Shown piece by piece: positions 1 through 64,000 of a DNA stretch of 64,000 nucleotides. Both the position numbers and the translations under genes were made by a program. How positions within the stretch are numbered: the first letter of the stretch is position 1; each line of letters starts with the position of its first letter. A model generated the notes under the pieces. It searched no databases, was not told the origin of the DNA, and saw only the letters and a program-made list of their open reading frames with translations. Source of the DNA: Shinella curvata (GTDB taxonomy: Bacteria > Pseudomonadota > Alphaproteobacteria > Rhizobiales > Rhizobiaceae); the NCBI RefSeq assembly GCF_022899935.1, contig NZ_JALJCJ010000001.1, positions 1,195,696 through 1,259,695 on the forward strand, read 5' to 3'.

Positions 1-254
1 TGCTCACCAATCCGCGCATCCTCATTCTGGATGAGCCGACCCGCGGCATCGATGTCGGCGCCAAGGCGGAAATCCACCGCTTCGTCACCGAACTCGCCCG
101 CGACGGCGTCGCCGTCATCATGATCTCGTCGGAAATGCCGGAGGTTCTGGGCATGAGCGACCGCGTCATGGTCATGCACGAGGGCCGCGTCACCGGCATT
201 CTCGACCGGGCGGAGGCAACGCAGGTCAAGGTGATGGAACTGGCTGCCCAGTGA
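1..254 (+). CDS. Sugar ABC transporter ATP-binding protein, C-terminal end (partial)
   Basis: Only the last 83 codons are in the window; the gene starts before base 1. The visible part is the end of the second ATPase half of a two-domain RbsA/MglA-type protein: a Walker B segment with ILILDEPT, a D-loop with RGIDVGAK, and an [14 protein letters not shown] stretch typical of sugar importers of the ribose/inositol group. It would power uptake of a sugar or polyol from the cytoplasmic face. It lies 63 bp before a matching permease and upstream of inositol dehydrogenase, which suggests a myo-inositol transporter of the IatA kind. The substrate is inferred from context only. Confidence 0.85.
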
Positions 255-317
255 GATGAACCCAGAGATGGGTCCAACAGGATTTAAGGCCGCCGGGCGG
301 CCGCAAGGGAGGTAATC

Positions 318-1337
318 ATGAGCACGAATTCCGCCGCGCAGGCCCAGGCCGCTGCGCAGAAATCTGCCCGCCGGCTCCCGCCGGAACTCAACATCTTTCT
401 CGTCCTCGTCGGCATTGCGCTGGTCTATGAAATCCTCGGCTGGATCTTCGTCGGCCAGAGCTTCCTGATGAACCCGCAGCGCCTGACGATCATCATCCTG
501 CAGGTTTCCGTCATCGGCATCATCGCCGTCGGCGTGACGCAGGTCATCATCACCGGCGGCATCGACCTCTCGTCCGGCTCGGTCGTCGGCATGACGGCGA
601 TGTTCACCGCCTCGCTGGCGCAAGCCTCCACCTGGCCGCGCGCGCTCTATCCGTCGCTCACCGACATGCCGGTCATCGTGCCCGTGGCACTCGGCATCGG
701 CGTCGGTCTGCTTGCTGGCTATATCAACGGTCAGCTCATCGCCAAGACGAAGATCCCGCCCTTCATCGCCACGCTCGGCATGATGGTCTCGGCGCGCGGT
801 ATCTCCAAGTGGTACACGAAGGGCCAGCCAGTCTCGGGCCTGACGGAACAGTTCAACTTCATCGGCACCGGCATCTGGCCCGTTGTCATCTTCCTCGTCG
901 TCGCTGTGATCTTCCACATCGCGCTGCGCTACACCCGCTACGGCAAGTTCACCTATGCGATCGGCGCCAATGTGCAGGCCGCCCGCGTCTCCGGCATCAA
1001 TGTCGAAGCCCATCTTGTGAAGGTCTATGCCATTGCCGGTGCGCTCGCTGGCCTCGCCGGCGTCGTCACCGCCGCCCGCGCCCAGACCGCGCAGGCCGGC
1101 ATGGGCGTGATGTACGAACTCGATGCGATCGCCGCGACCGTCATCGGCGGCACCTCGCTTGCCGGCGGTGTCGGCCGCATCACCGGCACGGTCATCGGCA
1201 CCGTCATCCTCGGCGTCATGACCTCGGGCTTTACCTTCTTGCGCGTCGATGCTTTCTACCAGGAGATCGTCAAGGGCGTGATCATCGTGGCCGCCGTCGT
1301 CGTCGACGTCTACCGCCAGAAGAAGCGCAAGACGTAA
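318..1337 (+). CDS. Sugar (probably inositol) ABC transporter permease
   Basis: A 339-residue inner-membrane permease of the RbsC/XylH/IatP family. It has an Ala-rich cytoplasmic N-terminus of about 25 residues and then 8-10 hydrophobic segments. The family signature ITGGIDLSSGSVVGM lies near residues 77-91, and the [15 protein letters not shown] loop, which contacts the ATPase, lies near the end. The start has a strong Shine-Dalgarno (GGGAGG) just upstream. It forms the channel for the ATPase encoded before it. With iolG directly downstream, myo-inositol is the best guess for the substrate, but ribose or another monosaccharide cannot be excluded from sequence alone. Confidence 0.85.
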   Translation: MSTNSAAQAQAAAQKSARRLPPELNIFLVLVGIALVYEILGWIFVGQSFLMNPQRLTIIILQVSVIGIIAVGVTQVIITGGIDLSSGSVVGMTAMFTASLAQASTWPRALYPSLTDMPVIVPVALGIGVGLLAGYINGQLIAKTKIPPFIATLGMMVSARGISKWYTKGQPVSGLTEQFNFIGTGIWPVVIFLVVAVIFHIALRYTRYGKFTYAIGANVQAARVSGINVEAHLVKVYAIAGALAGLAGVVTAARAQTAQAGMGVMYELDAIAATVIGGTSLAGGVGRITGTVIGTVILGVMTSGFTFLRVDAFYQEIVKGVIIVAAVVVDVYRQKKRKT

Positions 1338-1368
1338 CCAAACCCTCGCGGTTCGCCGCGGCGCTTTT

Positions 1369-1391
1369 GCGGGGCGAGCGTATCGCCCCGC
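1369..1391 (+). other. GC-rich hairpin between permease and iolG
   Basis: Perfect 9-bp arms (GCGGGGCGA / TCGCCCCGC) around a 5-nt loop. There is no T-run after it, so it is more likely an mRNA-stabilising or attenuating stem than a full terminator. It could lower iolG expression or protect the transporter message. Confidence 0.5.
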
Positions 1392-1441
1392 CCCTCCTCC
1401 CGCATGGTCCCCAAGCATGCGGCTTATTTGAGAGAATGAAG

Positions 1442-2434
1442 ATGACTGTGAGATTTGGTCTTCTCGGCGCCGGCCGCATCGGCAAGGTCCACGCCAAGGC
1501 CGTTACCGGCAATCCCGACGCCGTGCTCGTCGCCGTCGCCGACGCCTTCCCCGCCGCCGCCGATGCCATCGCCAAGCAGTATGGCTGCGACGTCCGCACC
1601 ATCGAGGCGATCGAAGCCGCCAGGGATATCGACGCCGTCGTGATCTGCACGCCGACCGACACCCATGCCGACCTTATCGAGCGTTTTTCCCGCGCTGGAA
1701 AAGCCATCTTCTGCGAAAAGCCGATCGATCTCGATGTCGACCGCGTACGTGCGTGCATGAAGGTCGTCGAAGAGACCAAGGGCAAGCTGATGGTCGGCTT
1801 CAACCGCCGCTTCGACCCGCATTTCATGGCTGTGCGCAAGGCGATCGACGACGGCAAGATCGGCGACGTCGAGATGGTCACCATCACCTCGCGCGATCCC
1901 GGCGCCCCGCCGGTCGACTACATCAAGCGCTCGGGCGGCATCTTCCGCGACATGACGATCCATGACTTCGACATGGCCCGCTTCCTGCTCGGCGAAGAGG
2001 TCGTCTCGGTCTCCGCCACCGCCGCCGTTCTGGTCGATCCGGAAATCGGCAAGGCCGGCGACTATGACAGCGTCTCGGTCATCCTGCAAACCAAGTCCGG
2101 CAAGCAGGCCGTCATCTCCAATTCGCGCCGCGCCACCTACGGCTATGACCAGCGCATCGAGGTGCACGGCTCCAAGGGCGTCGTCTCGGCCGAGAACCAG
2201 CGCCCCGTCTCCATCGAGATCGCCAACGGTGACGGCTACACCCGCCCGCCGCTGCACGATTTCTTCATGACCCGCTACACCGAAGCCTACGCCAACGAGA
2301 TCGCCGCCTTCATCGCCGCGGTCGAAAAGGGCGCCACCATCACGCCATCAGGCGCCGACGGCCTCGCCGCCTTGGCGCTTGCCGACGCCGCCGTGAAATC
2401 CGTCGAAGAAAAGCGCCAGATCTCCGTCGCCTGA
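1442..2434 (+). CDS. iolG: Inositol 2-dehydrogenase (Gfo/Idh/MocA family)
   Basis: A 330-residue NAD-dependent dehydrogenase that oxidises myo-inositol to 2-keto-myo-inositol, the first step of inositol catabolism. The Rossmann motif GAGRIGKVH lies near residues 9-17, the EKP motif at 92-94 (catalytic Lys93), and Asp170/His174 match the Asp-x3-His pair known in Bacillus inositol dehydrogenase. The reading frame is open far upstream, but that part overlaps the permease. The ATG at 1442 has GAGAG about 7 bp ahead and gives the family length; an ATG at 1436 sits too close to it. It probably forms one unit with the transporter genes upstream. Confidence 0.88.
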   Translation: MTVRFGLLGAGRIGKVHAKAVTGNPDAVLVAVADAFPAAADAIAKQYGCDVRTIEAIEAARDIDAVVICTPTDTHADLIERFSRAGKAIFCEKPIDLDVDRVRACMKVVEETKGKLMVGFNRRFDPHFMAVRKAIDDGKIGDVEMVTITSRDPGAPPVDYIKRSGGIFRDMTIHDFDMARFLLGEEVVSVSATAAVLVDPEIGKAGDYDSVSVILQTKSGKQAVISNSRRATYGYDQRIEVHGSKGVVSAENQRPVSIEIANGDGYTRPPLHDFFMTRYTEAYANEIAAFIAAVEKGATITPSGADGLAALALADAAVKSVEEKRQISVA

Positions 2435-2458
2435 CGGATCAAAGCTCCCAAGGCAACT

Positions 2459-2489
2459 GGCCGGGCGACGATGTCGCCCGGTCTTTTTT
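2459..2489 (+). terminator. Rho-independent terminator after iolG
   Basis: Stem CCGGGCGAC (2461-2469) with GTCGCCCGG (2473-2481), 3-nt loop GAT, followed by a run of six T. It closes the inositol transcription unit and may also serve the convergent RTX gene. Confidence 0.85.
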
Positions 2490-2501
2490 GTCAAAATCGT
2501 T

Positions 2502-3434
2502 CTAGGCCAGGAAATCCAGCGCGGTCAGTTCCAGGTTGTTGGAAAGCTTGATCTGAAGATCAACAACGCCATCCCCATCAACGTCGCCCTGAATATACGT
2601 CCCTCCCTTTTTCGAGATGAACGAACGCAATTCACCCGGCGTATCGCTGAAGGCGGACGTCCCGATGAAGGTGAATGCCTGATCACCGGATAATTCGGCG
2701 TCCGCATCGATCTTCGCCAGGTCGATGATGTCGTCGGCGCGGTTGAACTGGATGATGGTGTCAAAAGCAGACACCGTGCTGTTGGACACACGGTCGAAGA
2801 TGAACGTGTCCTTTCCGGAGCCTCCCGACAGGATGTCTCGGCCGCCACCACCATAAAGGCGGTCGAGCCCCGCACCGCCATAAAGCTTGTCATCCCCCAG
2901 ACCGCCATGCAGAAAGTCATTGCCATCGCCGCCAAAGAGCTCATCCCTGCCGGCCCACCCCAGCAAGGAATCATTGCCGCCATTGCCGGAGAGTACGTCG
3001 TCTCCTCCATATGCTCTTACGACATCTCGTTTCTGCCCCCCTCCGAACGTGTCGTTCCCCGAGAAAATGACGGAAAAAAGAAGCGCGTCATCCATCGTTT
3101 CTTTGCTGACACCGGCATCAAAGACGGCTTTCGCCGAAACCCTGAAACCCGTCATGTCCTCAGTATTATAAATATTCCAATCCAGTAATTCCAAATCATA
3201 CGAGTGATATTCCGTAAAATATCCGCCAACAATCCGTCCTTTCGAGTCGTATTTCAAATCCACGCCGGAAAAAGAACTACGCCCTCCAGTTTCATCGTAG
3301 TAGGTTGCGAGGCCGTATTCGGTGCTCGTTCGTATTACGGTCGTGTATGGCCCATTGTTTGGCTCCTTGAAACCACCGAACCAGACATGCGGAGTCACGA
3401 TCCGAGCATTCCCATCCGCCAAATAGGTCACCAT
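2502..3434 (-). CDS. RTX calcium-binding repeat protein (310 aa)
   Basis: A 310-residue protein with no N-terminal signal peptide. Residues about 142-210 are glycine/aspartate nonapeptide repeats (pattern GGxGxDxLx), which bind calcium and fold after export through a type I secretion system. Residues after 215 form an M10-type C-terminal region ending in a hydrophobic DFLA tail, as expected for a C-terminal type I secretion signal. The final 60 residues closely resemble the end of the large RTX adhesin at 34882-38433 (shared DQAFTFIGT and GDxDGDG), so the two are probably exported by the same machinery. The first 130 residues match no domain I recognise. No transporter gene is adjacent. Confidence 0.75.
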   Translation of the reverse strand: MVTYLADGNARIVTPHVWFGGFKEPNNGPYTTVIRTSTEYGLATYYDETGGRSSFSGVDLKYDSKGRIVGGYFTEYHSYDLELLDWNIYNTEDMTGFRVSAKAVFDAGVSKETMDDALLFSVIFSGNDTFGGGQKRDVVRAYGGDDVLSGNGGNDSLLGWAGRDELFGGDGNDFLHGGLGDDKLYGGAGLDRLYGGGGRDILSGGSGKDTFIFDRVSNSTVSAFDTIIQFNRADDIIDLAKIDADAELSGDQAFTFIGTSAFSDTPGELRSFISKKGGTYIQGDVDGDGVVDLQIKLSNNLELTALDFLA

Positions 3435-3750
3435 ATCAGCCCCCTTTCATCTCCCCTTCAGCAGCCACAATGTCGCCGAAGCACTTACGGTCACGCTGGA
3501 TCGTATTCGCGGCATATGACGTAATTTTCACACTGATCCGGTGCGGAAATACCGACGACGGTGCCGATCACGTTTCATATCCATGGATGGCTCGCTTGCC
3601 CGCATTACCCAGCAATCCTCGACGCGTCAGGAGACTTTTCAAGGAGGTTGAAGTCGGGGCAGCAGCTGCAGCAGGCAGCACAGGCCCACCCCCGTCACAG
3701 GGCACAGCCAGACAGAGGTGGCATGATCATTTCAAAAATGCGTGCTTAAA
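3435..3750. other. Intergenic region left of the island boundary
   Basis: A 316-bp stretch between the RTX start and the left attachment repeat. Open frames here are short, lack Shine-Dalgarno sequences and run into the tRNA fragment. I see no RNA gene or repeat; it should hold the promoter of the RTX gene. Confidence 0.5.
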
Positions 3751-3795
3751 TGGCGCACCCGACAGGATTCGAACCTGTGACCTTTGGAATCGGAA
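3751..3795. repeat. Left attachment repeat (tRNA-Arg 3' fragment)
   Basis: Forty-five bases identical to 22612-22656. On the minus strand they read anticodon loop, 3' anticodon stem, variable loop, T-arm (GGTTCGAATCC) and acceptor strand ending in CCA. The sequence then diverges, so no functional tRNA can form here. This marks the distal end of the integrated element. Confidence 0.9.
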
Positions 3796-4046
3796 ATGGT
3801 TATCCATGGTTCTAAGCTATTGTTTTATATGATGTACGCTCGAAACTGGACTGGAACTGCGCTACCTTGCGCTCCTCTGCGGTCAAGAGGAAATTAGCTC
3901 AGTGGAGAAATTTTTAGCACGGCAAATCCGCGTCATCGGAATTGGTTGTCCATGGTTCTAAGCTTTTGTTTTCACCGAACTTAGATCAATACTGGACTAG
4001 GAATGCGCTACCTTGTGCGCCAGCACCGGATCGGAAACTAGCTCAG
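3789..4046. repeat. Degenerate tandem repeat, about 146-bp period, beside the left att
   Basis: Two diverged copies. Copy 1 contains ATCGGAAATGG (3789), CCATGGTTCTAAGC (about 3813) and CTGGACTGGAACTGCGCTAC (3846). Copy 2 contains the matching ATCGGAATTGG (3935), CCATGGTTCTAAGC and CTGGACTAGGAATGCGCTAC (3992). The tails GAAATTAGCTCAG (3890) and GAAACTAGCTCAG (4034) also match. A further, weaker GTGCTACCTT occurs at 4164-4173. The start of the unit overlaps the end of the 45-bp att repeat. These may be integrase arm-binding sites or the scar of an earlier related insertion. Confidence 0.6.
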
Positions 4047-4180
4047 CACCGGCGACTGAAAATGGCCTGAAAGCCGGTCGCGCGTTAGCTGTGATCGGAA
4101 CTGAAAGACAAGGCCTCGAAGTATTTGAAATATAATAGCCTGAATCAGCCGTGTGCTGCATCTGTGCTACCTTCGAGCGC

Positions 4181-5143
4181 TCAATTCGGTAGCCAATCGT
4201 ATTCGAGAGGGTAATAATCTCGCCGCGCCTTAATCATAGCTCCCCTTGGCCGACTCTCTGCCTGTTCCGGAACAATAAGTTCGCTTAAGGTCTGGTCGAT
4301 GAAGCGTCTGGAGCTTTCGTCGTCGTGCGCGGCCGCTAAGAATTCGGGTTTGATGTGTATGCGATACTCGTTGTCGAACCATAGCTGGTGTGCATCATAA
4401 GCAGCATGATGATTGTGACATAAGGGAACTCCGTTCCATACCTCATCTTCAGATCCTGGCGCGGAAACAGGGTAAATGTGTGCGCCCGCCAATAAGCCTA
4501 GCTTAAGGCCACACATCGCACACCTGTGGCCGTAGGCCTGCTTAACCTTTTTACTGAAAGCAGCGTCTCTTACGTATGAAGAAATGGTACGGCGAGCGCG
4601 CTCTCCGCTTTCAGCGTCGTTTTCTTCGATAACGCCCGCTGCTTTCGCTGCATCAGAAACCTGGGCGGTGGGAATTATAACGTGGTTATCCAGCATCTCC
4701 AGCAGGGCCGGAAGCAGCCGCGGTCGAAGCGCAAATATCTGTTCTCCCGTGTTCGAGGTGTATTGGCTCCACCCATTCTGACTAGCTTCCTGAACAATCC
4801 GATGATTGAACAAGATAGAAAATCTGGCCGTTCTCCCGACTCGTGACGTCCCGTCAACAACCACAAGTATTTGCTGCCCGGTTGTCTCATCGATGCCGAT
4901 CAGTAGGGGTTTGTGACCCTCAGGTTCTTCAACTGCCTGAGAATTTGCAGGATTTTGAAATCGCCATTCATAATCCTTGCGGTTATGCGAACTGGTTTTC
5001 GAGAGATGTGCCGCTACAGGCCGGTCACCTGTTGAAGTTGTCACGGTGAGCCGTGAGGGCCAGCCGTCGCCCAAATTTGTTATGGCGGCTACTTCATGGC
5101 CGACGGCGGCGGCCATGGTGCTAGCGAGGTCAGCTCTTGACAT
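4181..5143 (-). CDS. HNH endonuclease, probable restriction enzyme
   Basis: About 320 residues from the ATG at 5143; a TTG ten codons upstream is also possible, but neither has a good ribosome site. The C-terminal third is an HNH nuclease domain (about residues 208-250): CAMC zinc pair, GAHIYPVSAPGSEDE, then NGVPLCHNHHAAYD, with the expected His, Asn and His residues. The first 200 residues match nothing I can name and may supply DNA recognition. The gene starts about 36 bp after the cytosine methyltransferase stop on the same strand. By analogy with type II systems it should cleave the unmethylated target of that enzyme. Base composition is more AT-rich than the flanking chromosome. Confidence 0.78.
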   Translation of the reverse strand: MSRADLASTMAAAVGHEVAAITNLGDGWPSRLTVTTSTGDRPVAAHLSKTSSHNRKDYEWRFQNPANSQAVEEPEGHKPLLIGIDETTGQQILVVVDGTSRVGRTARFSILFNHRIVQEASQNGWSQYTSNTGEQIFALRPRLLPALLEMLDNHVIIPTAQVSDAAKAAGVIEENDAESGERARRTISSYVRDAAFSKKVKQAYGHRCAMCGLKLGLLAGAHIYPVSAPGSEDEVWNGVPLCHNHHAAYDAHQLWFDNEYRIHIKPEFLAAAHDDESSRRFIDQTLSELIVPEQAESRPRGAMIKARRDYYPLEYDWLPN

Positions 5144-5179
5144 GGAAACCCGATAAGTGATGCGGCTTGGCAAGCTGAT

Positions 5180-7120
5180 TTAGCTTGCGACAGCTACCTT
5201 ATCTTTGGTTGTCTGTGCGTCAATCAACTGCACGCGGCTTTCCACAAGAGCGCGTGGAGATAGCAACGGAAACGGATACGTGCACAAAGTGCGTTCGGCA
5301 CCTATGATCGCATGCGTTCTCGAGGTTCGAACATCGAAACGAACTTCTCGCAACTTTGAGACGCAATCGCGGAACTGCTGGGAATTCATTCCCACTGACG
5401 ACTGAAGTTGCTTGAGATTATGAAAATCTCCGCAATTTTCAGTCTTACTAAAGAAGTTCAGAAGCTCCAAGCTTTTGTTGTCAATCAACAAATTCCAGTC
5501 CGCGTTGATTGAAACTGTGTCTCCGCGGTTCGCATAGTGACCATAAATGTCAATCAGACTGAAAAAACGCGACCGTGCGATTAGTGCATCTTCTACTGCG
5601 GCCCAAACGTGAAACACGTCAACGAGAGATTCAACCTGGGCTGTCAGTCTGAGCGTGTCGTAATTGGGCAGATACTTCCTTAATCCGGAGATCTCCACGA
5701 TTGAGACCCTGTTCGTCTTCGCTGGCCCGCGAAATTCCATCTCGATATGCGGACCCAAATCGGAACATTCTATCGAATATGCTCGTTCGCCAGATATTTT
5801 CTGGTCTGCAGCGTGCTTTGTTCGATCAAAGAGGTTCTTGGGTGCTAACCTGTACGATTCCCTCTCTGCAACTGCAGATGGCTTATTGTGGGTGGCTGAA
5901 GCGGGATATTGCGTCGCGATCGCTTCCTTGGCAACTTCGGCGAAGCGAGCGCTTCGCAGGCGTTGCCTTTGACGAAAGGTGGATTTGAAGTTCGCCGGGC
6001 GAACTGCGAACGTTAAGTCCTGCGTGCTTTCAAGTAGCTGCTCCCTTACTGATACAGCAAGCGCATAGGCTAGGCGCGGAGGAACGGAATTGCCGATTTG
6101 TTCCAAGACCTTGGCGAAGCTTCCGACGATCTCGTAGTTATCGGGGAAGCTCTGCAATCTCTTTAATTCTGGCACGGTAAAGTGGCGGTTCTTCCAATGA
6201 AATGGCCCCGTGAACTTTCCCGGTTGTGCCTTGATCGTTCTACATGGCGCATTTCGTTCGACCTTATACAAAAGGTCATGAAATTTCGATCGCCATGCGA
6301 AAACCGGCGCGGGATGTCCCATCTCGGCGGTGAAATATGCGTAATTGAGACCCTCTGGAACAAATGGAAGTAGGTGCCCGTACAGGCCGCCGAGATTATC
6401 GTGATATGGTTCATTCTCTTGTTGGAGATCGGCAATCGCGGTTTCCACAGAAACGAGCGCCTTTCCATTTTTTGCATCTGGTCCATGGGTCGGGAGCGGG
6501 AAGGCGAACTTGCCCCGCTTGTGGCCAACTAGGATCAATCGCTCTCGGTGCTGTGGCACGCCATAGTCTGCAGCATCTATGACTTCCCAATTAAGTTCAT
6601 AGTCCCGTTGCGCAAAGGCTTCATGGATCTCTCGCCAAGCCGCTCCACCATTCGCTCCTGGCAGCCCATAAACATTCTCGAAAAGGAATACTTCAGGTTG
6701 CAGCTCGTCTAGAATTCGGCAATACGCTTTGAAGAGTTGCCCTCTATCATCATCAATACCGATAACCCCACCGGAACGCCTACCTGCGGCTGAAAACGTC
6801 TGGCACGGCGGTCCGCCGATGACGCATCTAATTCCCATGCCACGAAATTTCGTGGCGTCGAAGTCGCGGATATCCTGTCGGAAAACCTTCGTTGCCGCCC
6901 CATAGCTGTTGTGGCGGCCAACGTTTGCTTCAAGGGTGTCGCAGTATGAATTTTCAATTTCGACACATGCTCTGATATCGAACCCAGCTTGGAGAAAGCC
7001 TATGTCGAGACCGCCAGCGCCGGAAAACAAGCTCAGCGTAGGGATCAAGCCTGCTTGATTTAACCGGTCAGTTTTGGCTTCAGTACGGGGGGAAGGACCT
7101 TTTGGTGCCATATGTATCAT
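5180..7120 (-). CDS. DNA (cytosine-5-)-methyltransferase with a C-terminal extension
   Basis: A C5 cytosine methyltransferase. From the preferred ATG at 7120 (AAGGA just upstream) it has 646 residues. Motif I LFSGAGGLDIGF lies near residues 31-42, motif IV GGPPCQTFS follows with catalytic Cys106, then motif VI FENV, motif VIII QHRERLILVG, and motif X GNSVPPRLAYA around residue 370. The frame stays open to a TTG at 7231, but that leader is Arg-rich and unlike the family. The core ends near residue 385. The remaining 260 residues are an extension that I cannot assign, perhaps a regulatory or recognition domain. It lies between vsr and the HNH gene on one strand and is the modification half of a restriction-modification system. 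Confidence 0.88.
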   Translation of the reverse strand: MIHMAPKGPSPRTEAKTDRLNQAGLIPTLSLFSGAGGLDIGFLQAGFDIRACVEIENSYCDTLEANVGRHNSYGAATKVFRQDIRDFDATKFRGMGIRCVIGGPPCQTFSAAGRRSGGVIGIDDDRGQLFKAYCRILDELQPEVFLFENVYGLPGANGGAAWREIHEAFAQRDYELNWEVIDAADYGVPQHRERLILVGHKRGKFAFPLPTHGPDAKNGKALVSVETAIADLQQENEPYHDNLGGLYGHLLPFVPEGLNYAYFTAEMGHPAPVFAWRSKFHDLLYKVERNAPCRTIKAQPGKFTGPFHWKNRHFTVPELKRLQSFPDNYEIVGSFAKVLEQIGNSVPPRLAYALAVSVREQLLESTQDLTFAVRPANFKSTFRQRQRLRSARFAEVAKEAIATQYPASATHNKPSAVAERESYRLAPKNLFDRTKHAADQKISGERAYSIECSDLGPHIEMEFRGPAKTNRVSIVEISGLRKYLPNYDTLRLTAQVESLVDVFHVWAAVEDALIARSRFFSLIDIYGHYANRGDTVSINADWNLLIDNKSLELLNFFSKTENCGDFHNLKQLQSSVGMNSQQFRDCVSKLREVRFDVRTSRTHAIIGAERTLCTYPFPLLSPRALVESRVQLIDAQTTKDKVAVAS

Positions 7121-7312
7121 AATTCCTTGGTCAAGCACCCGAATCGGGCGCACCCGTAACCCGCTGAAAAAGAAGGACAAAAGCCGCCTCCTCAGTCGCG
7201 CTACCATGCACGGCCTATCGGAATTTCGCAAGTGAGGAGAAAATCATCACACAGATTTTGAATATGTGTTGCTAATTTGTTCCTATCGGTTCAGCCCTCA
7301 CAGGTGTTTGCA

Positions 7313-7723
7313 TCAGCTACCCAAGAATTCGCTAAGCAGCTTCGCGAGCCCCGAACCTCTTTTGATTTGGCACTCCCACAGCACTAAAATATCCCACCCC
7401 CTAGCCATGAGCAGTTCTTCGTTTTTCCGGTCTCTCTCTTTGGTTCTGGCCAGCTTGGGCTGCCAGTAGTCAATTCGAGACTTTGGAAGCTTTGAGAGAC
7501 GGCACCGTTCGTCATCATGGCTATGCCAGAAGCAACCGTTTACAAAAATCACTTTCCGGCGCCCGCGAAAGACCAAGTCCGGTTTCCCTGGCAGGTCTTT
7601 AGCGTGCAATCGGTACCGATAGCTCATCGAATGAACGAGCTTTCGGATCACCATCTCAGGTGCCGTATCCGTACTCCGGATGCGGGACATGATCCAGCTT
7701 CGATGGGTAGGGGGACCAATCAT
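7313..7723 (-). CDS. vsr: Very short patch repair endonuclease
   Basis: A 136-residue Vsr protein from the ATG at 7723. This gives 11 residues before the conserved IMSRIRSTDTAPE segment, as in E. coli Vsr; an upstream ATG at 7810 would add a 29-residue leader. Vsr nicks 5' of T in the T:G mismatches that arise by deamination of 5-methylcytosine. The active-site pattern is present: KDLPGKPDLVF with the metal-binding Asp, then VNGCFWHSHDDERC with His residues, then YWQPKLARTKERD and WECQIKRG. It is the first gene of the vsr-dcm-HNH set, and such genes typically accompany C5 methyltransferases. Confidence 0.9.
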   Translation of the reverse strand: MIGPPTHRSWIMSRIRSTDTAPEMVIRKLVHSMSYRYRLHAKDLPGKPDLVFRGRRKVIFVNGCFWHSHDDERCRLSKLPKSRIDYWQPKLARTKERDRKNEELLMARGWDILVLWECQIKRGSGLAKLLSEFLGS

Positions 7724-8120
7724 ATTCTTGGTTGTCACCTCGAATGGTATCGCAAGAAGAAGCGTCGCCACCAAACAGCCACGCGATTTGCTGTTGCGCA
7801 TTGCTCCCATTTTTACCTAGCAAAATGCACATATCCTGACGTTCTGGAAAGAGACGAAACAGATAGCCTTAATCTCGTAGGGCAACACTTCCTCAGCACA
7901 GGCTAAAGTGTCTCCGCTGATTCGCAGCACAGCCTTCAGTATAAAGACGCTGTTTTTGCAAACTTGGGACGAATCGAAGTCGCCCCTTGATCGGTGCGAA
8001 ATTTAATCGGCTGATCGCTGAACTGTCAGAACGTCGTCAAGCCGGCTTTCAAAATCAGTAGTTGCCTTTATGGGCACAACGCCACATTGTATTCGTGTGG
8101 AGATGCGGATTGGGGGAGTG
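7724..8120. other. Divergent intergenic region with repeat copy A
   Basis: About 400 bp between vsr (leftward) and the TIGR04141 gene (rightward). It should carry both promoters. It also contains the first copy (7833-7880) of an imperfect direct repeat whose partner lies just after the TIGR04141 gene. I see no RNA gene. Confidence 0.5.
7833..7880. repeat. Imperfect direct repeat, copy A (pairs with 9884-9930)
   Basis: Forty-eight bases aligning with 9884-9930: shared ATCCTGA, GTTC, GGAA, GAGAC, AGCCTT and a perfect ATCTCGTAG end. The two copies flank the TIGR04141 gene in the same orientation. Confidence 0.6.
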
Positions 8121-9764
8121 ATGGCAAGGAAGTCATACACGCTGCATTTGGCCAAGCCTGATGTCGAGGACTTTGCTCAGTTGTTGTCGGAGGTCGCGGC
8201 CGGCAAAATCGGAACTCCATTCTTACACGCAGTCATCCGGGAAGACTTCGCGGAAGGGGCATGTCTTTATGTCTTCGACTCTCGCGAAATGCCGCCGAAG
8301 TGGCTGCGGGAACTGCGTGGTGAATTTCAGATACCGGGAAATATCCAAACGAACTCGGCATGTGCAATTCTTGCCTTTCGCGTATCCGAACGGATCTTTG
8401 CTGCAACCTTCGCGCATGGATGGATGTATCTTGCGGAGGAAAATTTCGAGGGTGATTTTGGTCTGCGCGCGGCGATCAACGCGTTGGATGATGGTAAGCT
8501 CAAGCGGCTTGAGCGCGCTAACCTTGGCGACGCCATGAGAGGAGTGTCGCTCTCTCCGTTCCAACGTGATCTGCGCTCTTTCGGGCTCGATGATGCGCTA
8601 GATCTTGTTCGCAAGGTAAGCGGGAAGACACGAGACGATGCTTTAGCAGATTCGCTGGCGGGCGCTCGCTCGCTCAAGGTCACGGGGGAGTATGATCTCA
8701 ATGATCTCCCCCAGATCGCGGCCGAGGCGCTCGAGCTATTCACGGCGACGCGGTATCAGGAGACTGCCTTCCAAATACTCGATGTCGTCACGCCGATCGC
8801 GGACAGCCGTCTCATAACCACATTGGACAACTTAGCGGCCGAAAGCATTAGGCAGGGTCAGGCAGACTTTGAACTCGGGCTGCCAGCGAACCACGATGAC
8901 GATGGAGTCGCTTATTGTTTTTCTGGCCCACGATTGCGTGGCAGATTTCCTGATCTTCTGATGCGACACTACATATCGGCTTTGGGAGCGAGGATTGCCG
9001 ACGTAGACGCGCAAACCCTTAGGGATCATAGGATCATAGCTGAATTCGAGGATGACGCGCGGCCAGATCAAAAGTGGTCAATCCGCAAGGCACTCGTCGG
9101 CTCGATGGTTCACGATGGTGGGCGATATGCGGCAAACGAAGGTGAATGGTATAGGATCGATGAGATTTTTAAGACGGCGATCGAGGATACTTACAGCAAT
9201 CTCGTCGTGGAATGGGACAACCCACCGGTACCTCTCCGCAAAGAGTACGATGAAGACGGGAATGGCCGGTATCAGACAGAGGCAAGCTATAACGCGGAGC
9301 GTGCGGCAGCGCTTGGCTATGTTTTACTGGACACCCGAAGCGTGAACATTCCCGGTGTCCAACGCTCAGATTTCGAGCCGTGCGATATACTCGATATCAT
9401 CGACAAACGTTTTATCCATGTGAAAAAGAGTTCAAGGCGCTCAAGCGTCCTTAGCCACTTTTTCAAGCAGGGATCGAACGCTGCGCAGAATTTCAAGCGC
9501 TACCCTGCAGCTTGGGACCAACTCATTGCTCTAACCGCCGAGATTTCCGGGGCAGATGCGTCAGATAGGCTGCGGATCGCGCTGGCGGATGTAGAGAGGC
9601 CTTGGACCGTCGAATTTTGGATCGCCGATACTCCGCGGGCGAACGGCGCGTTCAATATTCCGTTCTTCAGTAAGATTTCGCTCCGGGACGAAACTTCTCG
9701 ACTTACCGCGATGGGCTACGGTGTACGCATTCGCTTCATTGGTTTGGAAGCCGTCGCCATCTAA
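8121..9764 (+). CDS. TIGR04141 / DUF6119 family sporadically distributed protein
   Basis: A 547-residue protein from the ATG at 8121 (GGGGGAG close upstream; an ATG at 8070 would add 17 residues). It matches the TIGR04141 (DUF6119) pattern as I know it: an early LYVFDSREMPPKWLREL segment, a FAATFAHGW stretch, FGLRAAIN, then WSIRKALVGSMV, GEWYRIDEIF, and near the end FIHVKKSSRRSSVLSHFFKQG. The family's biochemical role is not established; it is typically found scattered among genomes near restriction systems. Here it is divergent from vsr-dcm-HNH and is bracketed by a pair of direct repeats, which fits a defence-associated cassette. There is no signal peptide, so it is probably cytoplasmic. 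Confidence 0.78.
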   Translation: MARKSYTLHLAKPDVEDFAQLLSEVAAGKIGTPFLHAVIREDFAEGACLYVFDSREMPPKWLRELRGEFQIPGNIQTNSACAILAFRVSERIFAATFAHGWMYLAEENFEGDFGLRAAINALDDGKLKRLERANLGDAMRGVSLSPFQRDLRSFGLDDALDLVRKVSGKTRDDALADSLAGARSLKVTGEYDLNDLPQIAAEALELFTATRYQETAFQILDVVTPIADSRLITTLDNLAAESIRQGQADFELGLPANHDDDGVAYCFSGPRLRGRFPDLLMRHYISALGARIADVDAQTLRDHRIIAEFEDDARPDQKWSIRKALVGSMVHDGGRYAANEGEWYRIDEIFKTAIEDTYSNLVVEWDNPPVPLRKEYDEDGNGRYQTEASYNAERAAALGYVLLDTRSVNIPGVQRSDFEPCDILDIIDKRFIHVKKSSRRSSVLSHFFKQGSNAAQNFKRYPAAWDQLIALTAEISGADASDRLRIALADVERPWTVEFWIADTPRANGAFNIPFFSKISLRDETSRLTAMGYGVRIRFIGLEAVAI

Positions 9765-9883
9765 CTCGGGACGGCGGTGTTGATGAACACGATCATTGGA
9801 CGCCATTTTGTGCGGGCGAGCCGCGAATATCCGAAGACTCAATGAACGATCATGTGATGGACCAAACCTAAGAAAATTTACAA

Positions 9884-9930
9884 ATCCTGATGTTCGGAAG
9901 TGAGACAGTAGGAAAGCCTTGATCTCGTAG
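9884..9930. repeat. Imperfect direct repeat, copy B (pairs with 7833-7880)
   Basis: Forty-seven bases in the same orientation as copy A, about 120 bp after the TIGR04141 stop. The 3' part (AGCCTTGATCTCGTAG) is best conserved. It lies about 90 bp before the small tyrosine recombinase gene. Confidence 0.6.
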
Positions 9931-10021
9931 AGTAATTTTCAGTTGGCGTCAGGGTCTCGCCCTTGCTGCTCATCGGCAACATAACGAACGGCATGGAAAA
10001 GCTGCCTTTCGTGAGGTTTTG

Positions 10022-10591
10022 ATGAAACAAGCTCGGGTTTTAACGGATGCGGAATTCAAGCGGCTGCTGGCGGTGGTCGCGCAGATGAAACATGCGGGAC
10101 GTAACCGGCTGGCGCTGATGCTGTCGCATTTCGCTGGATTGCGCGTCGGTGAGATTGCCGCGCTGACCGTGCGAGATGTAATCGACGGCGATGGCAAGGT
10201 GCGCGAGCAATTGCGTCTGAGCGCGGAAGTCACCAAGGGCGGGCATGCGCGTGTCGTATTTCTGAACGACAAGCTCCGCCGGGAGATCGAAAAACACCGA
10301 GGCGAATGGTCCGAAGACCGGGCAGCCGACATGCCGTTGCTGCTAACACAGAAACGCACGGCATTTTCCGCGAACACGCTCTGCCAACTGTTGGGACAGC
10401 TTTACCGGAGTGCCGGTCTCGACGGGGCGACCTCGCATAGCGGTCGCCGCTGGTTCATCACCCGGCTTGCACATTCGGGTGTCAGTCCGAAGGTCATCAT
10501 GACACTCGCGGGACACCGCAACCTGACAACGACGCAGCGATACATAGACGTGCGCGACGAGATGATGAAGGCGGCTGTCGATCTGTTATAG
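10022..10591 (+). CDS. Small tyrosine recombinase (catalytic domain only)
   Basis: A 189-residue XerC/D-like protein starting at the ATG at 10022 (GTGAGG 5 bp upstream; the TTG just before it is less likely). All catalytic residues are in place: Arg41 (GLRVGE), Lys72 (VTKGGH), His139 and Arg142 (HSGRR), His165 (AGH) and Tyr174 (RYID). The N-terminal core-binding domain of normal 300-residue recombinases is missing, yet the start signal is good. This is therefore a stand-alone short form like those seen on rhizobial plasmids, not an obvious fragment. It may resolve multimers of the element or act on nearby repeats. Confidence 0.8.
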   Translation: MKQARVLTDAEFKRLLAVVAQMKHAGRNRLALMLSHFAGLRVGEIAALTVRDVIDGDGKVREQLRLSAEVTKGGHARVVFLNDKLRREIEKHRGEWSEDRAADMPLLLTQKRTAFSANTLCQLLGQLYRSAGLDGATSHSGRRWFITRLAHSGVSPKVIMTLAGHRNLTTTQRYIDVRDEMMKAAVDLL

Positions 10592-10619
10592 CCGCAGTTG
10601 TCGTGAAACACGGCATAGG

Positions 10620-11027
10620 TCATGGCGTCACAACACGTCCACGCAGCAACCAACCGACAAGCCGCTGTATGAACGGTGCGGAGTTGGTAGAAGTCGGCAG
10701 GCGCTCTTGCGGTTTCTCCTCGGTCGTCTGGTGCCGTTTTAGCCAATCCAGCATGTCGGTGCGGTGCGTGCGGCAACGTTCGCGGCGCTCGGCTTCGGCG
10801 TTCAGCCGTAAAATCTCCACGTCATCGTCGAAAATAGCGTTGTGTAGTTGCCCGGCGAGAAACGTCATGACCTCATCCGGCACCTTTCTGTCTCGGGCGC
10901 TCATTGACGTGAGATAGCTTGGTCCCTTGCCGAGCATCCGCGCTGAAAAATCGGCCTTGCTTTGCACGAGCCCCACCTGCTGCATGCGCTCGCAGACGTT
11001 TTCCAGAAATTCGATGTCATTGTTCAT
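10620..11027 (-). CDS. DUF6626-like protein
   Basis: A 135-residue protein with AGGAGG-type ribosome site upstream of the ATG at 11027. The first 65 residues (VGLVQSKADFSARMLGKGPSYLTSM) resemble the DUF6626 family of rhizobial plasmids and phages. That family looks like a small helix-turn-helix that senses or binds DNA, although its function is not known. Residues 70-135 are charged and variable. It is convergent with the small recombinase and divergent from the HUH replication gene, a position that would suit a regulator of replication. The family assignment is from memory of the pattern and is moderate. Confidence 0.5.
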   Translation of the reverse strand: MNNDIEFLENVCERMQQVGLVQSKADFSARMLGKGPSYLTSMSARDRKVPDEVMTFLAGQLHNAIFDDDVEILRLNAEAERRERCRTHRTDMLDWLKRHQTTEEKPQERLPTSTNSAPFIQRLVGWLLRGRVVTP

Positions 11028-11148
11028 TTCGCTCCCTCCTTCAATACCTGCGGTTCTGACCTGTTTGACGCAGAGTTCTGCTGCTGACCGCTAAATAACT
11101 GAGATATTTATCGGAACGATGCTGCTGAAGGAGCAGCAGGAGGACGGC

Positions 11149-11712
11149 ATGGAGCATAACAATAAAGAACAACGTCGACGTCTGCGGGACGCCTATATGA
11201 AACTCGGGCTGCAAATGCAGCCGAATGCCTTTGTCACCCTGACGACGAATGACACGGCCAAGACCGACCCTCGCGAGAAGAAAGATCAAAAGAATGGACC
11301 ACCCAAGGCGCTGACGTGGAGATATCAGGGCGAACCGAAGGTGTCGGAGATATCGAAGACGCTTGATATGACACGTTTGATCGGTGAATACCTCGCCATG
11401 ATGGACAGGGCACTGCTCGGCCGGAATTGGAGCCAAGTTTCACCTGATCAGCGCACCGATGGTCTTTTCATCATCGAGCATACCAAAACGAATATCCACG
11501 CCCATGGGCTTCTACGCTTTCCGGCCGCGAAGTGCCACGATCTTGAAGTCCTGACGCTGATGAAGTGGAACCGGCTGACGCAATCCGGCGACACGGATTT
11601 TCAAGCGATCTACGATTTGGCTGGCGCGGCCGGGTACTGCATGAAAGAAATGGCTAGCGTGCAATTCAGCCCTGATCAGGCCGTCCTCGCCCGGCAGTTT
11701 CACACTACCTGA
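11149..11712 (+). CDS. HUH endonuclease, rolling-circle replication initiator-like
   Basis: A 187-residue protein from the ATG at 11149, with a perfect AGGAGG 5 bp upstream. The three motifs of HUH nickases are visible in order: a FVTLTTN strand (about 28-34), the metal-binding NIHAHGLLRF segment with His117 and His119, and GYCMKE with the candidate nicking Tyr163 and Lys166. Such enzymes nick one DNA strand and stay bound to the 5' end, starting rolling-circle replication or transfer. No helicase domain is fused. It suggests the island has, or once had, a circular replicating form. A paired inverted repeat just downstream (11849-11891) is a candidate target. Confidence 0.65.
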   Translation: MEHNNKEQRRRLRDAYMKLGLQMQPNAFVTLTTNDTAKTDPREKKDQKNGPPKALTWRYQGEPKVSEISKTLDMTRLIGEYLAMMDRALLGRNWSQVSPDQRTDGLFIIEHTKTNIHAHGLLRFPAAKCHDLEVLTLMKWNRLTQSGDTDFQAIYDLAGAAGYCMKEMASVQFSPDQAVLARQFHTT

Positions 11713-12038
11713 CACATACGTTCGCAATGACACCACCCTGGCCTCGCCGGTGGTCCCTCGTGCGCACGGATTGGCATAACGATTGCTGCTTTCCCAGAGC
11801 GGCAGTTGAAAACCATGAGTAAATGACAAGGTTCAAGAGAACCAAAGACGTCTTCGAAATACATGCACAGACCCTGATACGGTCGAAGACGACAAAGACT
11901 CGAATATCAAGACTATCTAAAATCTCGCCGAATGATCCGTCCGGATCGAATTTCCCCCGAACTAAACGAAACTTTCTAACGTCTCATTAGCCTCCGGCAT
12001 GCGAGGTTTTTTCCCGATGCCAATGGAGCAACGGGCGC
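11713..12038. other. Gene-free 326-bp region after the HUH gene
   Basis: Contains the 9-bp inverted repeat at 11849-11891 and an internal 10-bp palindrome AAGACGTCTT (11845-11854). I see no convincing coding frame here. The 3' part before 12039 should hold the promoter of the HNH gene. Confidence 0.5.
11849..11891. repeat. Inverted repeat, candidate replication or nick site
   Basis: Arms CGTCTTCGA (11849-11857) and TCGAAGACG (11883-11891), 25 bp apart. It lies about 140 bp downstream of the HUH initiator-like gene. No T-run follows, so it is not a simple terminator. Confidence 0.5.
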
Positions 12039-12707
12039 ATGAGCCTCCGAACGAAGCGCGTGCGCGCCTATAATGAACAGAATGGCCGCTGCTATTACTG
12101 CCAGTGGCCGATGTGGGAGCGTGCTTTCGAGCCAGAAGATCACGCGCTTAAACGCGTCACAGCCCTACGCAGTCACAAAACCGATCCCGTTTCCAATCTG
12201 CAAAGCTTCGAATGCACCGCCGAGCATGTCGTGCGACTAGCCGATGGCGGCACCGACGACAGCTCTAACATCGTTGCTGCCTGCCTCGCCTGCAACAGTG
12301 CGCGCAACCGCGCGGCTTCTGCCGATTGGCAAGTTGATCGCACAGCAGCTAACCAATTCGAGGACGCGGGCCAGGACAAAGGCTTTGATGATGCCTTTTA
12401 CGAGATACCCGGTCTGACACAGCAATATCGCTTCAAATGGCATTACAACTTCTTTGTGGAGAAACCGCGCTGGGAGGTCGAAGTCGCAGCAATGAAGCTG
12501 GGCGACTTTTCAACGGTCGGCAACCGATACCAAACCGCCGATAGCATATCGCTGATCTATCCGGCGTTCATGGACGAGGACGACTTTGCGCGATCGGGTG
12601 AGATATTCGCGCAGCACCGGGTAATCCCCGGCGCTCAGATCATGCTGGAAAATCCCGCGCATGAAGCCGCGTTGAGGGCGGTGTTCGCAAACGCGGTCGT
12701 AAAATGA
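12039..12707 (+). CDS. HNH endonuclease domain protein (222 aa)
   Basis: Residues 1-95 form an HNH/zinc nuclease fold: CYYCQ near residue 18, the key CTAEHVVRLADGGTDD segment near residues 59-74, and NIVAACLACNSARN closing the zinc site. This spacing resembles McrA/HNH proteins that cut DNA. The last 100 residues contain several Trp, Phe and Tyr residues and match no domain I know. The closest upstream purine-rich site (GGAG) is about 12 bp from the ATG. It sits between the HUH gene and a block of unknown genes on the opposite strand, with a shared terminator. It may act in defence or in processing the element's DNA. Confidence 0.7.
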   Translation: MSLRTKRVRAYNEQNGRCYYCQWPMWERAFEPEDHALKRVTALRSHKTDPVSNLQSFECTAEHVVRLADGGTDDSSNIVAACLACNSARNRAASADWQVDRTAANQFEDAGQDKGFDDAFYEIPGLTQQYRFKWHYNFFVEKPRWEVEVAAMKLGDFSTVGNRYQTADSISLIYPAFMDEDDFARSGEIFAQHRVIPGAQIMLENPAHEAALRAVFANAVVK

Positions 12708-12708
12708 A

Positions 12709-12740
12709 AATAGCGGCAGGACCGAAGCCCTGCCGCTATT
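12709..12740. terminator. Bidirectional terminator
   Basis: Perfect 12-bp stem AATAGCGGCAGG / CCTGCCGCTATT with an 8-nt loop, lying between the convergent genes that end at 12707 and 12742. Confidence 0.85.
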
Positions 12741-12741
12741 C

Positions 12742-13347
12742 TTACCATAGATCGTCCTGACGCTTCAGCCTGTCCAAAAGGAATGACCGGGTTTCGCCTT
12801 TCGGCTCTTCTTCCGGAGGTCCTTCAAGTTCACCGAACAGGTCTTGCAGATATCGCCGCTGGATTACCCGGCGATAGCTATCTTCTCCGAACTCACCCGT
12901 CTTTTTCAGGCGCGGTAGTGGAAACTCCTCGATGACCTCCCGCGCCGCCTGATAAGCTTCGTTGGCAGGGGCGTGGATATCGGCCTCATAAACTATGAAG
13001 GCCGCTTCATCAGGGGTTCCCTCTATACGCTCGCGGTAGCTTTCCACGAGCCGTTCGGCCTCGTTGACGAACTGCCGACGGGTTTCCGCAGACAGTTGCT
13101 TGCGATTGATCGCAAAGCCTATCCTGCGCATGAGGTCATCACGCTTGTCATTCCATTCTATAGCAGCCTTGGAAGCCGAAATGGAAAGATCGGTCTTGGC
13201 CTCCTCGTCGTAGGCGGCATAGCTGCTGCCGAGCAGGCGTTTCATGTCCGTAGAATGAACAGTCTGACCGCCAGCAAGTTCGTCTAGGGCGATGCTGGTA
13301 CAGCCGGCGAGCAAGCGTTTGGCTACATATTGATTAAAATCAATCAT
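12742..13347 (-). CDS. Hypothetical protein (201 aa)
   Basis: I do not recognise this family. It begins with a good GGAGG 5 bp before the ATG. The 201-residue product is soluble, rich in charged helices (Glu/Arg/Lys) and has no signal peptide or membrane segment. A central stretch around residues 75-125 looks like a long amphipathic helix. The tail after residue 165 is acidic then basic. It is preceded by the terminator of the 281-residue gene and so probably has its own promoter. Its position within a replication and recombination block suggests an element-maintenance role, but there is no direct evidence. Confidence 0.65.
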   Translation of the reverse strand: MIDFNQYVAKRLLAGCTSIALDELAGGQTVHSTDMKRLLGSSYAAYDEEAKTDLSISASKAAIEWNDKRDDLMRRIGFAINRKQLSAETRRQFVNEAERLVESYRERIEGTPDEAAFIVYEADIHAPANEAYQAAREVIEEFPLPRLKKTGEFGEDSYRRVIQRRYLQDLFGELEGPPEEEPKGETRSFLLDRLKRQDDLW

Positions 13348-13368
13348 TTGTTCCTCCGGGCCAAACAG

Positions 13369-13389
13369 AAAAAGGGGGCTTTCGCCCCC
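13369..13389 (-). terminator. Terminator of the 281-residue gene
   Basis: Stem GGGGGC / GCCCCC with a 4-nt loop. Read leftward it is followed by a T-run (A-run on the plus strand at 13368-13373). Confidence 0.8.
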
Positions 13390-13399
13390 GATTTCATGT

Positions 13400-14245
13400 T
13401 CAAGCCGCTGCCTTCAGGTTCAATGCAGCAAGGAAGCCTTCCGGCAAATCTGCTGTCTTGAAGCGAGGATCAAGTTCAAAGGCATCCTTGACTTTCTCCC
13501 ATGCCTTGGCAACGATTTCCACGAGGCCGGCTACATCGGTGGCTCCGAAGAGAATATCGCCGCCGCCGTCACTTGCCTTCCTGACGACCATCAGGCCGAG
13601 GCCGTTGCTATCGAAGGCAACGTCGGAGACGATTTCCTTGGAGAGCGTCGTGCGACCCTTCATGAAGTTGACCTTCACGGGGATTTCACTCGGCTTGTTG
13701 CCGCCACGCGCGCCGCCAGCTTCCCGGCTTGCGCGTTCGAGCTTGCGTAGCGCCTCGATCCCGGTGGTCTTCTTCCCGTTCGTATCGACATGGACGGCAT
13801 TGTTGATCGCGTCCGTGATTTGATCGAGGGAGACCAGGGTTTCGTCTTTCAGCAACTGGGTCATCGGATAAGCGTAGTTCTCGAAGGAACGAAGCTTACC
13901 GCCCTTGTCGTGAAAGATCGTCCGCATGATCGGCAGAAGCATGTTACTCTGGCCGAGTTTGGATTTCTCCTTATCGGTCAGGTCCATGCCAGCGATCTTC
14001 TTAAGATCCGGTGGCATCTTGACGTCAAGGGCCTTCATCAGATTGATGAATTCCTTGACCTTCGCGATGTCGCCCAGCGTCTCGCGGACGAACAACGCGG
14101 TCTGTGCAAACAGACCGGCACTGTCGAGGTCGAGTTTGGTTTGTCTGTCAACCAGGCCTACGGCGGTAGCGGCAAGCACCTTGATACGTGCTGCTACGGT
14201 ATCGGTAGGCTTGGTGATCAATGCGGTTTTCAAAAGTTCGCTCAT
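13400..14245 (-). CDS. Hypothetical protein (281 aa)
   Basis: The ATG at 14245 (AAGGAC 8 bp upstream) is preferred; the frame continues upstream without a good start. The product is helical and soluble, with no signal peptide, and is of a family I do not recognise. Residues 1-120 contain repeated Leu/Ala heptad-like helices. Residues about 190-281 look like a compact alpha/beta domain (VKVNFMKGRTTLSKEIV, then LGLMVVRKASDGGGDILFG). It lies behind an AT-rich 325-bp region and in front of a strong terminator, so it is probably a single, well-expressed gene of the island. A role in partition or replication control is possible but unsupported. Confidence 0.65.
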   Translation of the reverse strand: MSELLKTALITKPTDTVAARIKVLAATAVGLVDRQTKLDLDSAGLFAQTALFVRETLGDIAKVKEFINLMKALDVKMPPDLKKIAGMDLTDKEKSKLGQSNMLLPIMRTIFHDKGGKLRSFENYAYPMTQLLKDETLVSLDQITDAINNAVHVDTNGKKTTGIEALRKLERASREAGGARGGNKPSEIPVKVNFMKGRTTLSKEIVSDVAFDSNGLGLMVVRKASDGGGDILFGATDVAGLVEIVAKAWEKVKDAFELDPRFKTADLPEGFLAALNLKAAA

Positions 14246-14570
14246 TTGCAACGTCCTTGTTCTCGGTGGCCGAAGCCATCCAGTTGGATGTGACGCCCCG
14301 ATCGGATGATCGAAGCCCGCAAAGCAACCCGGCGCACAGCGCCGTGAAAACAATTCAATTTGCAAAGAACACAGCCGGAGGGCTGTCGGAAAGCAATGCC
14401 TTCCTACGGGCGAAGAAATATCACAGGGATCACTATTGTAAAGCCGGAAGTATATTAATGGATAACGATAGATTAATATTGAGAGTGAAATTTTATTAAA
14501 ATTATAATTATAAATTTCTTCATATATATGAAGAATATTTCTGATGATCTTCTGGCTTGCTCAACATAGC
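14246..14570. promoter_or_regulatory. AT-rich regulatory or origin-like region
   Basis: From about 14430 to 14570 the sequence is strikingly AT-rich in an otherwise GC-rich window. It holds a perfect 20-bp palindrome (14516-14535; half-site TTCTTCATAT) and several TTAAAATTATAATTAT-like runs. It lies upstream of the 281-residue gene and downstream of the DUF2958-like gene. It could be a promoter with an operator or a DNA-unwinding element. Confidence 0.45.
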
Positions 14571-15347
14571 TTATTTCACATTGCTGCGATAGAGCAGATA
14601 GTCATCATAGATCGTACGTGAGCGCAATCCCGCTAGCACCGGATGTTCCCTGTGCGCTTGGTCGAAAACGCTGGCAACCGCTTTTGATGACGGCGGGGCA
14701 TCGAGCCGGGACACATTGCCGGTCAGTGGCAGTTCGGCAAGCTCCGGCTCTTCGACAATCTTGCCGGTCATCACGCCAGCCTCCAGATATGCGCTGATCG
14801 GCATGGTGGCCGAGAATGCTTCGTCGCGGATGAGATCAATGCCGAGCATCGGGCGCAACGCCATTATGTCAGAGACCCAAAGCGGCTGAAACACCGGGCC
14901 AGCATCGGTTAGATTATGCAGGGCATCGACTGCATGTCCACAAAGTCGGGTGCGGGTCAGCAATAGGACGGCGTTGCCATTCGGATCGTAGAGCCGAGCG
15001 ACCGGCGGGAAATTTGCATTCGGCCGCGCATGCCAACGCAGACAACGAAGCAGGGTTTCTGGGAACAACCGCCGATATCGGCCGGGGTGGTCCATCTCGT
15101 GGACGGTGATGATTTTGCCCTCGGTCAGCGCGAACAGCAGAATTGCTCGCCATGACAGCGCCGATAGGTAGCTACGCTGATGCAACTCGCCATCGACCTC
15201 GTAGCTCAGGTTCAGCGCCGTGCCTTTGCGCTTGATCTTGTAGAGACGTTCGGACCCCACATGCAGGTCGGTCATAAAGAGCATGGCAAGGTCGATTTGT
15301 GCCTGCGTGGGCTTGCTGTCGTGATCGTCGCTTGAAGGGGGCTGCAT
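14571..15347 (-). CDS. DUF2958-like domain protein (258 aa)
   Basis: The ATG at 15347 has GGAGA 4 bp upstream and gives 258 residues; the longer open frame to 15521 begins without a ribosome site and overlaps inverted-repeat DNA. The second half (FPPVARLYDPNGNAVLLLT, LWVSDIMALR, GIDLIRDEAF, PISAYLEAGVMTGKIVE) resembles the DUF2958 domain, a family common on alphaproteobacterial plasmids and without known function. The first 110 residues are not recognised. There is no signal peptide. It is probably an accessory protein of the plasmid-like part of the island; the match is by eye only. Confidence 0.5.
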   Translation of the reverse strand: MQPPSSDDHDSKPTQAQIDLAMLFMTDLHVGSERLYKIKRKGTALNLSYEVDGELHQRSYLSALSWRAILLFALTEGKIITVHEMDHPGRYRRLFPETLLRCLRWHARPNANFPPVARLYDPNGNAVLLLTRTRLCGHAVDALHNLTDAGPVFQPLWVSDIMALRPMLGIDLIRDEAFSATMPISAYLEAGVMTGKIVEEPELAELPLTGNVSRLDAPPSSKAVASVFDQAHREHPVLAGLRSRTIYDDYLLYRSNVK

Positions 15348-15570
15348 CTGGTCTCCGCTCGTTTTCGGCGGAACAAAATTCCAAATGGCGCAAAGAGCGA
15401 GTTCAAAGTGCAGCCGGGCGGAACAGTAACAGCGCGCGGGGGTTCCGGGGTGAGATTTGCGGCAACGTGCGTCAAACAGAAGCTCAGAAGCATCAAGGAA
15501 TGCGGTCCGGCCCGGAAACATTGCGGCATAGCGTACCGACCCGGACGCGCGTCCGTGGCGCTCTTTGACA

Positions 15571-15593
15571 GCGTTCCGGCCTTGCCGGAACGC
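15571..15593. repeat. Inverted repeat 1 of a tandem pair
   Basis: Ten-base arms GCGTTCCGGC / GCCGGAACGC around CTT, perfectly matched and directly next to the longer palindrome at 15595. Confidence 0.75.
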
Positions 15594-15594
15594 A

Positions 15595-15632
15595 CGAAGG
15601 CCATAGGATCATTCATGATCCTATGGCCTTCG
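15595..15632. repeat. Inverted repeat 2: 38-bp near-perfect palindrome
   Basis: Eighteen-base arms (15595-15612 and 15615-15632; each arm has CGAAGGCCATAGGATCAT or its complement) around only two bases. It begins 28 bp after the stop of the DUF6641 gene. No T-run follows on either strand, so it is not a typical terminator. Confidence 0.8.
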
Positions 15633-15659
15633 GATGCTTGCCCGCGAAAACTACGCGGT

Positions 15660-16106
15660 TTATTTCGGCTTGCGCAGCATCTGGCCGCGCTCGGTGGCAG
15701 CAGCGGTGAGTTGCGCGTCCAGTTCACCAGCCCGGACAGCTTCGACTAGCGTGTCGATGACCTTCGGCAGTGCCGAAAGCTCGCCAGCTTCGATGGCGTT
15801 CTTGTCCTTAGCGAAGTCGATGGCCTTGCCGGCATAGCGCAGTGCGAAAAACACCTTGCCGTTGCCGTCGGTGAACCAGCCCTGACGCACGCGCTTGGGA
15901 GCTTCGACGTCGACGCGGACACCTTCCGCGTTCTTCTTGCGCACGACATGCGTGGGCGTGAACGCCTGACCGGCGATCTTCGCCTCGGCCATCTGCTTCT
16001 GTTCGGCCAGCGCCGCGATCATCTTTTCCCGCGCACGCTGTACCGGATCGACGGCAGCGCGAACCGGGACTGCGGAGGTGAGCTTGAGAGCCTTGAGGTG
16101 GGACAT
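15660..16106 (-). CDS. DUF6641 family protein
   Basis: A 148-residue protein from the ATG at 16106 (AAAGGA 7-8 bp upstream; the open frame continues to 16259 without a good start). It fits the DUF6641 pattern of rhizobial and other proteobacterial plasmids: LKALKLTSAVPVRAAVDPVQ, REKMIAALAEQKQMAEA, a Lys/Arg-rich middle, then GWFTDGNGKVFFALRYAGK and a helical end with AGELDAQLTAAA. Its function is not known. It is divergent from the NucS-like gene, sharing a 155-bp promoter region, and is followed by two large stem-loops. Its presence supports a plasmid-related origin for this part of the island. Confidence 0.7.
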   Translation of the reverse strand: MSHLKALKLTSAVPVRAAVDPVQRAREKMIAALAEQKQMAEAKIAGQAFTPTHVVRKKNAEGVRVDVEAPKRVRQGWFTDGNGKVFFALRYAGKAIDFAKDKNAIEAGELSALPKVIDTLVEAVRAGELDAQLTAAATERGQMLRKPK

Positions 16107-16261
16107 GCTGTGATCCTTTCCGAGACCGTTGAACGTGTTTCCCGGATACAGCCGTCTGCCAAAAGGGCGAGCAAAGAATGGGTTTGGAGGCCCGTTGTAA
16201 CCAAGAGGTAATCCGTTCCGGCTATCCCTCTGAGTTGCAAAGAATGGTGTAGGGGGCATTC

Positions 16262-16963
16262 ATGGTTCAGCGGCATAGTGTGGTCATCGCGAAGGACGAC
16301 GGCGGGCTTGAGGTCTATCCACTGAAACAATGGCTTCGGCAGAACCCCGACCATTTGCCGGCGGGCATGGATGGCGCTCGCAACACGTCGCATCAATTGC
16401 GTGCGGCACTTCGACAAGCCGGGTGGACGATGCAGGAAACGCCTGATGAAATCCGTATGATCTTTCCCGGACACTCAGCCCGCATCGATGCTGTCGATGA
16501 AGTCTTGGGTGGGACCGACGAACCGGTCGGTGAAAGCGATGAAGGCATTCCCTACTTTTCGCTGGAGTATCAGCTACGGGATTTCCTTGCCACGAACCTG
16601 TCGTCCATTGATTTCGGCGGGCGCAAACTGAGCGTCTATGTCGATCCGACCGGCAGGGATGGCGTTGAATATGCAACGGCGGTCGGGCCAATCGACATTC
16701 TCGCTGTCGATGAGACGGGCGCATTCTTCGTCTTCGAGCTGAAACGAGCGCAAAGTTCCGACCGCGCTTTGGGGCAGATCACCCGATACATGGGGTGGGT
16801 GAAACAGACTATCGGGCGCGACAAGGACGTGTCCGGTATCATCGTGTCGAAGTCCGTCAGCCGAAATCTGAAGTACGGCCGAACCGTCGTGCCGAATGTC
16901 TACCTGTTCGAATATGCAGTCAGCTTCAGCGTGGCCCCGGCTCACGACATCGACCCGTTATAG
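16262..16963 (+). CDS. DUF91 / NucS-type endonuclease domain protein
   Basis: A 233-residue protein. Residues about 95-190 resemble the C-terminal nuclease domain of NucS (DUF91, PD-(D/E)XK fold): VEYATAVGPIDILAVDETGAFFVFELKRAQSSDRALGQITRYMGW, with the Asp of GPIDIL and the Glu-x-Lys of FELKR as the expected metal and catalytic residues. NucS enzymes cut branched or mismatched DNA. The first 95 residues are different from NucS and may be a separate recognition domain. The ATG at 16262 is directly after the divergent promoter of the DUF6641 gene. On a mobile island it may have a role in defence, repair or element processing. Confidence 0.7.
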   Translation: MVQRHSVVIAKDDGGLEVYPLKQWLRQNPDHLPAGMDGARNTSHQLRAALRQAGWTMQETPDEIRMIFPGHSARIDAVDEVLGGTDEPVGESDEGIPYFSLEYQLRDFLATNLSSIDFGGRKLSVYVDPTGRDGVEYATAVGPIDILAVDETGAFFVFELKRAQSSDRALGQITRYMGWVKQTIGRDKDVSGIIVSKSVSRNLKYGRTVVPNVYLFEYAVSFSVAPAHDIDPL

Positions 16964-17057
16964 ACACGCTTCCGATGACGGCGGGGCCCTTCCGTGCTGT
17001 GACAATTTTAACGTGTTTTTCAACGCGACGTAAAAGGGTGCAGCTTACTCGTGTTTC

Positions 17058-17321
17058 ATGAGCAAGTTTCCTCTGATCGTCGCAGGCACTTGGATGACCG
17101 TATTCCTCGGAACCGGAGGCTACGCATTCGTGCCGCGATCCCTCTACGATCCGGCCTGTGACATCAAGGGCAATATCTCGATAAACTCGGGCGAACGCAT
17201 CTACCATGTCCGTGGCCAGGAATATTACGACGAGACGGTCATCCGGGGGGAATATGGGGAACGCTGGTTCTGCACCGAGGACGAAGCCCGCAACGCGGGC
17301 TGGCGCAAAGCAGGTAGATAG
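17058..17321 (+). CDS. Small exported protein with sunset-type domain
   Basis: An 87-residue protein with a hydrophobic N-terminal segment (residues 5-24), probably a signal peptide or anchor. The rest carries CDIKGNISINSGERIYH, YYDETVIRGEYGERWFC and EDEARNAGWRKA. This pattern is found at the C-terminus of rhizobial thermonuclease-like proteins and in small periplasmic proteins called sunset-domain proteins. Two conserved Cys residues could form a disulphide. The molecular function is not known. It lies five bases from the stop of the convergent flagellin gene. Confidence 0.6.
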   Translation: MSKFPLIVAGTWMTVFLGTGGYAFVPRSLYDPACDIKGNISINSGERIYHVRGQEYYDETVIRGEYGERWFCTEDEARNAGWRKAGR

Positions 17322-17326
17322 AGCGA

Positions 17327-19006
17327 CTACCGGAACAACTGCGCAACATTATCGGCATTGCCGTTGGCGATCTGCAACGACTGGATAGCAAGCTGTTCCT
17401 GTGTCTGGAGCGCCTTGAGCCGCGTCGATGCCTCGTTCATATCAGCATCGACAAGCCGGCCAATGCCCTTGTCGATGGATGCCATCAAGACTTGCGCGAA
17501 CTCGGTCTGCATATCGATGCGGGTCTTGAGCGCGCCGAGGGTGCTGGCACCGGATATGACCTTCTCCAGCATGGCATCGACGCCGAACAGATAGTTGTCG
17601 AGATCGTTGGCGGGATCGGTGATATCGACGTCGAGAATGTCGAAATCCGGCGCGGGGCCGAGATTGTCGGTGACATTGCCGATCCTCATATAGGCCCGGC
17701 TGCCTGCGTTCGGATACAGCGTCTTGTCGATGTCGAAGACGATCCCGCCTGCTATCGATGTGGCATCCAGACCGTGTCCTTCCAGAGCATAATCGAGAAG
17801 TGCCGCAAAAGCTCCTTCAGACGGTATTCTGCCATCGGTCGTTCCAAATACAAGATCGACCATATCGCGCGTAACGGTGATCGTCGTCACCGGATCGCTC
17901 CCTACCTGAATGTCGAAGCTGAACTCGATATCGCGGTAGATCGTGAACGGTCCGCTGAAGCTGAAGCTCCATTGCGGATACTGGTTATTGAGTTCGGACA
18001 GCGGTGTGTTTTCGAGACCTGCACCGAAGCTGCCCGAGCCAAAGCTCGATGTGACGCCAGTAATTTCGATGCTCGATCCGGGCAGTGCTGTCGTTTCCGC
18101 GCTTGAGATACCCAACCTATTGCCACCGGCCCATCCGGCAGAAGCCGGGACAGCATTGGCAGTGAATACATGGTCGAGGATGGCACCATAGTCCTGCGCA
18201 GTCGCCACGATGCCATCGCTCGTGCCAAGCGCGGCATCGACAGCAGCCCGGTCAATCACCAGCGTATGGCTGACGCCCGGAGCAAGCGGGCTGTCATCGA
18301 CCATGACGTCCAGCGTGATCGTATCGCTAGCCCCGAGTGTAAAGAGGCCGGTGAAGGCATAATAGCTTTGGGCTCGGCTGCTCTGCTGGTTGGTGTTCGC
18401 CCCACGAAAGCCGCCGATATCGCCAAGCGAACGGATATCCTTCTGCAAAGCCCCGCCGCCACCGACATTGAACAGGCTGAGATCAGCCATGTCGATTTCC
18501 GTCGTTCCGACATGCACATTACCGTCAGCGGAGCGGATGAAGGACGAGGTGATGCTGGTCGGCAATCCTGAGAGCCCGTTGATGTCCTGCGGAGCATTCG
18601 TGTTGAGCCAGTTGACGCCGTTGAAGCTGGCGGATGTTGCGATGGAAACAAACTGTTCCTTGAACTGATCAAGCTCGGTCTGGATCTTCGCCTTGTCCAC
18701 GCCGTCTTCTTTGGCGGCGACCAGCTTTGCCCGGAACTCCCCGAGCACGTCTACGGTGGCGTCGAGGCCAGAATAGGCGACATCGATCTTCGCAGCACCG
18801 AGCCCGAGCGCATCGGATACGGCGGAAAGCGCCATGTGGTCAGAGCGCATGGTCGTGGAGATCGACCAATACGCTGCGTTGTCCGCTGCGATCTGCACGC
18901 GCAGCCCGGAACTGACCTGCCGTTGCGTCTCGGCCATGTTGCTGCCGATCATGCGCAGGGTTTGCAGCGCGGCCATTGCGGAGGTGTTCGTCAGAATGCT
19001 GGTCAT
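17327..19006 (-). CDS. Flagellin carried on the island
   Basis: A complete 559-residue flagellin. The N-terminal D0/D1 part (MTSILTNTSAMAALQTLR to about residue 140, with SSGLRVQIAADNAAYWSI) and the C-terminal D1/D0 part (about 480-559, ending QLFR) are typical rhizobial sequences. Both ends are intact, so the protein should polymerise and be exported by the flagellar type III system. The central 340 residues are longer than in usual rhizobial flagellins (300-430 residues in total) and contain two internally similar segments (DTITLDVMVDD and DIEFSFDIQVGSD, each followed by a similar VDxxxGTxDGxI stretch). No other flagellar gene is nearby. A CtrA-type site lies about 75 bp upstream. The ribosome site is weak. 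Confidence 0.9.
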   Translation of the reverse strand: MTSILTNTSAMAALQTLRMIGSNMAETQRQVSSGLRVQIAADNAAYWSISTTMRSDHMALSAVSDALGLGAAKIDVAYSGLDATVDVLGEFRAKLVAAKEDGVDKAKIQTELDQFKEQFVSIATSASFNGVNWLNTNAPQDINGLSGLPTSITSSFIRSADGNVHVGTTEIDMADLSLFNVGGGGALQKDIRSLGDIGGFRGANTNQQSSRAQSYYAFTGLFTLGASDTITLDVMVDDSPLAPGVSHTLVIDRAAVDAALGTSDGIVATAQDYGAILDHVFTANAVPASAGWAGGNRLGISSAETTALPGSSIEITGVTSSFGSGSFGAGLENTPLSELNNQYPQWSFSFSGPFTIYRDIEFSFDIQVGSDPVTTITVTRDMVDLVFGTTDGRIPSEGAFAALLDYALEGHGLDATSIAGGIVFDIDKTLYPNAGSRAYMRIGNVTDNLGPAPDFDILDVDITDPANDLDNYLFGVDAMLEKVISGASTLGALKTRIDMQTEFAQVLMASIDKGIGRLVDADMNEASTRLKALQTQEQLAIQSLQIANGNADNVAQLFR

Positions 19007-19079
19007 GCAAGGAGCCTGCGGTGATGTTCTCCGTCAGCCGAACCAGCGTCCGCTCAAGTTGCAATGCACTCAACCCGCA

Positions 19080-19094
19080 TTAACGCTTCGTTAA
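19080..19094. promoter_or_regulatory. CtrA-type binding site upstream of flagellin
   Basis: TTAACGCTTCGTTAA followed by C matches the full CtrA consensus TTAA-N7-TTAAC known from Caulobacter and rhizobia. It lies 74 bp before the flagellin ATG and about 185 bp before the divergent recombinase. CtrA controls flagellar genes in many alphaproteobacteria. Binding here is inferred from the motif only. Confidence 0.6.
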
Positions 19095-19277
19095 CCATTG
19101 CGGCGTCACAACCAATGCTGAGAGCTGTGGTGATTTGCGTCGGCTTTCTTCCGATCCCGACACCTCCTTTCCGCAAGCCGCAGCCTTACGCCGGTGCAGC
19201 CATTTGCACCCCGCGCTCCCTCATGCTCGCCCGCCCGATAGCCCCATGTTAGCGGATCGCAACATGAGGAGGCCGTC

Positions 19278-20936
19278 ATGGGCACCGAAGACACCAACAA
19301 CAGCACCTTTCCGATCCGGGCTTACTCCTACGTCCGTATGAGTACTCGCAAGCAGCTTCGCGGGGACAGCCTGCGCCGGCAGCTTGAACGATCGAAGGCG
19401 TTTGCGGACGAACACTCTCTGCTTCTGGACGACAGCTTGCAGGACTTGGGCGTCAGCGCGTGGAAAGGCAGGAACTTCAAGACCGGCGCGCTCGGCCGGT
19501 TCCTGGCGATGGTCGAAAACGGGCAAATCCCCAAGGGCAGCTACTTGCTGATCGAAAGCCTCGACCGGCTATCACGCGAAGCCGTGCCGGATGCGTTGAC
19601 GCTATTCATGGCGATCATCAATGCCGGCATTGTCATCGTGACGCTTGGCGAGGACCGGCAGGTTTACAGTCGCGACCGGCTCAACGGTGACTGGACCAAG
19701 CTTATCATCGGGCTTGCGGTGATGTCGCGCGGTCACGAGGAGAGCCAGACCAAAAGCGAGCGCATCAGCGCGGTCGCGAAACGGAAACGGGAACTGGCCC
19801 GCGAAGGCAAGGGCCATATCACCAGCATAACACCCGCATGGATCGATGCCCGAAGGATCGATACGAGCCGTTACGAGTTCACGCTGAACCACCATGCGGA
19901 AACGGTGAAGGCGATTTATGAGATGGCAACGCGGGGGCTCGGTGCGACGGTGATCGCTCGCAAGCTCAACGCAGATGGCATTCCCGCTTTCAAGAGCCAG
20001 GACGGCTGGTATCAGAGTGTCATCAAGGCGCTGCTCGCCCGCCAGGATGTCATCGGCATATTCCAGCCGCACAGGATCGTTGACGGCAAGCGCGTGCCGG
20101 ACGGCGATCCGATTGCCGGCTACTTCCCTGCCGCGATCGACAAGGATTTGTTCCTGCAGGTGCAGGCCCTACGGAGCAATCCGGGCAAGCCCGGCCGCAA
20201 GGGCAACACCTTTGCCAATCTCTTCACCGGGCTTTGCCATTGCGCCCATTGCGGTGGGCCGATGACGATGAAGATGAGCCGGGTGAAGGGGAACGAGAAC
20301 GGGCGTTATCTGGTCTGCGCGAACTATGTGCGCGGGCATCGTTGCACCGATGGCAACCGGCATTTCCGATACGAGCCGCTCGAGGCGGCTATCGTCGATC
20401 ATGTCACAGAAATCAATCTTGCCGAGACGCTGCATGCGGCAAGGTTCGATGACACCGTGCGGGAGTTTGACGAGAGGATTGCCGAACTGGCCCTACAACT
20501 GGAAGAGCTTCGCAGAAAAGAACAGCGGCTAGCGCAGATAATCGAGGATGATAACGCGCCGCCAGATGCCGTGGTCGATCTGCTGAAGGCCCGGCAAAGC
20601 GAACGGAAGGCTGTCGAAGCCGAGCTACGGCACCAGCAGGCCGAAAGACAGCGCCGGTCAATTCGGCACGATAGCCCCATGGAAACATGCGACCTGATCG
20701 GCAGGTTGCGAGACGCGTGGGAGCAAGCTGACGATGCTGCCCGCTATGACCTTCGCTCGGAGGCGCATGCGGCCATCAGGGAGATCATCACGGAAATCGG
20801 CTTTGACAGTAGCGATTGCTCAACAACGCTGATCGTGGAAAACGGTATCGTCGTGCATCGGTTTGCCGAAGATCAAGCCTCTAGCCGACATCAAGTGTGG
20901 TATGCAGTGCCCCTCATGACAATGCCCGCCGCCTGA
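19278..20936 (+). CDS. Large serine recombinase
   Basis: A 552-residue serine integrase/resolvase with AGGAGG 5 bp before its ATG. The N-terminal catalytic domain has Tyr18, Arg20 and nucleophile Ser22 in SYVRMST, followed by SLRRQLERSK and LIESLDRLSRE. A Recombinase domain follows (about 190-290), then a zinc-ribbon with CHCAHCGGPM and a later Cys pair. A long coiled coil rich in Glu/Arg (about 390-460) comes near the end. Such enzymes integrate or excise phage-like elements or gene cassettes. It is divergent from the flagellin gene. It may have mobilised a sub-segment (flagellin plus neighbours) before the whole island entered the tRNA site. Confidence 0.88.
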   Translation: MGTEDTNNSTFPIRAYSYVRMSTRKQLRGDSLRRQLERSKAFADEHSLLLDDSLQDLGVSAWKGRNFKTGALGRFLAMVENGQIPKGSYLLIESLDRLSREAVPDALTLFMAIINAGIVIVTLGEDRQVYSRDRLNGDWTKLIIGLAVMSRGHEESQTKSERISAVAKRKRELAREGKGHITSITPAWIDARRIDTSRYEFTLNHHAETVKAIYEMATRGLGATVIARKLNADGIPAFKSQDGWYQSVIKALLARQDVIGIFQPHRIVDGKRVPDGDPIAGYFPAAIDKDLFLQVQALRSNPGKPGRKGNTFANLFTGLCHCAHCGGPMTMKMSRVKGNENGRYLVCANYVRGHRCTDGNRHFRYEPLEAAIVDHVTEINLAETLHAARFDDTVREFDERIAELALQLEELRRKEQRLAQIIEDDNAPPDAVVDLLKARQSERKAVEAELRHQQAERQRRSIRHDSPMETCDLIGRLRDAWEQADDAARYDLRSEAHAAIREIITEIGFDSSDCSTTLIVENGIVVHRFAEDQASSRHQVWYAVPLMTMPAA

Positions 20937-20946
20937 TGCGGTCAGG

Positions 20947-22476
20947 CTATGAACGTTGTCCACCGTACCTTTGCGAAAGTTTGTCAGCGGTGCGCTCGGT
21001 GGTCGCCCCGGCTTTCAACTCGGCTAAGCGTTTTTCCAACAAAGCGATTTCGTCGTAGGTCTCGTCGTCAAGCAGCTTCGGTTCCTTCATCAAGTCCTCC
21101 TCGCCGGGGCGAAGGAAGTCTTTGATCTGCTCGGTATTGACCTGGGCATAGTGCTTGTCGATCATCGAAATCGAAGTGCGGGTGTTACGGGCGACATGGT
21201 GGATCGAGACATTGTTGGCGAGCATCTGCGAGATATAGAAGTGCCGGAATGAGTAAGCGGTTCGCTTGACGCCTCGGTGGTCACGCTCCAAGTCGGCCGC
21301 TTTGAGCAAGGCGTTCAAGCCGCGCTGGAACGACAGGATGGGTTTGCCGCCTGCATCCGCAAAGACAGGATCGTCATCAGTGGGCTCGCGACCGACCTCG
21401 CTTACAAACACGTTCCACAACATATGAAGCGCCTGGATTGCACCATGCAGAGGCACGGCATTGCCATGCTTGCTTTTTCCGTGGACTTGTAGCCGGGCGT
21501 CCTGCTGGAAAAGGGGAAGGTCTTTTGTATCGCGATAGCGGAGAATATTGCTCCACTTGAGGTTCTTTGCCTCCGTGGGGCGCAGGCCCGAACTGGCCAT
21601 GAATTCGATATAGGCGTGCAGACGGATACGATCCGACCGCACGCGGCTGGTGAGCGTGCTTTGCGTCCAGACCCGACCGTCTTTCGCCTTGATGAGCCTG
21701 ACTGATTGCTGAGGCTCGCTGATCCGCTCCAAGCTCTTTCCGAGCAGACGTTCGTATTCCTCCGGCGCGAACCCGGGACGGCGCGTGTCGGGTTTCTTTT
21801 TCGCTCTGACGGCCGGGATTATGATCGGCTTGCAATAGCCCCATTTCGCCGCCTGCTCGAATAGCTCGCGGATGATGACCATCTCGCCCTTGACCGTGCT
21901 CAAGGCTGCGACCTTCCGCGGTGCAGGGCGAATAAAAACCCGGCCATCTTCGCGTTCGCATCGGATTTTCTGAATGTGAATGCCGGGGCCCGTCGTCCAA
22001 TAGGTCTTACGCCATTCCAGATATCGTTCGATGTCGGCGGTGGTGATCGTCTCGATGGCGCGGTCCCCGAAGTAACCCACAGGGAAACGGCGAATGATCG
22101 GTGGCCAATAGATCGGGTGATATTTGCTGCGTTCGTCGCGCTCGGCCTCTGCGACGACTTTTTCGATGAACTCTTCCGCCACCTCGACAAAGGAGCGGCT
22201 ATCCAGCGAAAGGCCCTGCTTGTTGCGAAAGCTCTGCTCGTGCCAGATTTCGTAGGCGCGTTGCAGCGCCTCTTCCTGGTTCGCGGTTCCCAGCGTCCTT
22301 TTGTATTGCTTGCCGCCGAGCGAATATCGCATCGACCAGTTCCGCGTGCCTTCTCGCTGGAAGAGCGAAAACGGGGTCTTCTTCGTTGAGGCCGGGCTTT
22401 GCAGCATAACGTGGGGCACCTTTCGAGTTGCTATGGTCGGTGCGCTGCGCTGAAACTGCGCTAGCGACGTGTCCAA
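20947..22476 (-). CDS. int: Island integrase (tyrosine recombinase)
   Basis: A 509-residue phage-type integrase. An N-terminal arm-binding part, a SAM-like core-binding domain (about 95-215) and a catalytic domain are present. Catalytic residues are Arg299 (SGLRPTE), Lys334/336 (GKSKHG), Arg411-His412 (YSFRHF) and Tyr443 (KHYAQ). The usual first His of box II is Tyr/Ser and the third-box GH is replaced by NTRTS, a variant common in proteobacterial island integrases. The C-terminus has a Glu/Lys-rich tail. The gene is 135 bp from the 3' end of tRNA-Arg and reads away from it, so it almost certainly catalyses insertion at the 45-bp repeat. Confidence 0.92.
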   Translation of the reverse strand: MDTSLAQFQRSAPTIATRKVPHVMLQSPASTKKTPFSLFQREGTRNWSMRYSLGGKQYKRTLGTANQEEALQRAYEIWHEQSFRNKQGLSLDSRSFVEVAEEFIEKVVAEAERDERSKYHPIYWPPIIRRFPVGYFGDRAIETITTADIERYLEWRKTYWTTGPGIHIQKIRCEREDGRVFIRPAPRKVAALSTVKGEMVIIRELFEQAAKWGYCKPIIIPAVRAKKKPDTRRPGFAPEEYERLLGKSLERISEPQQSVRLIKAKDGRVWTQSTLTSRVRSDRIRLHAYIEFMASSGLRPTEAKNLKWSNILRYRDTKDLPLFQQDARLQVHGKSKHGNAVPLHGAIQALHMLWNVFVSEVGREPTDDDPVFADAGGKPILSFQRGLNALLKAADLERDHRGVKRTAYSFRHFYISQMLANNVSIHHVARNTRTSISMIDKHYAQVNTEQIKDFLRPGEEDLMKEPKLLDDETYDEIALLEKRLAELKAGATTERTADKLSQRYGGQRS

Positions 22477-22555
22477 GCCCCGGAAAGCTACCTTGAAATC
22501 ATTGAAGAATTCCCAAGCGCATGCGCTACTGGGCTAGGACTGAGCTAGCTTATTT
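22450..22555. promoter_or_regulatory. Candidate integrase arm sites near the right att
   Basis: Several related motifs lie between the integrase start and the tRNA: AACTGCGCTAGC (about 22452), GCGCATGCGCTACTGGGC (about 22518) and CTAGGACTGAGCTAGC (about 22527). They resemble GGACTAGGAATGCGCTACC found near the left att. Their dense clustering at both ends fits integrase or excisionase binding. They also overlap the likely int promoter. Confidence 0.4.
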
Positions 22556-22611
22556 CCAGTCCGCATGAGGACAAGCTAAGACTGATAAATCAATGATTTC
22601 AAGTAGTTCGG

Positions 22612-22656
22612 TGGCGCACCCGACAGGATTCGAACCTGTGACCTTTGGAATCGGAA
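22612..22656. repeat. Right attachment repeat within tRNA-Arg
   Basis: Identical over 45 bases to 3751-3795 and in the same orientation. It covers the anticodon loop to CCA end of the tRNA. Confidence 0.9.
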
Positions 22657-22688
22657 TCCAACACTCTATCCAGCTGAGCTACGGGTGC
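22612..22688 (-). tRNA. tRNA-Arg (anticodon CCG)
   Basis: A complete 77-nt tRNA on the minus strand. The acceptor stem GCACCCG pairs with CGGGTGC, followed by discriminator G and encoded CCA. The D-arm has AGCTCAGCTGG. The anticodon stem TTGGA / TCCAA encloses TTCCGAT with CCG at positions 34-36, reading CGG arginine codons. The T-arm has GGTTCGAATCC. The 3' 45 nt are the attachment core of the island; the element reconstitutes the gene on integration, so the tRNA stays functional. Confidence 0.95.
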
Positions 22689-22811
22689 ATCCGTAGGCGA
22701 TGACTCGCCTGTCCGATGGAAGGGTCTTAGCCCAGGTGGGGGCGGGCTTCAATCGGGAAATTGTTGAAAGGGCGCTGTTTTTGCTTTGTGGGCGGTTGCC
22801 CTGGCATGAAA

Positions 22812-22836
22812 GAGCCGCCGGGGGTGCCGGCGGCTC
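22812..22836 (-). terminator. Terminator after the xylFHG operon
   Basis: Ten-bp GC-rich stem GAGCCGCCGG / CCGGCGGCTC with a 5-nt loop. Read leftward it is followed by a short T-rich stretch. It lies just beyond the xylG stop. Confidence 0.7.
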
Positions 22837-22857
22837 GCTTTGGATCTGGCGGCTTGA

Positions 22858-23646
<789 letters not shown>

Positions 23647-23660
23647 TGGTCCAACTCCTG

Positions 23661-24974
23661 TTACTTGGCGCGGGCCCGGTAGACCGTGTCGAGCCAGACG
23701 GCGACGACGAGGACCATACCGACCACGATGCGCTGGAACGGGGTGTCGATGCCGACCAGCACCATGCCCGATTGCAGCGATTGCATGACGAGGGCGCCGA
23801 GCATGGCGCCAGCGATTGTGCCCATGCCGCCCGCCAGCGACGTGCCGCCGATCACGGCGGCCGCGATCGTGTAGAGCTCGTCGAGTTCACCCTGCGCATT
23901 GGTTGCGGCATTGAGGCGGGCGGTGGAAATGGCGGCGGCAATGGCGCAGAGAATGCCCATCAGCGCGAAGATCTTGACGGTGACCCAGCGCGTCTTGATG
24001 CCCGCAAGTTCCGCTGCCTCGGGGTTGCCACCGAGTGCGAAAACGTAGCGGCCGAAGCGCAGGCGCGTCGATATGAAGGTCATGACGATGCCCACGACGA
24101 TGGCGATCAGCACCGGCACGGCGATGCCATGCGGAATGAACAGCCCGCCGTCCGGCCAGGCGATGCCGTTGGCATCCGCGAACTTGCGGGCGATGGCAAC
24201 GGGCCAGGGATAGGAATTGACGATCCCGACGGCGCCGAGCACCAGCGCGCAGCCGATGGCGACGAGGAAATATTCCGCCCACATCGGGCGCAGCGGGAAG
24301 CCGAAACGTTTGCGCTGCTTGCGGGAGTTGGCAATCGTCGCGACGATGGCGGCACAGGCAAGCGCACCGACGATCCAGCTGGCTTTGGCACCGATCGAGC
24401 CCTCGGTGCCGCCGCCCATCAGGCGGAAGGTGGCATCCATGGGGGCGACGGTGCGGCCGCTGGTGACGAACCAGGTGGCGCCGCGCCAGACGAGCAGGCC
24501 GCCGAGCGTGACGATGAAGGAGGGCACGTTGAGGAAAGCGATGATCGAGCCGTGCAGCGCGCCGATCGCGGCACCGAGCAGCAGGCCGCAGAGCAGCGTG
24601 ATAACCCAGATGGCCGGATGATTGAAGCCGAGCAGCTGTGGCAGCAGTTCAGCCTGCAGCACGCCCATGCTCATGCCGACGAAGCCGAGGATGGAGCCGA
24701 CGGAGAGATCGATGTTGCGCGTGACGATGACGAGCACCATGCCGGTCGCCATCACGGCGACGGAGGCGGTCTGGACCGAGAGGTTCCAGAGGTTGCGGGG
24801 CGTGAGGAACAGGCCGCCGGACATGATGTTGAAGCCGATCCAGATGATCAGCAGGGCACCGACCATGCCGAGCAGGCGCGTGTCGATTTCGGTGGCGCGG
24901 AAGAAGCGCTTCACCGGGTTCTCGCTTGCCGATCGCGCGCGATTGGCAGATGCGGTCGTCGTGATGTCGGCCAT
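23661..24974 (-). CDS. xylH: Xylose ABC transporter permease
   Basis: A 437-residue inner-membrane protein (ATG at 24974; an upstream start six codons earlier is possible). It is longer than RbsC-type permeases, as is usual for XylH, with about 10-12 hydrophobic segments. Family signatures are [18 protein letters not shown] near residues 78-95 and [19 protein letters not shown] near the C-terminus. It forms the channel between the XylF binding protein and the XylG ATPase. It is separated from xylF by 173 bp that include a stable hairpin, which may reduce permease expression relative to the binding protein. Confidence 0.88.
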
Positions 24975-25080
24975 GGTTTGCCGTTCCCCCACTTTTGTTG
25001 AACGTGTCGTCCGGGCGTCCAGATCTCTCCGGTCCGAGGATATGGCGTCGCATCATCCTCCGCCCGCTGCCCATCTTGCG

Positions 25081-25113
25081 CAAGCGCCGCAACGGAAGCC
25101 GCTGCGGCGCTTG
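25081..25113 (-). other. Intercistronic hairpin between xylF and xylH
   Basis: Eleven-bp arms CAAGCGCCGCA / TGCGGCGCTTG around an 11-nt loop. There is no T-run. This kind of stem between a binding-protein gene and its permease typically keeps the binding-protein message more stable or attenuates read-through. Confidence 0.6.
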
Positions 25114-25147
25114 TCGATGGTCAGGTCAGTACCGGATGGTCGCTAAC

Positions 25148-26191
25148 TCAGTTGCAGGCTGCAACGGAGCCGGCGGCAACGCCCTGGCAAGCCGTTTCCT
25201 TCGGGATCCAGCCGGCGTCGATGACGACGTTCAGGTTGTCCTTGGTGATCGGCAGCGGTGCGAGGAAGACCGACTTCATTTCGACGCCCTTCGGGCCGCC
25301 GTTGAAGGTGGTGACGCCTTCGATCTCGTCCATGGTCTTGCCGCTGGCGAGCGTGGCTGCGATTTCTGCGGCGCGCTTGCCGAGTTCACGCGAGTCCTTC
25401 CAGACGGAAACCGTCTGGGTGCCGAGCGCGACGCGGTTCAGCGCGGCGTGGTCGGCATCCTGGCCGGAGACCGGCACGGTGCCGGCGAGGCCCTGAGCGG
25501 AAAGCGCCGCGATTGCGCCGCCGGCCGTGCCGTCGTTGGACGCAACGACCGCGTCGACCTTGTTGTCGTTCGCCGTCAGGAACTGTTCCATGTTCTTCTG
25601 GGCAAGCTCGGGCTTCCAGCCGTCGGTATAGGCTTCGCCGACATTCTTGATCTTGCCGGCATCGACCGCTTCCTTCAGCACTTCCTGCTGACCTGCGAAG
25701 AGGAAGTCGGCATTCGGATCGGACGACGAGCCCTTGATGAAGACGTAGTTGCCTTCCGGCTTCACCTTGAGCACTTCGCGGGCCTGCATGCGGCCGACTT
25801 CCTTGTTGTCGAAGGTGATGTAGAAGGCCGCCGGGTTTTCGATCAGGCGGTCATAGCCGACGACCGGAATGCCTTCAGCGGCAGCCTTTTCGATGGCCGG
25901 GCCGATGGCTTCCGAATCCTGGGCGAGAACGATGATGGCGTTGGCGCCCTGGGCGATCAGCGACTCGACGTCGGTCAGCTGCTTGGCGGCAGACGACTGG
26001 GCGTCAGCGGAAATGTACTTGTCGCCGGAGGCTTCGAGAGCAGCCTTGATGGCGGCTTCGTCGGTTTTCCAGCGCTCTTCCTGGAAGTTCGACCAGGAAA
26101 CGCCGACCACCAGATCCTTGGCGTGCGCAATGCCGGAATGCAGGGAAACGATGACGGCAGCCCCTGCCATCAGCTTCAAAACGGACTTCAT
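25148..26191 (-). CDS. xylF: D-xylose ABC transporter substrate-binding protein
   Basis: A 347-residue periplasmic protein from the ATG at 26191, which has GGAGG 5 bp upstream; the longer frame to 26263 lacks one. It has a Sec signal peptide (Lys near the start, [14 protein letters not shown], cleavage after AHA). The mature part follows E. coli XylF closely: [51 protein letters not shown] and [20 protein letters not shown]. It captures D-xylose and delivers it to XylHG. It is the first gene of the operon and faces the ROK regulator across a palindromic operator. Confidence 0.9.
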
Positions 26192-26296
26192 ATTATCCTC
26201 CCAAGTGAACACCGGCCGCCTGGACGAACCTCCCGCCCAATCAACGACCAGCCACGATAACACTGTCTAGATGCCCCTCCCGGCGTGCCAGGACTT

Positions 26297-26317
26297 TTTT
26301 CTCGACAGTCGAGAAAA
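26297..26317. promoter_or_regulatory. Palindromic operator between xylF and ROK regulator
   Basis: Perfect 10-bp arms TTTTCTCGAC / GTCGAGAAAA around a single A. It lies 105 bp upstream of xylF and about 120 bp upstream of the ROK gene, in the only divergent promoter region of this cluster. It is probably the target of the adjacent ROK repressor, whose family often binds such AT-flanked palindromes. Confidence 0.7.
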
Positions 26318-26434
26318 TAAATGTCAGAACTTTTCCAGGCTGTCAACACGGCTTGAAAGGCCTTGAATGACGGCGTGACTGATGCTTTGGGAGGGGCATG
26401 GGTTGCAGCCTGTGAAAGCGAGCGGAAACAACAG

Positions 26435-27655
26435 ATGCTGGTGAAATCGAGCACGGAGCTTGTGCGTCAGCAGAACAGCGCGCTCGTGCTCGCCTCGCTG
26501 CGCCGGCACGGGCCGCTCGCCCATACCGATATTTCGCAGCACACCGGGCTTGCCTCCGCGACGGTCTCGGCGATCACGACGGAACTCGAAAAGGCCGAGG
26601 TGCTGGAACGGCGCGAACAGCAGGCGTCGGCGTCGCGCGGGCGGCCGCGCGTGATCTTCGGGCAACGACGGGATGCCGGCTATCTCGTGACCGTGCGTAT
26701 CTCCTCCGACGTCGTGCAATATTCGCTGGCCGATTATGGCGGCACGCTGCTCGATCGGTTCGAGGAGCCGCGCAACCACGCCGACACCGCCACCCAGCCC
26801 TTTGCGGACGCCTTCGTGGCAGCGCTGGAAAAGCTGGTGGCGCGCTCGCGCATCACACGGGAGCAGGTTCTCGTCGTCTCGATCAGCAGCAAAGGACTGG
26901 TCGACCCGGCTGCGGCAAAACTCGTCTGGTCGCCGGTTTTTGGCGCGCAGCAGGTGGATTTTGCCGCCCTGCTCGCACCGCACTGGCAGGCGAAGATCCT
27001 CATCAGCAACGAGACCCTGCTCGTCGCTCATGCCATGGCGCTGCGCATGGAAAAGGCAGGCGCGAAGAACCTTCAGGCTGTCGCCGCCCTCTCGCTCGGC
27101 CACAGCATCGGGCTTGGCATCGCCCGTTTCGAACGCACGGGCGAACTGACCGTCACCGCCCCCAATTTCGGGCATATGCTGAACTCGTCGGACGGCAAGC
27201 TGTGTCGCTGCGGTTCGCAGGGCTGCATCGAGGCTTCCGCCGGCTTTTACGGTATCCTGCGCACCGCCTTCGAAGTGCCGCCGGATACGATCCCGGCGAA
27301 ATTCGTGCCACTATCCGAGATGGACAAGATCGCGCTGCGCGCCCGCCAGGGCCATCGCATGTCGGAATATGCCTTCCGCCAGGCCGGCCTTGCGCTCGGC
27401 CAAGGCCTGTCGCGCATGGTGAGCCTCTATGAAAACATGCCGATCGCCATCACTGGTCCCGGCACGCGCTATTTCGATCTCCTCCAGCGCGGCCTTGAAG
27501 AGGGCCTTGCCCAGTCGCAGCAGGTGCGCCTCTTCGGCGCGCCGCCGATATCCGTCGTGCCGGAGGAAGCAACGCTGGTGCTGGAAGGCCATCTCGACCG
27601 AGCGCTGGCGGAGATGGACCACGACATCATCGCGGCCCGAACGGCCGGCGACTGA
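26435..27655 (+). CDS. ROK family transcriptional regulator (XylR-type)
   Basis: A 406-residue repressor from the ATG at 26435; an in-frame ATG at 26363 would add 24 residues. The N-terminus is a winged helix (about 8-70: LVRQQNSALVLASLRRHGPL, then DISQHTGLASATVSAITTELEKAE). A ROK sugar-binding domain follows, with the zinc motif CRCGSQGCIEASAG and NFGHML. ROK regulators of this type release DNA when the sugar binds. It is divergent from xylFHG, so it probably controls xylose uptake in response to xylose. It ends six bases before the convergent AraC gene. Confidence 0.82.
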   Translation: MLVKSSTELVRQQNSALVLASLRRHGPLAHTDISQHTGLASATVSAITTELEKAEVLERREQQASASRGRPRVIFGQRRDAGYLVTVRISSDVVQYSLADYGGTLLDRFEEPRNHADTATQPFADAFVAALEKLVARSRITREQVLVVSISSKGLVDPAAAKLVWSPVFGAQQVDFAALLAPHWQAKILISNETLLVAHAMALRMEKAGAKNLQAVAALSLGHSIGLGIARFERTGELTVTAPNFGHMLNSSDGKLCRCGSQGCIEASAGFYGILRTAFEVPPDTIPAKFVPLSEMDKIALRARQGHRMSEYAFRQAGLALGQGLSRMVSLYENMPIAITGPGTRYFDLLQRGLEEGLAQSQQVRLFGAPPISVVPEEATLVLEGHLDRALAEMDHDIIAARTAGD

Positions 27656-27661
27656 CCGGCA

Positions 27662-28570
27662 TCACGCGCGCATCGAAGCCCCTTTGGCATAGCGCCCCGG
27701 CGGCTGACCGACATGGCGAGTAAAGGCGGTGCTGAAGGTACTGGCCGAGCCATAGCCGACACGCTCGGCGACCTCTGCGATATCGGCCTCCCGGCGGCGC
27801 AGAAGGTCCTTGGCAAGCGCCATACGCCAGCCCATGAGATACTCCATCGGCGCCACGCCGACATGGCGCGAGAAGCGCTCGAAGAACGAGGAGCGGGAGA
27901 GCGCCGAGGCCTTGGCAAGCTCGGCCATCGTCCAGGCGCGGGCGGGGTCGCCATGCATCTGACGGAAGGATTCGGCGAGCCGCGCATCGCCAAGCCCACG
28001 CAGCAGGCCGGCCGGCGCATCCCGTGACGGCGCGAGCCGCAGCGCCTCGACCAGCACGATTTCGACCAGCCGGCTGAGCACGAGGTCGCGGCCCGGCCGA
28101 TCCGTGGCCGCCTCCTCGATGAGCAACCTGACCAAAGTCGACAGGCGATCGATGCCACGCACATGCACCTGCCCCGGCAGGAGCGAGATCAGCAATTCGG
28201 CATCCTCGCCCTCGAAGACAAAGTAGCCGCCGAGAATGCGCACATCGGGCGGGCCGTCCTGCCGGTCATGGCGCACTTCGCCGGCCGCACGTGCGGCAGC
28301 ATGCGGGTCGATGACCTGCGGACGGACGGGTTCGAACCCCGTCATGGTAAAACCCGGCGTCCTCGGCAGGAGGACAAAATCCCCAGCCTGAAGGATCAGT
28401 TCGGGCTGACCATCCACGGCGAGGCGACAGGCGCCTTCGATCACGATGGCAAAACTCGGATTGCCGAAATCCGTGTAACGCACGCCCCAGCGCCCTGCCC
28501 CACTGATGCCCTTGGTGAACACGGCCTGGGGACGGAGCAATCCGATGATTTCGGAGAGTGGATCGACCAT
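27662..28570 (-). CDS. AraC family transcriptional regulator with cupin domain
   Basis: A 302-residue protein. The N-terminal 190 residues are an AraC cupin_6-type ligand domain (DFGNPSFAIVIEGACRLAVDG, LQAGDFVLLPRTPGF). The C-terminal 95 residues hold two helix-turn-helix motifs (WTMAELAKASALSRSSFFERFSRHVG and DIAEVAERVGYGSASTFSTAFTRHVG) with the usual PPGRYA ending. It is divergent from a short-chain dehydrogenase, with 97 bp between the starts, so it probably activates or represses that gene. The ligand is unknown; related pairs in proteobacteria respond to small aldehydes or ketones. Confidence 0.85.
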   Translation of the reverse strand: MVDPLSEIIGLLRPQAVFTKGISGAGRWGVRYTDFGNPSFAIVIEGACRLAVDGQPELILQAGDFVLLPRTPGFTMTGFEPVRPQVIDPHAAARAAGEVRHDRQDGPPDVRILGGYFVFEGEDAELLISLLPGQVHVRGIDRLSTLVRLLIEEAATDRPGRDLVLSRLVEIVLVEALRLAPSRDAPAGLLRGLGDARLAESFRQMHGDPARAWTMAELAKASALSRSSFFERFSRHVGVAPMEYLMGWRMALAKDLLRRREADIAEVAERVGYGSASTFSTAFTRHVGQPPGRYAKGASMRA

Positions 28571-28667
28571 TTTCGGACTTTAACAAACGAAATATGGATC
28601 ATCAATCGTATTTAGTCCGGATGCGGCACGCTAGATTGGGATCATCAACACAACAGGAGACGACCCC

Positions 28668-29411
28668 ATGAAAACCATCCTGATCACCGGCACCTCGTCC
28701 GGCTACGGCCTCGAAACAGCCCGCCACTTCCTCGCGCGCAACTGGACCGTCATCGCGACCATGCGCACGCCGCGTATGGACATCTTGCCGGCCTCGCCCA
28801 ACCTGCGCATCCTGCCGCTCGACGTAACGGATACGGCCAGCATCGCGGCTGCCATCGACGCCGCCGGCCCCATCGACGCGCTCGTCAACAATGCCGGCAT
28901 CGGCGTCGTCGGCGCCTTCGAGGCGACGCCGATGGCCCATATCCGTAAGATTTTCGAGGCCAACACCTTCGGCGCCATGGCGATGGCGCAGGCCGTCATC
29001 CCTCGGATGCGGGCGCGCCGGTCGGGCGTCATCGTCAATGTCACGTCGAGCGTGACACTGGCACCGATGCCGTTGGCCGCCGCCTATACGGCGAGCAAGC
29101 AGGCGATCGAGGGTTTTACGGGCTCACTTGCCCATGAGCTCGCGCATTTCGGCATTCGCGCCAAGCTGGTCGAGCCCGGCTATGCACCGACCACACGGTT
29201 CACCCAGAATACATCGGTCAAGGTCGAGGACCTGATCCTGGAAGCCTATGCCGACTTCGCCGCGCCGATCTTTGCACAGTTTGCGAAACCCGCGCTGACG
29301 ACGAAGGAAACCGACGTCGCGGAAGCCGTCTGGGCCGCCGTCAATGATACCACTGACACGCTGCGCTTCCCGGCCGGGCAGGATGCGGTGGCGCTTTTCC
29401 AGGCCGCGTGA
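28668..29411 (+). CDS. Short-chain dehydrogenase/reductase
   Basis: A 247-residue NAD(P)-dependent oxidoreductase with AGGAG before the ATG. Classical SDR features: the TGTSSGYG cofactor motif near residues 8-15, NNAGIG, catalytic Ser in NVTSSVT and YTASKQAIEG with the Tyr-x3-Lys pair. The substrate is not evident. The Thr/Ser/Tyr-rich N-terminal glycine motif and the PRM after the second strand suggest NADP use, though that is weak evidence. It is divergent from the AraC regulator that probably controls it, and is followed by a strong terminator. Confidence 0.85.
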   Translation: MKTILITGTSSGYGLETARHFLARNWTVIATMRTPRMDILPASPNLRILPLDVTDTASIAAAIDAAGPIDALVNNAGIGVVGAFEATPMAHIRKIFEANTFGAMAMAQAVIPRMRARRSGVIVNVTSSVTLAPMPLAAAYTASKQAIEGFTGSLAHELAHFGIRAKLVEPGYAPTTRFTQNTSVKVEDLILEAYADFAAPIFAQFAKPALTTKETDVAEAVWAAVNDTTDTLRFPAGQDAVALFQAA

Positions 29412-29431
29412 CCCAAGCCAAGGCAAAACAA

Positions 29432-29457
29432 AAAGGGCGGCCCCATAGCCGCCCTTT
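29432..29457. terminator. Bidirectional terminator
   Basis: Perfect 10-bp stem AAAGGGCGGC / GCCGCCCTTT with a 6-nt loop, flanked by A- and T-rich bases. It lies between the convergent dehydrogenase and Wzz-type gene. Confidence 0.85.
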
Positions 29458-29469
29458 GCATTTCAGACG

Positions 29470-31098
29470 TCATGCCTCTCGCGTCATCTTCGAGAGGTTG
29501 GCGCGCAGGCGGGGATTGCGGACCATCGTCCTGACGAGCGCGATGATCAGGCCAAGACCGAAGCCGGCGATACCTCCGGCAACGAGGCCCGCGACAAGCA
29601 GAATGCTACGGCCGGGACCGTCGGCCCTCTGCGGCGCCGACGCTTCGGAGAGAACACGGATGTTGCTGCGGGCGAGGTTCTTTTCCTCGCTGGTCTCACG
29701 CACACGCTTCAGCACGGCCTCGTAGATCTCGCGGGCAGCCGTCGCACGGCGCTGGAGATCGTTGAGACCCACCTGGCGCTGCTGCGTGTTGTTCTGCAGC
29801 GATTTCTGGACGGCGAGTTCCTTGGCGACCTGCTGCTCGGACTGCTGGGCCTGCGCAAGATCAGCGCGGGCGCGAGCGAGGTTGCGCTGCAGTTCTGCCT
29901 GGATTTCCGTCTGGAGACCCTTCAGGGACGCCTTGGCGGCAAGCAACTGCGGATGACGGGCACCGAGCGCGCTTTCGAGACTACCGACCGTCGCGGACTG
30001 CTGGGCATACTGGCGGCGAAGGTCCGTCAGCGCTGCCGACGTCTGTTGCTGCTGGCCATTGGTCGAAACGGCGTCTTCGAGCTTAAGGTTTACCGCCGCA
30101 TCCACCCGCGACTTGGCCTCGATCGACGCCTTCTGCGCCGTCGTCAACAGTTCGTTGAGCTGCACCAGTCGCTTGTCGGCGATCAGATTGCCGTCAGCCG
30201 TGACCATGTCGTTGTTGGCCTTGTAGTTTTCGACAGCCTCTTCCGCCTTCTGCACCTCTTCGCTGAGTTCGCGCAGACGGCTGTCGAGGGCGGAGTTCGT
30301 GCGCTGATAGATCGAGGAATAGGCCTGGTTCTCTTCCTCTAGGAACGCATCCACCAGACCGTTCGCCACCTCGGCGGAAACGCCGCCATCCGCCGTCGTC
30401 ACCGACAGCGTCACGACGTAGGAGCTGGATTCCAGCGCCACCGTCGCGGATTTTTGCAGCGTCGCGACAATCGCCGCCTTGCGCGAGGCCGGGTCGCCGG
30501 TAATGCCGGAAAAAAGCGCGCTATCCGCGAGGTTCAGCCTGTCAACCACCTGGCGGATCGCCTTCGGCGACGTCAGGATCTTCGACTGGCTGTTGATCAT
30601 CGACACGATGACCTCGGAAGAAGCACCGCTCTGAGAATTGGTATCGCTGAGCTCGATCTGGCGCGGGTCGAAATAGATGCTGGTCTGCGCCGTGAATTTG
30701 CGGGGCATCGTCGGCACGAAGAGACCGCCGAGCACCGCAAAGAGCGCCATAAAGGCAAGGATGAGCAGGCGGTGGCTCCACACGGCACGCAGCAACGTAC
30801 CGATGTCGAGCAGCGGCGCATCTCTCCCGGGCTCTGGCCCAGCCGGCACAGCCATCTCGGTTTCGTGGACAGGCGCGCGTGCCGCGCGCGGCAACGGCTC
30901 CGCTTCGGCGGCGGAAAGCGCGGCCTCGGAGACCCCTGCCCGCCGCACCGTAACGGCTTCATCCCGACCGCGAAGCGTGTCGGCGGCATCGGAGGCAGGG
31001 CTGCGGTGCAAGGCCGGATGAATCGACAGCACGGGGCTGCCCCGGCGTCTGCCCGGAAGCCCATTCAGGTCGTCGTTTTTTCCAGCTCGGCTCATCAA
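29470..31098 (-). CDS. Exopolysaccharide chain-length/export protein (Wzz/GumC type)
   Basis: A 542-residue polysaccharide co-polymerase. A long low-complexity cytoplasmic N-terminus (about 100 residues) precedes the first membrane helix (ILAFMALFAVLGGLFVP). A Wzz domain follows, with the PRKFTAQTSIYFDP start. A long periplasmic coiled coil runs to about 480 (many Gln/Ala/Leu/Arg), and the second membrane helix (ILLVAGLVAGGIAGFGLGLIIAL) is near the C-terminus. There is no tyrosine-kinase domain after it. It would set chain length and couple polymerisation to export. It is the last gene of the leftward EPS operon. Confidence 0.82.
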   Translation of the reverse strand: MMSRAGKNDDLNGLPGRRRGSPVLSIHPALHRSPASDAADTLRGRDEAVTVRRAGVSEAALSAAEAEPLPRAARAPVHETEMAVPAGPEPGRDAPLLDIGTLLRAVWSHRLLILAFMALFAVLGGLFVPTMPRKFTAQTSIYFDPRQIELSDTNSQSGASSEVIVSMINSQSKILTSPKAIRQVVDRLNLADSALFSGITGDPASRKAAIVATLQKSATVALESSSYVVTLSVTTADGGVSAEVANGLVDAFLEEENQAYSSIYQRTNSALDSRLRELSEEVQKAEEAVENYKANNDMVTADGNLIADKRLVQLNELLTTAQKASIEAKSRVDAAVNLKLEDAVSTNGQQQQTSAALTDLRRQYAQQSATVGSLESALGARHPQLLAAKASLKGLQTEIQAELQRNLARARADLAQAQQSEQQVAKELAVQKSLQNNTQQRQVGLNDLQRRATAAREIYEAVLKRVRETSEEKNLARSNIRVLSEASAPQRADGPGRSILLVAGLVAGGIAGFGLGLIIALVRTMVRNPRLRANLSKMTREA

Positions 31099-31206
31099 AA
31101 ATCCAGTCGATTCGTCGGCATGGCCGAGTCGCGATCCGGTCTGGAATCTATTGCCTTATGGTTAACGAGGCGTAACTCGCGCGGCTCTGAATGATCAAGG
31201 CGCCCG

Positions 31207-32250
31207 TCAGGCCGGCGGTATGGTCGCACAGGCCGCTGCATCCGGCTTTCTGCCGGGTTTCAATGGCAGCCCCGAGAGCTGTTTGCGGTCGCCCTTCCCC
31301 GTCGGCTGAACGTTGTTGATTTCGGTTTCGGGCCACCATTCGCCGGCCGCCCAGTAGCTGAACCCCAGCCAGGCGTCGGCATTGTCGTCGAGCACAGCCG
31401 TCATCGCCTTCAGGCCGACGACGCAGGCTTGGTCCTGCGAACCGCCGAACTCGCCAAGAAAACCCTTTTTGCCGGTCTCGCGCAGCCAGGCCGTGACGTC
31501 GATGAGCGCCGCGGTGGCCGCGTCGGCCGCCGCGCAACCACCCTTCGTTCCGGACGAATCGGGATCCATATATTGGTGGAACTCGTAGGCATAGTTGTCG
31601 ATCGGATCCTTGACGCCACGCATGACATCGGCATTCGAGCCACCGGGATCGTCGGCCCGCCAGCCATGCGCACCGCTCCATCGCGTGCCGGGCACCAGCA
31701 CGAGGTTGCGCGCACCGACGCTGCGGATACCGGAAATCGCACCATTGGCCATATCGAGCCATTCGGTGGCAGGAATATCATAGGGCTCGTTCATCAGGCC
31801 GAAGAGGACGTCAGGCTCGTTGGCGAATTCCGCCGCGAGACGGATCCAGAGGTCGGCGAAAGCGAAGGCCGGCGCCTCCGGTGTGCCGAGACGCGCCTTG
31901 TCGTAATAGCCGAATGAGTGCGGATCGAGCAGCACCGTCATGCCGTGATCGCGCAACCGCAGGACGGCCGCCTTGAGCCGATCGAGCTCGACGGCGCTCA
32001 GCGGACTGTTCAGCGTCGGCTGCAGGCGTTCCCAGGAAAAGGGAAGCCGGACGATATTCATGCCCTTGCCGGCAAAGTAGGCGACGGTCTTTTCCGACGG
32101 ATAGGTGAAGTTCAGGTTTTCGACACCGTCGCGATCGCCGTATTCGGCACCGGAAAGATTGACACCCTTGTAGCACACATCCGCGGCCGCCGGTTGCGTG
32201 GCGGCGACGACAGCGACCAGCGCCGCAAACAAGGATCGCATGGTCGACAT
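31207..32250 (-). CDS. Glycoside hydrolase family 5 (endoglucanase-like), secreted
   Basis: A 347-residue protein starting at 32250, where TGATG overlaps the stop of the acyltransferase gene. A signal peptide covers residues 1-24 (cleavage after AAA, before DVCYKG). GH5 catalytic residues are visible: acid/base Glu155 in GLMNEPYD and nucleophile Glu267 in GFLGEFGGS. Arg68 in IVRLPFSW and His/Tyr in YEFHQYMD fit the family. It should cleave beta-1,4 glucan-type bonds in the periplasm or outside the cell. Embedded in an EPS operon, it probably trims or releases the polymer made by neighbours. Confidence 0.88.
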   Translation of the reverse strand: MSTMRSLFAALVAVVAATQPAAADVCYKGVNLSGAEYGDRDGVENLNFTYPSEKTVAYFAGKGMNIVRLPFSWERLQPTLNSPLSAVELDRLKAAVLRLRDHGMTVLLDPHSFGYYDKARLGTPEAPAFAFADLWIRLAAEFANEPDVLFGLMNEPYDIPATEWLDMANGAISGIRSVGARNLVLVPGTRWSGAHGWRADDPGGSNADVMRGVKDPIDNYAYEFHQYMDPDSSGTKGGCAAADAATAALIDVTAWLRETGKKGFLGEFGGSQDQACVVGLKAMTAVLDDNADAWLGFSYWAAGEWWPETEINNVQPTGKGDRKQLSGLPLKPGRKPDAAACATIPPA

Positions 32251-33305
32251 CAGGCAGGCCTTACCGGAGACAGTTGCGCCGGCGCCTGGCGGCGGCTGCG
32301 CAGGAAACGATCCAAAGGTTTTTCGAAGAGAAGGTGCAGCAGCACGGCTGCGACCGACGAGGCGACAAGGCAGAACACGACGAAGAGCGCCTCGTTGCGC
32401 ATCCAGTCGAAGGGCAGCTTGCCGTAGATCATGCGCGCACCGGCCAGCACGAAGATGTGGCTGAGATAGAGGCTGAAGGAGGCGTCGCCGAGAAGATTGA
32501 GCCAGCCGACCACCGGCTTGCGGGAAAAGTCGACGAGCGCCACGCAGCCGACGACGATGGCGGCGGGCACGCCGACCGAAAACAGGCGCGGCACATCCCA
32601 TTCCATCCAGTCGTTATAGACCATGACGGCGCCGGCAACGGCGATGAGCGGCCAAGCGACGGCCCCGCCAAGGCGACGGCCATCGAGATAGACCTTGCCG
32701 ATCAGCACGCCGAGCACGAATTCGAAAATAACGGAATCGCCGTAGAAGCGCGCGGCCGTCACATCCTGCGGCAGCAGCCGGCAAAGAAGGAAAATGGCGA
32801 GAAGCAGGCCCGCCAGCGCATAGGGACGGACCGCCTTCGTCAGGCCGAGAAGCGCGCCGAACAACAGGTAGAAATACATCTCGTAGTTCAGAGTCCAACC
32901 CGGCACGATGACGGGTGCGATCATGTATCCGGCCGGGTCTGCGGGGTTGATCCAGGGCAGGAACAGCAGCGTCGCGACGACGTGCGGCAGATCGAAGACC
33001 GTGGATTTCAGGATGGACGGGACGACGAAGGCGACGAAGGCCGCCAGAAGCGACAGCGCCCAGTAGAGCGGCACGATGCGGACGATGCGGCGGGTGTAGA
33101 ATTCGCGCGCGCCGATCGCCTTGTCGGCCGTGGTGATCCACATGACAAAACCGCTCAAAACGAAGAACAGATCGACGCCGCTCTTGCCGAAAAGCGCGCC
33201 GTTCAGCAGCGCGTCCGGCTGGACGTTGCGGAGCTGGAGGATGGCGTGGAAATAGACCACCATGAGGGCGGCGATCGCACGCAGATACTGGAGCTGTACA
33301 AGCAT
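32250..33305 (-). CDS. Acyltransferase family 3 (polysaccharide O-acetyltransferase)
   Basis: A 351-residue integral membrane protein with about ten hydrophobic helices. The acyltransferase_3 signatures are present: YLRAIAALMVVYFHA at the N-terminus with the conserved Arg and His, SGVDLFFVLSGFVM, and TRRIVRIVPLYW. ExoZ and related enzymes add acetyl or succinyl groups to exopolysaccharide repeat units. It is 46 bp after the polymerase-like gene and overlaps the GH5 start by one base, so all three are co-translated. The acyl group and the sugar acceptor are not predictable here. Confidence 0.87.
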   Translation of the reverse strand: MLVQLQYLRAIAALMVVYFHAILQLRNVQPDALLNGALFGKSGVDLFFVLSGFVMWITTADKAIGAREFYTRRIVRIVPLYWALSLLAAFVAFVVPSILKSTVFDLPHVVATLLFLPWINPADPAGYMIAPVIVPGWTLNYEMYFYLLFGALLGLTKAVRPYALAGLLLAIFLLCRLLPQDVTAARFYGDSVIFEFVLGVLIGKVYLDGRRLGGAVAWPLIAVAGAVMVYNDWMEWDVPRLFSVGVPAAIVVGCVALVDFSRKPVVGWLNLLGDASFSLYLSHIFVLAGARMIYGKLPFDWMRNEALFVVFCLVASSVAAVLLHLLFEKPLDRFLRSRRQAPAQLSPVRPA

Positions 33306-33351
33306 TGCCTATCCTGAGCGGGCCGGACGGCGCGCAACCGGCCGCTTGGCC

Positions 33352-34707
33352 CTACGTCTGCTTGCGGACCGAGGCGGCACCTGCCTGCAACGCGGGCGTT
33401 CGGTCATGGCTTTCGCGGCCGCCCGGCGCAAATTTGAGGTAGCCGGCCAGGAACCAGAGCAGCGCTGCCACCTTGATCGAGAACACGGCGTTTCCGCCGA
33501 TCATCATGTTCACGAAAAGAAAAATAGAAAGTAAATGCGCAAACCGACGCTGCTCGGCCGTCTGACCCGCCGGGAAGAGGCAGACGAAGAGCCAGAAGAG
33601 CAGGAGGCCGAAGATCGTCCCCGCATAGACGGCATAGACATAGCCGCTGTCGGCGAACTGCGCCGCCTTGGCGGCCTCGAGGCCGAGCACCGCAAAGACG
33701 TCGATCTCCATGATGTGCTTGACCGTCAGCACGACGCGCCCGTCCAGCGTATCGCCATCGGCTCCGGGACGCAGGAAATAGACGACGAAACCGAGCATCA
33801 GCACCAGCGGCATGTAGATGAGCGTCCAGGCCGTCGGCATGCGCGGAAAGAGGAAGTATCCGATGAGGCAGACGAAGGAGAACATCAGCATGGTACGGGA
33901 ATCGTTCGTCAGCAGGATCAGAACGATCGTACCGAAGAACAGCAGCCGCTCGCCGCGTTTGAGGTTGCCCCAGAACGTGGTGAGGAAAATGAGCAGAACG
34001 CCGCAGAAATTGGCGAGCGACACCTGTTCGAGGAAGATCGAGGCCGCGCGATGATCGATGATGCCGAAGGAGAAGCGGCCGGGAATGCGCAGCACGTTCT
34101 GAAACAGCTTGCTGCCGTCGAAAGAGATCTGTTCCAGGCCGCGCGTGTTCTCGAAATAGCTCATCGGGTAAAACAGCGTACCGTAGAGATCGAGCAGGAA
34201 AATCTCGATCACCAGGCCGCCGAGCACACACCAGCACGACCATTTGAATGCGGTGCGCACCGTTCCGCGGTTCGCCCACGTGCCGAGGATGGCAAAGCAG
34301 AAGATGATGAGCACGTTGCGGAAATAATCGATGAAGACCGTCCGGTTGACGGCCGACATATAGGCCGCCATCGCCAGCGTGAAGACCGCGAAGAGAAGAA
34401 CGCCGATATCCTCCTCGTAGAGCCCCTTGCGCAGGATGAAGACGAGGCCGGCGAAAAGAATGAGGATTTCCGTCAACGCGACATGGGCAAAGCCGAGCCG
34501 CATCACGTTCGCGTTGATCATCGCGAGCACGCAATTGTAGAGCACGGAAGAAAGCACGACGCCGATCACATAATAATCGCGCGTCTCCAGGGTTCTGTTG
34601 TTTGTCACTGCGCCCGATGCCGACGAATCGCTATTCGGGGAAGATAACAGAGCAGCGCACAGGGAAAAAGCGACGCCCGAGACGAGATAAACCGCAACCC
34701 AAAACAA
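33352..34707 (-). CDS. Putative polysaccharide polymerase (Wzy/ExoQ/GumE-like)
   Basis: A 451-residue membrane protein with about 11-12 helices and one larger periplasmic loop around residues 165-225 (YPMSYFENTRGLEQISFDG, HRAASIFLEQVSLANF). A central LLTNDSRTMLMFSF segment resembles the O-antigen ligase/Wzy region, where an Arg follows DS. These proteins join repeat units into long chains in the periplasm. It is the first gene of the EPS operon, followed by acyltransferase, glycanase and Wzz-type genes. No glycosyltransferases are adjacent, so repeat-unit synthesis must be encoded elsewhere. Family identity is weaker than for its neighbours. Confidence 0.65.
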   Translation of the reverse strand: MFWVAVYLVSGVAFSLCAALLSSPNSDSSASGAVTNNRTLETRDYYVIGVVLSSVLYNCVLAMINANVMRLGFAHVALTEILILFAGLVFILRKGLYEEDIGVLLFAVFTLAMAAYMSAVNRTVFIDYFRNVLIIFCFAILGTWANRGTVRTAFKWSCWCVLGGLVIEIFLLDLYGTLFYPMSYFENTRGLEQISFDGSKLFQNVLRIPGRFSFGIIDHRAASIFLEQVSLANFCGVLLIFLTTFWGNLKRGERLLFFGTIVLILLTNDSRTMLMFSFVCLIGYFLFPRMPTAWTLIYMPLVLMLGFVVYFLRPGADGDTLDGRVVLTVKHIMEIDVFAVLGLEAAKAAQFADSGYVYAVYAGTIFGLLLFWLFVCLFPAGQTAEQRRFAHLLSIFLFVNMMIGGNAVFSIKVAALLWFLAGYLKFAPGGRESHDRTPALQAGAASVRKQT

Positions 34708-34881
34708 CCATCACGCTTGTATTCACACAGCAGGATTGCGAACATCTACGCAAGATGGTAGCTGTTTAGGCGCGCCACACGGGGAAGGCGCATACTGCAC
34801 CAGAACGGGAAGGACACGAGCCTGGCGGCCTTACCGCCGGGACGGGAGCATGCGGCGCGATCTTGCCTTTGGGGACAGGAC

Positions 34882-37800
34882 ATGACGGTCGCCAGCACGG
34901 ATGAAATGCTCGTCAACACCTTTGTGGAAGGCCCCCAGAGCGGGGCACGCATCGCCGTGCTGAAGAATGGCGGCTGGGTGGTGATATGGATGTCCGACGG
35001 CCAGGACGGGTCGGACTTTGGCGTCTACCAGCAGGCCTTCTCCGCCGCCGGCCAGCCGATCGGCTTCGAACGCCTGGTGAATACCACGACGGACCACAAG
35101 CAGTGTGAGCAGCAGGTCGCCGCGCTCGAGGGCGGTGGATGGGTGGTCATCTGGCAATCCACCTCGCAGACCGGCCCAGGCAATGATATCTACCAGCAGA
35201 TTTTTGACGCTGCGGGCAATCCAACGGAACCCGAGACCCGTGTCAACACGATCACGACCAACAATCAGGCCTTGCCGCAGATTGCCGCCCTTCCCGGTGG
35301 CGGCTGGGTCATCAACTGGCAGTCCTATGGACAGGACGGCTCCAGTTGGGGCGTCTACCAGCAGGTCTACGACGCCAACGGACAGACGGTCGGCACCGAG
35401 ACGCGTGTCAATGTCGCAACCCCGGGCGGTCAGTCCGATGCCCGGATCGCCGTTCTCCCCAATGGGAGCTGGGTGGTCATATGGCAATCCGAAAGCCAGA
35501 ACCAGGGCGGTTTCGACGTCTTTCAGCGGGTTTTTGCCGCCGACGGCAGCGCCCTCACCTCCGAAATGCGCGTCCATACTGCCAGCGCCGGACACCAGAC
35601 GAATGCGCAGGTCAAACTGCTTTCGGATGGCGGATGGGTGGTCATCTGGCAGTCGCCGGGTGCCTCAGGGCTCGACATTTTCCAGCGGGCTTTCAACGCC
35701 GACGGAACCGCGCGCACCGCGGATATCCGCGTCAGCAGCTATGACTCCGGCGATCAGATCCTGCCGCAAGTCACGGCACTAGACGACGGATGGGTCGTGA
35801 CATGGCAATCCGGCGGCCAGGACGACCCGCTCAGCGTGGGCATCTACCAGCAGGTTTTCGACAGTCAGGGCAGCGCGCTGGGCGAGGAACGGCAGGTCAA
35901 CATCTATACACCCGGCGATCAGGCCGAACCGAAGATCACCTCGCTTTCGAACGGCGGATGGGTGGTCACATGGAATTCCTTCTACCAGGACGGCGACTTC
36001 TCGGGTGTCTATCAGCAGGCCTTCGACGCAAACGGCGAGCCCGTCGGCGGCGAGATTCGCGTCAATATCCAAACGAGCGGCACCCAGTTCCTGCCCGAGA
36101 TAAAAGCGCTCGAGAACGATGCCTGGGTCGTCGCCTGGGAGTCCGGCGATCAGGACGGTTCCAACCTGGGTATCTACCAGCGCGTCTTCTGGATCAACGA
36201 TGCCCCGACAGCGGAGGCCATCCCGCAACAGACCGCGCCTGAGGACCAGCCGTTCAGCTTCACCCTGGCGGCCGATACTTTCAAGGACCCGGATACGTTC
36301 GACAGCTTCACCCGCAGTGCAAGGCTGGAGAACGGTGCACCGCTTCCTGCCTGGCTGCACTTCGATCCGGCGACGGGAACATTTTCCGGCACGCCGGGCA
36401 ATGACGATGTCGGCACGCTTCTCATCCGCGTGACGGCGACCGATACCAGCGGCGCGACCGGATCAGAAATTCTCACGCTGGTCGTCCAGAATGTGAATGA
36501 CGATCCACAGGTTGCGGTCGCCATTCCGACGCGGGCGGCGACGGAAGACCAGGCCTTCAGCTACACCGTTCCCATCGGCACCTTCATCGATCCCGACATA
36601 TCCGACACGCTGACCTACAGCGCGAAACTCGCCAATGGCGCCACCCTGCCGACATGGCTGACATTCAACGCCGCCACGCGCACCTTTTCGGGGACGCCCG
36701 GCAATGACGCCGTGGGTACACTCGCCATCCGGATGACGGCGGCCGACACCAGCGGGCGGACAGCGCACACCACCTTCACGCTCAACATCGCCAACGTGAA
36801 CGACGCCCCGCAGGTATCGGCTGCCATCCCTGCCCAGACGGCGACCGAAGACAAGGCTTTCACCTATACCGCACCGTCCGGCCTGTTCACCGATCCCGAC
36901 AAAGGCGACACGCTGACCTACAGTGCCACGCTCTCAAACGGCAGCGCCCTGCCCGCCTGGCTGAAGTTCAATGCGACAACGCACACCCTCACCGGTACGC
37001 CAGACAACGATGCGGTCGGCACGCTCGCCGTCCGCCTGATCGCCACGGACACCAGCGGGAGAACGGCGCAGACCACCTTCAATCTGACCGTCGCCAATGT
37101 GAACGACGATCCACGGGTGACAGCCCTCATTCCGGCCCAGAAGGCAACGGAGGACAAGGCCTTCACCTATTCCGTGCCGTCCGGGCTCTTCATCGACCCC
37201 GACAAGACCGACATCCTGACCTACAGCGCGAAGCTCGCAAGCGGCGCCACTCTCCCCGGCTGGCTGAAATTCAATCCGGCAACGCGCACCTTCTCCGGCA
37301 CGCCCGACAACGACGCCGTGGGTATCCTCGGCATCCGCCTGATCGCCACGGACACCAGCGGGCGAACGGCGCAAACAACCTTCAATCTCACCGTAGCCAA
37401 TGTGAATGACCGACCAACACTGCCCGCGACCACCGCTGCTGCGACCTTCGAAAACACCCCGCTCTCCATCAATGTCCTTTCCCGCGCGCATGACGACGAC
37501 GGTGACGTCCTCAAGGTGACGGCCGCGTCCGTACGCTCCGGTTTCGGCACCGTTTCCATCGCCGCGGACGGCCGGCTGCGCTATGATCCGACCCTGGCCG
37601 CCAACCAGAATATCGGCGCTGGCGAGGCAAAGACCGTCGTCCTTCGCTATACCGTTTCCGACGGCAAGGGCGGCACGGCGACGGCCGACGTCACCCTCAC
37701 CGTCAAGGGCATCTCACCGGATATCTTCAAGGGCGGCTCCGGAAACGACATGATGCGCGGCAGCAAGGACGGCGACATTCTCTACGGCTATTCCGGCCAC

Positions 37801-38433
37801 GATACACTCGATGGCGGCACGGGTGCCGACCGTCTGTATGGCGGGGCCGGCAACGACACCTTCATCGTCGACAATCTGAAGGACGTGACAGGCGAAAACG
37901 CCAATGAGGGTATTGACCTCGTCAAGTCCTCCGTCCACTGGACCCTCGCCACGAACACGGAGAACCTGACGCTGACAGGTGCGGGACGGATCAACGGGAC
38001 GGGCAACACCCTCGCAAACAAGCTTGTCGGGAACACCGGCAACAACGTGCTGGACGGACGCGCCGGCGACGACACGCTGACGGGCGGGCGGGGCGCCGAC
38101 AGTCTCCATGGCAGTGCCGGCAAGGATGTCTTCGTTTTCCTCGCCGCCACCGACTCCACGGTAGCAACGGCGGGACGCGACACGATCTTCGACTTCACCA
38201 AGGGGGACAGGATAGACCTGCGCCCTATCGACGCGAACATCAAGCTCGCCGCCGACCAGGCCTTCACCTTCATCGGCACGGAAAAATTTCACAAAAAGGC
38301 GGGGGAGCTGCGCTACGACAAGGCGCTGTCCGATACGTATATCTATGGCGACACGAATGGTGATGGCCTCGCCGACTTCGCCATCCACCTCGACGACCCG
38401 ATCATCCTGGCGAAGGGCGACTTTCTGCTCTAG
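34882..38433 (+). CDS. Large RTX adhesin with Trp-repeats, Ig-like domains and calcium repeats
   Basis: A 1183-residue secreted protein without a Sec signal. Residues 1-435 hold eight repeats of about 52 residues, each with a GGWVVIWQS-like core and a GVYQQxFDAxG segment. Residues about 435-840 are four cadherin-like/He_PIG domains of about 100 residues (PAWLxFxxxTxTFSGTPxNDAVGTL, ending in NVND). One further cadherin-like domain follows (FENTPLSINVL). RTX nonapeptides (GGSGNDMMRG to GGAGNDTF, and GRAGDDTLTGG) and a type I secretion tail ending DFLL close the protein. It is probably a biofilm or attachment factor. It is divergent from the EPS operon. Confidence 0.85.
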   Translation: MTVASTDEMLVNTFVEGPQSGARIAVLKNGGWVVIWMSDGQDGSDFGVYQQAFSAAGQPIGFERLVNTTTDHKQCEQQVAALEGGGWVVIWQSTSQTGPGNDIYQQIFDAAGNPTEPETRVNTITTNNQALPQIAALPGGGWVINWQSYGQDGSSWGVYQQVYDANGQTVGTETRVNVATPGGQSDARIAVLPNGSWVVIWQSESQNQGGFDVFQRVFAADGSALTSEMRVHTASAGHQTNAQVKLLSDGGWVVIWQSPGASGLDIFQRAFNADGTARTADIRVSSYDSGDQILPQVTALDDGWVVTWQSGGQDDPLSVGIYQQVFDSQGSALGEERQVNIYTPGDQAEPKITSLSNGGWVVTWNSFYQDGDFSGVYQQAFDANGEPVGGEIRVNIQTSGTQFLPEIKALENDAWVVAWESGDQDGSNLGIYQRVFWINDAPTAEAIPQQTAPEDQPFSFTLAADTFKDPDTFDSFTRSARLENGAPLPAWLHFDPATGTFSGTPGNDDVGTLLIRVTATDTSGATGSEILTLVVQNVNDDPQVAVAIPTRAATEDQAFSYTVPIGTFIDPDISDTLTYSAKLANGATLPTWLTFNAATRTFSGTPGNDAVGTLAIRMTAADTSGRTAHTTFTLNIANVNDAPQVSAAIPAQTATEDKAFTYTAPSGLFTDPDKGDTLTYSATLSNGSALPAWLKFNATTHTLTGTPDNDAVGTLAVRLIATDTSGRTAQTTFNLTVANVNDDPRVTALIPAQKATEDKAFTYSVPSGLFIDPDKTDILTYSAKLASGATLPGWLKFNPATRTFSGTPDNDAVGILGIRLIATDTSGRTAQTTFNLTVANVNDRPTLPATTAAATFENTPLSINVLSRAHDDDGDVLKVTAASVRSGFGTVSIAADGRLRYDPTLAANQNIGAGEAKTVVLRYTVSDGKGGTATADVTLTVKGISPDIFKGGSGNDMMRGSKDGDILYGYSGHDTLDGGTGADRLYGGAGNDTFIVDNLKDVTGENANEGIDLVKSSVHWTLATNTENLTLTGAGRINGTGNTLANKLVGNTGNNVLDGRAGDDTLTGGRGADSLHGSAGKDVFVFLAATDSTVATAGRDTIFDFTKGDRIDLRPIDANIKLAADQAFTFIGTEKFHKKAGELRYDKALSDTYIYGDTNGDGLADFAIHLDDPIILAKGDFLL

Positions 38434-38480
38434 GTTTCGATCTTGACCATGAGGCCGCCGCCGGTTTGGCGGGAGAAACT

Positions 38481-39035
38481 CTAGGTACCGGCCGTTTCCA
38501 GCGCTTCCCAGCTTTCGTCCATGGCATAGGTCGGCGACAGCAACGGAATGCCGATATGCCCATAGCGCACGGAGAGCTGGCGCTCGGCCGTCGCCTCGTC
38601 CACCTTGGCGACCTTGGCGAGGTAGATGACGGAGGCCAAGCCCGTACGGTCCGCCCCGGAGCGGCAATGAATGAGGATCGGCCGTGGAGCGTCCTTCAGG
38701 ATCGCGATAAGACGCGCGGCGCCCTGCGCATCCAGGCGCTGATCGGCCACCATCGGGAAATCGACGAGGCCGATTCCCAGGCGGCCTGCGGTCGCCACCT
38801 CGTCCTCGTACCAGGCCGCATTTTCCTGCCGCCCCCGAAGATTGATGATCGTGCGAATGCCGTAGCGTCCGGCATAGGCCGAAATATCGGCCGCCGTCGG
38901 CTGGTTCGAGCGGTAGACCTCGCCGGGCACAACGGCTGCAAAATTGCCCGTCAGCTGAATGGTGACGAGATAGGCGCCGAGCGTTGCGGCGGCGAGGCCG
39001 AAGAAAAGCGCCGCCGTTTTGAGAAGTCCATTCAT
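38481..39035 (-). CDS. Membrane-anchored dual-specificity/tyrosine phosphatase
   Basis: A 184-residue protein from the ATG at 39035 (AGG 9 bp upstream; ATGs at 39044 and 39041 are alternatives). One N-terminal hydrophobic segment (residues 4-26) anchors or exports it. The catalytic P-loop HCRSGADRTG has Cys124 and Arg130, and an upstream INLRGRQE strand with a general-acid region fits the DSP-like PTP fold found in rhizobial polysaccharide loci. The likely role is removing phosphate from a protein or lipid on the outer face of the inner membrane. A link to EPS control is possible by position only. Confidence 0.8.
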   Translation of the reverse strand: MNGLLKTAALFFGLAAATLGAYLVTIQLTGNFAAVVPGEVYRSNQPTAADISAYAGRYGIRTIINLRGRQENAAWYEDEVATAGRLGIGLVDFPMVADQRLDAQGAARLIAILKDAPRPILIHCRSGADRTGLASVIYLAKVAKVDEATAERQLSVRYGHIGIPLLSPTYAMDESWEALETAGT

Positions 39036-39096
39036 GTGCATCATCCTGCCGTAGATGGCGGCAGGATCGGTCACGCGGCTGACAGGGCGCTGAACG

Positions 39097-39780
39097 TCAG
39101 TCCGGTCGGCGCAGGGCCGCCACATACATGGACCGGCGCTGCGAAAATCCGATTGTCTCGTAAAGCCCGATGGCCGCCGCGTTGCTGGCATAGGCGTGAA
39201 GATACGGCTGGGCACCGCTCTCGAAGATGCGGGCGGCAACGTGAAGCGACAGGCGTCGCGCATACCCTTTGCCGCGATGATCGGGATGGGTGCACACGCC
39301 GCTGAGTTCGGTATAGCCCGGCTGCTTCATACGCTCGCCTGCCATGGCGACGATCCGCCCGCCCTCACGCACACCCCAGAAACGGCCGAGCGCCTGCGAT
39401 TTCAGCGAGAAAGGCCCCGGCTTGGTGAGGATGGCAAGCGCCAGCATCTCCTCGGCATCCTCCTCGCCGAGCGCCACGATGGCCTCGTCCGACGCAACGA
39501 CGGCGCCGGCCTGCGCGATCATCTGCACGGCCTCCGCCGCCACCAGCACCTCGAAGCCTGTTGGCGGCAGAATGGGATCGGCCTGGAGAAAGTAGAGGGT
39601 TTCGCCGGGACGGGAGAGCGCCGCGAAGTCAGCCATCGCCTGTGGCGTATCCGTCTCCGTCCCGGCGAGGGCCAGGAGCCCCGGCCGGTAGCGGCGGGCA
39701 AGGCCGGCGCATTCGCCGAGCGCGGCATGAGCGGTTGCAAGTGCGCTCCAGATCGGGCGGTCGAGCACGGCGTTCCTCAT
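39097..39780 (-). CDS. GNAT family N-acetyltransferase
   Basis: A 227-residue protein. The C-terminal 100 residues are a GNAT/FR47 fold: YTELSGVCTHPDHRGKGYARRLSLHVA carries the acetyl-CoA pyrophosphate-binding Arg/Gln-x-x-Gly-x-Gly/Ala loop, followed by YLHAYASNAAAIGLYETIGF. The N-terminal half is a divergent second GNAT-like domain. The substrate is unknown. Its ATG overlaps the stop of the MarR gene (ATGA), so the two are translationally coupled and the enzyme is probably controlled by that regulator. Confidence 0.85.
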   Translation of the reverse strand: MRNAVLDRPIWSALATAHAALGECAGLARRYRPGLLALAGTETDTPQAMADFAALSRPGETLYFLQADPILPPTGFEVLVAAEAVQMIAQAGAVVASDEAIVALGEEDAEEMLALAILTKPGPFSLKSQALGRFWGVREGGRIVAMAGERMKQPGYTELSGVCTHPDHRGKGYARRLSLHVAARIFESGAQPYLHAYASNAAAIGLYETIGFSQRRSMYVAALRRPD

Positions 39781-40271
39781 AGGCGGGCTCCTTCCCTATC
39801 GAGGGCGCGATTGTGGAGCGGCCTCTCCCGAAGAGCGTCCTCCAGCTGGTCGAGGCGGTCGAGAAGGCTGCCGTCGAGGGTATCGCAGACATTGCGCACC
39901 GCCGCTTCGATCACCGGCCAGATTTCCCGTTTCGAGCGGGCGACCAGCGCCTCACCTTCCGGTGTCAGCGAAAGGCGGCGGATGCGCTGGTCAGCCTTTT
40001 CCTTGCGTGCGGTGACGTAACCGGCCTCCGCCAGAAGACCCGCCGCACGGGTCACACCCGGCTGCGTCACCCCGAGGGCCTCCGAGAGCTCGCCGACCGA
40101 CAGTGGCCCCAGCCGGTCGATAGCGGCCAGCAACGGGTATTGCCCGGCCTGCAGGGTCACGTCCAGACGCTCCATGATGCGCTGGGTATCCGCTTGCACC
40201 TGCTCTCCGATGCGCTTGAGGCGACTGCCAAGGCAGAGGTAGCCGAGCGCGCGCACGATATCATCAGACAT
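39777..40271 (-). CDS. MarR family transcriptional regulator
   Basis: A 164-residue winged-helix protein: LDVTLQAGQYPLLAAIDRLGPLSVGELSEALGVTQPGVTRAAGLLAEAGYVTARK, followed by the DQRIRRLSLTPEGEAL wing. It forms dimers that release DNA on ligand or redox signals. The gene sits directly downstream of a 16-bp palindrome, which fits autoregulation, and overlaps the start of the acetyltransferase gene. Together they form a two-gene unit, perhaps for resistance to a toxic amine or antibiotic, although this is inferred from similar pairs. Confidence 0.87.
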   Translation of the reverse strand: MSDDIVRALGYLCLGSRLKRIGEQVQADTQRIMERLDVTLQAGQYPLLAAIDRLGPLSVGELSEALGVTQPGVTRAAGLLAEAGYVTARKEKADQRIRRLSLTPEGEALVARSKREIWPVIEAAVRNVCDTLDGSLLDRLDQLEDALRERPLHNRALDREGARL

Positions 40272-40288
40272 TAATTACATCCCTTGTT

Positions 40289-40304
40289 ATATAACGCGTT
40301 ATAT
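40289..40304. promoter_or_regulatory. Palindromic operator upstream of marR
   Basis: Perfect 16-bp palindrome with half-site ATATAACG, 17 bp upstream of the MarR start codon in an AT-rich promoter. Size and position fit a MarR dimer site; it may overlap the -10 element. Confidence 0.65.
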
Positions 40305-40403
40305 TTATGCCTGCGCGTTCCGTCAAGGAGCGATGCGGCTTGACGATTGGCGTGCGATGCGTATGCCCGTCTCCACACCCACGCTTGGATAAGGGCCGCA
40401 GAC

Positions 40404-40826
40404 ATGGACGCAACCATCTATCACAACCCGAAATGCGGCACTTCGCGCAACACGCTGGCGCTGATCCGAAATGCGGGTATCGAGCCCAAGGTCATCGACT
40501 ATCTCGCCGCTCCGCCGTCAAAGGCCGAACTGGCCGCGATGATCGCCGCAGCCGGGCTTACCATTCGCGAGGCACTGCGCGAGAAAGAAACGCCTTATAC
40601 AGCGCTCGGCCTTGCCGACCCGTCGCTGTCGGACGAGGCTTTGCTCGACCACATGGTCGCCCAGCCGATCCTCATCAACCGTCCCTTCGTCAGAACGCCG
40701 CTCGGCACGCGCCTTTGCCGCCCGTCGGAACAGGTGCTCGATATCCTGCCAGACACGCAAAAGGGTCCTTTCGCGAAGGAAGACGGTGAGAACGTGATCG
40801 GCGAGGACGGCAATCGCCTCGTCTGA
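40404..40826 (+). CDS. arsC: Arsenate reductase (glutaredoxin type)
   Basis: A 140-residue ArsC starting at 40404 (AAGGG 8 bp upstream). The catalytic Cys11 is in IYHNPKCGTSRN. RPFVRTPLGTRLCRP carries the Arg residues that bind oxyanion in E. coli ArsC. It reduces arsenate to arsenite with glutathione and glutaredoxin in the cytoplasm. No arsenite exporter or ArsR regulator is adjacent. An orphan arsC of this type is common in rhizobia. It ends seven bases before the convergent glycosyltransferase. Confidence 0.88.
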   Translation: MDATIYHNPKCGTSRNTLALIRNAGIEPKVIDYLAAPPSKAELAAMIAAAGLTIREALREKETPYTALGLADPSLSDEALLDHMVAQPILINRPFVRTPLGTRLCRPSEQVLDILPDTQKGPFAKEDGENVIGEDGNRLV

Positions 40827-40832
40827 GATATC

Positions 40833-41951
40833 TCACGCCTCGGCCGGAACCGTTTTCGCGACGAGCCCCAGAGCCTCGCGCAGCCGCGCCTCGCTTTGGC
40901 GCGCGAAATCGTGGGCCATACGGCGCCCCCGCATCGCATCACGCGGCGGCAGGGGACCGGCAAGTCGCCGGGCGACACCCTCCGCGGTCGCTCCAGCATG
41001 CGGGATGTTTTCGACCGCGCACAGGCGATGCGCGAGCGACCCCTCCCGCACGAGGACGGGAATGCCGAGTTGCGCAGCACGGCCGAGAATTCCCGTGGCA
41101 TGGTCACCGGCCGGCGGATACAGGCACCAGACAATATCGCTCGCCGCATAAGCACCGAGCAGTTCGGCATCCGAGATGACCCGGTCGACAGCCACCCCGC
41201 CCGCCGCGCGGAAGGATGCCGCATGACCGACAAACGCCGGCGCCACCCTGCCACAGGCGATGAAGCGGAAACGGTCTCGCAACCCCGCACAGCGCCCGTA
41301 GGCTTCGGTGAAAAGATCAAACCCCTTCCGCGCGCTCTGCCGGCCGAGCGATGTCAGGACCAGTTGATCACCCGGCCGCCGCTCGCGGCGCAGCAGATCC
41401 ACCGCGTCATGCTGTGCATCCGTAAGATCCCAGAATTCGATGTCATAAATCCAGCCCCTCGCAACGAAAGCGGCGGCCGGCAGGACCGTGAATGGAAGGA
41501 TCGTCAGAGTCTGGACCGCTTCGAACCGCTTGAGCCAGTGCAATATCGCCCGTTTGATGCGGCATTGCCAGCGGTTCGATACCACGAGCTGTAGGGGACG
41601 CAGAAGCAAGCCCGAGGTTCGACGGCCGACGACGGCGCGCAACAGGCAGACGACGACATAAAGGACGAACGCCTCCTCGATCATCAGGAAAAGGACCGGT
41701 GCGCGCGATACAAGCATCCCGCAGAGGCCTGTCCGCCGGGCGCCGAACAACCGCTCCAGCGCCCGCAGATATGCCGGCCTGCGTTCGGTTTGCGTGGCGC
41801 CATAGAGCAACGGTATCTGCCATTGTGGTCGCGGTTGCGCCTTGCGCCTCCAACGGAACCACCCCCTTGCCCCATTCCGTCCCGTATCCGCAGTCAGATC
41901 CGATCGCGCAGACGACCCTGCTGCGGCCAGCCCATCTGCGCCCGCCCGCAT
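40833..41951 (-). CDS. Glycosyltransferase (GT4-like)
   Basis: A 372-residue protein. The C-terminal half resembles a GT-B fold: LVLTSLGRQSARKGFDLFTEAY (the GxxxxxKG nucleotide loop), FIACGRV, and SDAELLGAYAASDIVWCLYPPAGDHATGILGRAAQLGIPVLV, where the Glu expected in GT4 enzymes is replaced (ATGILGRA). The N-terminal half has a hydrophobic stretch (VLFLMIEEAFVLYVVVCLLRAVV), suggesting membrane association. The first 45 residues are low complexity, so the true start may be internal. It could contribute to surface polysaccharide. The acceptor and donor are unknown. Confidence 0.68.
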   Translation of the reverse strand: MRAGADGLAAAGSSARSDLTADTGRNGARGWFRWRRKAQPRPQWQIPLLYGATQTERRPAYLRALERLFGARRTGLCGMLVSRAPVLFLMIEEAFVLYVVVCLLRAVVGRRTSGLLLRPLQLVVSNRWQCRIKRAILHWLKRFEAVQTLTILPFTVLPAAAFVARGWIYDIEFWDLTDAQHDAVDLLRRERRPGDQLVLTSLGRQSARKGFDLFTEAYGRCAGLRDRFRFIACGRVAPAFVGHAASFRAAGGVAVDRVISDAELLGAYAASDIVWCLYPPAGDHATGILGRAAQLGIPVLVREGSLAHRLCAVENIPHAGATAEGVARRLAGPLPPRDAMRGRRMAHDFARQSEARLREALGLVAKTVPAEA

Positions 41952-42274
41952 GACATTCCCCCGAAAATGATCGAAAGCTTTCCGAATCCATATGGTCGGA
42001 AAGAAGCATCAATTGCGTCAGCCCTTCCGGCCTGCGCCATACGGACTTCTCTGCGTATCGGCCTGGCGCTCAACCCGAGCACAACCTTGCCGTCATAAAT
42101 ATCACCTTAGCGTGCCAATTTGAGAATTCAAGCCAAGCCTCACAACCTGAGGAGATAATTTATCACCATGGCGTGCATCGACCGGATGGATGTCCTTAAC
42201 CCTTCAGTCCCTCGCTTGCCGCCCCGTCGTGGAAGGTTCATAAAGACCGGCAACCCGGCCGTCAGGGACGAAGG
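41952..42274. other. Intergenic region upstream of the LacI gene
   Basis: A 323-bp region between divergent genes. It contains a 16-base direct repeat with two mismatches (42100-42115 and 42161-42176; TATCACCTTAGCGTGC and TATCACCATGGCGTGC), probable regulator half-sites. A 36-codon frame (42168-42278) ends in TGA overlapping the LacI ATG. No RNA gene seen. Confidence 0.45.
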
Positions 42275-43291
42275 ATGAACCTCAAGGAATTTGCTGCCCG
42301 CATCGGTCTTTCCCAGACGACGGTGAGCCGTGCGATGAGCGGATATCCGGAGGTCAAGCCGGAAACGCGGGCGCGTGTTCTGGAGGCTGCCGAACGCCTG
42401 GGCTACAGGCCGAACATCAGTGCCCAGCGGCTGGCAACGGGCCGGGCCGGCGCGATCGGCATCGTCTTTCAAGGCGGCGGGCGCTTCGGGCCGCATTCCA
42501 GCGAATTCATGGGCGGACTGTCGACCCGCCTGCAGAAGGACGGGATCGATATCCTCGTTTCCACCGTCGAAACGGAGGAGGACGAAGCTGCCGCCTTTCG
42601 TCGGCTCGCCGCAAGCAAGAGGGTGGATGCGGTCATCCTCCATACGCCCGCCTGCACGGATGCGCGCATCACTCTTCTTCGGGCACTCCGTTTGCCTTTC
42701 ATCGTGCATGGGCGAAGCGAGGCAAAAAAGCCTTTCGCCTATCTCGACATCGACAATTTCGGAGCCATCGAAACGGCGACCCGGCATCTTACCGATCTCG
42801 GCCACCGCCGCATCGCGCTCATCAACGGCGATACCATCAGCACCTATGCCCGCGACCGCGACGCGGCTTTTCGCGCGACGCTCGCAGCTTGCGGCCTGCC
42901 GCTTGATCCCGCCCTCACCGGCCATGGCGAGTTCACGGACGAGACGGGTTTCCGGCTGATGCAGGCTTTCCTCGCCTCGCCCGAACCGCCGACCGCTGTC
43001 ATCGCCGGATCCATGATGTCGGCGCTCGGCGCCATGCGGGCCATCCGCATCGCGGGGCTCGCCGTCGGACACGACGTTTCCCTCATCGCCCATGACGACG
43101 TCTTTCCCTATCTGAGCCCCGACAACCTCGTGCCGGCGCTCACCACGACGCAATCGCCGATCCGCGCGGCTGGCGAGCGGATCGGCGACATGGTCTTGCG
43201 GATGTTGCAGGGAGAAGCAGTCGATACCCTCCAGGAGGTGTGGCCCGTCGAGTTCGTCGTCCGCGGCTCGACAGGTCCGGCGCCCGCCTGA
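42275..43291 (+). CDS. LacI family transcriptional regulator
   Basis: A 338-residue repressor. The N-terminal DNA-binding domain is complete (MNLKEFAARIGLSQTTVSRAMSG, with the hinge helix near ISAQRLATGR). A periplasmic-binding-like sugar domain follows (IGIVFQ, DAVILHT, FAYLDIDNFGAIETATRHLTDLGHRRIALI). It ends three bases before the convergent thuB stop. A LacI-type palindrome upstream of thuA (45156-45175) is its most likely target, so it probably regulates the thuAB sugar genes. The inducer could be trehalose, sucrose or a keto-derivative; sequence does not tell. Confidence 0.87.
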   Translation: MNLKEFAARIGLSQTTVSRAMSGYPEVKPETRARVLEAAERLGYRPNISAQRLATGRAGAIGIVFQGGGRFGPHSSEFMGGLSTRLQKDGIDILVSTVETEEDEAAAFRRLAASKRVDAVILHTPACTDARITLLRALRLPFIVHGRSEAKKPFAYLDIDNFGAIETATRHLTDLGHRRIALINGDTISTYARDRDAAFRATLAACGLPLDPALTGHGEFTDETGFRLMQAFLASPEPPTAVIAGSMMSALGAMRAIRIAGLAVGHDVSLIAHDDVFPYLSPDNLVPALTTTQSPIRAAGERIGDMVLRMLQGEAVDTLQEVWPVEFVVRGSTGPAPA

Positions 43292-43293
43292 CC

Positions 43294-44337
43294 TCAGACC
43301 TTCATTTCCCGGCGTTCCTTTTCCGTCTCGATGGCGAGATCGAGGATCTTTTGCAGGTCCGCTGCATGGCGGAATCCAGGCTCGACCGGCTGGCCGGCCA
43401 AGACCGCGGCTGCGAAACGCTGATAGTTGGTCGGCACGGTACCAGCATCGATATCCCGCCAGATGGCCTTTTCGACATCCTCGCCCAGGCAGCCGCGCAG
43501 CTGTGAGCCCTCCGTCGAGTGGATGACCTCCAGCGCGCCCCTGTCGCCGTGCATACGCAGGCGAAGCTCGTTGAGATGGCCCGTCGCCCAGCGGCTGGAA
43601 TGGATGACCCCGAGGGCGCCATTGGCGAAATCGACGGTCATGGTGAAGCTGTCATTGGCGTCCAGATCATATTCGCCGATGCGGTTGTCAGGCGCCTTGT
43701 CGAAAGCCTTCAGCCGGGCAAAGACGTGTTCCACCTCGCTGCCTGCGCCATAACTTGCAAAGTCGAGGATATGGATGCCGACATCGCCGAGCACACCGTT
43801 CGAACCGTGCCGGGTGGAAAGCCGCCAGAGCCACTGGCTTTCCGTCGCCCAGTTGCCCCAAGCCTTCGAGACAAGCCAGCTTTGCAGATAAGACGCCTCG
43901 ACATGGCGCACGCGGCCGATCTCGCCGGCCAGCACCATCTCGCGCGCCTTCTGCAGGGGGGCGACGTTGCGGTAGGTGAGGTTCACCATGGTGACGAGGC
44001 TGGAGGCCTCGGCAGCGCGCGCCATCTCATCGGCCTTGGCATAGTTTTCCGCCAGCGGCTTCTCGCACATGACATGTTTACCCGCCGCCAGCAGCGCAAG
44101 CGTCGTCGGATGGTGCGCCCGGTCGGGCGTCACATTGGTCGCAGCGTCGAAATCACCCCAGGCGATCGCCTCCTCCAGCGAGGTGAAGACATGGGGGATG
44201 CCGTGCGTATCGGCGAATGCCTTGGCGCGCGACGGATCGACATCGACGGCGCCGACCAGTTCGACACCGTCGATCGCGGCAAAGTGCTGGGCATGGGTAT
44301 TGGCCATGCCGCCGGTTCCAAGAACGAGAAGACGCAT
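43294..44337 (-). CDS. thuB: Gfo/Idh/MocA oxidoreductase, ThuB-like
   Basis: A 347-residue NAD(P)-dependent sugar dehydrogenase. The ATG at 44337 has GAGG upstream and lies 7 bp after the thuA stop; the frame extends further but overlaps thuA. The Rossmann motif LGTGGMANTH is at the N-terminus. MCEKPLAE holds the conserved Lys, and GVLGDVGIHILDFASYGAG holds the Asp-x3-His active-site pair. In Ensifer meliloti ThuA and ThuB are needed for trehalose, sucrose and maltitol use, probably via 3-keto sugars. No thuEFGK transporter is adjacent here, unlike the Ensifer operon. The symbol is given on family and pairing. Confidence 0.75.
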   Translation of the reverse strand: MRLLVLGTGGMANTHAQHFAAIDGVELVGAVDVDPSRAKAFADTHGIPHVFTSLEEAIAWGDFDAATNVTPDRAHHPTTLALLAAGKHVMCEKPLAENYAKADEMARAAEASSLVTMVNLTYRNVAPLQKAREMVLAGEIGRVRHVEASYLQSWLVSKAWGNWATESQWLWRLSTRHGSNGVLGDVGIHILDFASYGAGSEVEHVFARLKAFDKAPDNRIGEYDLDANDSFTMTVDFANGALGVIHSSRWATGHLNELRLRMHGDRGALEVIHSTEGSQLRGCLGEDVEKAIWRDIDAGTVPTNYQRFAAAVLAGQPVEPGFRHAADLQKILDLAIETEKERREMKV

Positions 44338-44344
44338 GAGAACC

Positions 44345-45130
44345 TCAGCGATATCCGGCTTCGCCGGCCTGGTGGAGTCTCGGGCCGCGCTCGACGATCG
44401 GCTCCAGCGCCTTTTCCACGGGCACGTTCGGCGCATCGTGGATGGCCGTGTAGGTGCCCTGGGGGTTGAAGGCCCATTTCACCCCGTTGACCAGCACCTT
44501 CTGCACATTGGCATCATGATAGGTCGGATAGGTCTCGTGACCGGGACGGAAATAGAAGATGTTGCCCGCACCACGGCGCCAGGTCAGGCCCGAGCGGAAC
44601 ACTTCTCCGCCGGCAAACCACGAGATGAACACCGTCTCCAGCGGCTCGGGAACGGAAAACTGCTCGCCGTACATCTCCTCGTTTTCGAGAACGAAATTCT
44701 CGCCGAGGCCTTCGGTAATCGGATGGCGCGGATTGATGTTCCACAGACGCTCGCGTTCGCCAGCCTCACGCCATTTCAGCGCGCAAGGCGTGCCCATCAG
44801 CCGTTTGAAGATTTTCGAAAAATGGCCTGAATGCAGGACGAGCAGGCCCATGCCTCCCCAGACACGCTTTGCGACACGTTCGACCACCGCATCGTCGACG
44901 GCACCGTGGTCCTTGTGGCCCCACCAGAGGAGTACGTCGGTCTCGGCCAGGCGCGCTTCCGGCAGGCCGTGTTCCGGCTCCTGCAAGGTCGCCGTCGTCG
45001 CCGAAATGGCACCGTCCTTGTTCAGCGCGTCGGCGATCGTGTTGTGCATGCCGTTCGGATAGATCGAGCGGACGATCTCGTTCGTCTGCTCGTGGATGTT
45101 CTCACCCCATACGATGGTGCGGATTGCCAT
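44345..45130 (-). CDS. thuA: ThuA-like protein (trehalose utilisation)
   Basis: A 261-residue protein of the ThuA domain family (class I glutamine amidotransferase-like fold). Signatures: [14 protein letters not shown] N-terminus ([15 protein letters not shown]), [47 protein letters not shown] and [20 protein letters not shown]. The His-rich motifs could bind a metal. It works with ThuB in disaccharide breakdown. It is the first gene of the unit, 26 bp from a palindromic LacI-type operator, so its transcription is probably controlled by the LacI protein encoded at the far end of the cluster. Confidence 0.82.
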
Positions 45131-45155
45131 GGGTATTTACCTCTCGAAGCCGTAA

Positions 45156-45175
45156 AATTGAAAGCGGTTTCAATT
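45156..45175. promoter_or_regulatory. LacI-type operator upstream of thuA
   Basis: Palindrome with arms AATTGAAA and TTTCAATT around GCGG. It closely matches the LacI/GalR family core TTGAAA-N4-TTTCAA. It lies 26 bp from the thuA ATG, a repressing position. Confidence 0.75.
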
Positions 45176-45240
45176 CGGCGGAATCGATAAGGCCCGGCCC
45201 CGCTTTTGGCAAGCGGGGTCCGTTTCGATTCCAGCCTCTT

Positions 45241-45582
45241 TCAATGAAATGTCGACTTGGAGAAAAGGTTCAGCACAAGAACGCCAGCAATGATCAGCCC
45301 GAGGCCGGCGATGGCGGCGAGATCGAGCTTCTGGCCGAAGACGAAATAGCCGACGGCGGAAATCAGGACGATGCCGAGGCCGCTCCAGATCGCATAGGCG
45401 ATACCGACGGGCACATAGCGCAGGCTCCACGACAGGAAGAAGAAGGCGATGGCATAGCAGACGATCATCATGGTCGTCGGCACGACACGTGTGAAATGCT
45501 GGGCCGCCTGCATGGCGGAGGTGCCGAGCACTTCGAAAATGATGGCGACAACGAGGACGGCATAGACGGTGGTGAGGTTCAT
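45241..45582 (-). CDS. Small multidrug resistance (SMR) exporter
   Basis: A 113-residue protein with four transmembrane helices. Glu17 in IIFEVLGTSAMQ is the proton/drug-binding residue conserved in EmrE. WSLRYVPVGIAYAIWSGLGIV is the typical loop and helix 3. It exports lipophilic cations such as quaternary ammonium compounds, by proton antiport. It follows a TetR regulator by 37 bp on the same strand, so the two are one operon and the regulator probably senses the exported compounds. Confidence 0.9.
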   Translation of the reverse strand: MNLTTVYAVLVVAIIFEVLGTSAMQAAQHFTRVVPTTMMIVCYAIAFFFLSWSLRYVPVGIAYAIWSGLGIVLISAVGYFVFGQKLDLAAIAGLGLIIAGVLVLNLFSKSTFH

Positions 45583-45619
45583 GGGTCTGTCTCCGGCGCG
45601 AGGCGCCTAAAAATTCCGG

Positions 45620-46180
45620 TCAGAGGCGTGAGATCGCCAGCAGCCTTTCCATCATCGCGGCGCGAGTTGCCGCATCCATGGTCGGCGAACCGAGCAGGTC
45701 GGCAAGCCAGAGACCATCCACCGCATAGCGCACCAGCATGGCGTCGAGCGCCGAATCCGTGCCGACGTTCTCCTGGAGGTGGCGATCCACCCATTGTCGC
45801 CAGCGGTCGCGCAGATGCGGCTCGGAAATCAGCGCGATCGTCAGCACCTGCCACTTCTCGCTATCGGCCATGCCCTCGGGTTGGAAGAAGACCGCGATAT
45901 AGGCGCGGGTGAAGCGGCCCTTCGGCTCGGGATCGTCGCGCATCTTCTCCGCAAGCGCCTGATCGAGCTTGTCGGTGAGATCGGTGAAGAGGCCGTCGAG
46001 CAGCGACAGCTTATTGGGAAAATGATGCAGCAGCCCACCCTTGCTGACGCCCGCCGCCTGCGAGACAGCATCGAGCGTGACGCTGCCAGGCCCCTTCTCC
46101 AGCGACAGTTTCGCCGCGACCTCCAGCAATTGCTGGCGGACGGCTTCCGGGTGTTTCTTGCGATGATGTGCCTGGCTCAT
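45620..46180 (-). CDS. TetR family transcriptional regulator
   Basis: A 186-residue repressor. Its N-terminal helix-turn-helix is EVAAKLSLEKGPGSVTLDAVSQAAGVSKGGLLHHFPNKLSLLDGLFTDL. The C-terminal domain (about 75-186) resembles TetR_C-type ligand pockets with several Trp residues. A perfect 14-bp palindrome lies 11 bp upstream of its start codon, so it probably represses itself and the SMR exporter behind it until a toxic cation is bound. Confidence 0.88.
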   Translation of the reverse strand: MSQAHHRKKHPEAVRQQLLEVAAKLSLEKGPGSVTLDAVSQAAGVSKGGLLHHFPNKLSLLDGLFTDLTDKLDQALAEKMRDDPEPKGRFTRAYIAVFFQPEGMADSEKWQVLTIALISEPHLRDRWRQWVDRHLQENVGTDSALDAMLVRYAVDGLWLADLLGSPTMDAATRAAMMERLLAISRL

Positions 46181-46191
46181 TCGTTAAACAT

Positions 46192-46205
46192 ACCGTCTGG
46201 ACGGT
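46192..46205. promoter_or_regulatory. TetR operator
   Basis: Palindrome ACCGTC-TG-GACGGT within an AT-rich stretch, typical of TetR/AcrR sites (ACCGTCyGGACGGT). It lies 11 bp upstream of the TetR ATG. Confidence 0.72.
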
Positions 46206-46305
46206 TTCTTGTCAATGAACTGGAGGAGCGCCGTTTGATGCGCTTCGTCGCACCGAACTGTCGCGCCATTGCCTGCGGCAGGGCACAGCGCTAAGACCTT
46301 GAACC

Positions 46306-46722
46306 ATGACGGATACGAACGAAAACCAGAGCCGAGAGGGCGAGACGATCACGCTCTATGAAGCGGTCGGCGGCGACGCTGCCGTGCGCGCCCTGACGCA
46401 TCGTTTCTACGAGTTGATGGACACGTTGCCGGAAGCCGCGCGCTGCCGCGCCATCCACCCGCCGGATCTCACCGGCAGTGAGGAAAAACTCTACGAATAC
46501 CTGACAGGCTGGCTCGGCGGCCCGCCGCTCTATACGGACAAACGCGGGCATCCCATGCTGCGCCGCCGCCATTTCGTGGCTCCGATCGGTCCCGCCGAGC
46601 GCGACGAATGGCTGCTCTGCTTCATCCGCGCACTGGAAGAGACGGTGCCGAGCGAAGGGCTGCGAAAAATCATTCTCGAGCCCGTCACGCGGCTTGCCCA
46701 TCACATGCAGAACCAGGAATAG
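46306..46722 (+). CDS. Group II truncated haemoglobin
   Basis: A 138-residue 2-on-2 globin. It shows TLYEAVGGDAAVRALTHRFYELM (helix A/B, with Phe/Tyr at the haem pocket), LTGWLGGPPLYTDKRGHPMLRRRHFVAPIG with the proximal His in RHF, and the EWLLCFIRALEE helix with the Trp of group II. It binds O2 or NO in the cytoplasm and probably protects against nitrosative or oxidative stress. It is eight bases upstream of a DUF423 protein gene. There is no promoter motif I can identify. Confidence 0.88.
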   Translation: MTDTNENQSREGETITLYEAVGGDAAVRALTHRFYELMDTLPEAARCRAIHPPDLTGSEEKLYEYLTGWLGGPPLYTDKRGHPMLRRRHFVAPIGPAERDEWLLCFIRALEETVPSEGLRKIILEPVTRLAHHMQNQE

Positions 46723-46730
46723 GAAGCCCC

Positions 46731-47102
46731 ATGTCGTTTTCGCTGCGCTCCGCCAGCCTTCTCGTCGCTGGCCTGATGGGCCTGACCGGCGTCGTCACCG
46801 CAGCTGCGGCCTCCCATGGCAGCGATCCGCGCCTGATGGCAGGGGCGTCGGCCATGTGCCTTGCCCATGCGCCGGCGCTGGTGGCGCTCTATGCCGCATG
46901 GCCTACGATGCGCGCCGCCCCCTTCGCCGCAATCCTGCTCGCGTTCGGCACCGCGCTTTTTGCCGGAGACCTCGTCTTCCGCCATTCCACGGGACACGGG
47001 CTTTTCCCGATGTCGGCACCGACGGGCGGGGTGATCATGATGGCAGGTTGGCTGGCGGTGGCGCTCGCAGCTTTCCTGCCGACAAAGGATAACCGAACCT
47101 GA
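46731..47102 (+). CDS. DUF423-like membrane protein
   Basis: A 123-residue protein with four hydrophobic helices, starting at 46731. It follows the DUF423 pattern: short helices, AAAASHGSDPRLMAGASAMCLAHAPALVAL, GTALFAGDLVFRHSTGHGLFPMSAPTGGVIMMAGWLAVALAAF. The function of the family (YwdK/YgdD type) is not known. It is 8 bp after the truncated haemoglobin stop, probably one message. Confidence 0.78.
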   Translation: MSFSLRSASLLVAGLMGLTGVVTAAAASHGSDPRLMAGASAMCLAHAPALVALYAAWPTMRAAPFAAILLAFGTALFAGDLVFRHSTGHGLFPMSAPTGGVIMMAGWLAVALAAFLPTKDNRT

Positions 47103-47104
47103 GG

Positions 47105-47419
47105 TCAGGCGCCTTCGACGAAGCTGAAACCCTCGAATTTCGGTGGGCCGAGATAGATGGCCTTGTTATCGGCGGCATTCTTATGCGCGGCCCGAAAATT
47201 CTCCGATTTCGTCCAGGCAACGAAATCATCCTTGTTTGCCCAGACCGAGTGGGAGGCAAAGAGGGTAAATCCCTCTTCGGCATTGGTATCGCCCCGCAAC
47301 AGGTGGAAGGATTGGAAGCCCGGCATTTCGGCCAGACTGGAGTCCCGGCCCTTCCAGATGGCTTCGAAAGCCTCTTCGTGGCCGATGGCGATCCGGAAGC
47401 GGTTCATGGCGAGGAACAT
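47105..47419 (-). CDS. Haem-degrading monooxygenase (HmuD/HmuQ type)
   Basis: A 104-residue antibiotic-biosynthesis-monooxygenase fold protein. FLAMNRFRIAIGHEEAFEAIWKGRDSSL, MPGFQSFHLLRG, LFASHSVWANKDDFVAWTKSENFRAAH and the ending LGPPKFEGFSF match rhizobial haem oxygenases of the HmuQ/HmuD/IsdG type, including an Asn, Trp and His set at the haem site. It opens imported haem to release iron. It is 14 bp after an 89-residue gene and is the third gene of a unit headed by the DUF2325 protein, behind an iron-box motif. Confidence 0.82.
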   Translation of the reverse strand: MFLAMNRFRIAIGHEEAFEAIWKGRDSSLAEMPGFQSFHLLRGDTNAEEGFTLFASHSVWANKDDFVAWTKSENFRAAHKNAADNKAIYLGPPKFEGFSFVEGA

Positions 47420-47433
47420 GGACTATCCTGACG

Positions 47434-47703
47434 TTAGACGGAATCCCGCCGGATACGGCGCGGTGCCGGGAAGGCTACGACATTGTCGTTGCGCGCTTCA
47501 AGAGCCTGCGTGCTTTCGAAGCGCGCGGTCCGCGCCGGCGGGCGGGCGTTCGCCAGCGGAAACTCCGTAACGTTCTCGCTCTCCAGCATATCCGAGCGGC
47601 GAGTCAGAAGGGCATACAATTCCGGCACCAGGCCGTCGCCGTTCTGTGCGGCCAGCTTGTGCAGGCCGATCATCATGAAGGCTTCGGGTCTTTCGTCACT
47701 CAC
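47434..47703 (-). CDS. Small hypothetical protein (89 aa) coupled to the DUF2325 gene
   Basis: The start is the GTG at 47703, which overlaps the TGA stop of the preceding gene (GTGA). The product is 89 residues, soluble, with MMIGLHKLAAQNGDGLVPELYALLTRRS, then a variable low-complexity tail ending RRIRRDSV. I do not recognise the family. Translational coupling to DUF2325 and the closely following haem monooxygenase point to a role in iron or haem handling, by context only. Confidence 0.6.
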   Translation of the reverse strand: MSDERPEAFMMIGLHKLAAQNGDGLVPELYALLTRRSDMLESENVTEFPLANARPPARTARFESTQALEARNDNVVAFPAPRRIRRDSV

Positions 47704-48365
47704 TGCGCAGTGTCTCCCTGGCTCATGCTCTGCAGGGCACGCTCGAAGGAGGATTTGCTGCCGTTGCGCAGCGGCACGAAGGCCTTTTCCCACTTCTTGC
47801 AGCCCGTTTTCACGCGGATGCAGGCATCATGGCTGATACAGTCGATGGGGCAGAACACGCAGTCGACCGAAGGCAGCACATTATCGATGCGCGACACCGC
47901 CTCACGCAGGCCGCCATCGTGGTGGATGAGGTTGGCGCCATAGGAGCTGGCGATCTGTCGCAGATGGGCCACCTGGCAATCCCGTCCGCCGACATAGAGG
48001 AAACTGCGCCCCTCGAGCCCGGCCTTGGCATCGCTCTTGTCGGTGGTCTCGGCCTCCCGGCGGGCCTGCTGCTGCCTGTGCTTCTCGCGCATTGCCTTCC
48101 TCTCCGCTTCGCCCGTCCGGCGTTTGACTTTGCTGACTTCCACACTGCGAGGCGCCGGCTGCACCTTCAGCTCGATACGCGGAGCGGCCTGAACGGCCGC
48201 TGCCGCCACCGGCGTAGCGTGAGCCGCCGGCGCGTCCGGCGTTGCCGCCGCCATCTGTTTCTTCAGTGCATTGAGCTGGCGCTCCAGATCGGCAATCCGC
48301 CGGTCGCGCTCGGCAATCGCCGCCTTCAAGACCGCTTCGATACGGCCGGCCGTCATTCCATTCAT
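47700..48365 (-). CDS. DUF2325 domain protein
   Basis: A 221-residue protein from the ATG at 48365 (GGGGA 8 bp upstream). The N-terminal half contains a coiled coil (RIADLERQLNALKKQM) and a basic linker. The C-terminal 95 residues are DUF2325: LEGRSFLYVGGRDCQVAHLRQIASSYGANLIHHDGGLREAVSRIDNVLPSVDCVFCPIDCISHDAC, with several conserved Cys and His residues that could bind metal. The family is of unknown function and is frequent near iron genes in rhizobia. An iron-box motif lies about 90 bp upstream, suggesting expression when iron is scarce. Confidence 0.82.
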   Translation of the reverse strand: MNGMTAGRIEAVLKAAIAERDRRIADLERQLNALKKQMAAATPDAPAAHATPVAAAAVQAAPRIELKVQPAPRSVEVSKVKRRTGEAERKAMREKHRQQQARREAETTDKSDAKAGLEGRSFLYVGGRDCQVAHLRQIASSYGANLIHHDGGLREAVSRIDNVLPSVDCVFCPIDCISHDACIRVKTGCKKWEKAFVPLRNGSKSSFERALQSMSQGDTAQ

Positions 48366-48453
48366 GCAGCATTCCCCTTTGGCACTCCGCATCGGCGGAG
48401 CCTCAGTTCGGCTGCAACCTACAAAACATGAGTATCAGAGTAAAGTATAAACA

Positions 48454-48468
48454 TGACTACGAAAGTCA
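48454..48468. promoter_or_regulatory. Iron-responsive (IRO/RirA-type) box, copy 1
   Basis: TGA-CTACGAAAG-TCA matches the rhizobial iron-box pattern TGA-N9-TCA bound by RirA. Here the flanks also form an inverted repeat (ATGACT / AGTCAT). It is about 90 bp upstream of the DUF2325 gene, which heads the unit with the haem monooxygenase. Confidence 0.6.
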
Positions 48469-48521
48469 TATTTTTGCGCAAAAAATTCCCGCCGGCTTTG
48501 CGCGCGACGGGAACTGGCATC

Positions 48522-49427
48522 CTACTTGAAAACGATCGGCACGTTGAAGGGCCAACTCGACCGTCCTGCACTCTCCGGAATCTTCGGGAAGGGCGAGGCG
48601 CGCTGAACCGATTCGAGTGCTGCCTGGTCGAGTGCCGCGGAGCCAGAGCTGCGCGCCACCCGGATGCCGCTCGCCTGCCCGCCCGCACCGACCGTGAAGC
48701 TGACCACGACGGTGCCGCGGTCGCCGCCCTTGACCCGCCGCTTGGCGCGGTTGATCTTGTTGCGGACCTTGCCCTTGTAGTTGCTGACGGCGGCGTCGCC
48801 CGCAACGGACGAATTGCCCTTCTTCTGACCGCCGACCGCCTCGGTCTTCGCCTCGTCCGAGCCGTCAATCGAACCCTTCTTCAGGCTCTGGGCGGACTTG
48901 CCATCGTCACCCGCCTTCCTGACCGGCCTTTCCTTCGGCTTCTTACGCTCGACCTTCTTGACCGGCTTTTCCTTCTTCACCTCGGGAACCGGCTTGATCT
49001 CTTCTTCCGGCTCGATTTCCGGCTTGATCTCGGGAACCGGAACGGCGGCGATCTCCACCTCCGCGGACGGAATGATCAATTCCTGCACCGGCTCCGACAC
49101 GACGGGATCGGTCGGCGAGACGATTTCGGTCGTCTCCGGCTGAATTTCGGTCGGCTGGATTTCCGTCACTTCCTGGGGCTGGGGCTCGGTGACATCGGGC
49201 TCGACGGTCTCTGGCTTGATCACATCGTCGATCTTGCCCGATTCCATGGCATCGAAGGCGTTACTGCCCAGCATAGCCACCTCCGCGACGACGCCGCCAG
49301 CGATCATCGCCGGCTCCTCTTCCTGCGCAGGCGCCATGGTCAGGATGGCTGCCGCCGTCGCGTGGGCGAGCAGGGAAAGAACACCGCCGCCGACCCAAAG
49401 CCACTTGCTTCCAGACATCTTACTCAC
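48522..49427 (-). CDS. tonB: TonB energy-transducing protein
   Basis: A 301-residue protein. One N-terminal membrane helix (about 10-32) is followed by a long periplasmic Pro/Glu/Lys-rich linker (about 60-190: repeated EIQPTE, EPEIK and KPVKKVERKKPK). The C-terminal TonB domain (about 215-301) has VSNYKGKVRNKINRAKRR and TVVVSFTVGAGGQASGIRVARSSGSAALDQAAL and ends in PFNVPIVFK. It transmits the proton-motive force to outer-membrane haem and siderophore receptors. It is divergent from hmuSTUV, as in Rhizobium leguminosarum, and follows a small secreted-protein gene. Confidence 0.9.
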   Translation of the reverse strand: MSKMSGSKWLWVGGGVLSLLAHATAAAILTMAPAQEEEPAMIAGGVVAEVAMLGSNAFDAMESGKIDDVIKPETVEPDVTEPQPQEVTEIQPTEIQPETTEIVSPTDPVVSEPVQELIIPSAEVEIAAVPVPEIKPEIEPEEEIKPVPEVKKEKPVKKVERKKPKERPVRKAGDDGKSAQSLKKGSIDGSDEAKTEAVGGQKKGNSSVAGDAAVSNYKGKVRNKINRAKRRVKGGDRGTVVVSFTVGAGGQASGIRVARSSGSAALDQAALESVQRASPFPKIPESAGRSSWPFNVPIVFK

Positions 49428-49472
49428 CCGTCATTCCGTTTACGCATCCGGCGCGTCATGCGCCGTCTTTCA

Positions 49473-49904
49473 TCAACCCTCGAGGCCGGCCGACGCCTTG
49501 CTGCGCGTGACGATGCCATCCATGCACCGGCCCTTCTCCACGCCCGCACCGTCGCAGACCGGGGCGTCGTTGATCAGCAGGTTCTTCACGCCCTCGCACT
49601 TGATGCCCGGCACATCGAACTGGCGCACCTTCGATTTTCCGGCCGGCAGGTCGCGGAAATCGAGCAGCGCCAACCGCTCGACTGTGCCCTTCTCGTTGAA
49701 GATCACGAATTCGAACGAGACTTTGGAAAGGTCCTGCGCAAGACCGTTGCCGGCGACGAATGTAAAGAGGCATCCCTTCTGCGAGCTCGCCAGCGCGTTC
49801 AGCTCCACCTCCAGCCCCTTCGCGACCGAGGCCTCCTGAGCAGCGGCACCGGAGACGGCAGCAAAGGACAAGAGCGCGGAAAAAAGAAGCGTGCGTACGG
49901 TCAT
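49473..49904 (-). CDS. Exported protein of unknown function near tonB
   Basis: A 143-residue protein from the ATG at 49904 with a clear signal peptide (LLFSALLSFAAVSGAAAQ, cleavage after AQA/AAA region, mature start near EASVAKGLEVEL). The mature part includes four Cys residues and the stretch FEFVIFNEKGTVERLALLDFRDLPAGKSKVRQFDVPG. I know the pattern only as a conserved rhizobial gene upstream of tonB; its function is not known. It lies 45 bp before tonB, and both probably share the iron-box promoter at 50028-50042. Confidence 0.72.
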   Translation of the reverse strand: MTVRTLLFSALLSFAAVSGAAAQEASVAKGLEVELNALASSQKGCLFTFVAGNGLAQDLSKVSFEFVIFNEKGTVERLALLDFRDLPAGKSKVRQFDVPGIKCEGVKNLLINDAPVCDGAGVEKGRCMDGIVTRSKASAGLEG

Positions 49905-50027
49905 GGGGTCGCCTGTGCTAGGTGCGGTTCGAGTGCCGGCCGAAGGGTCGGCCACGATCATCAGCCGGCCGCCAGCAGAAGAATTAACATCACTTTCCGG
50001 CACCGGTATTGCGTGCATAGATAAATA

Positions 50028-50042
50028 TGAGTAATGAAGTCA
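50028..50042. promoter_or_regulatory. Iron-responsive (IRO/RirA-type) box, copy 2
   Basis: TGA-GTAATGAAG-TCA in the divergent promoter region between the secreted-protein/tonB unit and hmuSTUV. The pattern TGA-N9-TCA is that of iron boxes known in rhizobial iron and haem genes, where RirA represses in iron-rich cells. Confidence 0.6.
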
Positions 50043-50151
50043 AGATAGTAATCGCCAATTTCCCGGCAAGCCTCTGTTTCGTCAACATATTTTTCCGGCG
50101 AAAGAGGAAGCTGTGGAACGGCGCCCCGCATTTCCGACGAAGGCCGAGCCC

Positions 50152-51198
50152 ATGACCGAAACGACCCGACCGACCCCTGCCGAAATCCGCGCCTTCCGCG
50201 CCGAAAATCCCAAGATGCGCGAGCGCGACATCGCCGCCCAGCTCAACATTTCCGAAGCCGCCCTCGTCGCGGCCGAGGTCGGCCTCACCGCGATCCGCAT
50301 CGATGGCGATGCCAACAGGTTCCTGGAGCGCGCCGAGGCGCTCGGCGAGATCATGGCGTTGACGCGCAACGAGAGCGTGGTGCACGAGAAGATTGGCGTT
50401 TTCGAGAAGATCACCACCGGCAAGCACGCCTCGATCGTGCTCGGCGAAAACATCGACCTGCGCATCTTCCCCGGCACCTGGGCGCATGGCTTCGCCGTTA
50501 CCAAGACGGATGGCGATCAGGTTCGCCGCAGCCTGCAGTTCTTCGACAAGGCCGGCATGGCCGTGCACAAGGTGCACCTGCGCCCCGCCTCCAATCTCGA
50601 AGCCTATGAGGCGATCGTCGCCGACTTCCGCCTGGAGGACCAGTCGCAGGAATTCGTCGAGGTAGTCTCCACCAAGGTCGAGGAAACCGGCCCGGTCGAC
50701 GTCGCGGCCCTGCGCGAAAACTGGGCGGCCATGACCGATACGCACCAGTTCTTCGGTCTCCTGCGCAAGCTGAAGATCGCCCGCCAGGATGCCGTGCGCA
50801 GCGTCGGCGAGGACTTTGCCCATGAAGTGCGCGCCGATGCCGCCGGGGACCTGTTGCGCGGTGCCGCTGAACGCGATGCGGACATCATGTGCTTCGTCGG
50901 CAACCATGGCACGATCCAGATCCACACCGGCACAGTGAAGAACATACAGCCGATGGGCCCGTGGCTCAACGTCATGGATCCGACCTTCCACATGCACCTG
51001 CGCATGGATCACATCGCCGAGTGCTGGGTGGTGCGCAAGCCGACCGTAGACGGTTTCGTCACCTCGCTCGAAGCCTATGACGCCAGCGGCGAGATGATCA
51101 TCCAGTTCTTCGGCAAGCGGAAAGAAGGCATGACCGAGCGCGCCGACTGGCGCGAAATCCTCGACAGCCTGCCGCGCCCCGACAGCGTCGCCGCCTGA
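50152..51198 (+). CDS. hmuS: Haemin-degrading factor
   Basis: A 348-residue HemS/HmuS protein starting at 50152 (GAAGG about 9 bp upstream). It consists of two similar halves (about 20-170 and 190-340), each with a HemS-type fold. The second half has EDFAHEVRADAAGDLLRGAAERDADIMCFVGNHGTIQIHTGTV, with the haem-ligand region, and FHMHLRMDHIAECWVVRKPTVDG. It binds imported haem in the cytoplasm and either degrades it or passes it on. It is the first gene of hmuSTUV. The small hmuP gene that usually precedes hmuS in rhizobia is absent here. Confidence 0.9.
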   Translation: MTETTRPTPAEIRAFRAENPKMRERDIAAQLNISEAALVAAEVGLTAIRIDGDANRFLERAEALGEIMALTRNESVVHEKIGVFEKITTGKHASIVLGENIDLRIFPGTWAHGFAVTKTDGDQVRRSLQFFDKAGMAVHKVHLRPASNLEAYEAIVADFRLEDQSQEFVEVVSTKVEETGPVDVAALRENWAAMTDTHQFFGLLRKLKIARQDAVRSVGEDFAHEVRADAAGDLLRGAAERDADIMCFVGNHGTIQIHTGTVKNIQPMGPWLNVMDPTFHMHLRMDHIAECWVVRKPTVDGFVTSLEAYDASGEMIIQFFGKRKEGMTERADWREILDSLPRPDSVAA

Positions 51199-51222
51199 GA
51201 CGAACCCGCAAAGGATCCGACC

Positions 51223-52164
51223 ATGAGCAACAGCTTCGATTTCCGCCGCGCCCGCCCGTGGGAAGTGGCGCTGACCGTCTTCGCCCTTTCCGCCCCGCTG
51301 CTCCTGCCGCTCGCCGCGCCCGGCGCCGGCGGCTTCATCCGCAAGGCGGTGGCCGAGGACATGCAGAAGATCGACAGTTCCAAGCTCGTGGCGATCGGTG
51401 GTGCTGTGACGGAAATCGTCTATGCGCTCGGTGAGGGCGGCCGGCTGGTCGCCCGCGATTCCACCAGCACCTTCCCCGAGGAAGCAACGAAGCTCCCGGA
51501 CGTCGGCTACATGCGCCAGCTCTCGCCAGAGGGCGTCATCGCCGTCAACCCGACCGCGATCCTCGCCGTCGAAGGCAGCGGACCGCCGGATGCGCTGGCA
51601 GTGCTGAAGAGCGCCGGCATCCCCTTCGAGACCGTGCCGGAAGGCTATGACCGCGCGGCGATCCTGAAGAAGATCGACGTCGTCGGAAAATTCCTCGGCG
51701 TGGAGGACAAGGCCAGGGAACTCGAGGCCCAGGTCGGCGCCGATCTCGATGCAGCCATTGCCGATGCCGCCAAGCGGCCGGAAACCGAACGCAAGCGCGT
51801 GCTCTTCATCCTGAGCTTCCAGAACGGCCGCGTTATGGCGGCAGGCGGGCACACGGCGGCCGACGGCATCATCGGGCTTGCCGGCGCGATCAATGCGACG
51901 GAAGGGTCTTTCGAGGGCTACAAGCCGCTCACCGACGAGGCGATCATCAAGGCCAAACCCGATGTCGTCATGGTCATGACCCGACCCGGCGCCGGCAGCA
52001 GCGACGAGGAAATCCTCGCCCACCCCGCGATCTCCGTGACGCCGGCCGCCGCAAACAAGGCGATCCTGCGCATGAACAGCCTGCATCTGCTTGGCTTCGG
52101 CCCCCGCACGGCATCCGCCATCCGCGATCTCAACAAAGAACTCTACGGCAATGTCTCTCAATGA
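51223..52164 (+). CDS. hmuT: Haem ABC transporter periplasmic binding protein
   Basis: A 313-residue protein with a twin-arginine-like or long Sec signal (FRRARPW, then VALTVFALSAPLLLPLAA). The mature part is a class III binding protein: KLVAIGGAVTEIVYALG, VARDSTSTFPEEATKLPDVGYMRQLSPEGVIAVNP, and DVVMVMTRPGAGSSDEEILAHPAIS. It takes haem from the outer-membrane receptor to the HmuUV permease. Its last 14 bases overlap the hmuU start, so the genes are co-translated. Confidence 0.9.
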   Translation: MSNSFDFRRARPWEVALTVFALSAPLLLPLAAPGAGGFIRKAVAEDMQKIDSSKLVAIGGAVTEIVYALGEGGRLVARDSTSTFPEEATKLPDVGYMRQLSPEGVIAVNPTAILAVEGSGPPDALAVLKSAGIPFETVPEGYDRAAILKKIDVVGKFLGVEDKARELEAQVGADLDAAIADAAKRPETERKRVLFILSFQNGRVMAAGGHTAADGIIGLAGAINATEGSFEGYKPLTDEAIIKAKPDVVMVMTRPGAGSSDEEILAHPAISVTPAAANKAILRMNSLHLLGFGPRTASAIRDLNKELYGNVSQ

Positions 52165-53272
52165 TGCCGTGCGCGGGGATAGCGCGCGCGGTCTTTCCCT
52201 GATGCGCGCCGTCCAGTCATCGTCCGCCGGTGACAGGACGGCGATCGCACGCCTGACGCTTGCTGTCCTCGTCGTCGTCTCGCTTGTTGCGCTTGCGCTG
52301 TCGATTGCGACCGGCGCTTCCGATGCCTCCGCGATCAACGTGATCGGTGCGCTGTTCAGCGGTGCCGAGGAAACCGCGCTGAGCGTGCGCGATCGCATCA
52401 TCGTCTTCGATATTCGCATGCCTCGCGCGCTGCTCGGCTTCCTGATCGGGGCGGCCCTCGCCATGTCCGGCGCCGTCATGCAGGGCCTCTTCCGCAATCC
52501 GCTTGCCGATCCCGGCCTCGTCGGCATCTCCTCCGGCTCTGCGCTCGGTGCGGTGCTGATGATCGTGCTGGGTGCCAGCCTGCCGGCCGGCTTGATGCTG
52601 GCGCTCGGTGCCTTTGCCCTACCGCTTGCCGCATTTATCGGCGGCCTCCTGACGACGCTCCTGCTCTACCGCATCGCCACGCGCGGCGGACAGACTTCCG
52701 TCGCCACCATGTTGCTCGCCGGCATCGCCATTGCCGCGCTTGCGGGAGCCGTCACCGGCATCCTCATTTACATCGCCGACGACAAGCAGCTGCGCGACAT
52801 AACGTTCTGGAGCCTCGGCTCGCTGTCGGGCATGACCTGGACAAAGCTTTTTGCCGCCGGGCCGATCATCCTGCTGGCGCTCCTCGTCGTGCCCTTCCTG
52901 TCACGCGGCCTGAACGCCATCACGCTTGGTGAAGCGGCGGCCTTCCACATGGGCGTGAAGGTGCAGCGGCTGAAATATATCGCGGTTGTCGCCGTGGCCG
53001 GCGCCGTCGGCGCCTCGGTTGCCGTCAGCGGCGGCATTGGCTTCGTCGGGATCGTCGTGCCGCATCTGCTGCGCATCGTCATCGGCCCGGACCATCGCTA
53101 CCTGCTGCCGGCCTCTGCCCTCTTCGGCGGCGTGCTGATGCTCGGTGCCGACATGCTGGCACGCACCATCGTCGCGCCTGCAGAATTGCCGATCGGCATC
53201 ATCACCGCACTCGCCGGTGCGCCCTTCTTCCTCTGGGTCCTGCTGCGCGACCGCACGCGCAACGGCTGGTAG
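52151..53272 (+). CDS. hmuU: Haem ABC transporter permease
   Basis: A 373-residue FecCD-family permease with about ten membrane helices. Start ATG at 52151, overlapping hmuT. Family features are RDRIIVFDIRMPRALLGFLIGAALAMSGAVMQGLFRNPLADPGLVGISSGSALGAV and GGIGFVGIVVPHLLRIVIGPDHRYLLP, which includes the ATPase contact loop. It forms the channel for haem uptake with HmuV. Confidence 0.92.
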   Translation: MSLNDAVRGDSARGLSLMRAVQSSSAGDRTAIARLTLAVLVVVSLVALALSIATGASDASAINVIGALFSGAEETALSVRDRIIVFDIRMPRALLGFLIGAALAMSGAVMQGLFRNPLADPGLVGISSGSALGAVLMIVLGASLPAGLMLALGAFALPLAAFIGGLLTTLLLYRIATRGGQTSVATMLLAGIAIAALAGAVTGILIYIADDKQLRDITFWSLGSLSGMTWTKLFAAGPIILLALLVVPFLSRGLNAITLGEAAAFHMGVKVQRLKYIAVVAVAGAVGASVAVSGGIGFVGIVVPHLLRIVIGPDHRYLLPASALFGGVLMLGADMLARTIVAPAELPIGIITALAGAPFFLWVLLRDRTRNGW

Positions 53273-53278
53273 GCTTTC

Positions 53279-54067
53279 ATGATCACCGCAAAGAACCTCA
53301 CGGTCGCGCTGTCCGGCAAAACCATCGTGCACGGCGTATCGCTCATCGCCAAGGCGGGCGAGCTGACCGCCATCGTCGGCCCCAACGGCTCCGGCAAGAC
53401 GACGACGATGAAGGCGCTGGCCGGCGAACTGCCGAGCACGGGCGAGATCACCATCAACGGCCATGCGCTTGGCGCGCTGGAGCCCTGGCAGCTCGCCGTC
53501 AAGCGCGCAGTGCTTCCGCAGGCCGCGACCATCGCCTTTCCCTTCACCGTGCGCGAGATCGTTCGCATGGGCCTCACAGTCGGCCCGAACCGGCATGCCG
53601 AGCGTATCGAGGCCATCACGGCCGAGGCACTGGCCGCGGTCGACCTGTCGGGTTTCGCCGGCCGCTTCTATCAGGAGCTTTCGGGCGGCGAGCAGCAGCG
53701 CGTGCAGCTTGCCCGCGTGCTCTCGCAGATCTGGGAACCAGTGCTTGACGGCGAACCCTGCTTCCTGATGCTCGACGAGCCGGTCTCCGCCCTCGACATC
53801 CGCCACCAGCTCACCATCATGACGCTTGCCCGGCGCTATTGCGAAGGCGGCGGCGGGGTGATCGCCGTCATGCACGACCTCAACCTCACCGCCATGTTCG
53901 CCGACCATATGGTGATGATGAAGAACGGCCGGATCGAGCGCGCAGGCGCGCCTGCCGCGGTGATGACCGACGATGCCATGGAGGCCGTCTTCGGCTGCCG
54001 TATGCGCATCAATGGCGTGCCGGCCCCGGGCGTGCCCTTCGTGCTGCCCCACACCGCTTCGGCCTGA
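53279..54067 (+). CDS. hmuV: Haem ABC transporter ATP-binding protein
   Basis: A 262-residue ATPase with Walker A GPNGSGKTT, signature ELSGGEQQRVQLARVL, Walker B FLMLDEPVSALD and switch His in AVMHDLN. It is six bases after hmuU and energises haem import. The transport unit hmuSTUV ends here, with an EcfG-type promoter following within 20 bp for the next, unrelated genes. Confidence 0.92.
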   Translation: MITAKNLTVALSGKTIVHGVSLIAKAGELTAIVGPNGSGKTTTMKALAGELPSTGEITINGHALGALEPWQLAVKRAVLPQAATIAFPFTVREIVRMGLTVGPNRHAERIEAITAEALAAVDLSGFAGRFYQELSGGEQQRVQLARVLSQIWEPVLDGEPCFLMLDEPVSALDIRHQLTIMTLARRYCEGGGGVIAVMHDLNLTAMFADHMVMMKNGRIERAGAPAAVMTDDAMEAVFGCRMRINGVPAPGVPFVLPHTASA

Positions 54068-54083
54068 TTTTCCAGCCTCTTAC

Positions 54084-54108
54084 GGAACCTTTTGCGCCCT
54101 GCCCCGTT
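54084..54108 (+). promoter_or_regulatory. EcfG-type promoter
   Basis: GGAAC (54084-54088), 16 bases, then CGTT (54105-54108). This is the -35/-10 pattern of EcfG, the general stress sigma factor of alphaproteobacteria. It is about 90 bp upstream of the DUF883-like gene and just after hmuV. Confidence 0.7.
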
Positions 54109-54195
54109 GTTTGTCCGGAAACCGTTCCGCCAAGGGGGTGGAGCGACGTTCGACCTGCGCGTCCCACGCAGGCGACACGCAAAAGGAGAAACGGC

Positions 54196-54594
54196 ATGGC
54201 CACCGGACTGTTTTCAACACGCAAGAAGAGCCTCCGCGACGGACTGCAGGACGAGGCGCTGGCCGTCGAGGACCAGATCGCCGAACTGCGCGATGAAATC
54301 GCCGCGCTCGCCCGCGTTCTGGCAAGCGATGCCTCCAGCGGCGCAGGCGGCATCCGCAAGAAGGCCCGTGCCGTGAAGGCCGAAGTGAGCGATGCAGCCC
54401 ACGACCTCAAGGATCGCGCCGAAACCGACATCCGCGACATGATCGCGGCCGGCGAGGACATTCTGGCCGACTTCCAGAACCGCTACCGCGATTCCGGCCG
54501 CAAGGCGCGCAAGGCCGTGCAGGACAATCCCCTGGCGACGCTCGGCATCGCCGCTGCCGCCGGCTTCCTGCTCGCCGCCGTGCTACGGCGCTGA
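54196..54594 (+). CDS. DUF883/ElaB-like protein
   Basis: A 132-residue protein with AGGAG before its ATG. A long charged helix region (about 15-110), predicted coiled coil, precedes a C-terminal membrane segment PLATLGIAAAAGFLLAAVLRR with the two closing Arg residues. This matches the DUF883 (ElaB/YqjD) family, which attaches to the inner membrane and ribosomes in stationary phase. A stress promoter upstream (54084-54108) supports that role. It is followed 57 bp later by a holin-like membrane protein, probably in the same message. Confidence 0.78.
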   Translation: MATGLFSTRKKSLRDGLQDEALAVEDQIAELRDEIAALARVLASDASSGAGGIRKKARAVKAEVSDAAHDLKDRAETDIRDMIAAGEDILADFQNRYRDSGRKARKAVQDNPLATLGIAAAAGFLLAAVLRR

Positions 54595-54651
54595 AACCCC
54601 TTGAGAGGCCAGGGACGCCATCCGGCGTCCCCATCGCGGAGCACGAACGGC

Positions 54652-55086
54652 ATGCTTTCACTGGGAGCCATCCTCCTGCAAAACCTCGTCACCCGCGTCA
54701 CGGACCGGGTGGATGAAACCGTTGATGCGGCAAAGCGCAACGTCATTGCCGGCCTGATCGTTGGCATTCTCGCCGCCACCGCCTACGGGCTCGCGGTCGT
54801 GGCGACCGCGGTGTTGCTTGCCGAGCGTTACGGCACCGTACCCGCTCTTTTCAGCCTGGCCGGTGCCTTCCTTCTGCTGGCCTCGATCGTGCTCGCCTTC
54901 GTTGCCATGCGCAACAAGCGGGAGCGGGAACTGCGTCGCATTCGCCGCGACCAGCTTGCGGCTCGGCGGGACCTCATGGCCGCTGCCGCCACTGTCGCCA
55001 CGCGGCGGCCTCTCGCCGCAACGGGCATCGCGCTCGCGCTCGGCTTCCTGCTCGCGCCCAAATCCCGCCGCCGCGACGACGACTGA
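54652..55086 (+). CDS. Phage holin-like / Holin-X family membrane protein
   Basis: A 144-residue protein from the ATG at 54652. Two central hydrophobic helices (VIAGLIVGILAATAYGLAVVATAVLL and LFSLAGAFLLLASIVLAFVAM) are followed by an Arg-rich loop and a third hydrophobic segment (ATGIALALGFLLAP). This layout is that of Holin-X/DUF1469 (YqjE-like) proteins, which commonly pair with DUF883 proteins, as in E. coli yqjD-yqjE. The function is unknown, probably envelope adaptation in stress. Confidence 0.7.
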   Translation: MLSLGAILLQNLVTRVTDRVDETVDAAKRNVIAGLIVGILAATAYGLAVVATAVLLAERYGTVPALFSLAGAFLLLASIVLAFVAMRNKRERELRRIRRDQLAARRDLMAAAATVATRRPLAATGIALALGFLLAPKSRRRDDD

Positions 55087-55119
55087 CCACTTCTTGAGAC
55101 GAAATAAAACGGTGCCGCT

Positions 55120-56625
55120 TCAGAGCGGCATCCGTATGACGGCGGTCACGCCCTTGGGCAGATATTCGACATGCACGCTGCTGCCCAGAATCTTGTCGAG
55201 GCTGCGCTCGATCAGGACCGAACCGAAGCCGCGGCGGCCAACCGGATCGACCGGCGGACCACCGACCTCGTGCCAGGTCATGTTGAGCACGCGCTGGTCC
55301 TCCTCGTTGAGCACGCGTGCCGTGATCACCACCTTGCCGCTGCGGACCGAAAGCGCGCCATACTTGCGGGCATTGGTGGCGAGCTCGTGCAGAACGAGAC
55401 CGAGACCGACGGCCTGATCCGGGCCCAGCTCGACTTCGTCCTTGTGGATCTCGATCTGGCCTTCATAGTCCATCGCATAGGGCGCGATCTGCTTCTGCAG
55501 AAGCATCTTCAGGTGGATGACGCCCCATTCGTGATCGGAAAGCAAACCATGCGCCTCGGAGAGCGATTGAAGGCGACCGGCGAAAGAATCCATGAATTCG
55601 ACGGGGTCGCTCGTCTGGCGCAGCGTCTGGCGCGCCAGGGATTGCAGCATGGCGAGCGTGTTCTTGACGCGGTGGTTGAGTTCCCTCAGCAGCAGCCGCG
55701 TGCGCTCGGCGGCAAGCTGGCCATCGGTCACGTCGACATTGATACCAAGGAACACGGTCGGCCGCCCCTCGGCATCCCATTCGTGCACGCGTCCGCGCCC
55801 GAGCAGCCAGCGGCCGGACTTCGCCGCGCGGAATAACCCATCATATTCCTTGCCGGTGGCAAGCGCGCTGCGCAGCCGGTCGATCGTTACCTTCCGATCC
55901 GCCGGGTGAACAGCTGTGAAGAACTTGCGCGCGCTCATCGGCTTTGCCGGGGCAATGCCGAGCATGCGGTAGAAGGGTTCGTTGCCGGACACCACACCCG
56001 CCGAAACATCCCAGAGCCAGCTCGCGACATTGGCCGCGTCGAGCGCAAGAGCATGGCGTTTCTCGTCGCGGGACAGCACCTCGGCCGCCAGCGTGCGCCG
56101 GCGCGCCTCTTCCTTCAGCTTGACGAGCGAAGCGGCAAGCGAAGCGAGCTGCTTCAGCCGCAGCACAAGATCAGGCGCGACCGTGTTATGCGGCTTCACG
56201 TCGAAAACGCAGACCGTGCCGATCGCCTGGCCATCCACCACAAGGGGTGCACCGGCATAGAAGCGCAGACGAGGCTCGGCAGTCACGCTCGGCAAATCGG
56301 CGAATCGGAAATCCTCGAGTGCATCGGCGACCACCATAGGCTCACCGGCGCTCTGGGCGATCATGCGCGCGCAGAAAGAATGTTCCGAGGGAGCGCGGAT
56401 CTCCCGCGTGCCCTGATGCGCCAAAAACCACTGATCCTTGCGACCGAGCAGCGTTACGAGGGCGATCGGCGCGGAAAACAGCTCCGCCGCCAGCCCGGCG
56501 ACATCGTCGAAGTCAGGGTCGGGGCCAGTAAAGGTAGGCATGGCCACGGCAAGCGCCGCCAACCGGTCCGGCATATCCAGAACCGCAGCAACCTCCAACT
56601 CTACTGGCTGAACATTGTCCTTCAT
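55120..56625 (-). CDS. HWE-family sensor histidine kinase (GAF and PAS)
   Basis: A 501-residue soluble kinase. An N-terminal GAF domain (about 30-170; PSEHSFCARMI, PRLRFYAGAPLVVDGQAIGTVCVFD) is followed by a PAS domain (about 190-305; GMLGIAPAKPMSARKFFTAVHPADR). The HWE kinase core has the phospho-acceptor His in LLLRELNHRVKNTLAMLQSLARQT, then LHELATNARKYGALSV as the N-box and WHEVGG as the diagnostic Trp-His-Glu. No membrane segment is present. It lies beside ecfG, nepR and phyR, so it is a strong candidate for the kinase that phosphorylates PhyR. Confidence 0.88.
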   Translation of the reverse strand: MKDNVQPVELEVAAVLDMPDRLAALAVAMPTFTGPDPDFDDVAGLAAELFSAPIALVTLLGRKDQWFLAHQGTREIRAPSEHSFCARMIAQSAGEPMVVADALEDFRFADLPSVTAEPRLRFYAGAPLVVDGQAIGTVCVFDVKPHNTVAPDLVLRLKQLASLAASLVKLKEEARRRTLAAEVLSRDEKRHALALDAANVASWLWDVSAGVVSGNEPFYRMLGIAPAKPMSARKFFTAVHPADRKVTIDRLRSALATGKEYDGLFRAAKSGRWLLGRGRVHEWDAEGRPTVFLGINVDVTDGQLAAERTRLLLRELNHRVKNTLAMLQSLARQTLRQTSDPVEFMDSFAGRLQSLSEAHGLLSDHEWGVIHLKMLLQKQIAPYAMDYEGQIEIHKDEVELGPDQAVGLGLVLHELATNARKYGALSVRSGKVVITARVLNEEDQRVLNMTWHEVGGPPVDPVGRRGFGSVLIERSLDKILGSSVHVEYLPKGVTAVIRMPL

Positions 56626-56756
56626 ATGCCTTCGCTAAGCGATTCCGTGCCCGTTTTCACCTCCGGCCAGCCGGCGGACAAACACTTTCTTCGCTGCAAT
56701 CCCCTCACCTCTTCGGCCACCCGCCATGATACACGGCGGGCGGCTCTGCTCGCCCG

Positions 56757-57311
56757 TCAGGAAGCGAAAGCGCGCGACGTAATCGGCGCTGACACGGCGT
56801 CCGGACCGTAGTCGCTTTCACCGCTCACCTGCAAGAGTTCTTGAAGGCGTTGACGGGCGCGGTTCACCCGGCTCTTGATCGTGCCGAGCGCGCAGCCGCA
56901 AATTTCCGCAGCCTCTTCGTAGGAGAAGCCCGACGCGCCGACAAGGATGATCGCCTCGCGCTGTTCGTCCGGCAGCTTTTCCAGCGCCCGCTTGAAATCC
57001 TGCATGTCGAGCGCGCCGTACTGCGACGGATGCTGCGCAAGGTTCTCCGTGAAGAGACCGTCGCTATCCTGCACCTCACGGCCGCGCTTGCGCATCTTGC
57101 TGTAGAGTTCGTTGCGCAGGATCGTAAAGAGCCAAGCCTTCATATTGGTGCCCATCTCGAACTGTTCCTGCTTCGCCCAGGCCTTCATGATCGTGTCCTG
57201 AACGAGATCGTCGGCCTGATCGTGGCGGCCGATGAGGGAAATGGCGAAAGCGCGCAGGCTCGGCAAAACGGCCAGCAGTTCACGCTTGAAAGTCGTCTGT
57301 CCCTGTTCCAT
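56757..57311 (-). CDS. ecfG: General stress sigma factor EcfG
   Basis: A 184-residue ECF sigma factor (ECF15 type) from the ATG at 57311, with GAGGA upstream. Region 2 (about 15-85) has HDQADDLVQDTIMKAWAKQEQFEMGTNMKAWLFTILRNELYSKMRKRGREV. Region 4 (about 105-165) has ALEKLPDEQREAIILVGASGFSYEEAAEICGCALGTIKSRVNRARQRL. It directs transcription of the general stress regulon from GGAAC-N16/17-CGTT promoters. It is 7 bp after nepR, whose product binds and inhibits it. Confidence 0.92.
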   Translation of the reverse strand: MEQGQTTFKRELLAVLPSLRAFAISLIGRHDQADDLVQDTIMKAWAKQEQFEMGTNMKAWLFTILRNELYSKMRKRGREVQDSDGLFTENLAQHPSQYGALDMQDFKRALEKLPDEQREAIILVGASGFSYEEAAEICGCALGTIKSRVNRARQRLQELLQVSGESDYGPDAVSAPITSRAFAS

Positions 57312-57318
57312 CACTTCC

Positions 57319-57507
57319 TCACTCTGCCCGTTGGGCGCTGTTTTCGACAGCGTCCAATTTTTCGAGAAGATCCAGGAACCGCTGGGGAAGCGTCTCGTCC
57401 TGTACGGAATGATAGAAGGCACGCAGCTTCGTTGCGATCTGCGCATTCGGGTCATCCGCCCTCTTGGGAGGTTTTCTCCCGGTCTTTTGACTGCTCAAAC
57501 TATTCAC
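57319..57507 (-). CDS. nepR: NepR anti-sigma factor
   Basis: A 62-residue protein with the NepR core IATKLRAFYHSVQDETLPQRFLDLLEKLD (residues about 24-52). NepR holds EcfG inactive until phosphorylated PhyR displaces it. It is the first gene of nepR-ecfG and faces phyR across 176 bp. Confidence 0.9.
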   Translation of the reverse strand: MNSLSSQKTGRKPPKRADDPNAQIATKLRAFYHSVQDETLPQRFLDLLEKLDAVENSAQRAE

Positions 57508-57579
57508 TCTTGGCCACTTCCATCTTTTGCGCGTGCATTTTCATTTCGCGTTCGCGTCACGTGGTGATTTCGGCGTGGA

Positions 57580-57604
57580 AATGCCCCGCGGCAAAAAAAG
57601 TTCC
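57580..57604 (-). promoter_or_regulatory. Weaker EcfG-type promoter for nepR-ecfG
   Basis: On the minus strand GGAAC (57604-57600), 16 bases, then CATT in place of CGTT. The single mismatch in the -10 makes this a plausible but unproven autoregulated promoter of nepR-ecfG. Confidence 0.4.
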
Positions 57605-57611
57605 CGACCCC

Positions 57612-57636
57612 GGAACCTAAATTTGGTTCCCGCGTT
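57612..57636 (+). promoter_or_regulatory. EcfG-type promoter of phyR
   Basis: GGAAC (57612-57616), 16 bases, CGTT (57633-57636), about 48 bp upstream of the phyR start codon. This is a perfect match to the EcfG consensus and fits known autoregulation of the stress locus. Confidence 0.75.
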
Positions 57637-57683
57637 CAAATCGTCAACTGCCATTGCAACAAATCGAAAACAGGGGACACATC

Positions 57684-58478
57684 ATGCCGATTTCCGACCG
57701 TATCGGACCGCATCTTCCGGCGCTGCGCCGCTACGCACGCGCGCTGACGGGAACTCAATCGTCCGGCGATGCCTATGTCGCTGCCACGCTGGAGACCATT
57801 CTCATAGATCCCGCGGTCATGCCGCAGGGTGGCGACGACAAGGCGACGCTGTTTGGGCTCCTCAGCCGCATCATCTCCTCCCTTCCCGTCTCAATGAGCC
57901 GCGGTGCGGGCTCGCTCACGCCCGGCGCGGAAGCTCCGTTCGATCTTTCCGGCGTTCCTCCGCTCGGCCGTCAGGCCCTCCTGCTCGCCACCGTGGAAGG
58001 TTTCGCAGTCGACAAGACCGCCGAAATCCTCGAAGCCGAAATCACCGTCATCCGCACCCTGCTCGACGCAGCCTTCGCGGAGATCGCCGCCCAGGCAGAA
58101 ACCGGCATCATGATCATCGAGGACGAGCCGCTGATTGCGCTCGACCTCGCCCATATGGTGAGCGGCATGGGCCACCGGGTGACCGGCATCGCCCGCACGC
58201 AGGCGGAGGCCGAGCTTCTGTGGAGTGACAGCCGTCCCGGCCTCGTGCTTGCCGATGTGCGGCTCGCCGACGGCTCCTCCGGCATCGACGCGGTCAACAC
58301 GATCCTTTCTCGCACCGACATCCCCGTCATTTTCATCACCGCCTACCCCGAACGGCTCCTGACGGGTGAACGGCCGGAGCCGGCTTTCCTCGTTTCGAAA
58401 CCTTTCAATCCCGAACAGGTGAAGGTCCTGATCAACCAGGCCCTTCTCTTCACGCCGCAGACCCGCGCAGCGGCCTGA
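57684..58478 (+). CDS. phyR: Anti-anti-sigma response regulator PhyR
   Basis: A 264-residue protein from the ATG at 57684 (GGGGA 6 bp upstream). The N-terminal 130 residues mimic an ECF sigma factor (sigma2 and sigma4 regions: LPALRRYARALTGTQSSGDAYVAATLETIL, and GRQALLLATVEGFAVDKTAEIL). A receiver domain follows (GIMIIEDEPLIALDLAHMV), with the phosphorylation site Asp191 in LVLADVRL and the Thr/Lys switch residues downstream. When phosphorylated it binds NepR and frees EcfG. The product is the central switch of the general stress response. Confidence 0.93.
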   Translation: MPISDRIGPHLPALRRYARALTGTQSSGDAYVAATLETILIDPAVMPQGGDDKATLFGLLSRIISSLPVSMSRGAGSLTPGAEAPFDLSGVPPLGRQALLLATVEGFAVDKTAEILEAEITVIRTLLDAAFAEIAAQAETGIMIIEDEPLIALDLAHMVSGMGHRVTGIARTQAEAELLWSDSRPGLVLADVRLADGSSGIDAVNTILSRTDIPVIFITAYPERLLTGERPEPAFLVSKPFNPEQVKVLINQALLFTPQTRAAA

Positions 58479-58582
58479 TCCCGCTCCCGGATAGCCGCAG
58501 CGGCGGCGCGGCAGGCAGCGGTGGGATGGCACGCCCACCGCTGCCTTTCTGTATCTTGAAACGTCGATGGCACAAAAGAAAA

Positions 58583-58609
58583 CAGCCAGCGCCCGGAAGG
58601 CACTGGCTG
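58583..58609 (-). terminator. Probable terminator of the polyol operon
   Basis: Arms CAGCCAG / CTGGCTG with an internal GCC / GGC stem. Read leftward it is followed by a T-rich run (AAAAGAAAA on the plus strand). It lies about 155 bp beyond the stop of the FGGY kinase. Confidence 0.6.
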
Positions 58610-58765
58610 CTTGAGTATCCACGGACCGGAGGGGGACACGGTTTCGTGGTCGATCACCGGTCGAGGGCCTCGCATCTTGGGGGATATGCGCAGACCGGTG
58701 ACGACCTAGAAACACGTGAACCGAGAATTGGTTCCACCCGGTTTCAGGTTTTTTCAAAATATTTT

Positions 58766-60352
58766 TCAGACGATCGATTCAAGTTCCGCGCGGTGTCGGT
58801 GGAGCAGGAGAAAGCGACGATAATCGCGGTCGTAGCCGGCCTTGCGCGCAGGATCCGGGCGGTGTTCGGTACCGCCCGGATACATGCCTGAACCGGCAGC
58901 CGGGAGATCCGCATAAAGCCCGCCGGCAACCGCTGCCACCATGGCCGTCCCAAGCAGCACCGCGTCATTCGTGTCCGGCACCACGACACGGCAGCCGGTG
59001 ACATCGCGATAGAGTTCCATCAGCAAAGGATTGCGCACGTGCCCGCCGGTGACGTGCAGGGTATCGAGCGGGTAACCGCGCTCGCCGAGCTTGTCGAGGA
59101 TATGGCGGATGCCGAGCGCGATCGCAACCGCGGTACGCCAATAGAGGCGGCAAAGCCCGTCGAAGGAGGCGTCGAGAGCAAGGCCGCTGATGACGCCGAG
59201 CGCATGGGGATCGGCAAGCGGCGAGCGGTTTCCGTGAAAATCGGGCAGCACATGCAGCCGTGCTGCGAAGGCCTCCCCTTCCTCCAATTGAAGTTCGCGG
59301 ATGCGGGCGACGATGCGGGCGTGGTTGGCCGCGGTCGGCTCACCACCGGCGCTGTGCGTGCGAACGATATGGTCGAGCAGCGCCCCCGTTACCGACTGAC
59401 CACCCTCGACCAGCCACCATCCCGGCAGCACGGCCTCGTAGTAGGGCCCCCACATGCCGAAGCTGAAGCGCTTTTCGCGCGAGAAGGCAACGATGCAACT
59501 TGACGTGCCGCCGATCAGCGCCAGCTGGCGCTCCATCGCCTCGGGTTCGCCGGCAAAGGGACCGAGCACCCCGAACGTCCCGGCATAGGCGTCGATCAGG
59601 CCTGCCGCGACGACACAGTCCGTATCGAGCCCAAGAGCGACGGCGGCCGCAGCCGTCAGCCGGCCAACCGCTTCGCCGACAGCCAGCGTCTCGGTCGGAA
59701 GCGACCCGCGTTCCCGCACATCCTCAAGTCCGATCGCCTTCAGGAAGCTTTCGTCCCACGGCTGCTCCTCATGGGAAAGGTAGTTCCATTTGGCCGTCAT
59801 CGTGCCGCGGGAACGGGCATTCGAACCCGTCGCCCGCCAGGTGACGAAATCCGCCAGGTCGAAGAAATAACCGGATCGGGCCCATTCTTCCGGCCGGTTG
59901 CGCTTCAGCCACATCAGCTTCGGCATTTCCATTTCCGGCGACATGACCCGACCGGAATGGGCAAGCACCGGATGCTCCGTCGCCGTACAGAAATCCGCTT
60001 CGGCGAGCGCGCGGTGATCGAGCCAGACGATCGTATCCCAGCGCGCCTCCTCACCGCCGGAAACGGCGAGCGGCGCCCCGGCCTTGTCGCGCACCACCAG
60101 CGAACAGGTCGCATCGACGCCGAGTGCCGCGACGCGCGCGGCCGGCACGCCGGCGACGGCACAGGCCGCCTTCACCGCGGTGCAGACGGCTTCCCAGATG
60201 TTTTCGGAATCGTGTTCGGCATGGTGAGCACTCGGTCGGCGCATGGCGATCGGATGTTCGGCCCGGCCGAACAGCGCACCGCTAGGGTCGAACACGCCGG
60301 CACGGGCACTGCCCGTGCCGATGTCCACCGCAACGATCAAATCGCGCATCAA
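58766..60352 (-). CDS. FGGY-family carbohydrate kinase (ribulokinase-like)
   Basis: A 528-residue sugar kinase. The N-terminal domain has AVDIGTGSARAGVFD and VAALGVDATCSLVV with WLDHRA, and catalytic Asp/Lys regions; the C-terminal domain has GGTSSCIVAFSREKRFSFGMWGP, WLVEGGQSVTG and DTLHVTGGHVRNPLLMELY. This layout resembles D-ribulokinase/YDR109c-type FGGY enzymes rather than xylulokinase. It would phosphorylate a pentulose or polyol-derived ketose in the cytoplasm. Its ATG overlaps the HAD stop (ATGA). In sorbitol/arabitol operons such a kinase follows the dehydrogenases, so ribulose or xylulose is a good guess. Confidence 0.8.
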   Translation of the reverse strand: MMRDLIVAVDIGTGSARAGVFDPSGALFGRAEHPIAMRRPSAHHAEHDSENIWEAVCTAVKAACAVAGVPAARVAALGVDATCSLVVRDKAGAPLAVSGGEEARWDTIVWLDHRALAEADFCTATEHPVLAHSGRVMSPEMEMPKLMWLKRNRPEEWARSGYFFDLADFVTWRATGSNARSRGTMTAKWNYLSHEEQPWDESFLKAIGLEDVRERGSLPTETLAVGEAVGRLTAAAAVALGLDTDCVVAAGLIDAYAGTFGVLGPFAGEPEAMERQLALIGGTSSCIVAFSREKRFSFGMWGPYYEAVLPGWWLVEGGQSVTGALLDHIVRTHSAGGEPTAANHARIVARIRELQLEEGEAFAARLHVLPDFHGNRSPLADPHALGVISGLALDASFDGLCRLYWRTAVAIALGIRHILDKLGERGYPLDTLHVTGGHVRNPLLMELYRDVTGCRVVVPDTNDAVLLGTAMVAAVAGGLYADLPAAGSGMYPGGTEHRPDPARKAGYDRDYRRFLLLHRHRAELESIV

Positions 60353-61041
60353 TGCTCTTTCCCGTCGGCCTTTTCGTTGCGGACAAACTGTAACAATTCC
60401 CGCATGTCGTCAAACAGGGCGTCGGGTTTGAGGTTCAGCAGCGCCTCGCGATGGCGGGGCGTGCGCGCGTGGGAACCGCCGGTGAAGGCGACGACCCGCA
60501 TGCCCGCGGATTTTGCCGCTGCAATGCCGGCCGGGCTGTCCTCCACCACGACGCAGCGCGCGGGCTCCACCCCCATCACCGCGCTCGCATGAAGGAAAAG
60601 ATCGGGCGCTGGTTTGCCACGCGAGACCATGGTGGCGCTGAAGATATTCGGCTCGAACCTGTCGATGAGACCCGTCACGGAAAGCGACAGACGGATACGC
60701 TCCGGCTGGCTGGAAGAGGCCACGCAATGGGCGATGCCGAGGCCGTCCACCGTCTCGGCAATGCCGTCGATCGGCTGCAACTCCAGACGAAAACGCTCGT
60801 AGAGCACCTTGCGCATGGCCTCCAGGAAGGCGGCATCGATCGCAAGCCCGTATTCGTCATGCAGGATTTCCGACATGCTCTTCAGGCTGCGGCCAAGGAA
60901 GCGGTCATGCGCCTCCTCTTCGCTCATTGCCACACCCGCTGCGGCAAGCGCTTCGACCAGGACGGCAAGCGAAATAGGCTCGCTGTCGACGAGCACGCCG
61001 TCGCAATCGAAGATGACGAGTTCTGTCGCTTTGGCGGCCAT
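60349..61041 (-). CDS. HAD-superfamily phosphatase (sugar phosphatase-like)
   Basis: A 230-residue HAD hydrolase. Motif I is IFDCDGVLVDSEP with the nucleophile Asp, motif II is AHCVASSSQPERIR, motif III is FSATMVSRGKPAPDLFLHA and motif IV is CVVVEDSPAGIAAAKSAGM. A helical cap (about 25-90) marks it as a beta-phosphoglucomutase/phosphatase-like subclass. It is stop-to-start coupled with the FGGY kinase and 79 bp after mtlK. It may act on phosphorylated polyol intermediates; the exact substrate is not evident. Confidence 0.85.
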   Translation of the reverse strand: MAAKATELVIFDCDGVLVDSEPISLAVLVEALAAAGVAMSEEEAHDRFLGRSLKSMSEILHDEYGLAIDAAFLEAMRKVLYERFRLELQPIDGIAETVDGLGIAHCVASSSQPERIRLSLSVTGLIDRFEPNIFSATMVSRGKPAPDLFLHASAVMGVEPARCVVVEDSPAGIAAAKSAGMRVVAFTGGSHARTPRHREALLNLKPDALFDDMRELLQFVRNEKADGKEH

Positions 61042-61120
61042 GGCTTTCCGTTCCGTGTTCAGGCCTCCGTCCTACTGTCTGCTCTCCGCGATGAAAAGCC
61101 CCGGAATGTTTGGGATCTCC

Positions 61121-62605
61121 CTACATCGCCAGCCTGTCTTCCAGATAGAGCTTCAATGTTGCCCGCGTGCCGTTCCGCTGGAGGGACGTCAGCGCATTGG
61201 CAAAGCGCTTACGGAAAAGGTCCGACTCCGCAACCACGCCGAAGATATCGCGCAATTCGAGGAAGGCAGCAGGCTCCGCTCTTGCCGCCTTCGCTGCCGC
61301 ATGGATGCGGTCGATATTGGGATCGTTGAAGCTGATCGCCTTGCCGCTGTCCGTCGTGCCGGCAAGATAATGGCACCAGAGCGCGGAGACGAGCGCCAGG
61401 CCGGTGACGTCTTCCTTGCGCGACAGGCGGTCGGCCGTCGATGGCAGGATGAATTTCGGCTGGCGGTTGGAGCCGTCCTGCGCCAGACGCGGGATCGTGT
61501 CGGCGATCTTGGGATTGGAGAAGCGGCGCTCGATCAGGCCGAAATAGTCGCGCAGGTCCGTATTCGGCACGGGGGGGATGACCGGCACGATCTCGTCCAG
61601 TTCCAGCTTGGCGAGGAAGGCGCGGATATCCGGATCCTCCATCGCCTCATGCACGAAGTGGATGTCGAGCAGCGCTGCCGGATAGGCGATCGCCGCATGG
61701 CCGCCATTCAGGATGCGGATCTTCATATGCTCATAGGGCGCCACATCGGGCACGAACTGCACGCCGACCTTTTCCAGCGCCGGGCGGCCCTGGGGGAACT
61801 TGTCCTCGAGCACCCATTGCTTGAACTCCTCGCAGAACACCGGCCAGGCATCGTCGATGCCGTAGTCGTCGGCCACGATGCCGATCTCGCGCGGCCCCGT
61901 CGCAGGCGTTATGCGGTCCACCATGCCGTTCGGGAAGGCGACATTGGCGTCGATCCAGTCGGCAAGACCCGGATCGGAGAGGCGCGCGAGACCGGATACG
62001 GCCGCATGCGTCACCTTGCCATTGTGCGGAATGTTATCGCAGGACATGACCGTATAGGGTGCGATGCCCTTGTCCCTGCGGGCCTTCAGGCCGGCGAGGA
62101 TGAGGCCGAAGACCGTCTTCGGCTCGGAAGGGTTGGCAGCATCGGCGGCGATCGCCGGGTGGGCCGGGTCGAAGATGCCGGAAGCCGGGTTTATGAAATA
62201 GCCCCCCTCGGTGATCGTCAGCGAGACGATGCGGATGGCGGGATCGGCAAGCTGGGCGACGGTCGCTGCCGCATTGCCGGGCGCGAGATAGTCGATCATC
62301 GCACCGGTGACGCGGGCGCCGGAACGATTGTTGTCCTGCTCGACGACGGTGGTCAGGAAATCCTGGCCGGCGAGTTTCTCGCGCATCGCGGCGTCGGAGG
62401 GCAGAACGCCCGCGCCGATCAGCGCCCAATCATGGTCGAGGCCGAGGTTGAAAAGGTCGTCGAGATAGATCGCCTGATGCGCCCGGTGGAAATTGCCGAC
62501 GCCGAAATGGACGATACCCGCCGTTAGGTTCTCACGCGCATAGGCCGGGATGCTGGCGGTCTTCGAGACCGCCGGAAGCGTGGCGAGCGACAGTTTCGTG
62601 GTCAT
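61121..62605 (-). CDS. mtlK: Mannitol 2-dehydrogenase
   Basis: A 494-residue long-chain polyol dehydrogenase. The N-terminal Rossmann part shows IVHFGVGNFHRAHQAIYLDD. The C-terminal part shows KIRILNGGHAAIAYPAAL, with the Lys-x4-Asn-x2-His catalytic set of this family. It oxidises D-mannitol to D-fructose with NAD. The order smoK, smoS, mtlK in one direction matches the rhizobial sorbitol/mannitol operon. It lies about 57 bp after smoS. Confidence 0.88.
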   Translation of the reverse strand: MTTKLSLATLPAVSKTASIPAYARENLTAGIVHFGVGNFHRAHQAIYLDDLFNLGLDHDWALIGAGVLPSDAAMREKLAGQDFLTTVVEQDNNRSGARVTGAMIDYLAPGNAAATVAQLADPAIRIVSLTITEGGYFINPASGIFDPAHPAIAADAANPSEPKTVFGLILAGLKARRDKGIAPYTVMSCDNIPHNGKVTHAAVSGLARLSDPGLADWIDANVAFPNGMVDRITPATGPREIGIVADDYGIDDAWPVFCEEFKQWVLEDKFPQGRPALEKVGVQFVPDVAPYEHMKIRILNGGHAAIAYPAALLDIHFVHEAMEDPDIRAFLAKLELDEIVPVIPPVPNTDLRDYFGLIERRFSNPKIADTIPRLAQDGSNRQPKFILPSTADRLSRKEDVTGLALVSALWCHYLAGTTDSGKAISFNDPNIDRIHAAAKAARAEPAAFLELRDIFGVVAESDLFRKRFANALTSLQRNGTRATLKLYLEDRLAM

Positions 62606-62662
62606 GGTCCATTCCTTCCGGTGTGTTCCGGTCTATACCTGTGCCAAGCGCACGGCTGCGCC

Positions 62663-63432
62663 TCAGCTCATCCAGTTGCCACCATCGACATTGTAGGTCT
62701 GCGCGACGATGTAGTTGCTCTCCTGGGAGGCGAGGAAGATCGCCATGCCCGTCAGGTCGTCGGCCGTTCCCATGCGGCCGAAGGGGACGTCCGCACCGAC
62801 CAGCCGCTTCTTCTCCCCGAGCGGCCGGTTTTCATATTTGGCGAAGAGCGCGTCCACGCCGTCCCAGTGCTCGCCATCGACGACGCCGGGTGCGATGGCA
62901 TTGACGTTGATGCCGTGCTTTATGAGGTTCAGGCCCGCCGACTGGGTGAGGCTGATCACCGCCGCCTTCGTCGCACAGTAGACGCCGACCAGCCCCTCGC
63001 CGCGGCGCCCCGCCTGGCTTGCCATATTGATGATCTTGCCGCCACGGCCCTGCGCGATCATCTGTTTTGCCGCAGCCTGCAACGTGAACAGCGTGCCGCC
63101 GACATTGATCGAGAAGAGCCGGTCGTAACTTTCCCGCGTGATCTCGACGATCGGCTGGAGGTCGAAGAGTGCCGCATTGTTGACGAGAATATCGATGCCG
63201 CCGGCTTCCTTCACGCAAGCCGCAATCGCCGCGTCGATGGACTCCTGCTTCGTCACATCCATCTGCACCGCATAGGCTGCCGGGCCGATCTCCTGCGCAG
63301 TCGCACTCGCCCGCTCCACATTGATATCGGCAATCGCGACCCGCGCCCCTTCCCGCACATAGGCTTCGGCACAGGCGCGTCCGATGCCGCGGGCCGATCC
63401 CGTGATCAGCGCGCTCTTGCCCTCAAGCCGTT

Positions 63433-63436
<4 letters not shown>
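62663..63436 (-). CDS. smoS: Sorbitol dehydrogenase (SDR)
   Basis: A 257-residue short-chain dehydrogenase. [12 protein letters not shown] gives the NAD motif, DVTKQ and [11 protein letters not shown] follow, and the catalytic set is Ser in [30 protein letters not shown] with Tyr-x3-Lys. [17 protein letters not shown] and the ending [10 protein letters not shown] are typical of SmoS, which oxidises D-sorbitol to fructose and galactitol to tagatose. Its ATG overlaps the stop of the ABC ATPase gene (ATGA). Confidence 0.88.

Positions 63437-64000
<564 letters not shown>

Follow-up and report, generated by a model that had tools for sequence, protein, structure and literature searches.

The nearest known case of a mobile flagellin that has been studied experimentally is the Enterobacter prophage FRphi, which in the cited account encodes an RNA-guided repressor, TldR, together with a prophage flagellin, FliCP (PMC13418256). 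The authors of that account regarded phage resistance as an unlikely driver and found motility and immune effects (PMC13418256). In E. coli, the extra flagellins flkA, fllA, flmA and flnA are described as imported genes located away from fliC that confer new H antigens (PMC7018530; PMC548302). As far as these accounts go, the general idea of an imported flagellin is already known. In E. coli, flk is part of an integrase-bearing island that can excise and that also encodes a repressor of fliC. In Salmonella, phase variation of FljB is driven by the serine recombinase Hin, a small invertase with inverted hix sites. FlaE of R. leguminosarum, a relative of the present host, is described as a lone, plasmid-borne flagellin on an accessory replicon (PMC2936354). 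Flagellar genes, including flagellin and hook genes, have also been described in integrase islands of marine bacteria (PMC3478194).

In this study, we analyzed an accessory flagellin of Shinella curvata within a stretch of 64,000 nucleotides, referred to here as the window. As with FRphi, the flagellin of the mobile element differs strongly from that of the host in its outer domains, and filament identity, which is changed by the FRphi flagellin according to its description, would be changed by that of the window island. Whereas FRphi is described as an active temperate phage that represses the host flagellin by an RNA-guided factor, the window carries a tRNA-Arg island with no phage structural or TnpB/TldR-like match in 17 ORFs; it has a CtrA-type box and a serine recombinase, and its host already possesses several flagellins. 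Like the E. coli minor flagellin loci, although in a different bacterial class, the window locus is an imported extra flagellin gene. It resembles Salmonella Hin/FljB in having a serine recombinase next to the flagellin promoter and a pair of elements around that promoter; unlike Hin, the recombinase is a large one of 552 aa, the elements are direct and weakly alike, and no flagellin inversion is seen. FlaE differs in its reported length of 302 aa and high similarity to the main flagellins (PMC2936354), and falls outside the enlarged-centre family, while the marine islands are described as carrying many-gene flagellar blocks rather than a single flagellin in an exchangeable slot (PMC3478194). 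Among titles and abstract beginnings in the open-licence literature, no paper on island-borne flagellins in rhizobia was found; as far as that literature shows, the island family, the CtrA-type promoter, the shared slot and the recombinase link appear to be new.

The explanation we favor, with a probability of about one half, is that of an accessory flagellin that would be turned on together with the host flagella through CtrA, exported, and then built into the host filament by co-assembly. There, its enlarged outer domains would present a new surface, which would likely change recognition by flagellum-binding phages.

The tRNA-Arg island and its flagellin

The flagellin is located on an element of 18.9 kb (3751-22656) bounded by an exact 45-bp direct repeat (Table 1), the right copy of which is the 3' part of a tRNA-Arg(ccg) gene (22612-22688, - strand). 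The empty site is present in two genomes of the same genus (G010 and G013), where the flank ending near window position 2490 is found without the island, 270-330 bp from the 45-bp sequence; the tRNA at the empty site was confirmed in G010. With its integrase, flanking repeats that include the tRNA 3' end, and empty site in relatives, the element has the features of an integrative tRNA-gene island, in agreement with the sequence-only reading, which had placed a complete 559-residue flagellin on an integrated element. Both ends were also located for the flagellin islands of G012, G009, G002, G365 and G233 (about 16-23 kb) and for an island without flagellin, L156 (9.8 kb). The GC content is 0.553 for the island, 0.583 for the flagellin gene and 0.636 for the flanks. 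A tRNA was the sole feature to reach the Rfam gathering score between 3600 and 23000.

Table 1. Features of the window island, and slot contents of related loci without flagellin.
Sequence	Feature	Position	Strand
Window	Left attachment repeat, 45 bp, identical to 22612-22656	3751..3795	+
Window	HNH endonuclease with MTaX1 domain, cargo	4181..5173	-
Window	DNA C5-cytosine methylase, cargo	5180..7231	-
Window	Vsr-type nicking endonuclease, cargo	7313..7810	-
Window	DUF6119 / TIGR04141 protein, cargo	8070..9764	+
Window	DUF2958 protein, island backbone gene	14571..15521	-
Window	DUF6641-like protein, backbone gene, census marker	15660..16259	-
Window	NucS C-terminal-type nuclease; resembles PADLOC candidate PDC-S02	16262..16963	+
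Window	Accessory flagellin, 559 aa, ATG start	17327..19006	-
Window	Element S2, 47 nt, recombinase-linked, in flagellin leader; putative	19028..19074	+
Window	CtrA-type box TTAA-N7-TTAAC, flagellin promoter region	19080..19095	+
Window	Element S1, 47 nt, recombinase-linked, putative site; serine recombinase gene follows after 63 nt	19168..19214	+
Window	Serine recombinase, 552 aa; Resolvase, Recombinase and Zn-ribbon domains	19278..20936	+
Window	Tyrosine integrase, 509 aa, adjoining tRNA	20947..22476	-
Window	Right attachment repeat inside tRNA-Arg(ccg)	22612..22656	+
L156	Slot: OLD-like ATPase		
L164	Slot: RmrA		
L166	Slot: weak PDC-S32		
L096	Slot: GajA		
L098	Slot: type I R; integrase match weak and distant		
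L161	Slot: split hook gene		
L094	Slot: two ORFs; one scanned, without match		
L162, L163, L165, L167, L093	Gap of 67-159 bp		
L160	Gap undefined		

The expectation that restriction-type genes share the element was borne out by the C5 methylase, Vsr and HNH/MTaX1 genes. The Pfam match of the DUF6641-like protein (E 1.4e-5, 25.6 bits) is below the cut-off of 27. The serine recombinase sits between the tyrosine integrase and the flagellin. A phage origin of the window island was considered and rejected, as the scanned ORFs had no phage structural match: no capsid, terminase or portal was matched by 17 island ORFs in Pfam or by 10 ORFs in PHROGs. No match to the island flagellin was detected by tblastn in 50,697 phage records. 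Among the plasmid matches listed for island DNA (megablast), about 1% of the query was covered, and no record covered 80%.

Several further observations were made at the island ends. A segment carrying the gene of an RTX calcium-binding protein (window 2492-3750) separates the conserved flank from the left repeat and is missing from both empty-site genomes. Direct repeats of 87 nt (3789-3875 and 3935-4021, 78% identical) are found just inside the left attachment repeat, and related 19-nt copies are found near the right end (22445 and 22529). In G012 the tRNA-Arg attachment repeat occurs three times in a row (L099:3851, L099:17773, L045:19079), and two islands appear to stand in tandem. Adjacency to tRNA was also seen for family flagellin loci.

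The ends of the flagellin match Flagellin_N (PF00669, E 8.7e-32) and Flagellin_C (PF00700, E 5e-13) above the curated cut-offs, with conserved ends at residues 1-140 and 476-559. In the AlphaFold model (mean pLDDT 82.8), duplicated alpha/beta outer domains are predicted at about 205-320 and 337-447; by pairwise comparison, the two domains of the centre are alike (27.5% identity over about 80 residues, E 4e-10). The best match of the model is the S. meliloti filament 7sn9, and the D0/D1 filament fold was recovered; the D0 ends have low confidence, as is usual for a monomer. No other flagellar Pfam match was found among 30 ORFs scanned between 318 and 32601, which agrees with the earlier remark that no flagellar gene lies nearby.

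Six PF00669 matches were identified in the host genome. Five are on contig C13: a cluster of three flagellins with one FlgL-like protein, and a lone flagellin located away from this cluster (G000:C13:642703-643098; L005, L051). The sixth is the island gene. Identity between the island and host flagellins is 60-64% at the N end and 58-67% at the C end, as expected from the claim of conserved ends, and 19-25% in the centre, over 61-98 alignable columns. At least two PF00669 matches were present in all 42 carrier genomes searched (42/42). Window residues 28-52, which we take to be the flg22 epitope region, are nearly the same in the island and host flagellins, so no change in plant recognition is expected there, and an altered recognition through this stretch is not supported.

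A tree was built from the conserved ends of 98 sequences (48 family members and 50 other flagellins sampled; 224 columns, midpoint rooting). In this tree 37 of the 48 family members form one clade (support 0.89), beside which the lone C13 flagellin of the host branches; the remaining 11 make up another group (support 0.91) that is closer to some core flagellins. Next to the Shinella trio are relatives from an Agrobacterium MAG (L153) and Ciceribacter (L154). The sequence-only reading had named an ordinary core flagellin, split off by the island, as the alternative to an imported gene. We found nothing in its favor and rejected it as next to impossible: the attachment repeats enclose the gene, the flagellin cluster of the host is carried on a different contig, no flagellin is present at the empty site, and the ends-only tree separates the gene from the core flagellins sampled.

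The island flagellin is an intact gene, maintained under purifying selection. Whole-gene dN/dS was 0.07-0.08 at dS 0.42-0.53 (window, L045, L046). For the centre, four pairs were measured and gave dN/dS of 0.06-0.22, the values against the window being 0.06 and 0.09; dN showed no sign of exceeding dS. It is very unlikely that the gene is a neutral passenger, imported and unexpressed, in view of this strong purifying selection, the clustered promoter boxes described below and the presence of a flagellin in 12 of 25 island loci.

The flagellin family and the shared cargo slot

A search with the flagellin centre alone yielded 109 proteins, mostly of about 550-570 aa, from the 7996 best word-sharing candidates scored. 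Within the genus, the centre was found at E 1e-10 in 6 of 21 genomes; in the bacterial family as a whole it was found at the same threshold in 40/394 genomes and 22/109 genera, some of these matches being weak or partial. Its spread across genera is sporadic. Between more distant islands, identity is 43-90% at the N end, 43-81% at the C end and 23-64% in the centre, and 54-95% for DUF6641. For the integrase it is 51-89% and for DUF2958 58-85%; within the flagellin comparisons these two ranges are 53-89% and 58-79%. A variable centre is described as usual for flagellins (PMC7018530) and other backbone genes vary as well, so that divergence alone does not demonstrate phage pressure. In L057 the family flagellin is interrupted by an in-frame stop. 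Of the database fragments, four (P0020, P0041, P0043, P0075) begin at the same residue, 164; truncated genes with an internal start codon would account for this equally well, and nothing was concluded from them.

Island stretches were also compared with 41 ORFs of the C13 flagellar region of the host, which are flagellar genes in part. Family flagellins and their antisense shadows were matched, together with single matches in L063 (a hook piece), L117, L104 and L106; further matches came from unannotated ORFs at the margin of the queried region. The stretches compared (L153-L168 left out) contained no flagellar cluster. A scan of a contig collection detected no relative of the flagellin, and 16 loci with the DUF6641 alignment. 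Four loci with flagellins were found in a scan of viral contigs. One of them (L209:3796-5532) is a full-length, family-like flagellin with 48% identity that adjoins a DDE transposase, on a contig carrying terminase, portal and capsid genes, which indicates that flagellins enter probable prophages elsewhere.

Eight loci have a conserved companion ORF of about 215 aa that immediately precedes the family flagellin and is in line with it (L154:6074-6721, L048:11260-12027, L065:11136-11831, L014:9118-9753, L016:9071-9700, L050:7927-8694, L111:1192-1920, L114:8197-8871); it is absent from the window. The two scanned had no Pfam match, and no solved relative was found at E 1. Two among the 120 homologues listed carry PF14281, a PD-(D/E)XK domain.

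The island slot was surveyed in 25 distinct loci with a DUF6641 gene, two of which (window and L046) came in via the flagellin; weak or short DUF6641 matches in G075, G199, G134 and G399 were omitted. Flagellins are present in 12 of these loci, always on the DUF6641 strand, so the similar flagellins on other islands that the sequence-only reading had proposed to look for do occur. In nine of the 12 the flagellin lies between the integrase or recombinase and DUF6641, in two near-identical MAGs between DUF6641 and DUF2958, and in L168 the fetched stretch has no tyrosine integrase. The slot is shared with other genes: anti-phage-type genes fill it in 5 of the 13 loci without flagellin (Table 1; ten slot ORFs were scanned, seven from flagellin-less loci), and L045 carries both RmrA and a flagellin. 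Among the 394 genomes, a strong DUF6641 match was found in 12, the flagellin in 40 and both in nine including the genome of the window (hypergeometric 8e-8); in eight of the nine the pair lies within about 6 kb, and in G273 the two are apart.

These data bear on what the flagellin may do. One possible, if somewhat unlikely, reading is that it is a filament subunit tuning motility or adhesion (a thicker or stiffer filament), an ecological trait with no link to phages. FlaE is reported to be a minor part of the filament with strain-dependent effects on swimming (PMC2936354), and FliCP, which has enlarged outer domains, to raise motility (PMC13418256). The median length is 582 aa for 48 family members, vs 324.5 aa for the 50 other flagellins sampled. 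Relatives also occur on large plasmids: 191 plasmid records match, 15 of them with 80% or more of the query covered at a single place, and on the four plasmids inspected the flagellin is a lone gene, with little named defence in the four incomplete gene tables; two further plasmids carry no annotation. A role in motility or adhesion, however, leaves the anti-phage-type slot genes in 5/13 flagellin-less loci unexplained. It is the other contents of the slot, and nothing further, that make a phage-related benefit of the island flagellin plausible. Under the favored explanation, the conserved ends would likely permit co-assembly into the host filament. A scan of 17 island ORFs found no TldR-like repressor of the host flagellins and no TnpB/TldR-like Pfam match, so the expected outcome is at most a filament of mixed composition.

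The CtrA-type box and the recombinase-linked elements

CtrA is reported to control flaA, flaB and flaC directly in S. meliloti (PMC4433202). The CtrA-type site proposed from the sequence is real, except that it ends at 19095 and not at 19094. The box is exact on the + strand and agrees at 8/9 positions on the flagellin strand, and its near edge is 74 nt from the flagellin ATG. It is the sole exact match in the window, where 0.04 is expected by shuffling; the 6.07-Mb genome has 36 strand-matches vs 15 for the same pattern read backwards. A core flagellin of the host on C13 (ORF start 88898) has exact boxes at two places just upstream (88983-89023). An exact box within 300 nt upstream, on either strand, was found in 20 of 48 family loci vs 12 of 612 control upstreams, the controls being taken from the same stretches, ahead of other ORFs with a length of 150 aa or more (order-1 Markov expectation 0.08; Fisher 3e-17, with sequences that are related and not independent). 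The 48-locus set omits six duplicate places, the flagellins of the host itself, and L057. Box positions are clustered, at -87 to -99 in 11 loci and at -222 to -247 in nine. The exact box is missing within 300 nt in 28 of the 48 family members, and this counts against the favored explanation. From the box in the promoter and its above-chance frequency in the family, we infer that the island flagellin would be under CtrA control in the host of the window.

The serine recombinase next to this promoter was found in 8 of the 25 loci, all with a flagellin (seven) or a hook gene (one); of the 17 loci without recombinase, five have a flagellin (Fisher 0.0016, the islands being related). Without the two loci found via the flagellin, the proportions are 6/6 vs 5/17. 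The recombinase adjoins the slot in seven of the eight loci and lies elsewhere in L168, where it is more distant (36% identity to that of the window, measured in the L070 copy of the locus). Element S1 is common to all seven islands with the recombinase beside the slot, upstream of the recombinase gene. A second element, S2, is located 120-140 nt from S1 in the window, L045, L046, L153, L154 and L048; in L154 and L048 the pair stands before the companion ORF instead. In the window S1 and S2 are in direct orientation and bracket the CtrA box.

The S1 model detected the second copy in L153 and L048, at a distance of 120-130 nt (leave-one-out scores 13.0 and 13.0 vs maxima of 10.3 and 11.0 in 40 shuffles), and none in the window, L045, L046 or L154. 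An S2 model built from L153 and L048 found S2 in the window (32.4 vs a shuffle maximum of 13.8), L045, L046 and L154. It also picked S1 in the window (20.8), L045 (16.9 vs 14.7) and L046 (19.2 vs 15.4), while S1 of L154 was not above shuffles. Nothing above shuffles was obtained in L065 and L047, both without recombinase.

A split hook gene was observed in the flagellin slot of Rhizobium rhizogenes 17-2069-2c (L161:7759-9990), where an FlgE-like gene is present in two parts on opposite strands. Next to it are the serine recombinase and a pair of putative recombinase sites; the second copy is 1.7 kb from S1 (leave-one-out 11.8 vs 5.0) and escapes the S2 model. The two copies enclose the promoter-side part of the hook, whose strand is opposite to that of the remainder of the gene; this suggests a rearrangement made by the recombinase. 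In the G233 island a hook piece without its N-terminal part (L063:422-1150) was seen together with a family flagellin. A search with this piece gave local matches in 176 of 394 genomes, among which that of G233 is known to fall inside an island of the window type. The host hook matched L161 and L063 alone among 32 island and flank stretches (tblastn).

The association of recombinase and flagellar genes, the S1/S2 pairs of six islands, the opposite-strand hook part between two element copies in L161 and the lack of S2 in recombinase-less L065 and L047 raise a further reading, which we regard as unlikely and which is compatible with the favored explanation: the serine recombinase would switch the flagellar gene on and off, in the manner of Hin, by rearranging the promoter segment 19028-19214. 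The direct orientation of S1 and S2, however, by itself predicts deletion and not inversion; the two are weakly alike (20/47 positions in the window), and, as noted above, the S1 model misses S2 in the window, L045, L046 and L154, while the S2 model, which does pick up S1 in the window, L045 and L046, misses it in L154 and misses the second copy of L161. A comparison with Hin-type switching revealed no flipped flagellin: none with parts on both strands was found in the loci searched, and no outstanding inverted repeats were present around the flagellin. L161 may reflect a dead rearrangement or faulty assembly, and neither L067 nor L070, whose recombinases are more distant, has a match to S1 (best 9.0 and 6.2). 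The position of S1 and S2 around the CtrA box of the window may be taken as a hint, though not as proof, of a recombinase-switched promoter. A broader proposal, which we consider unlikely, is that rhizobia-like tRNA islands act as a mobile switch of flagellar identity, with an exchangeable flagellin or hook in a slot shared with anti-phage genes and a dedicated recombinase toggling the foreign filament surface through paired sites at the CtrA promoter; some cells of a population would then at all times have flagella unsuited to the flagellum-binding phage of the moment.

Returning to the accessory flagellin and its predicted co-assembly under CtrA control, phages that bind flagella are reported for Agrobacterium (7-7-1, Milano, GS2 and GS6; PMC9266447). 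The locus belongs to a mobile flagellin family found over many genera of plant- and soil-associated Alphaproteobacteria, in a slot that is also open to anti-phage-type genes, and with CtrA boxes of the host type. If real, the recombinase link would be a new type of flagellar phase switch. The family offers a testable case of a flagellar surface that may be traded among bacteria like an O antigen.
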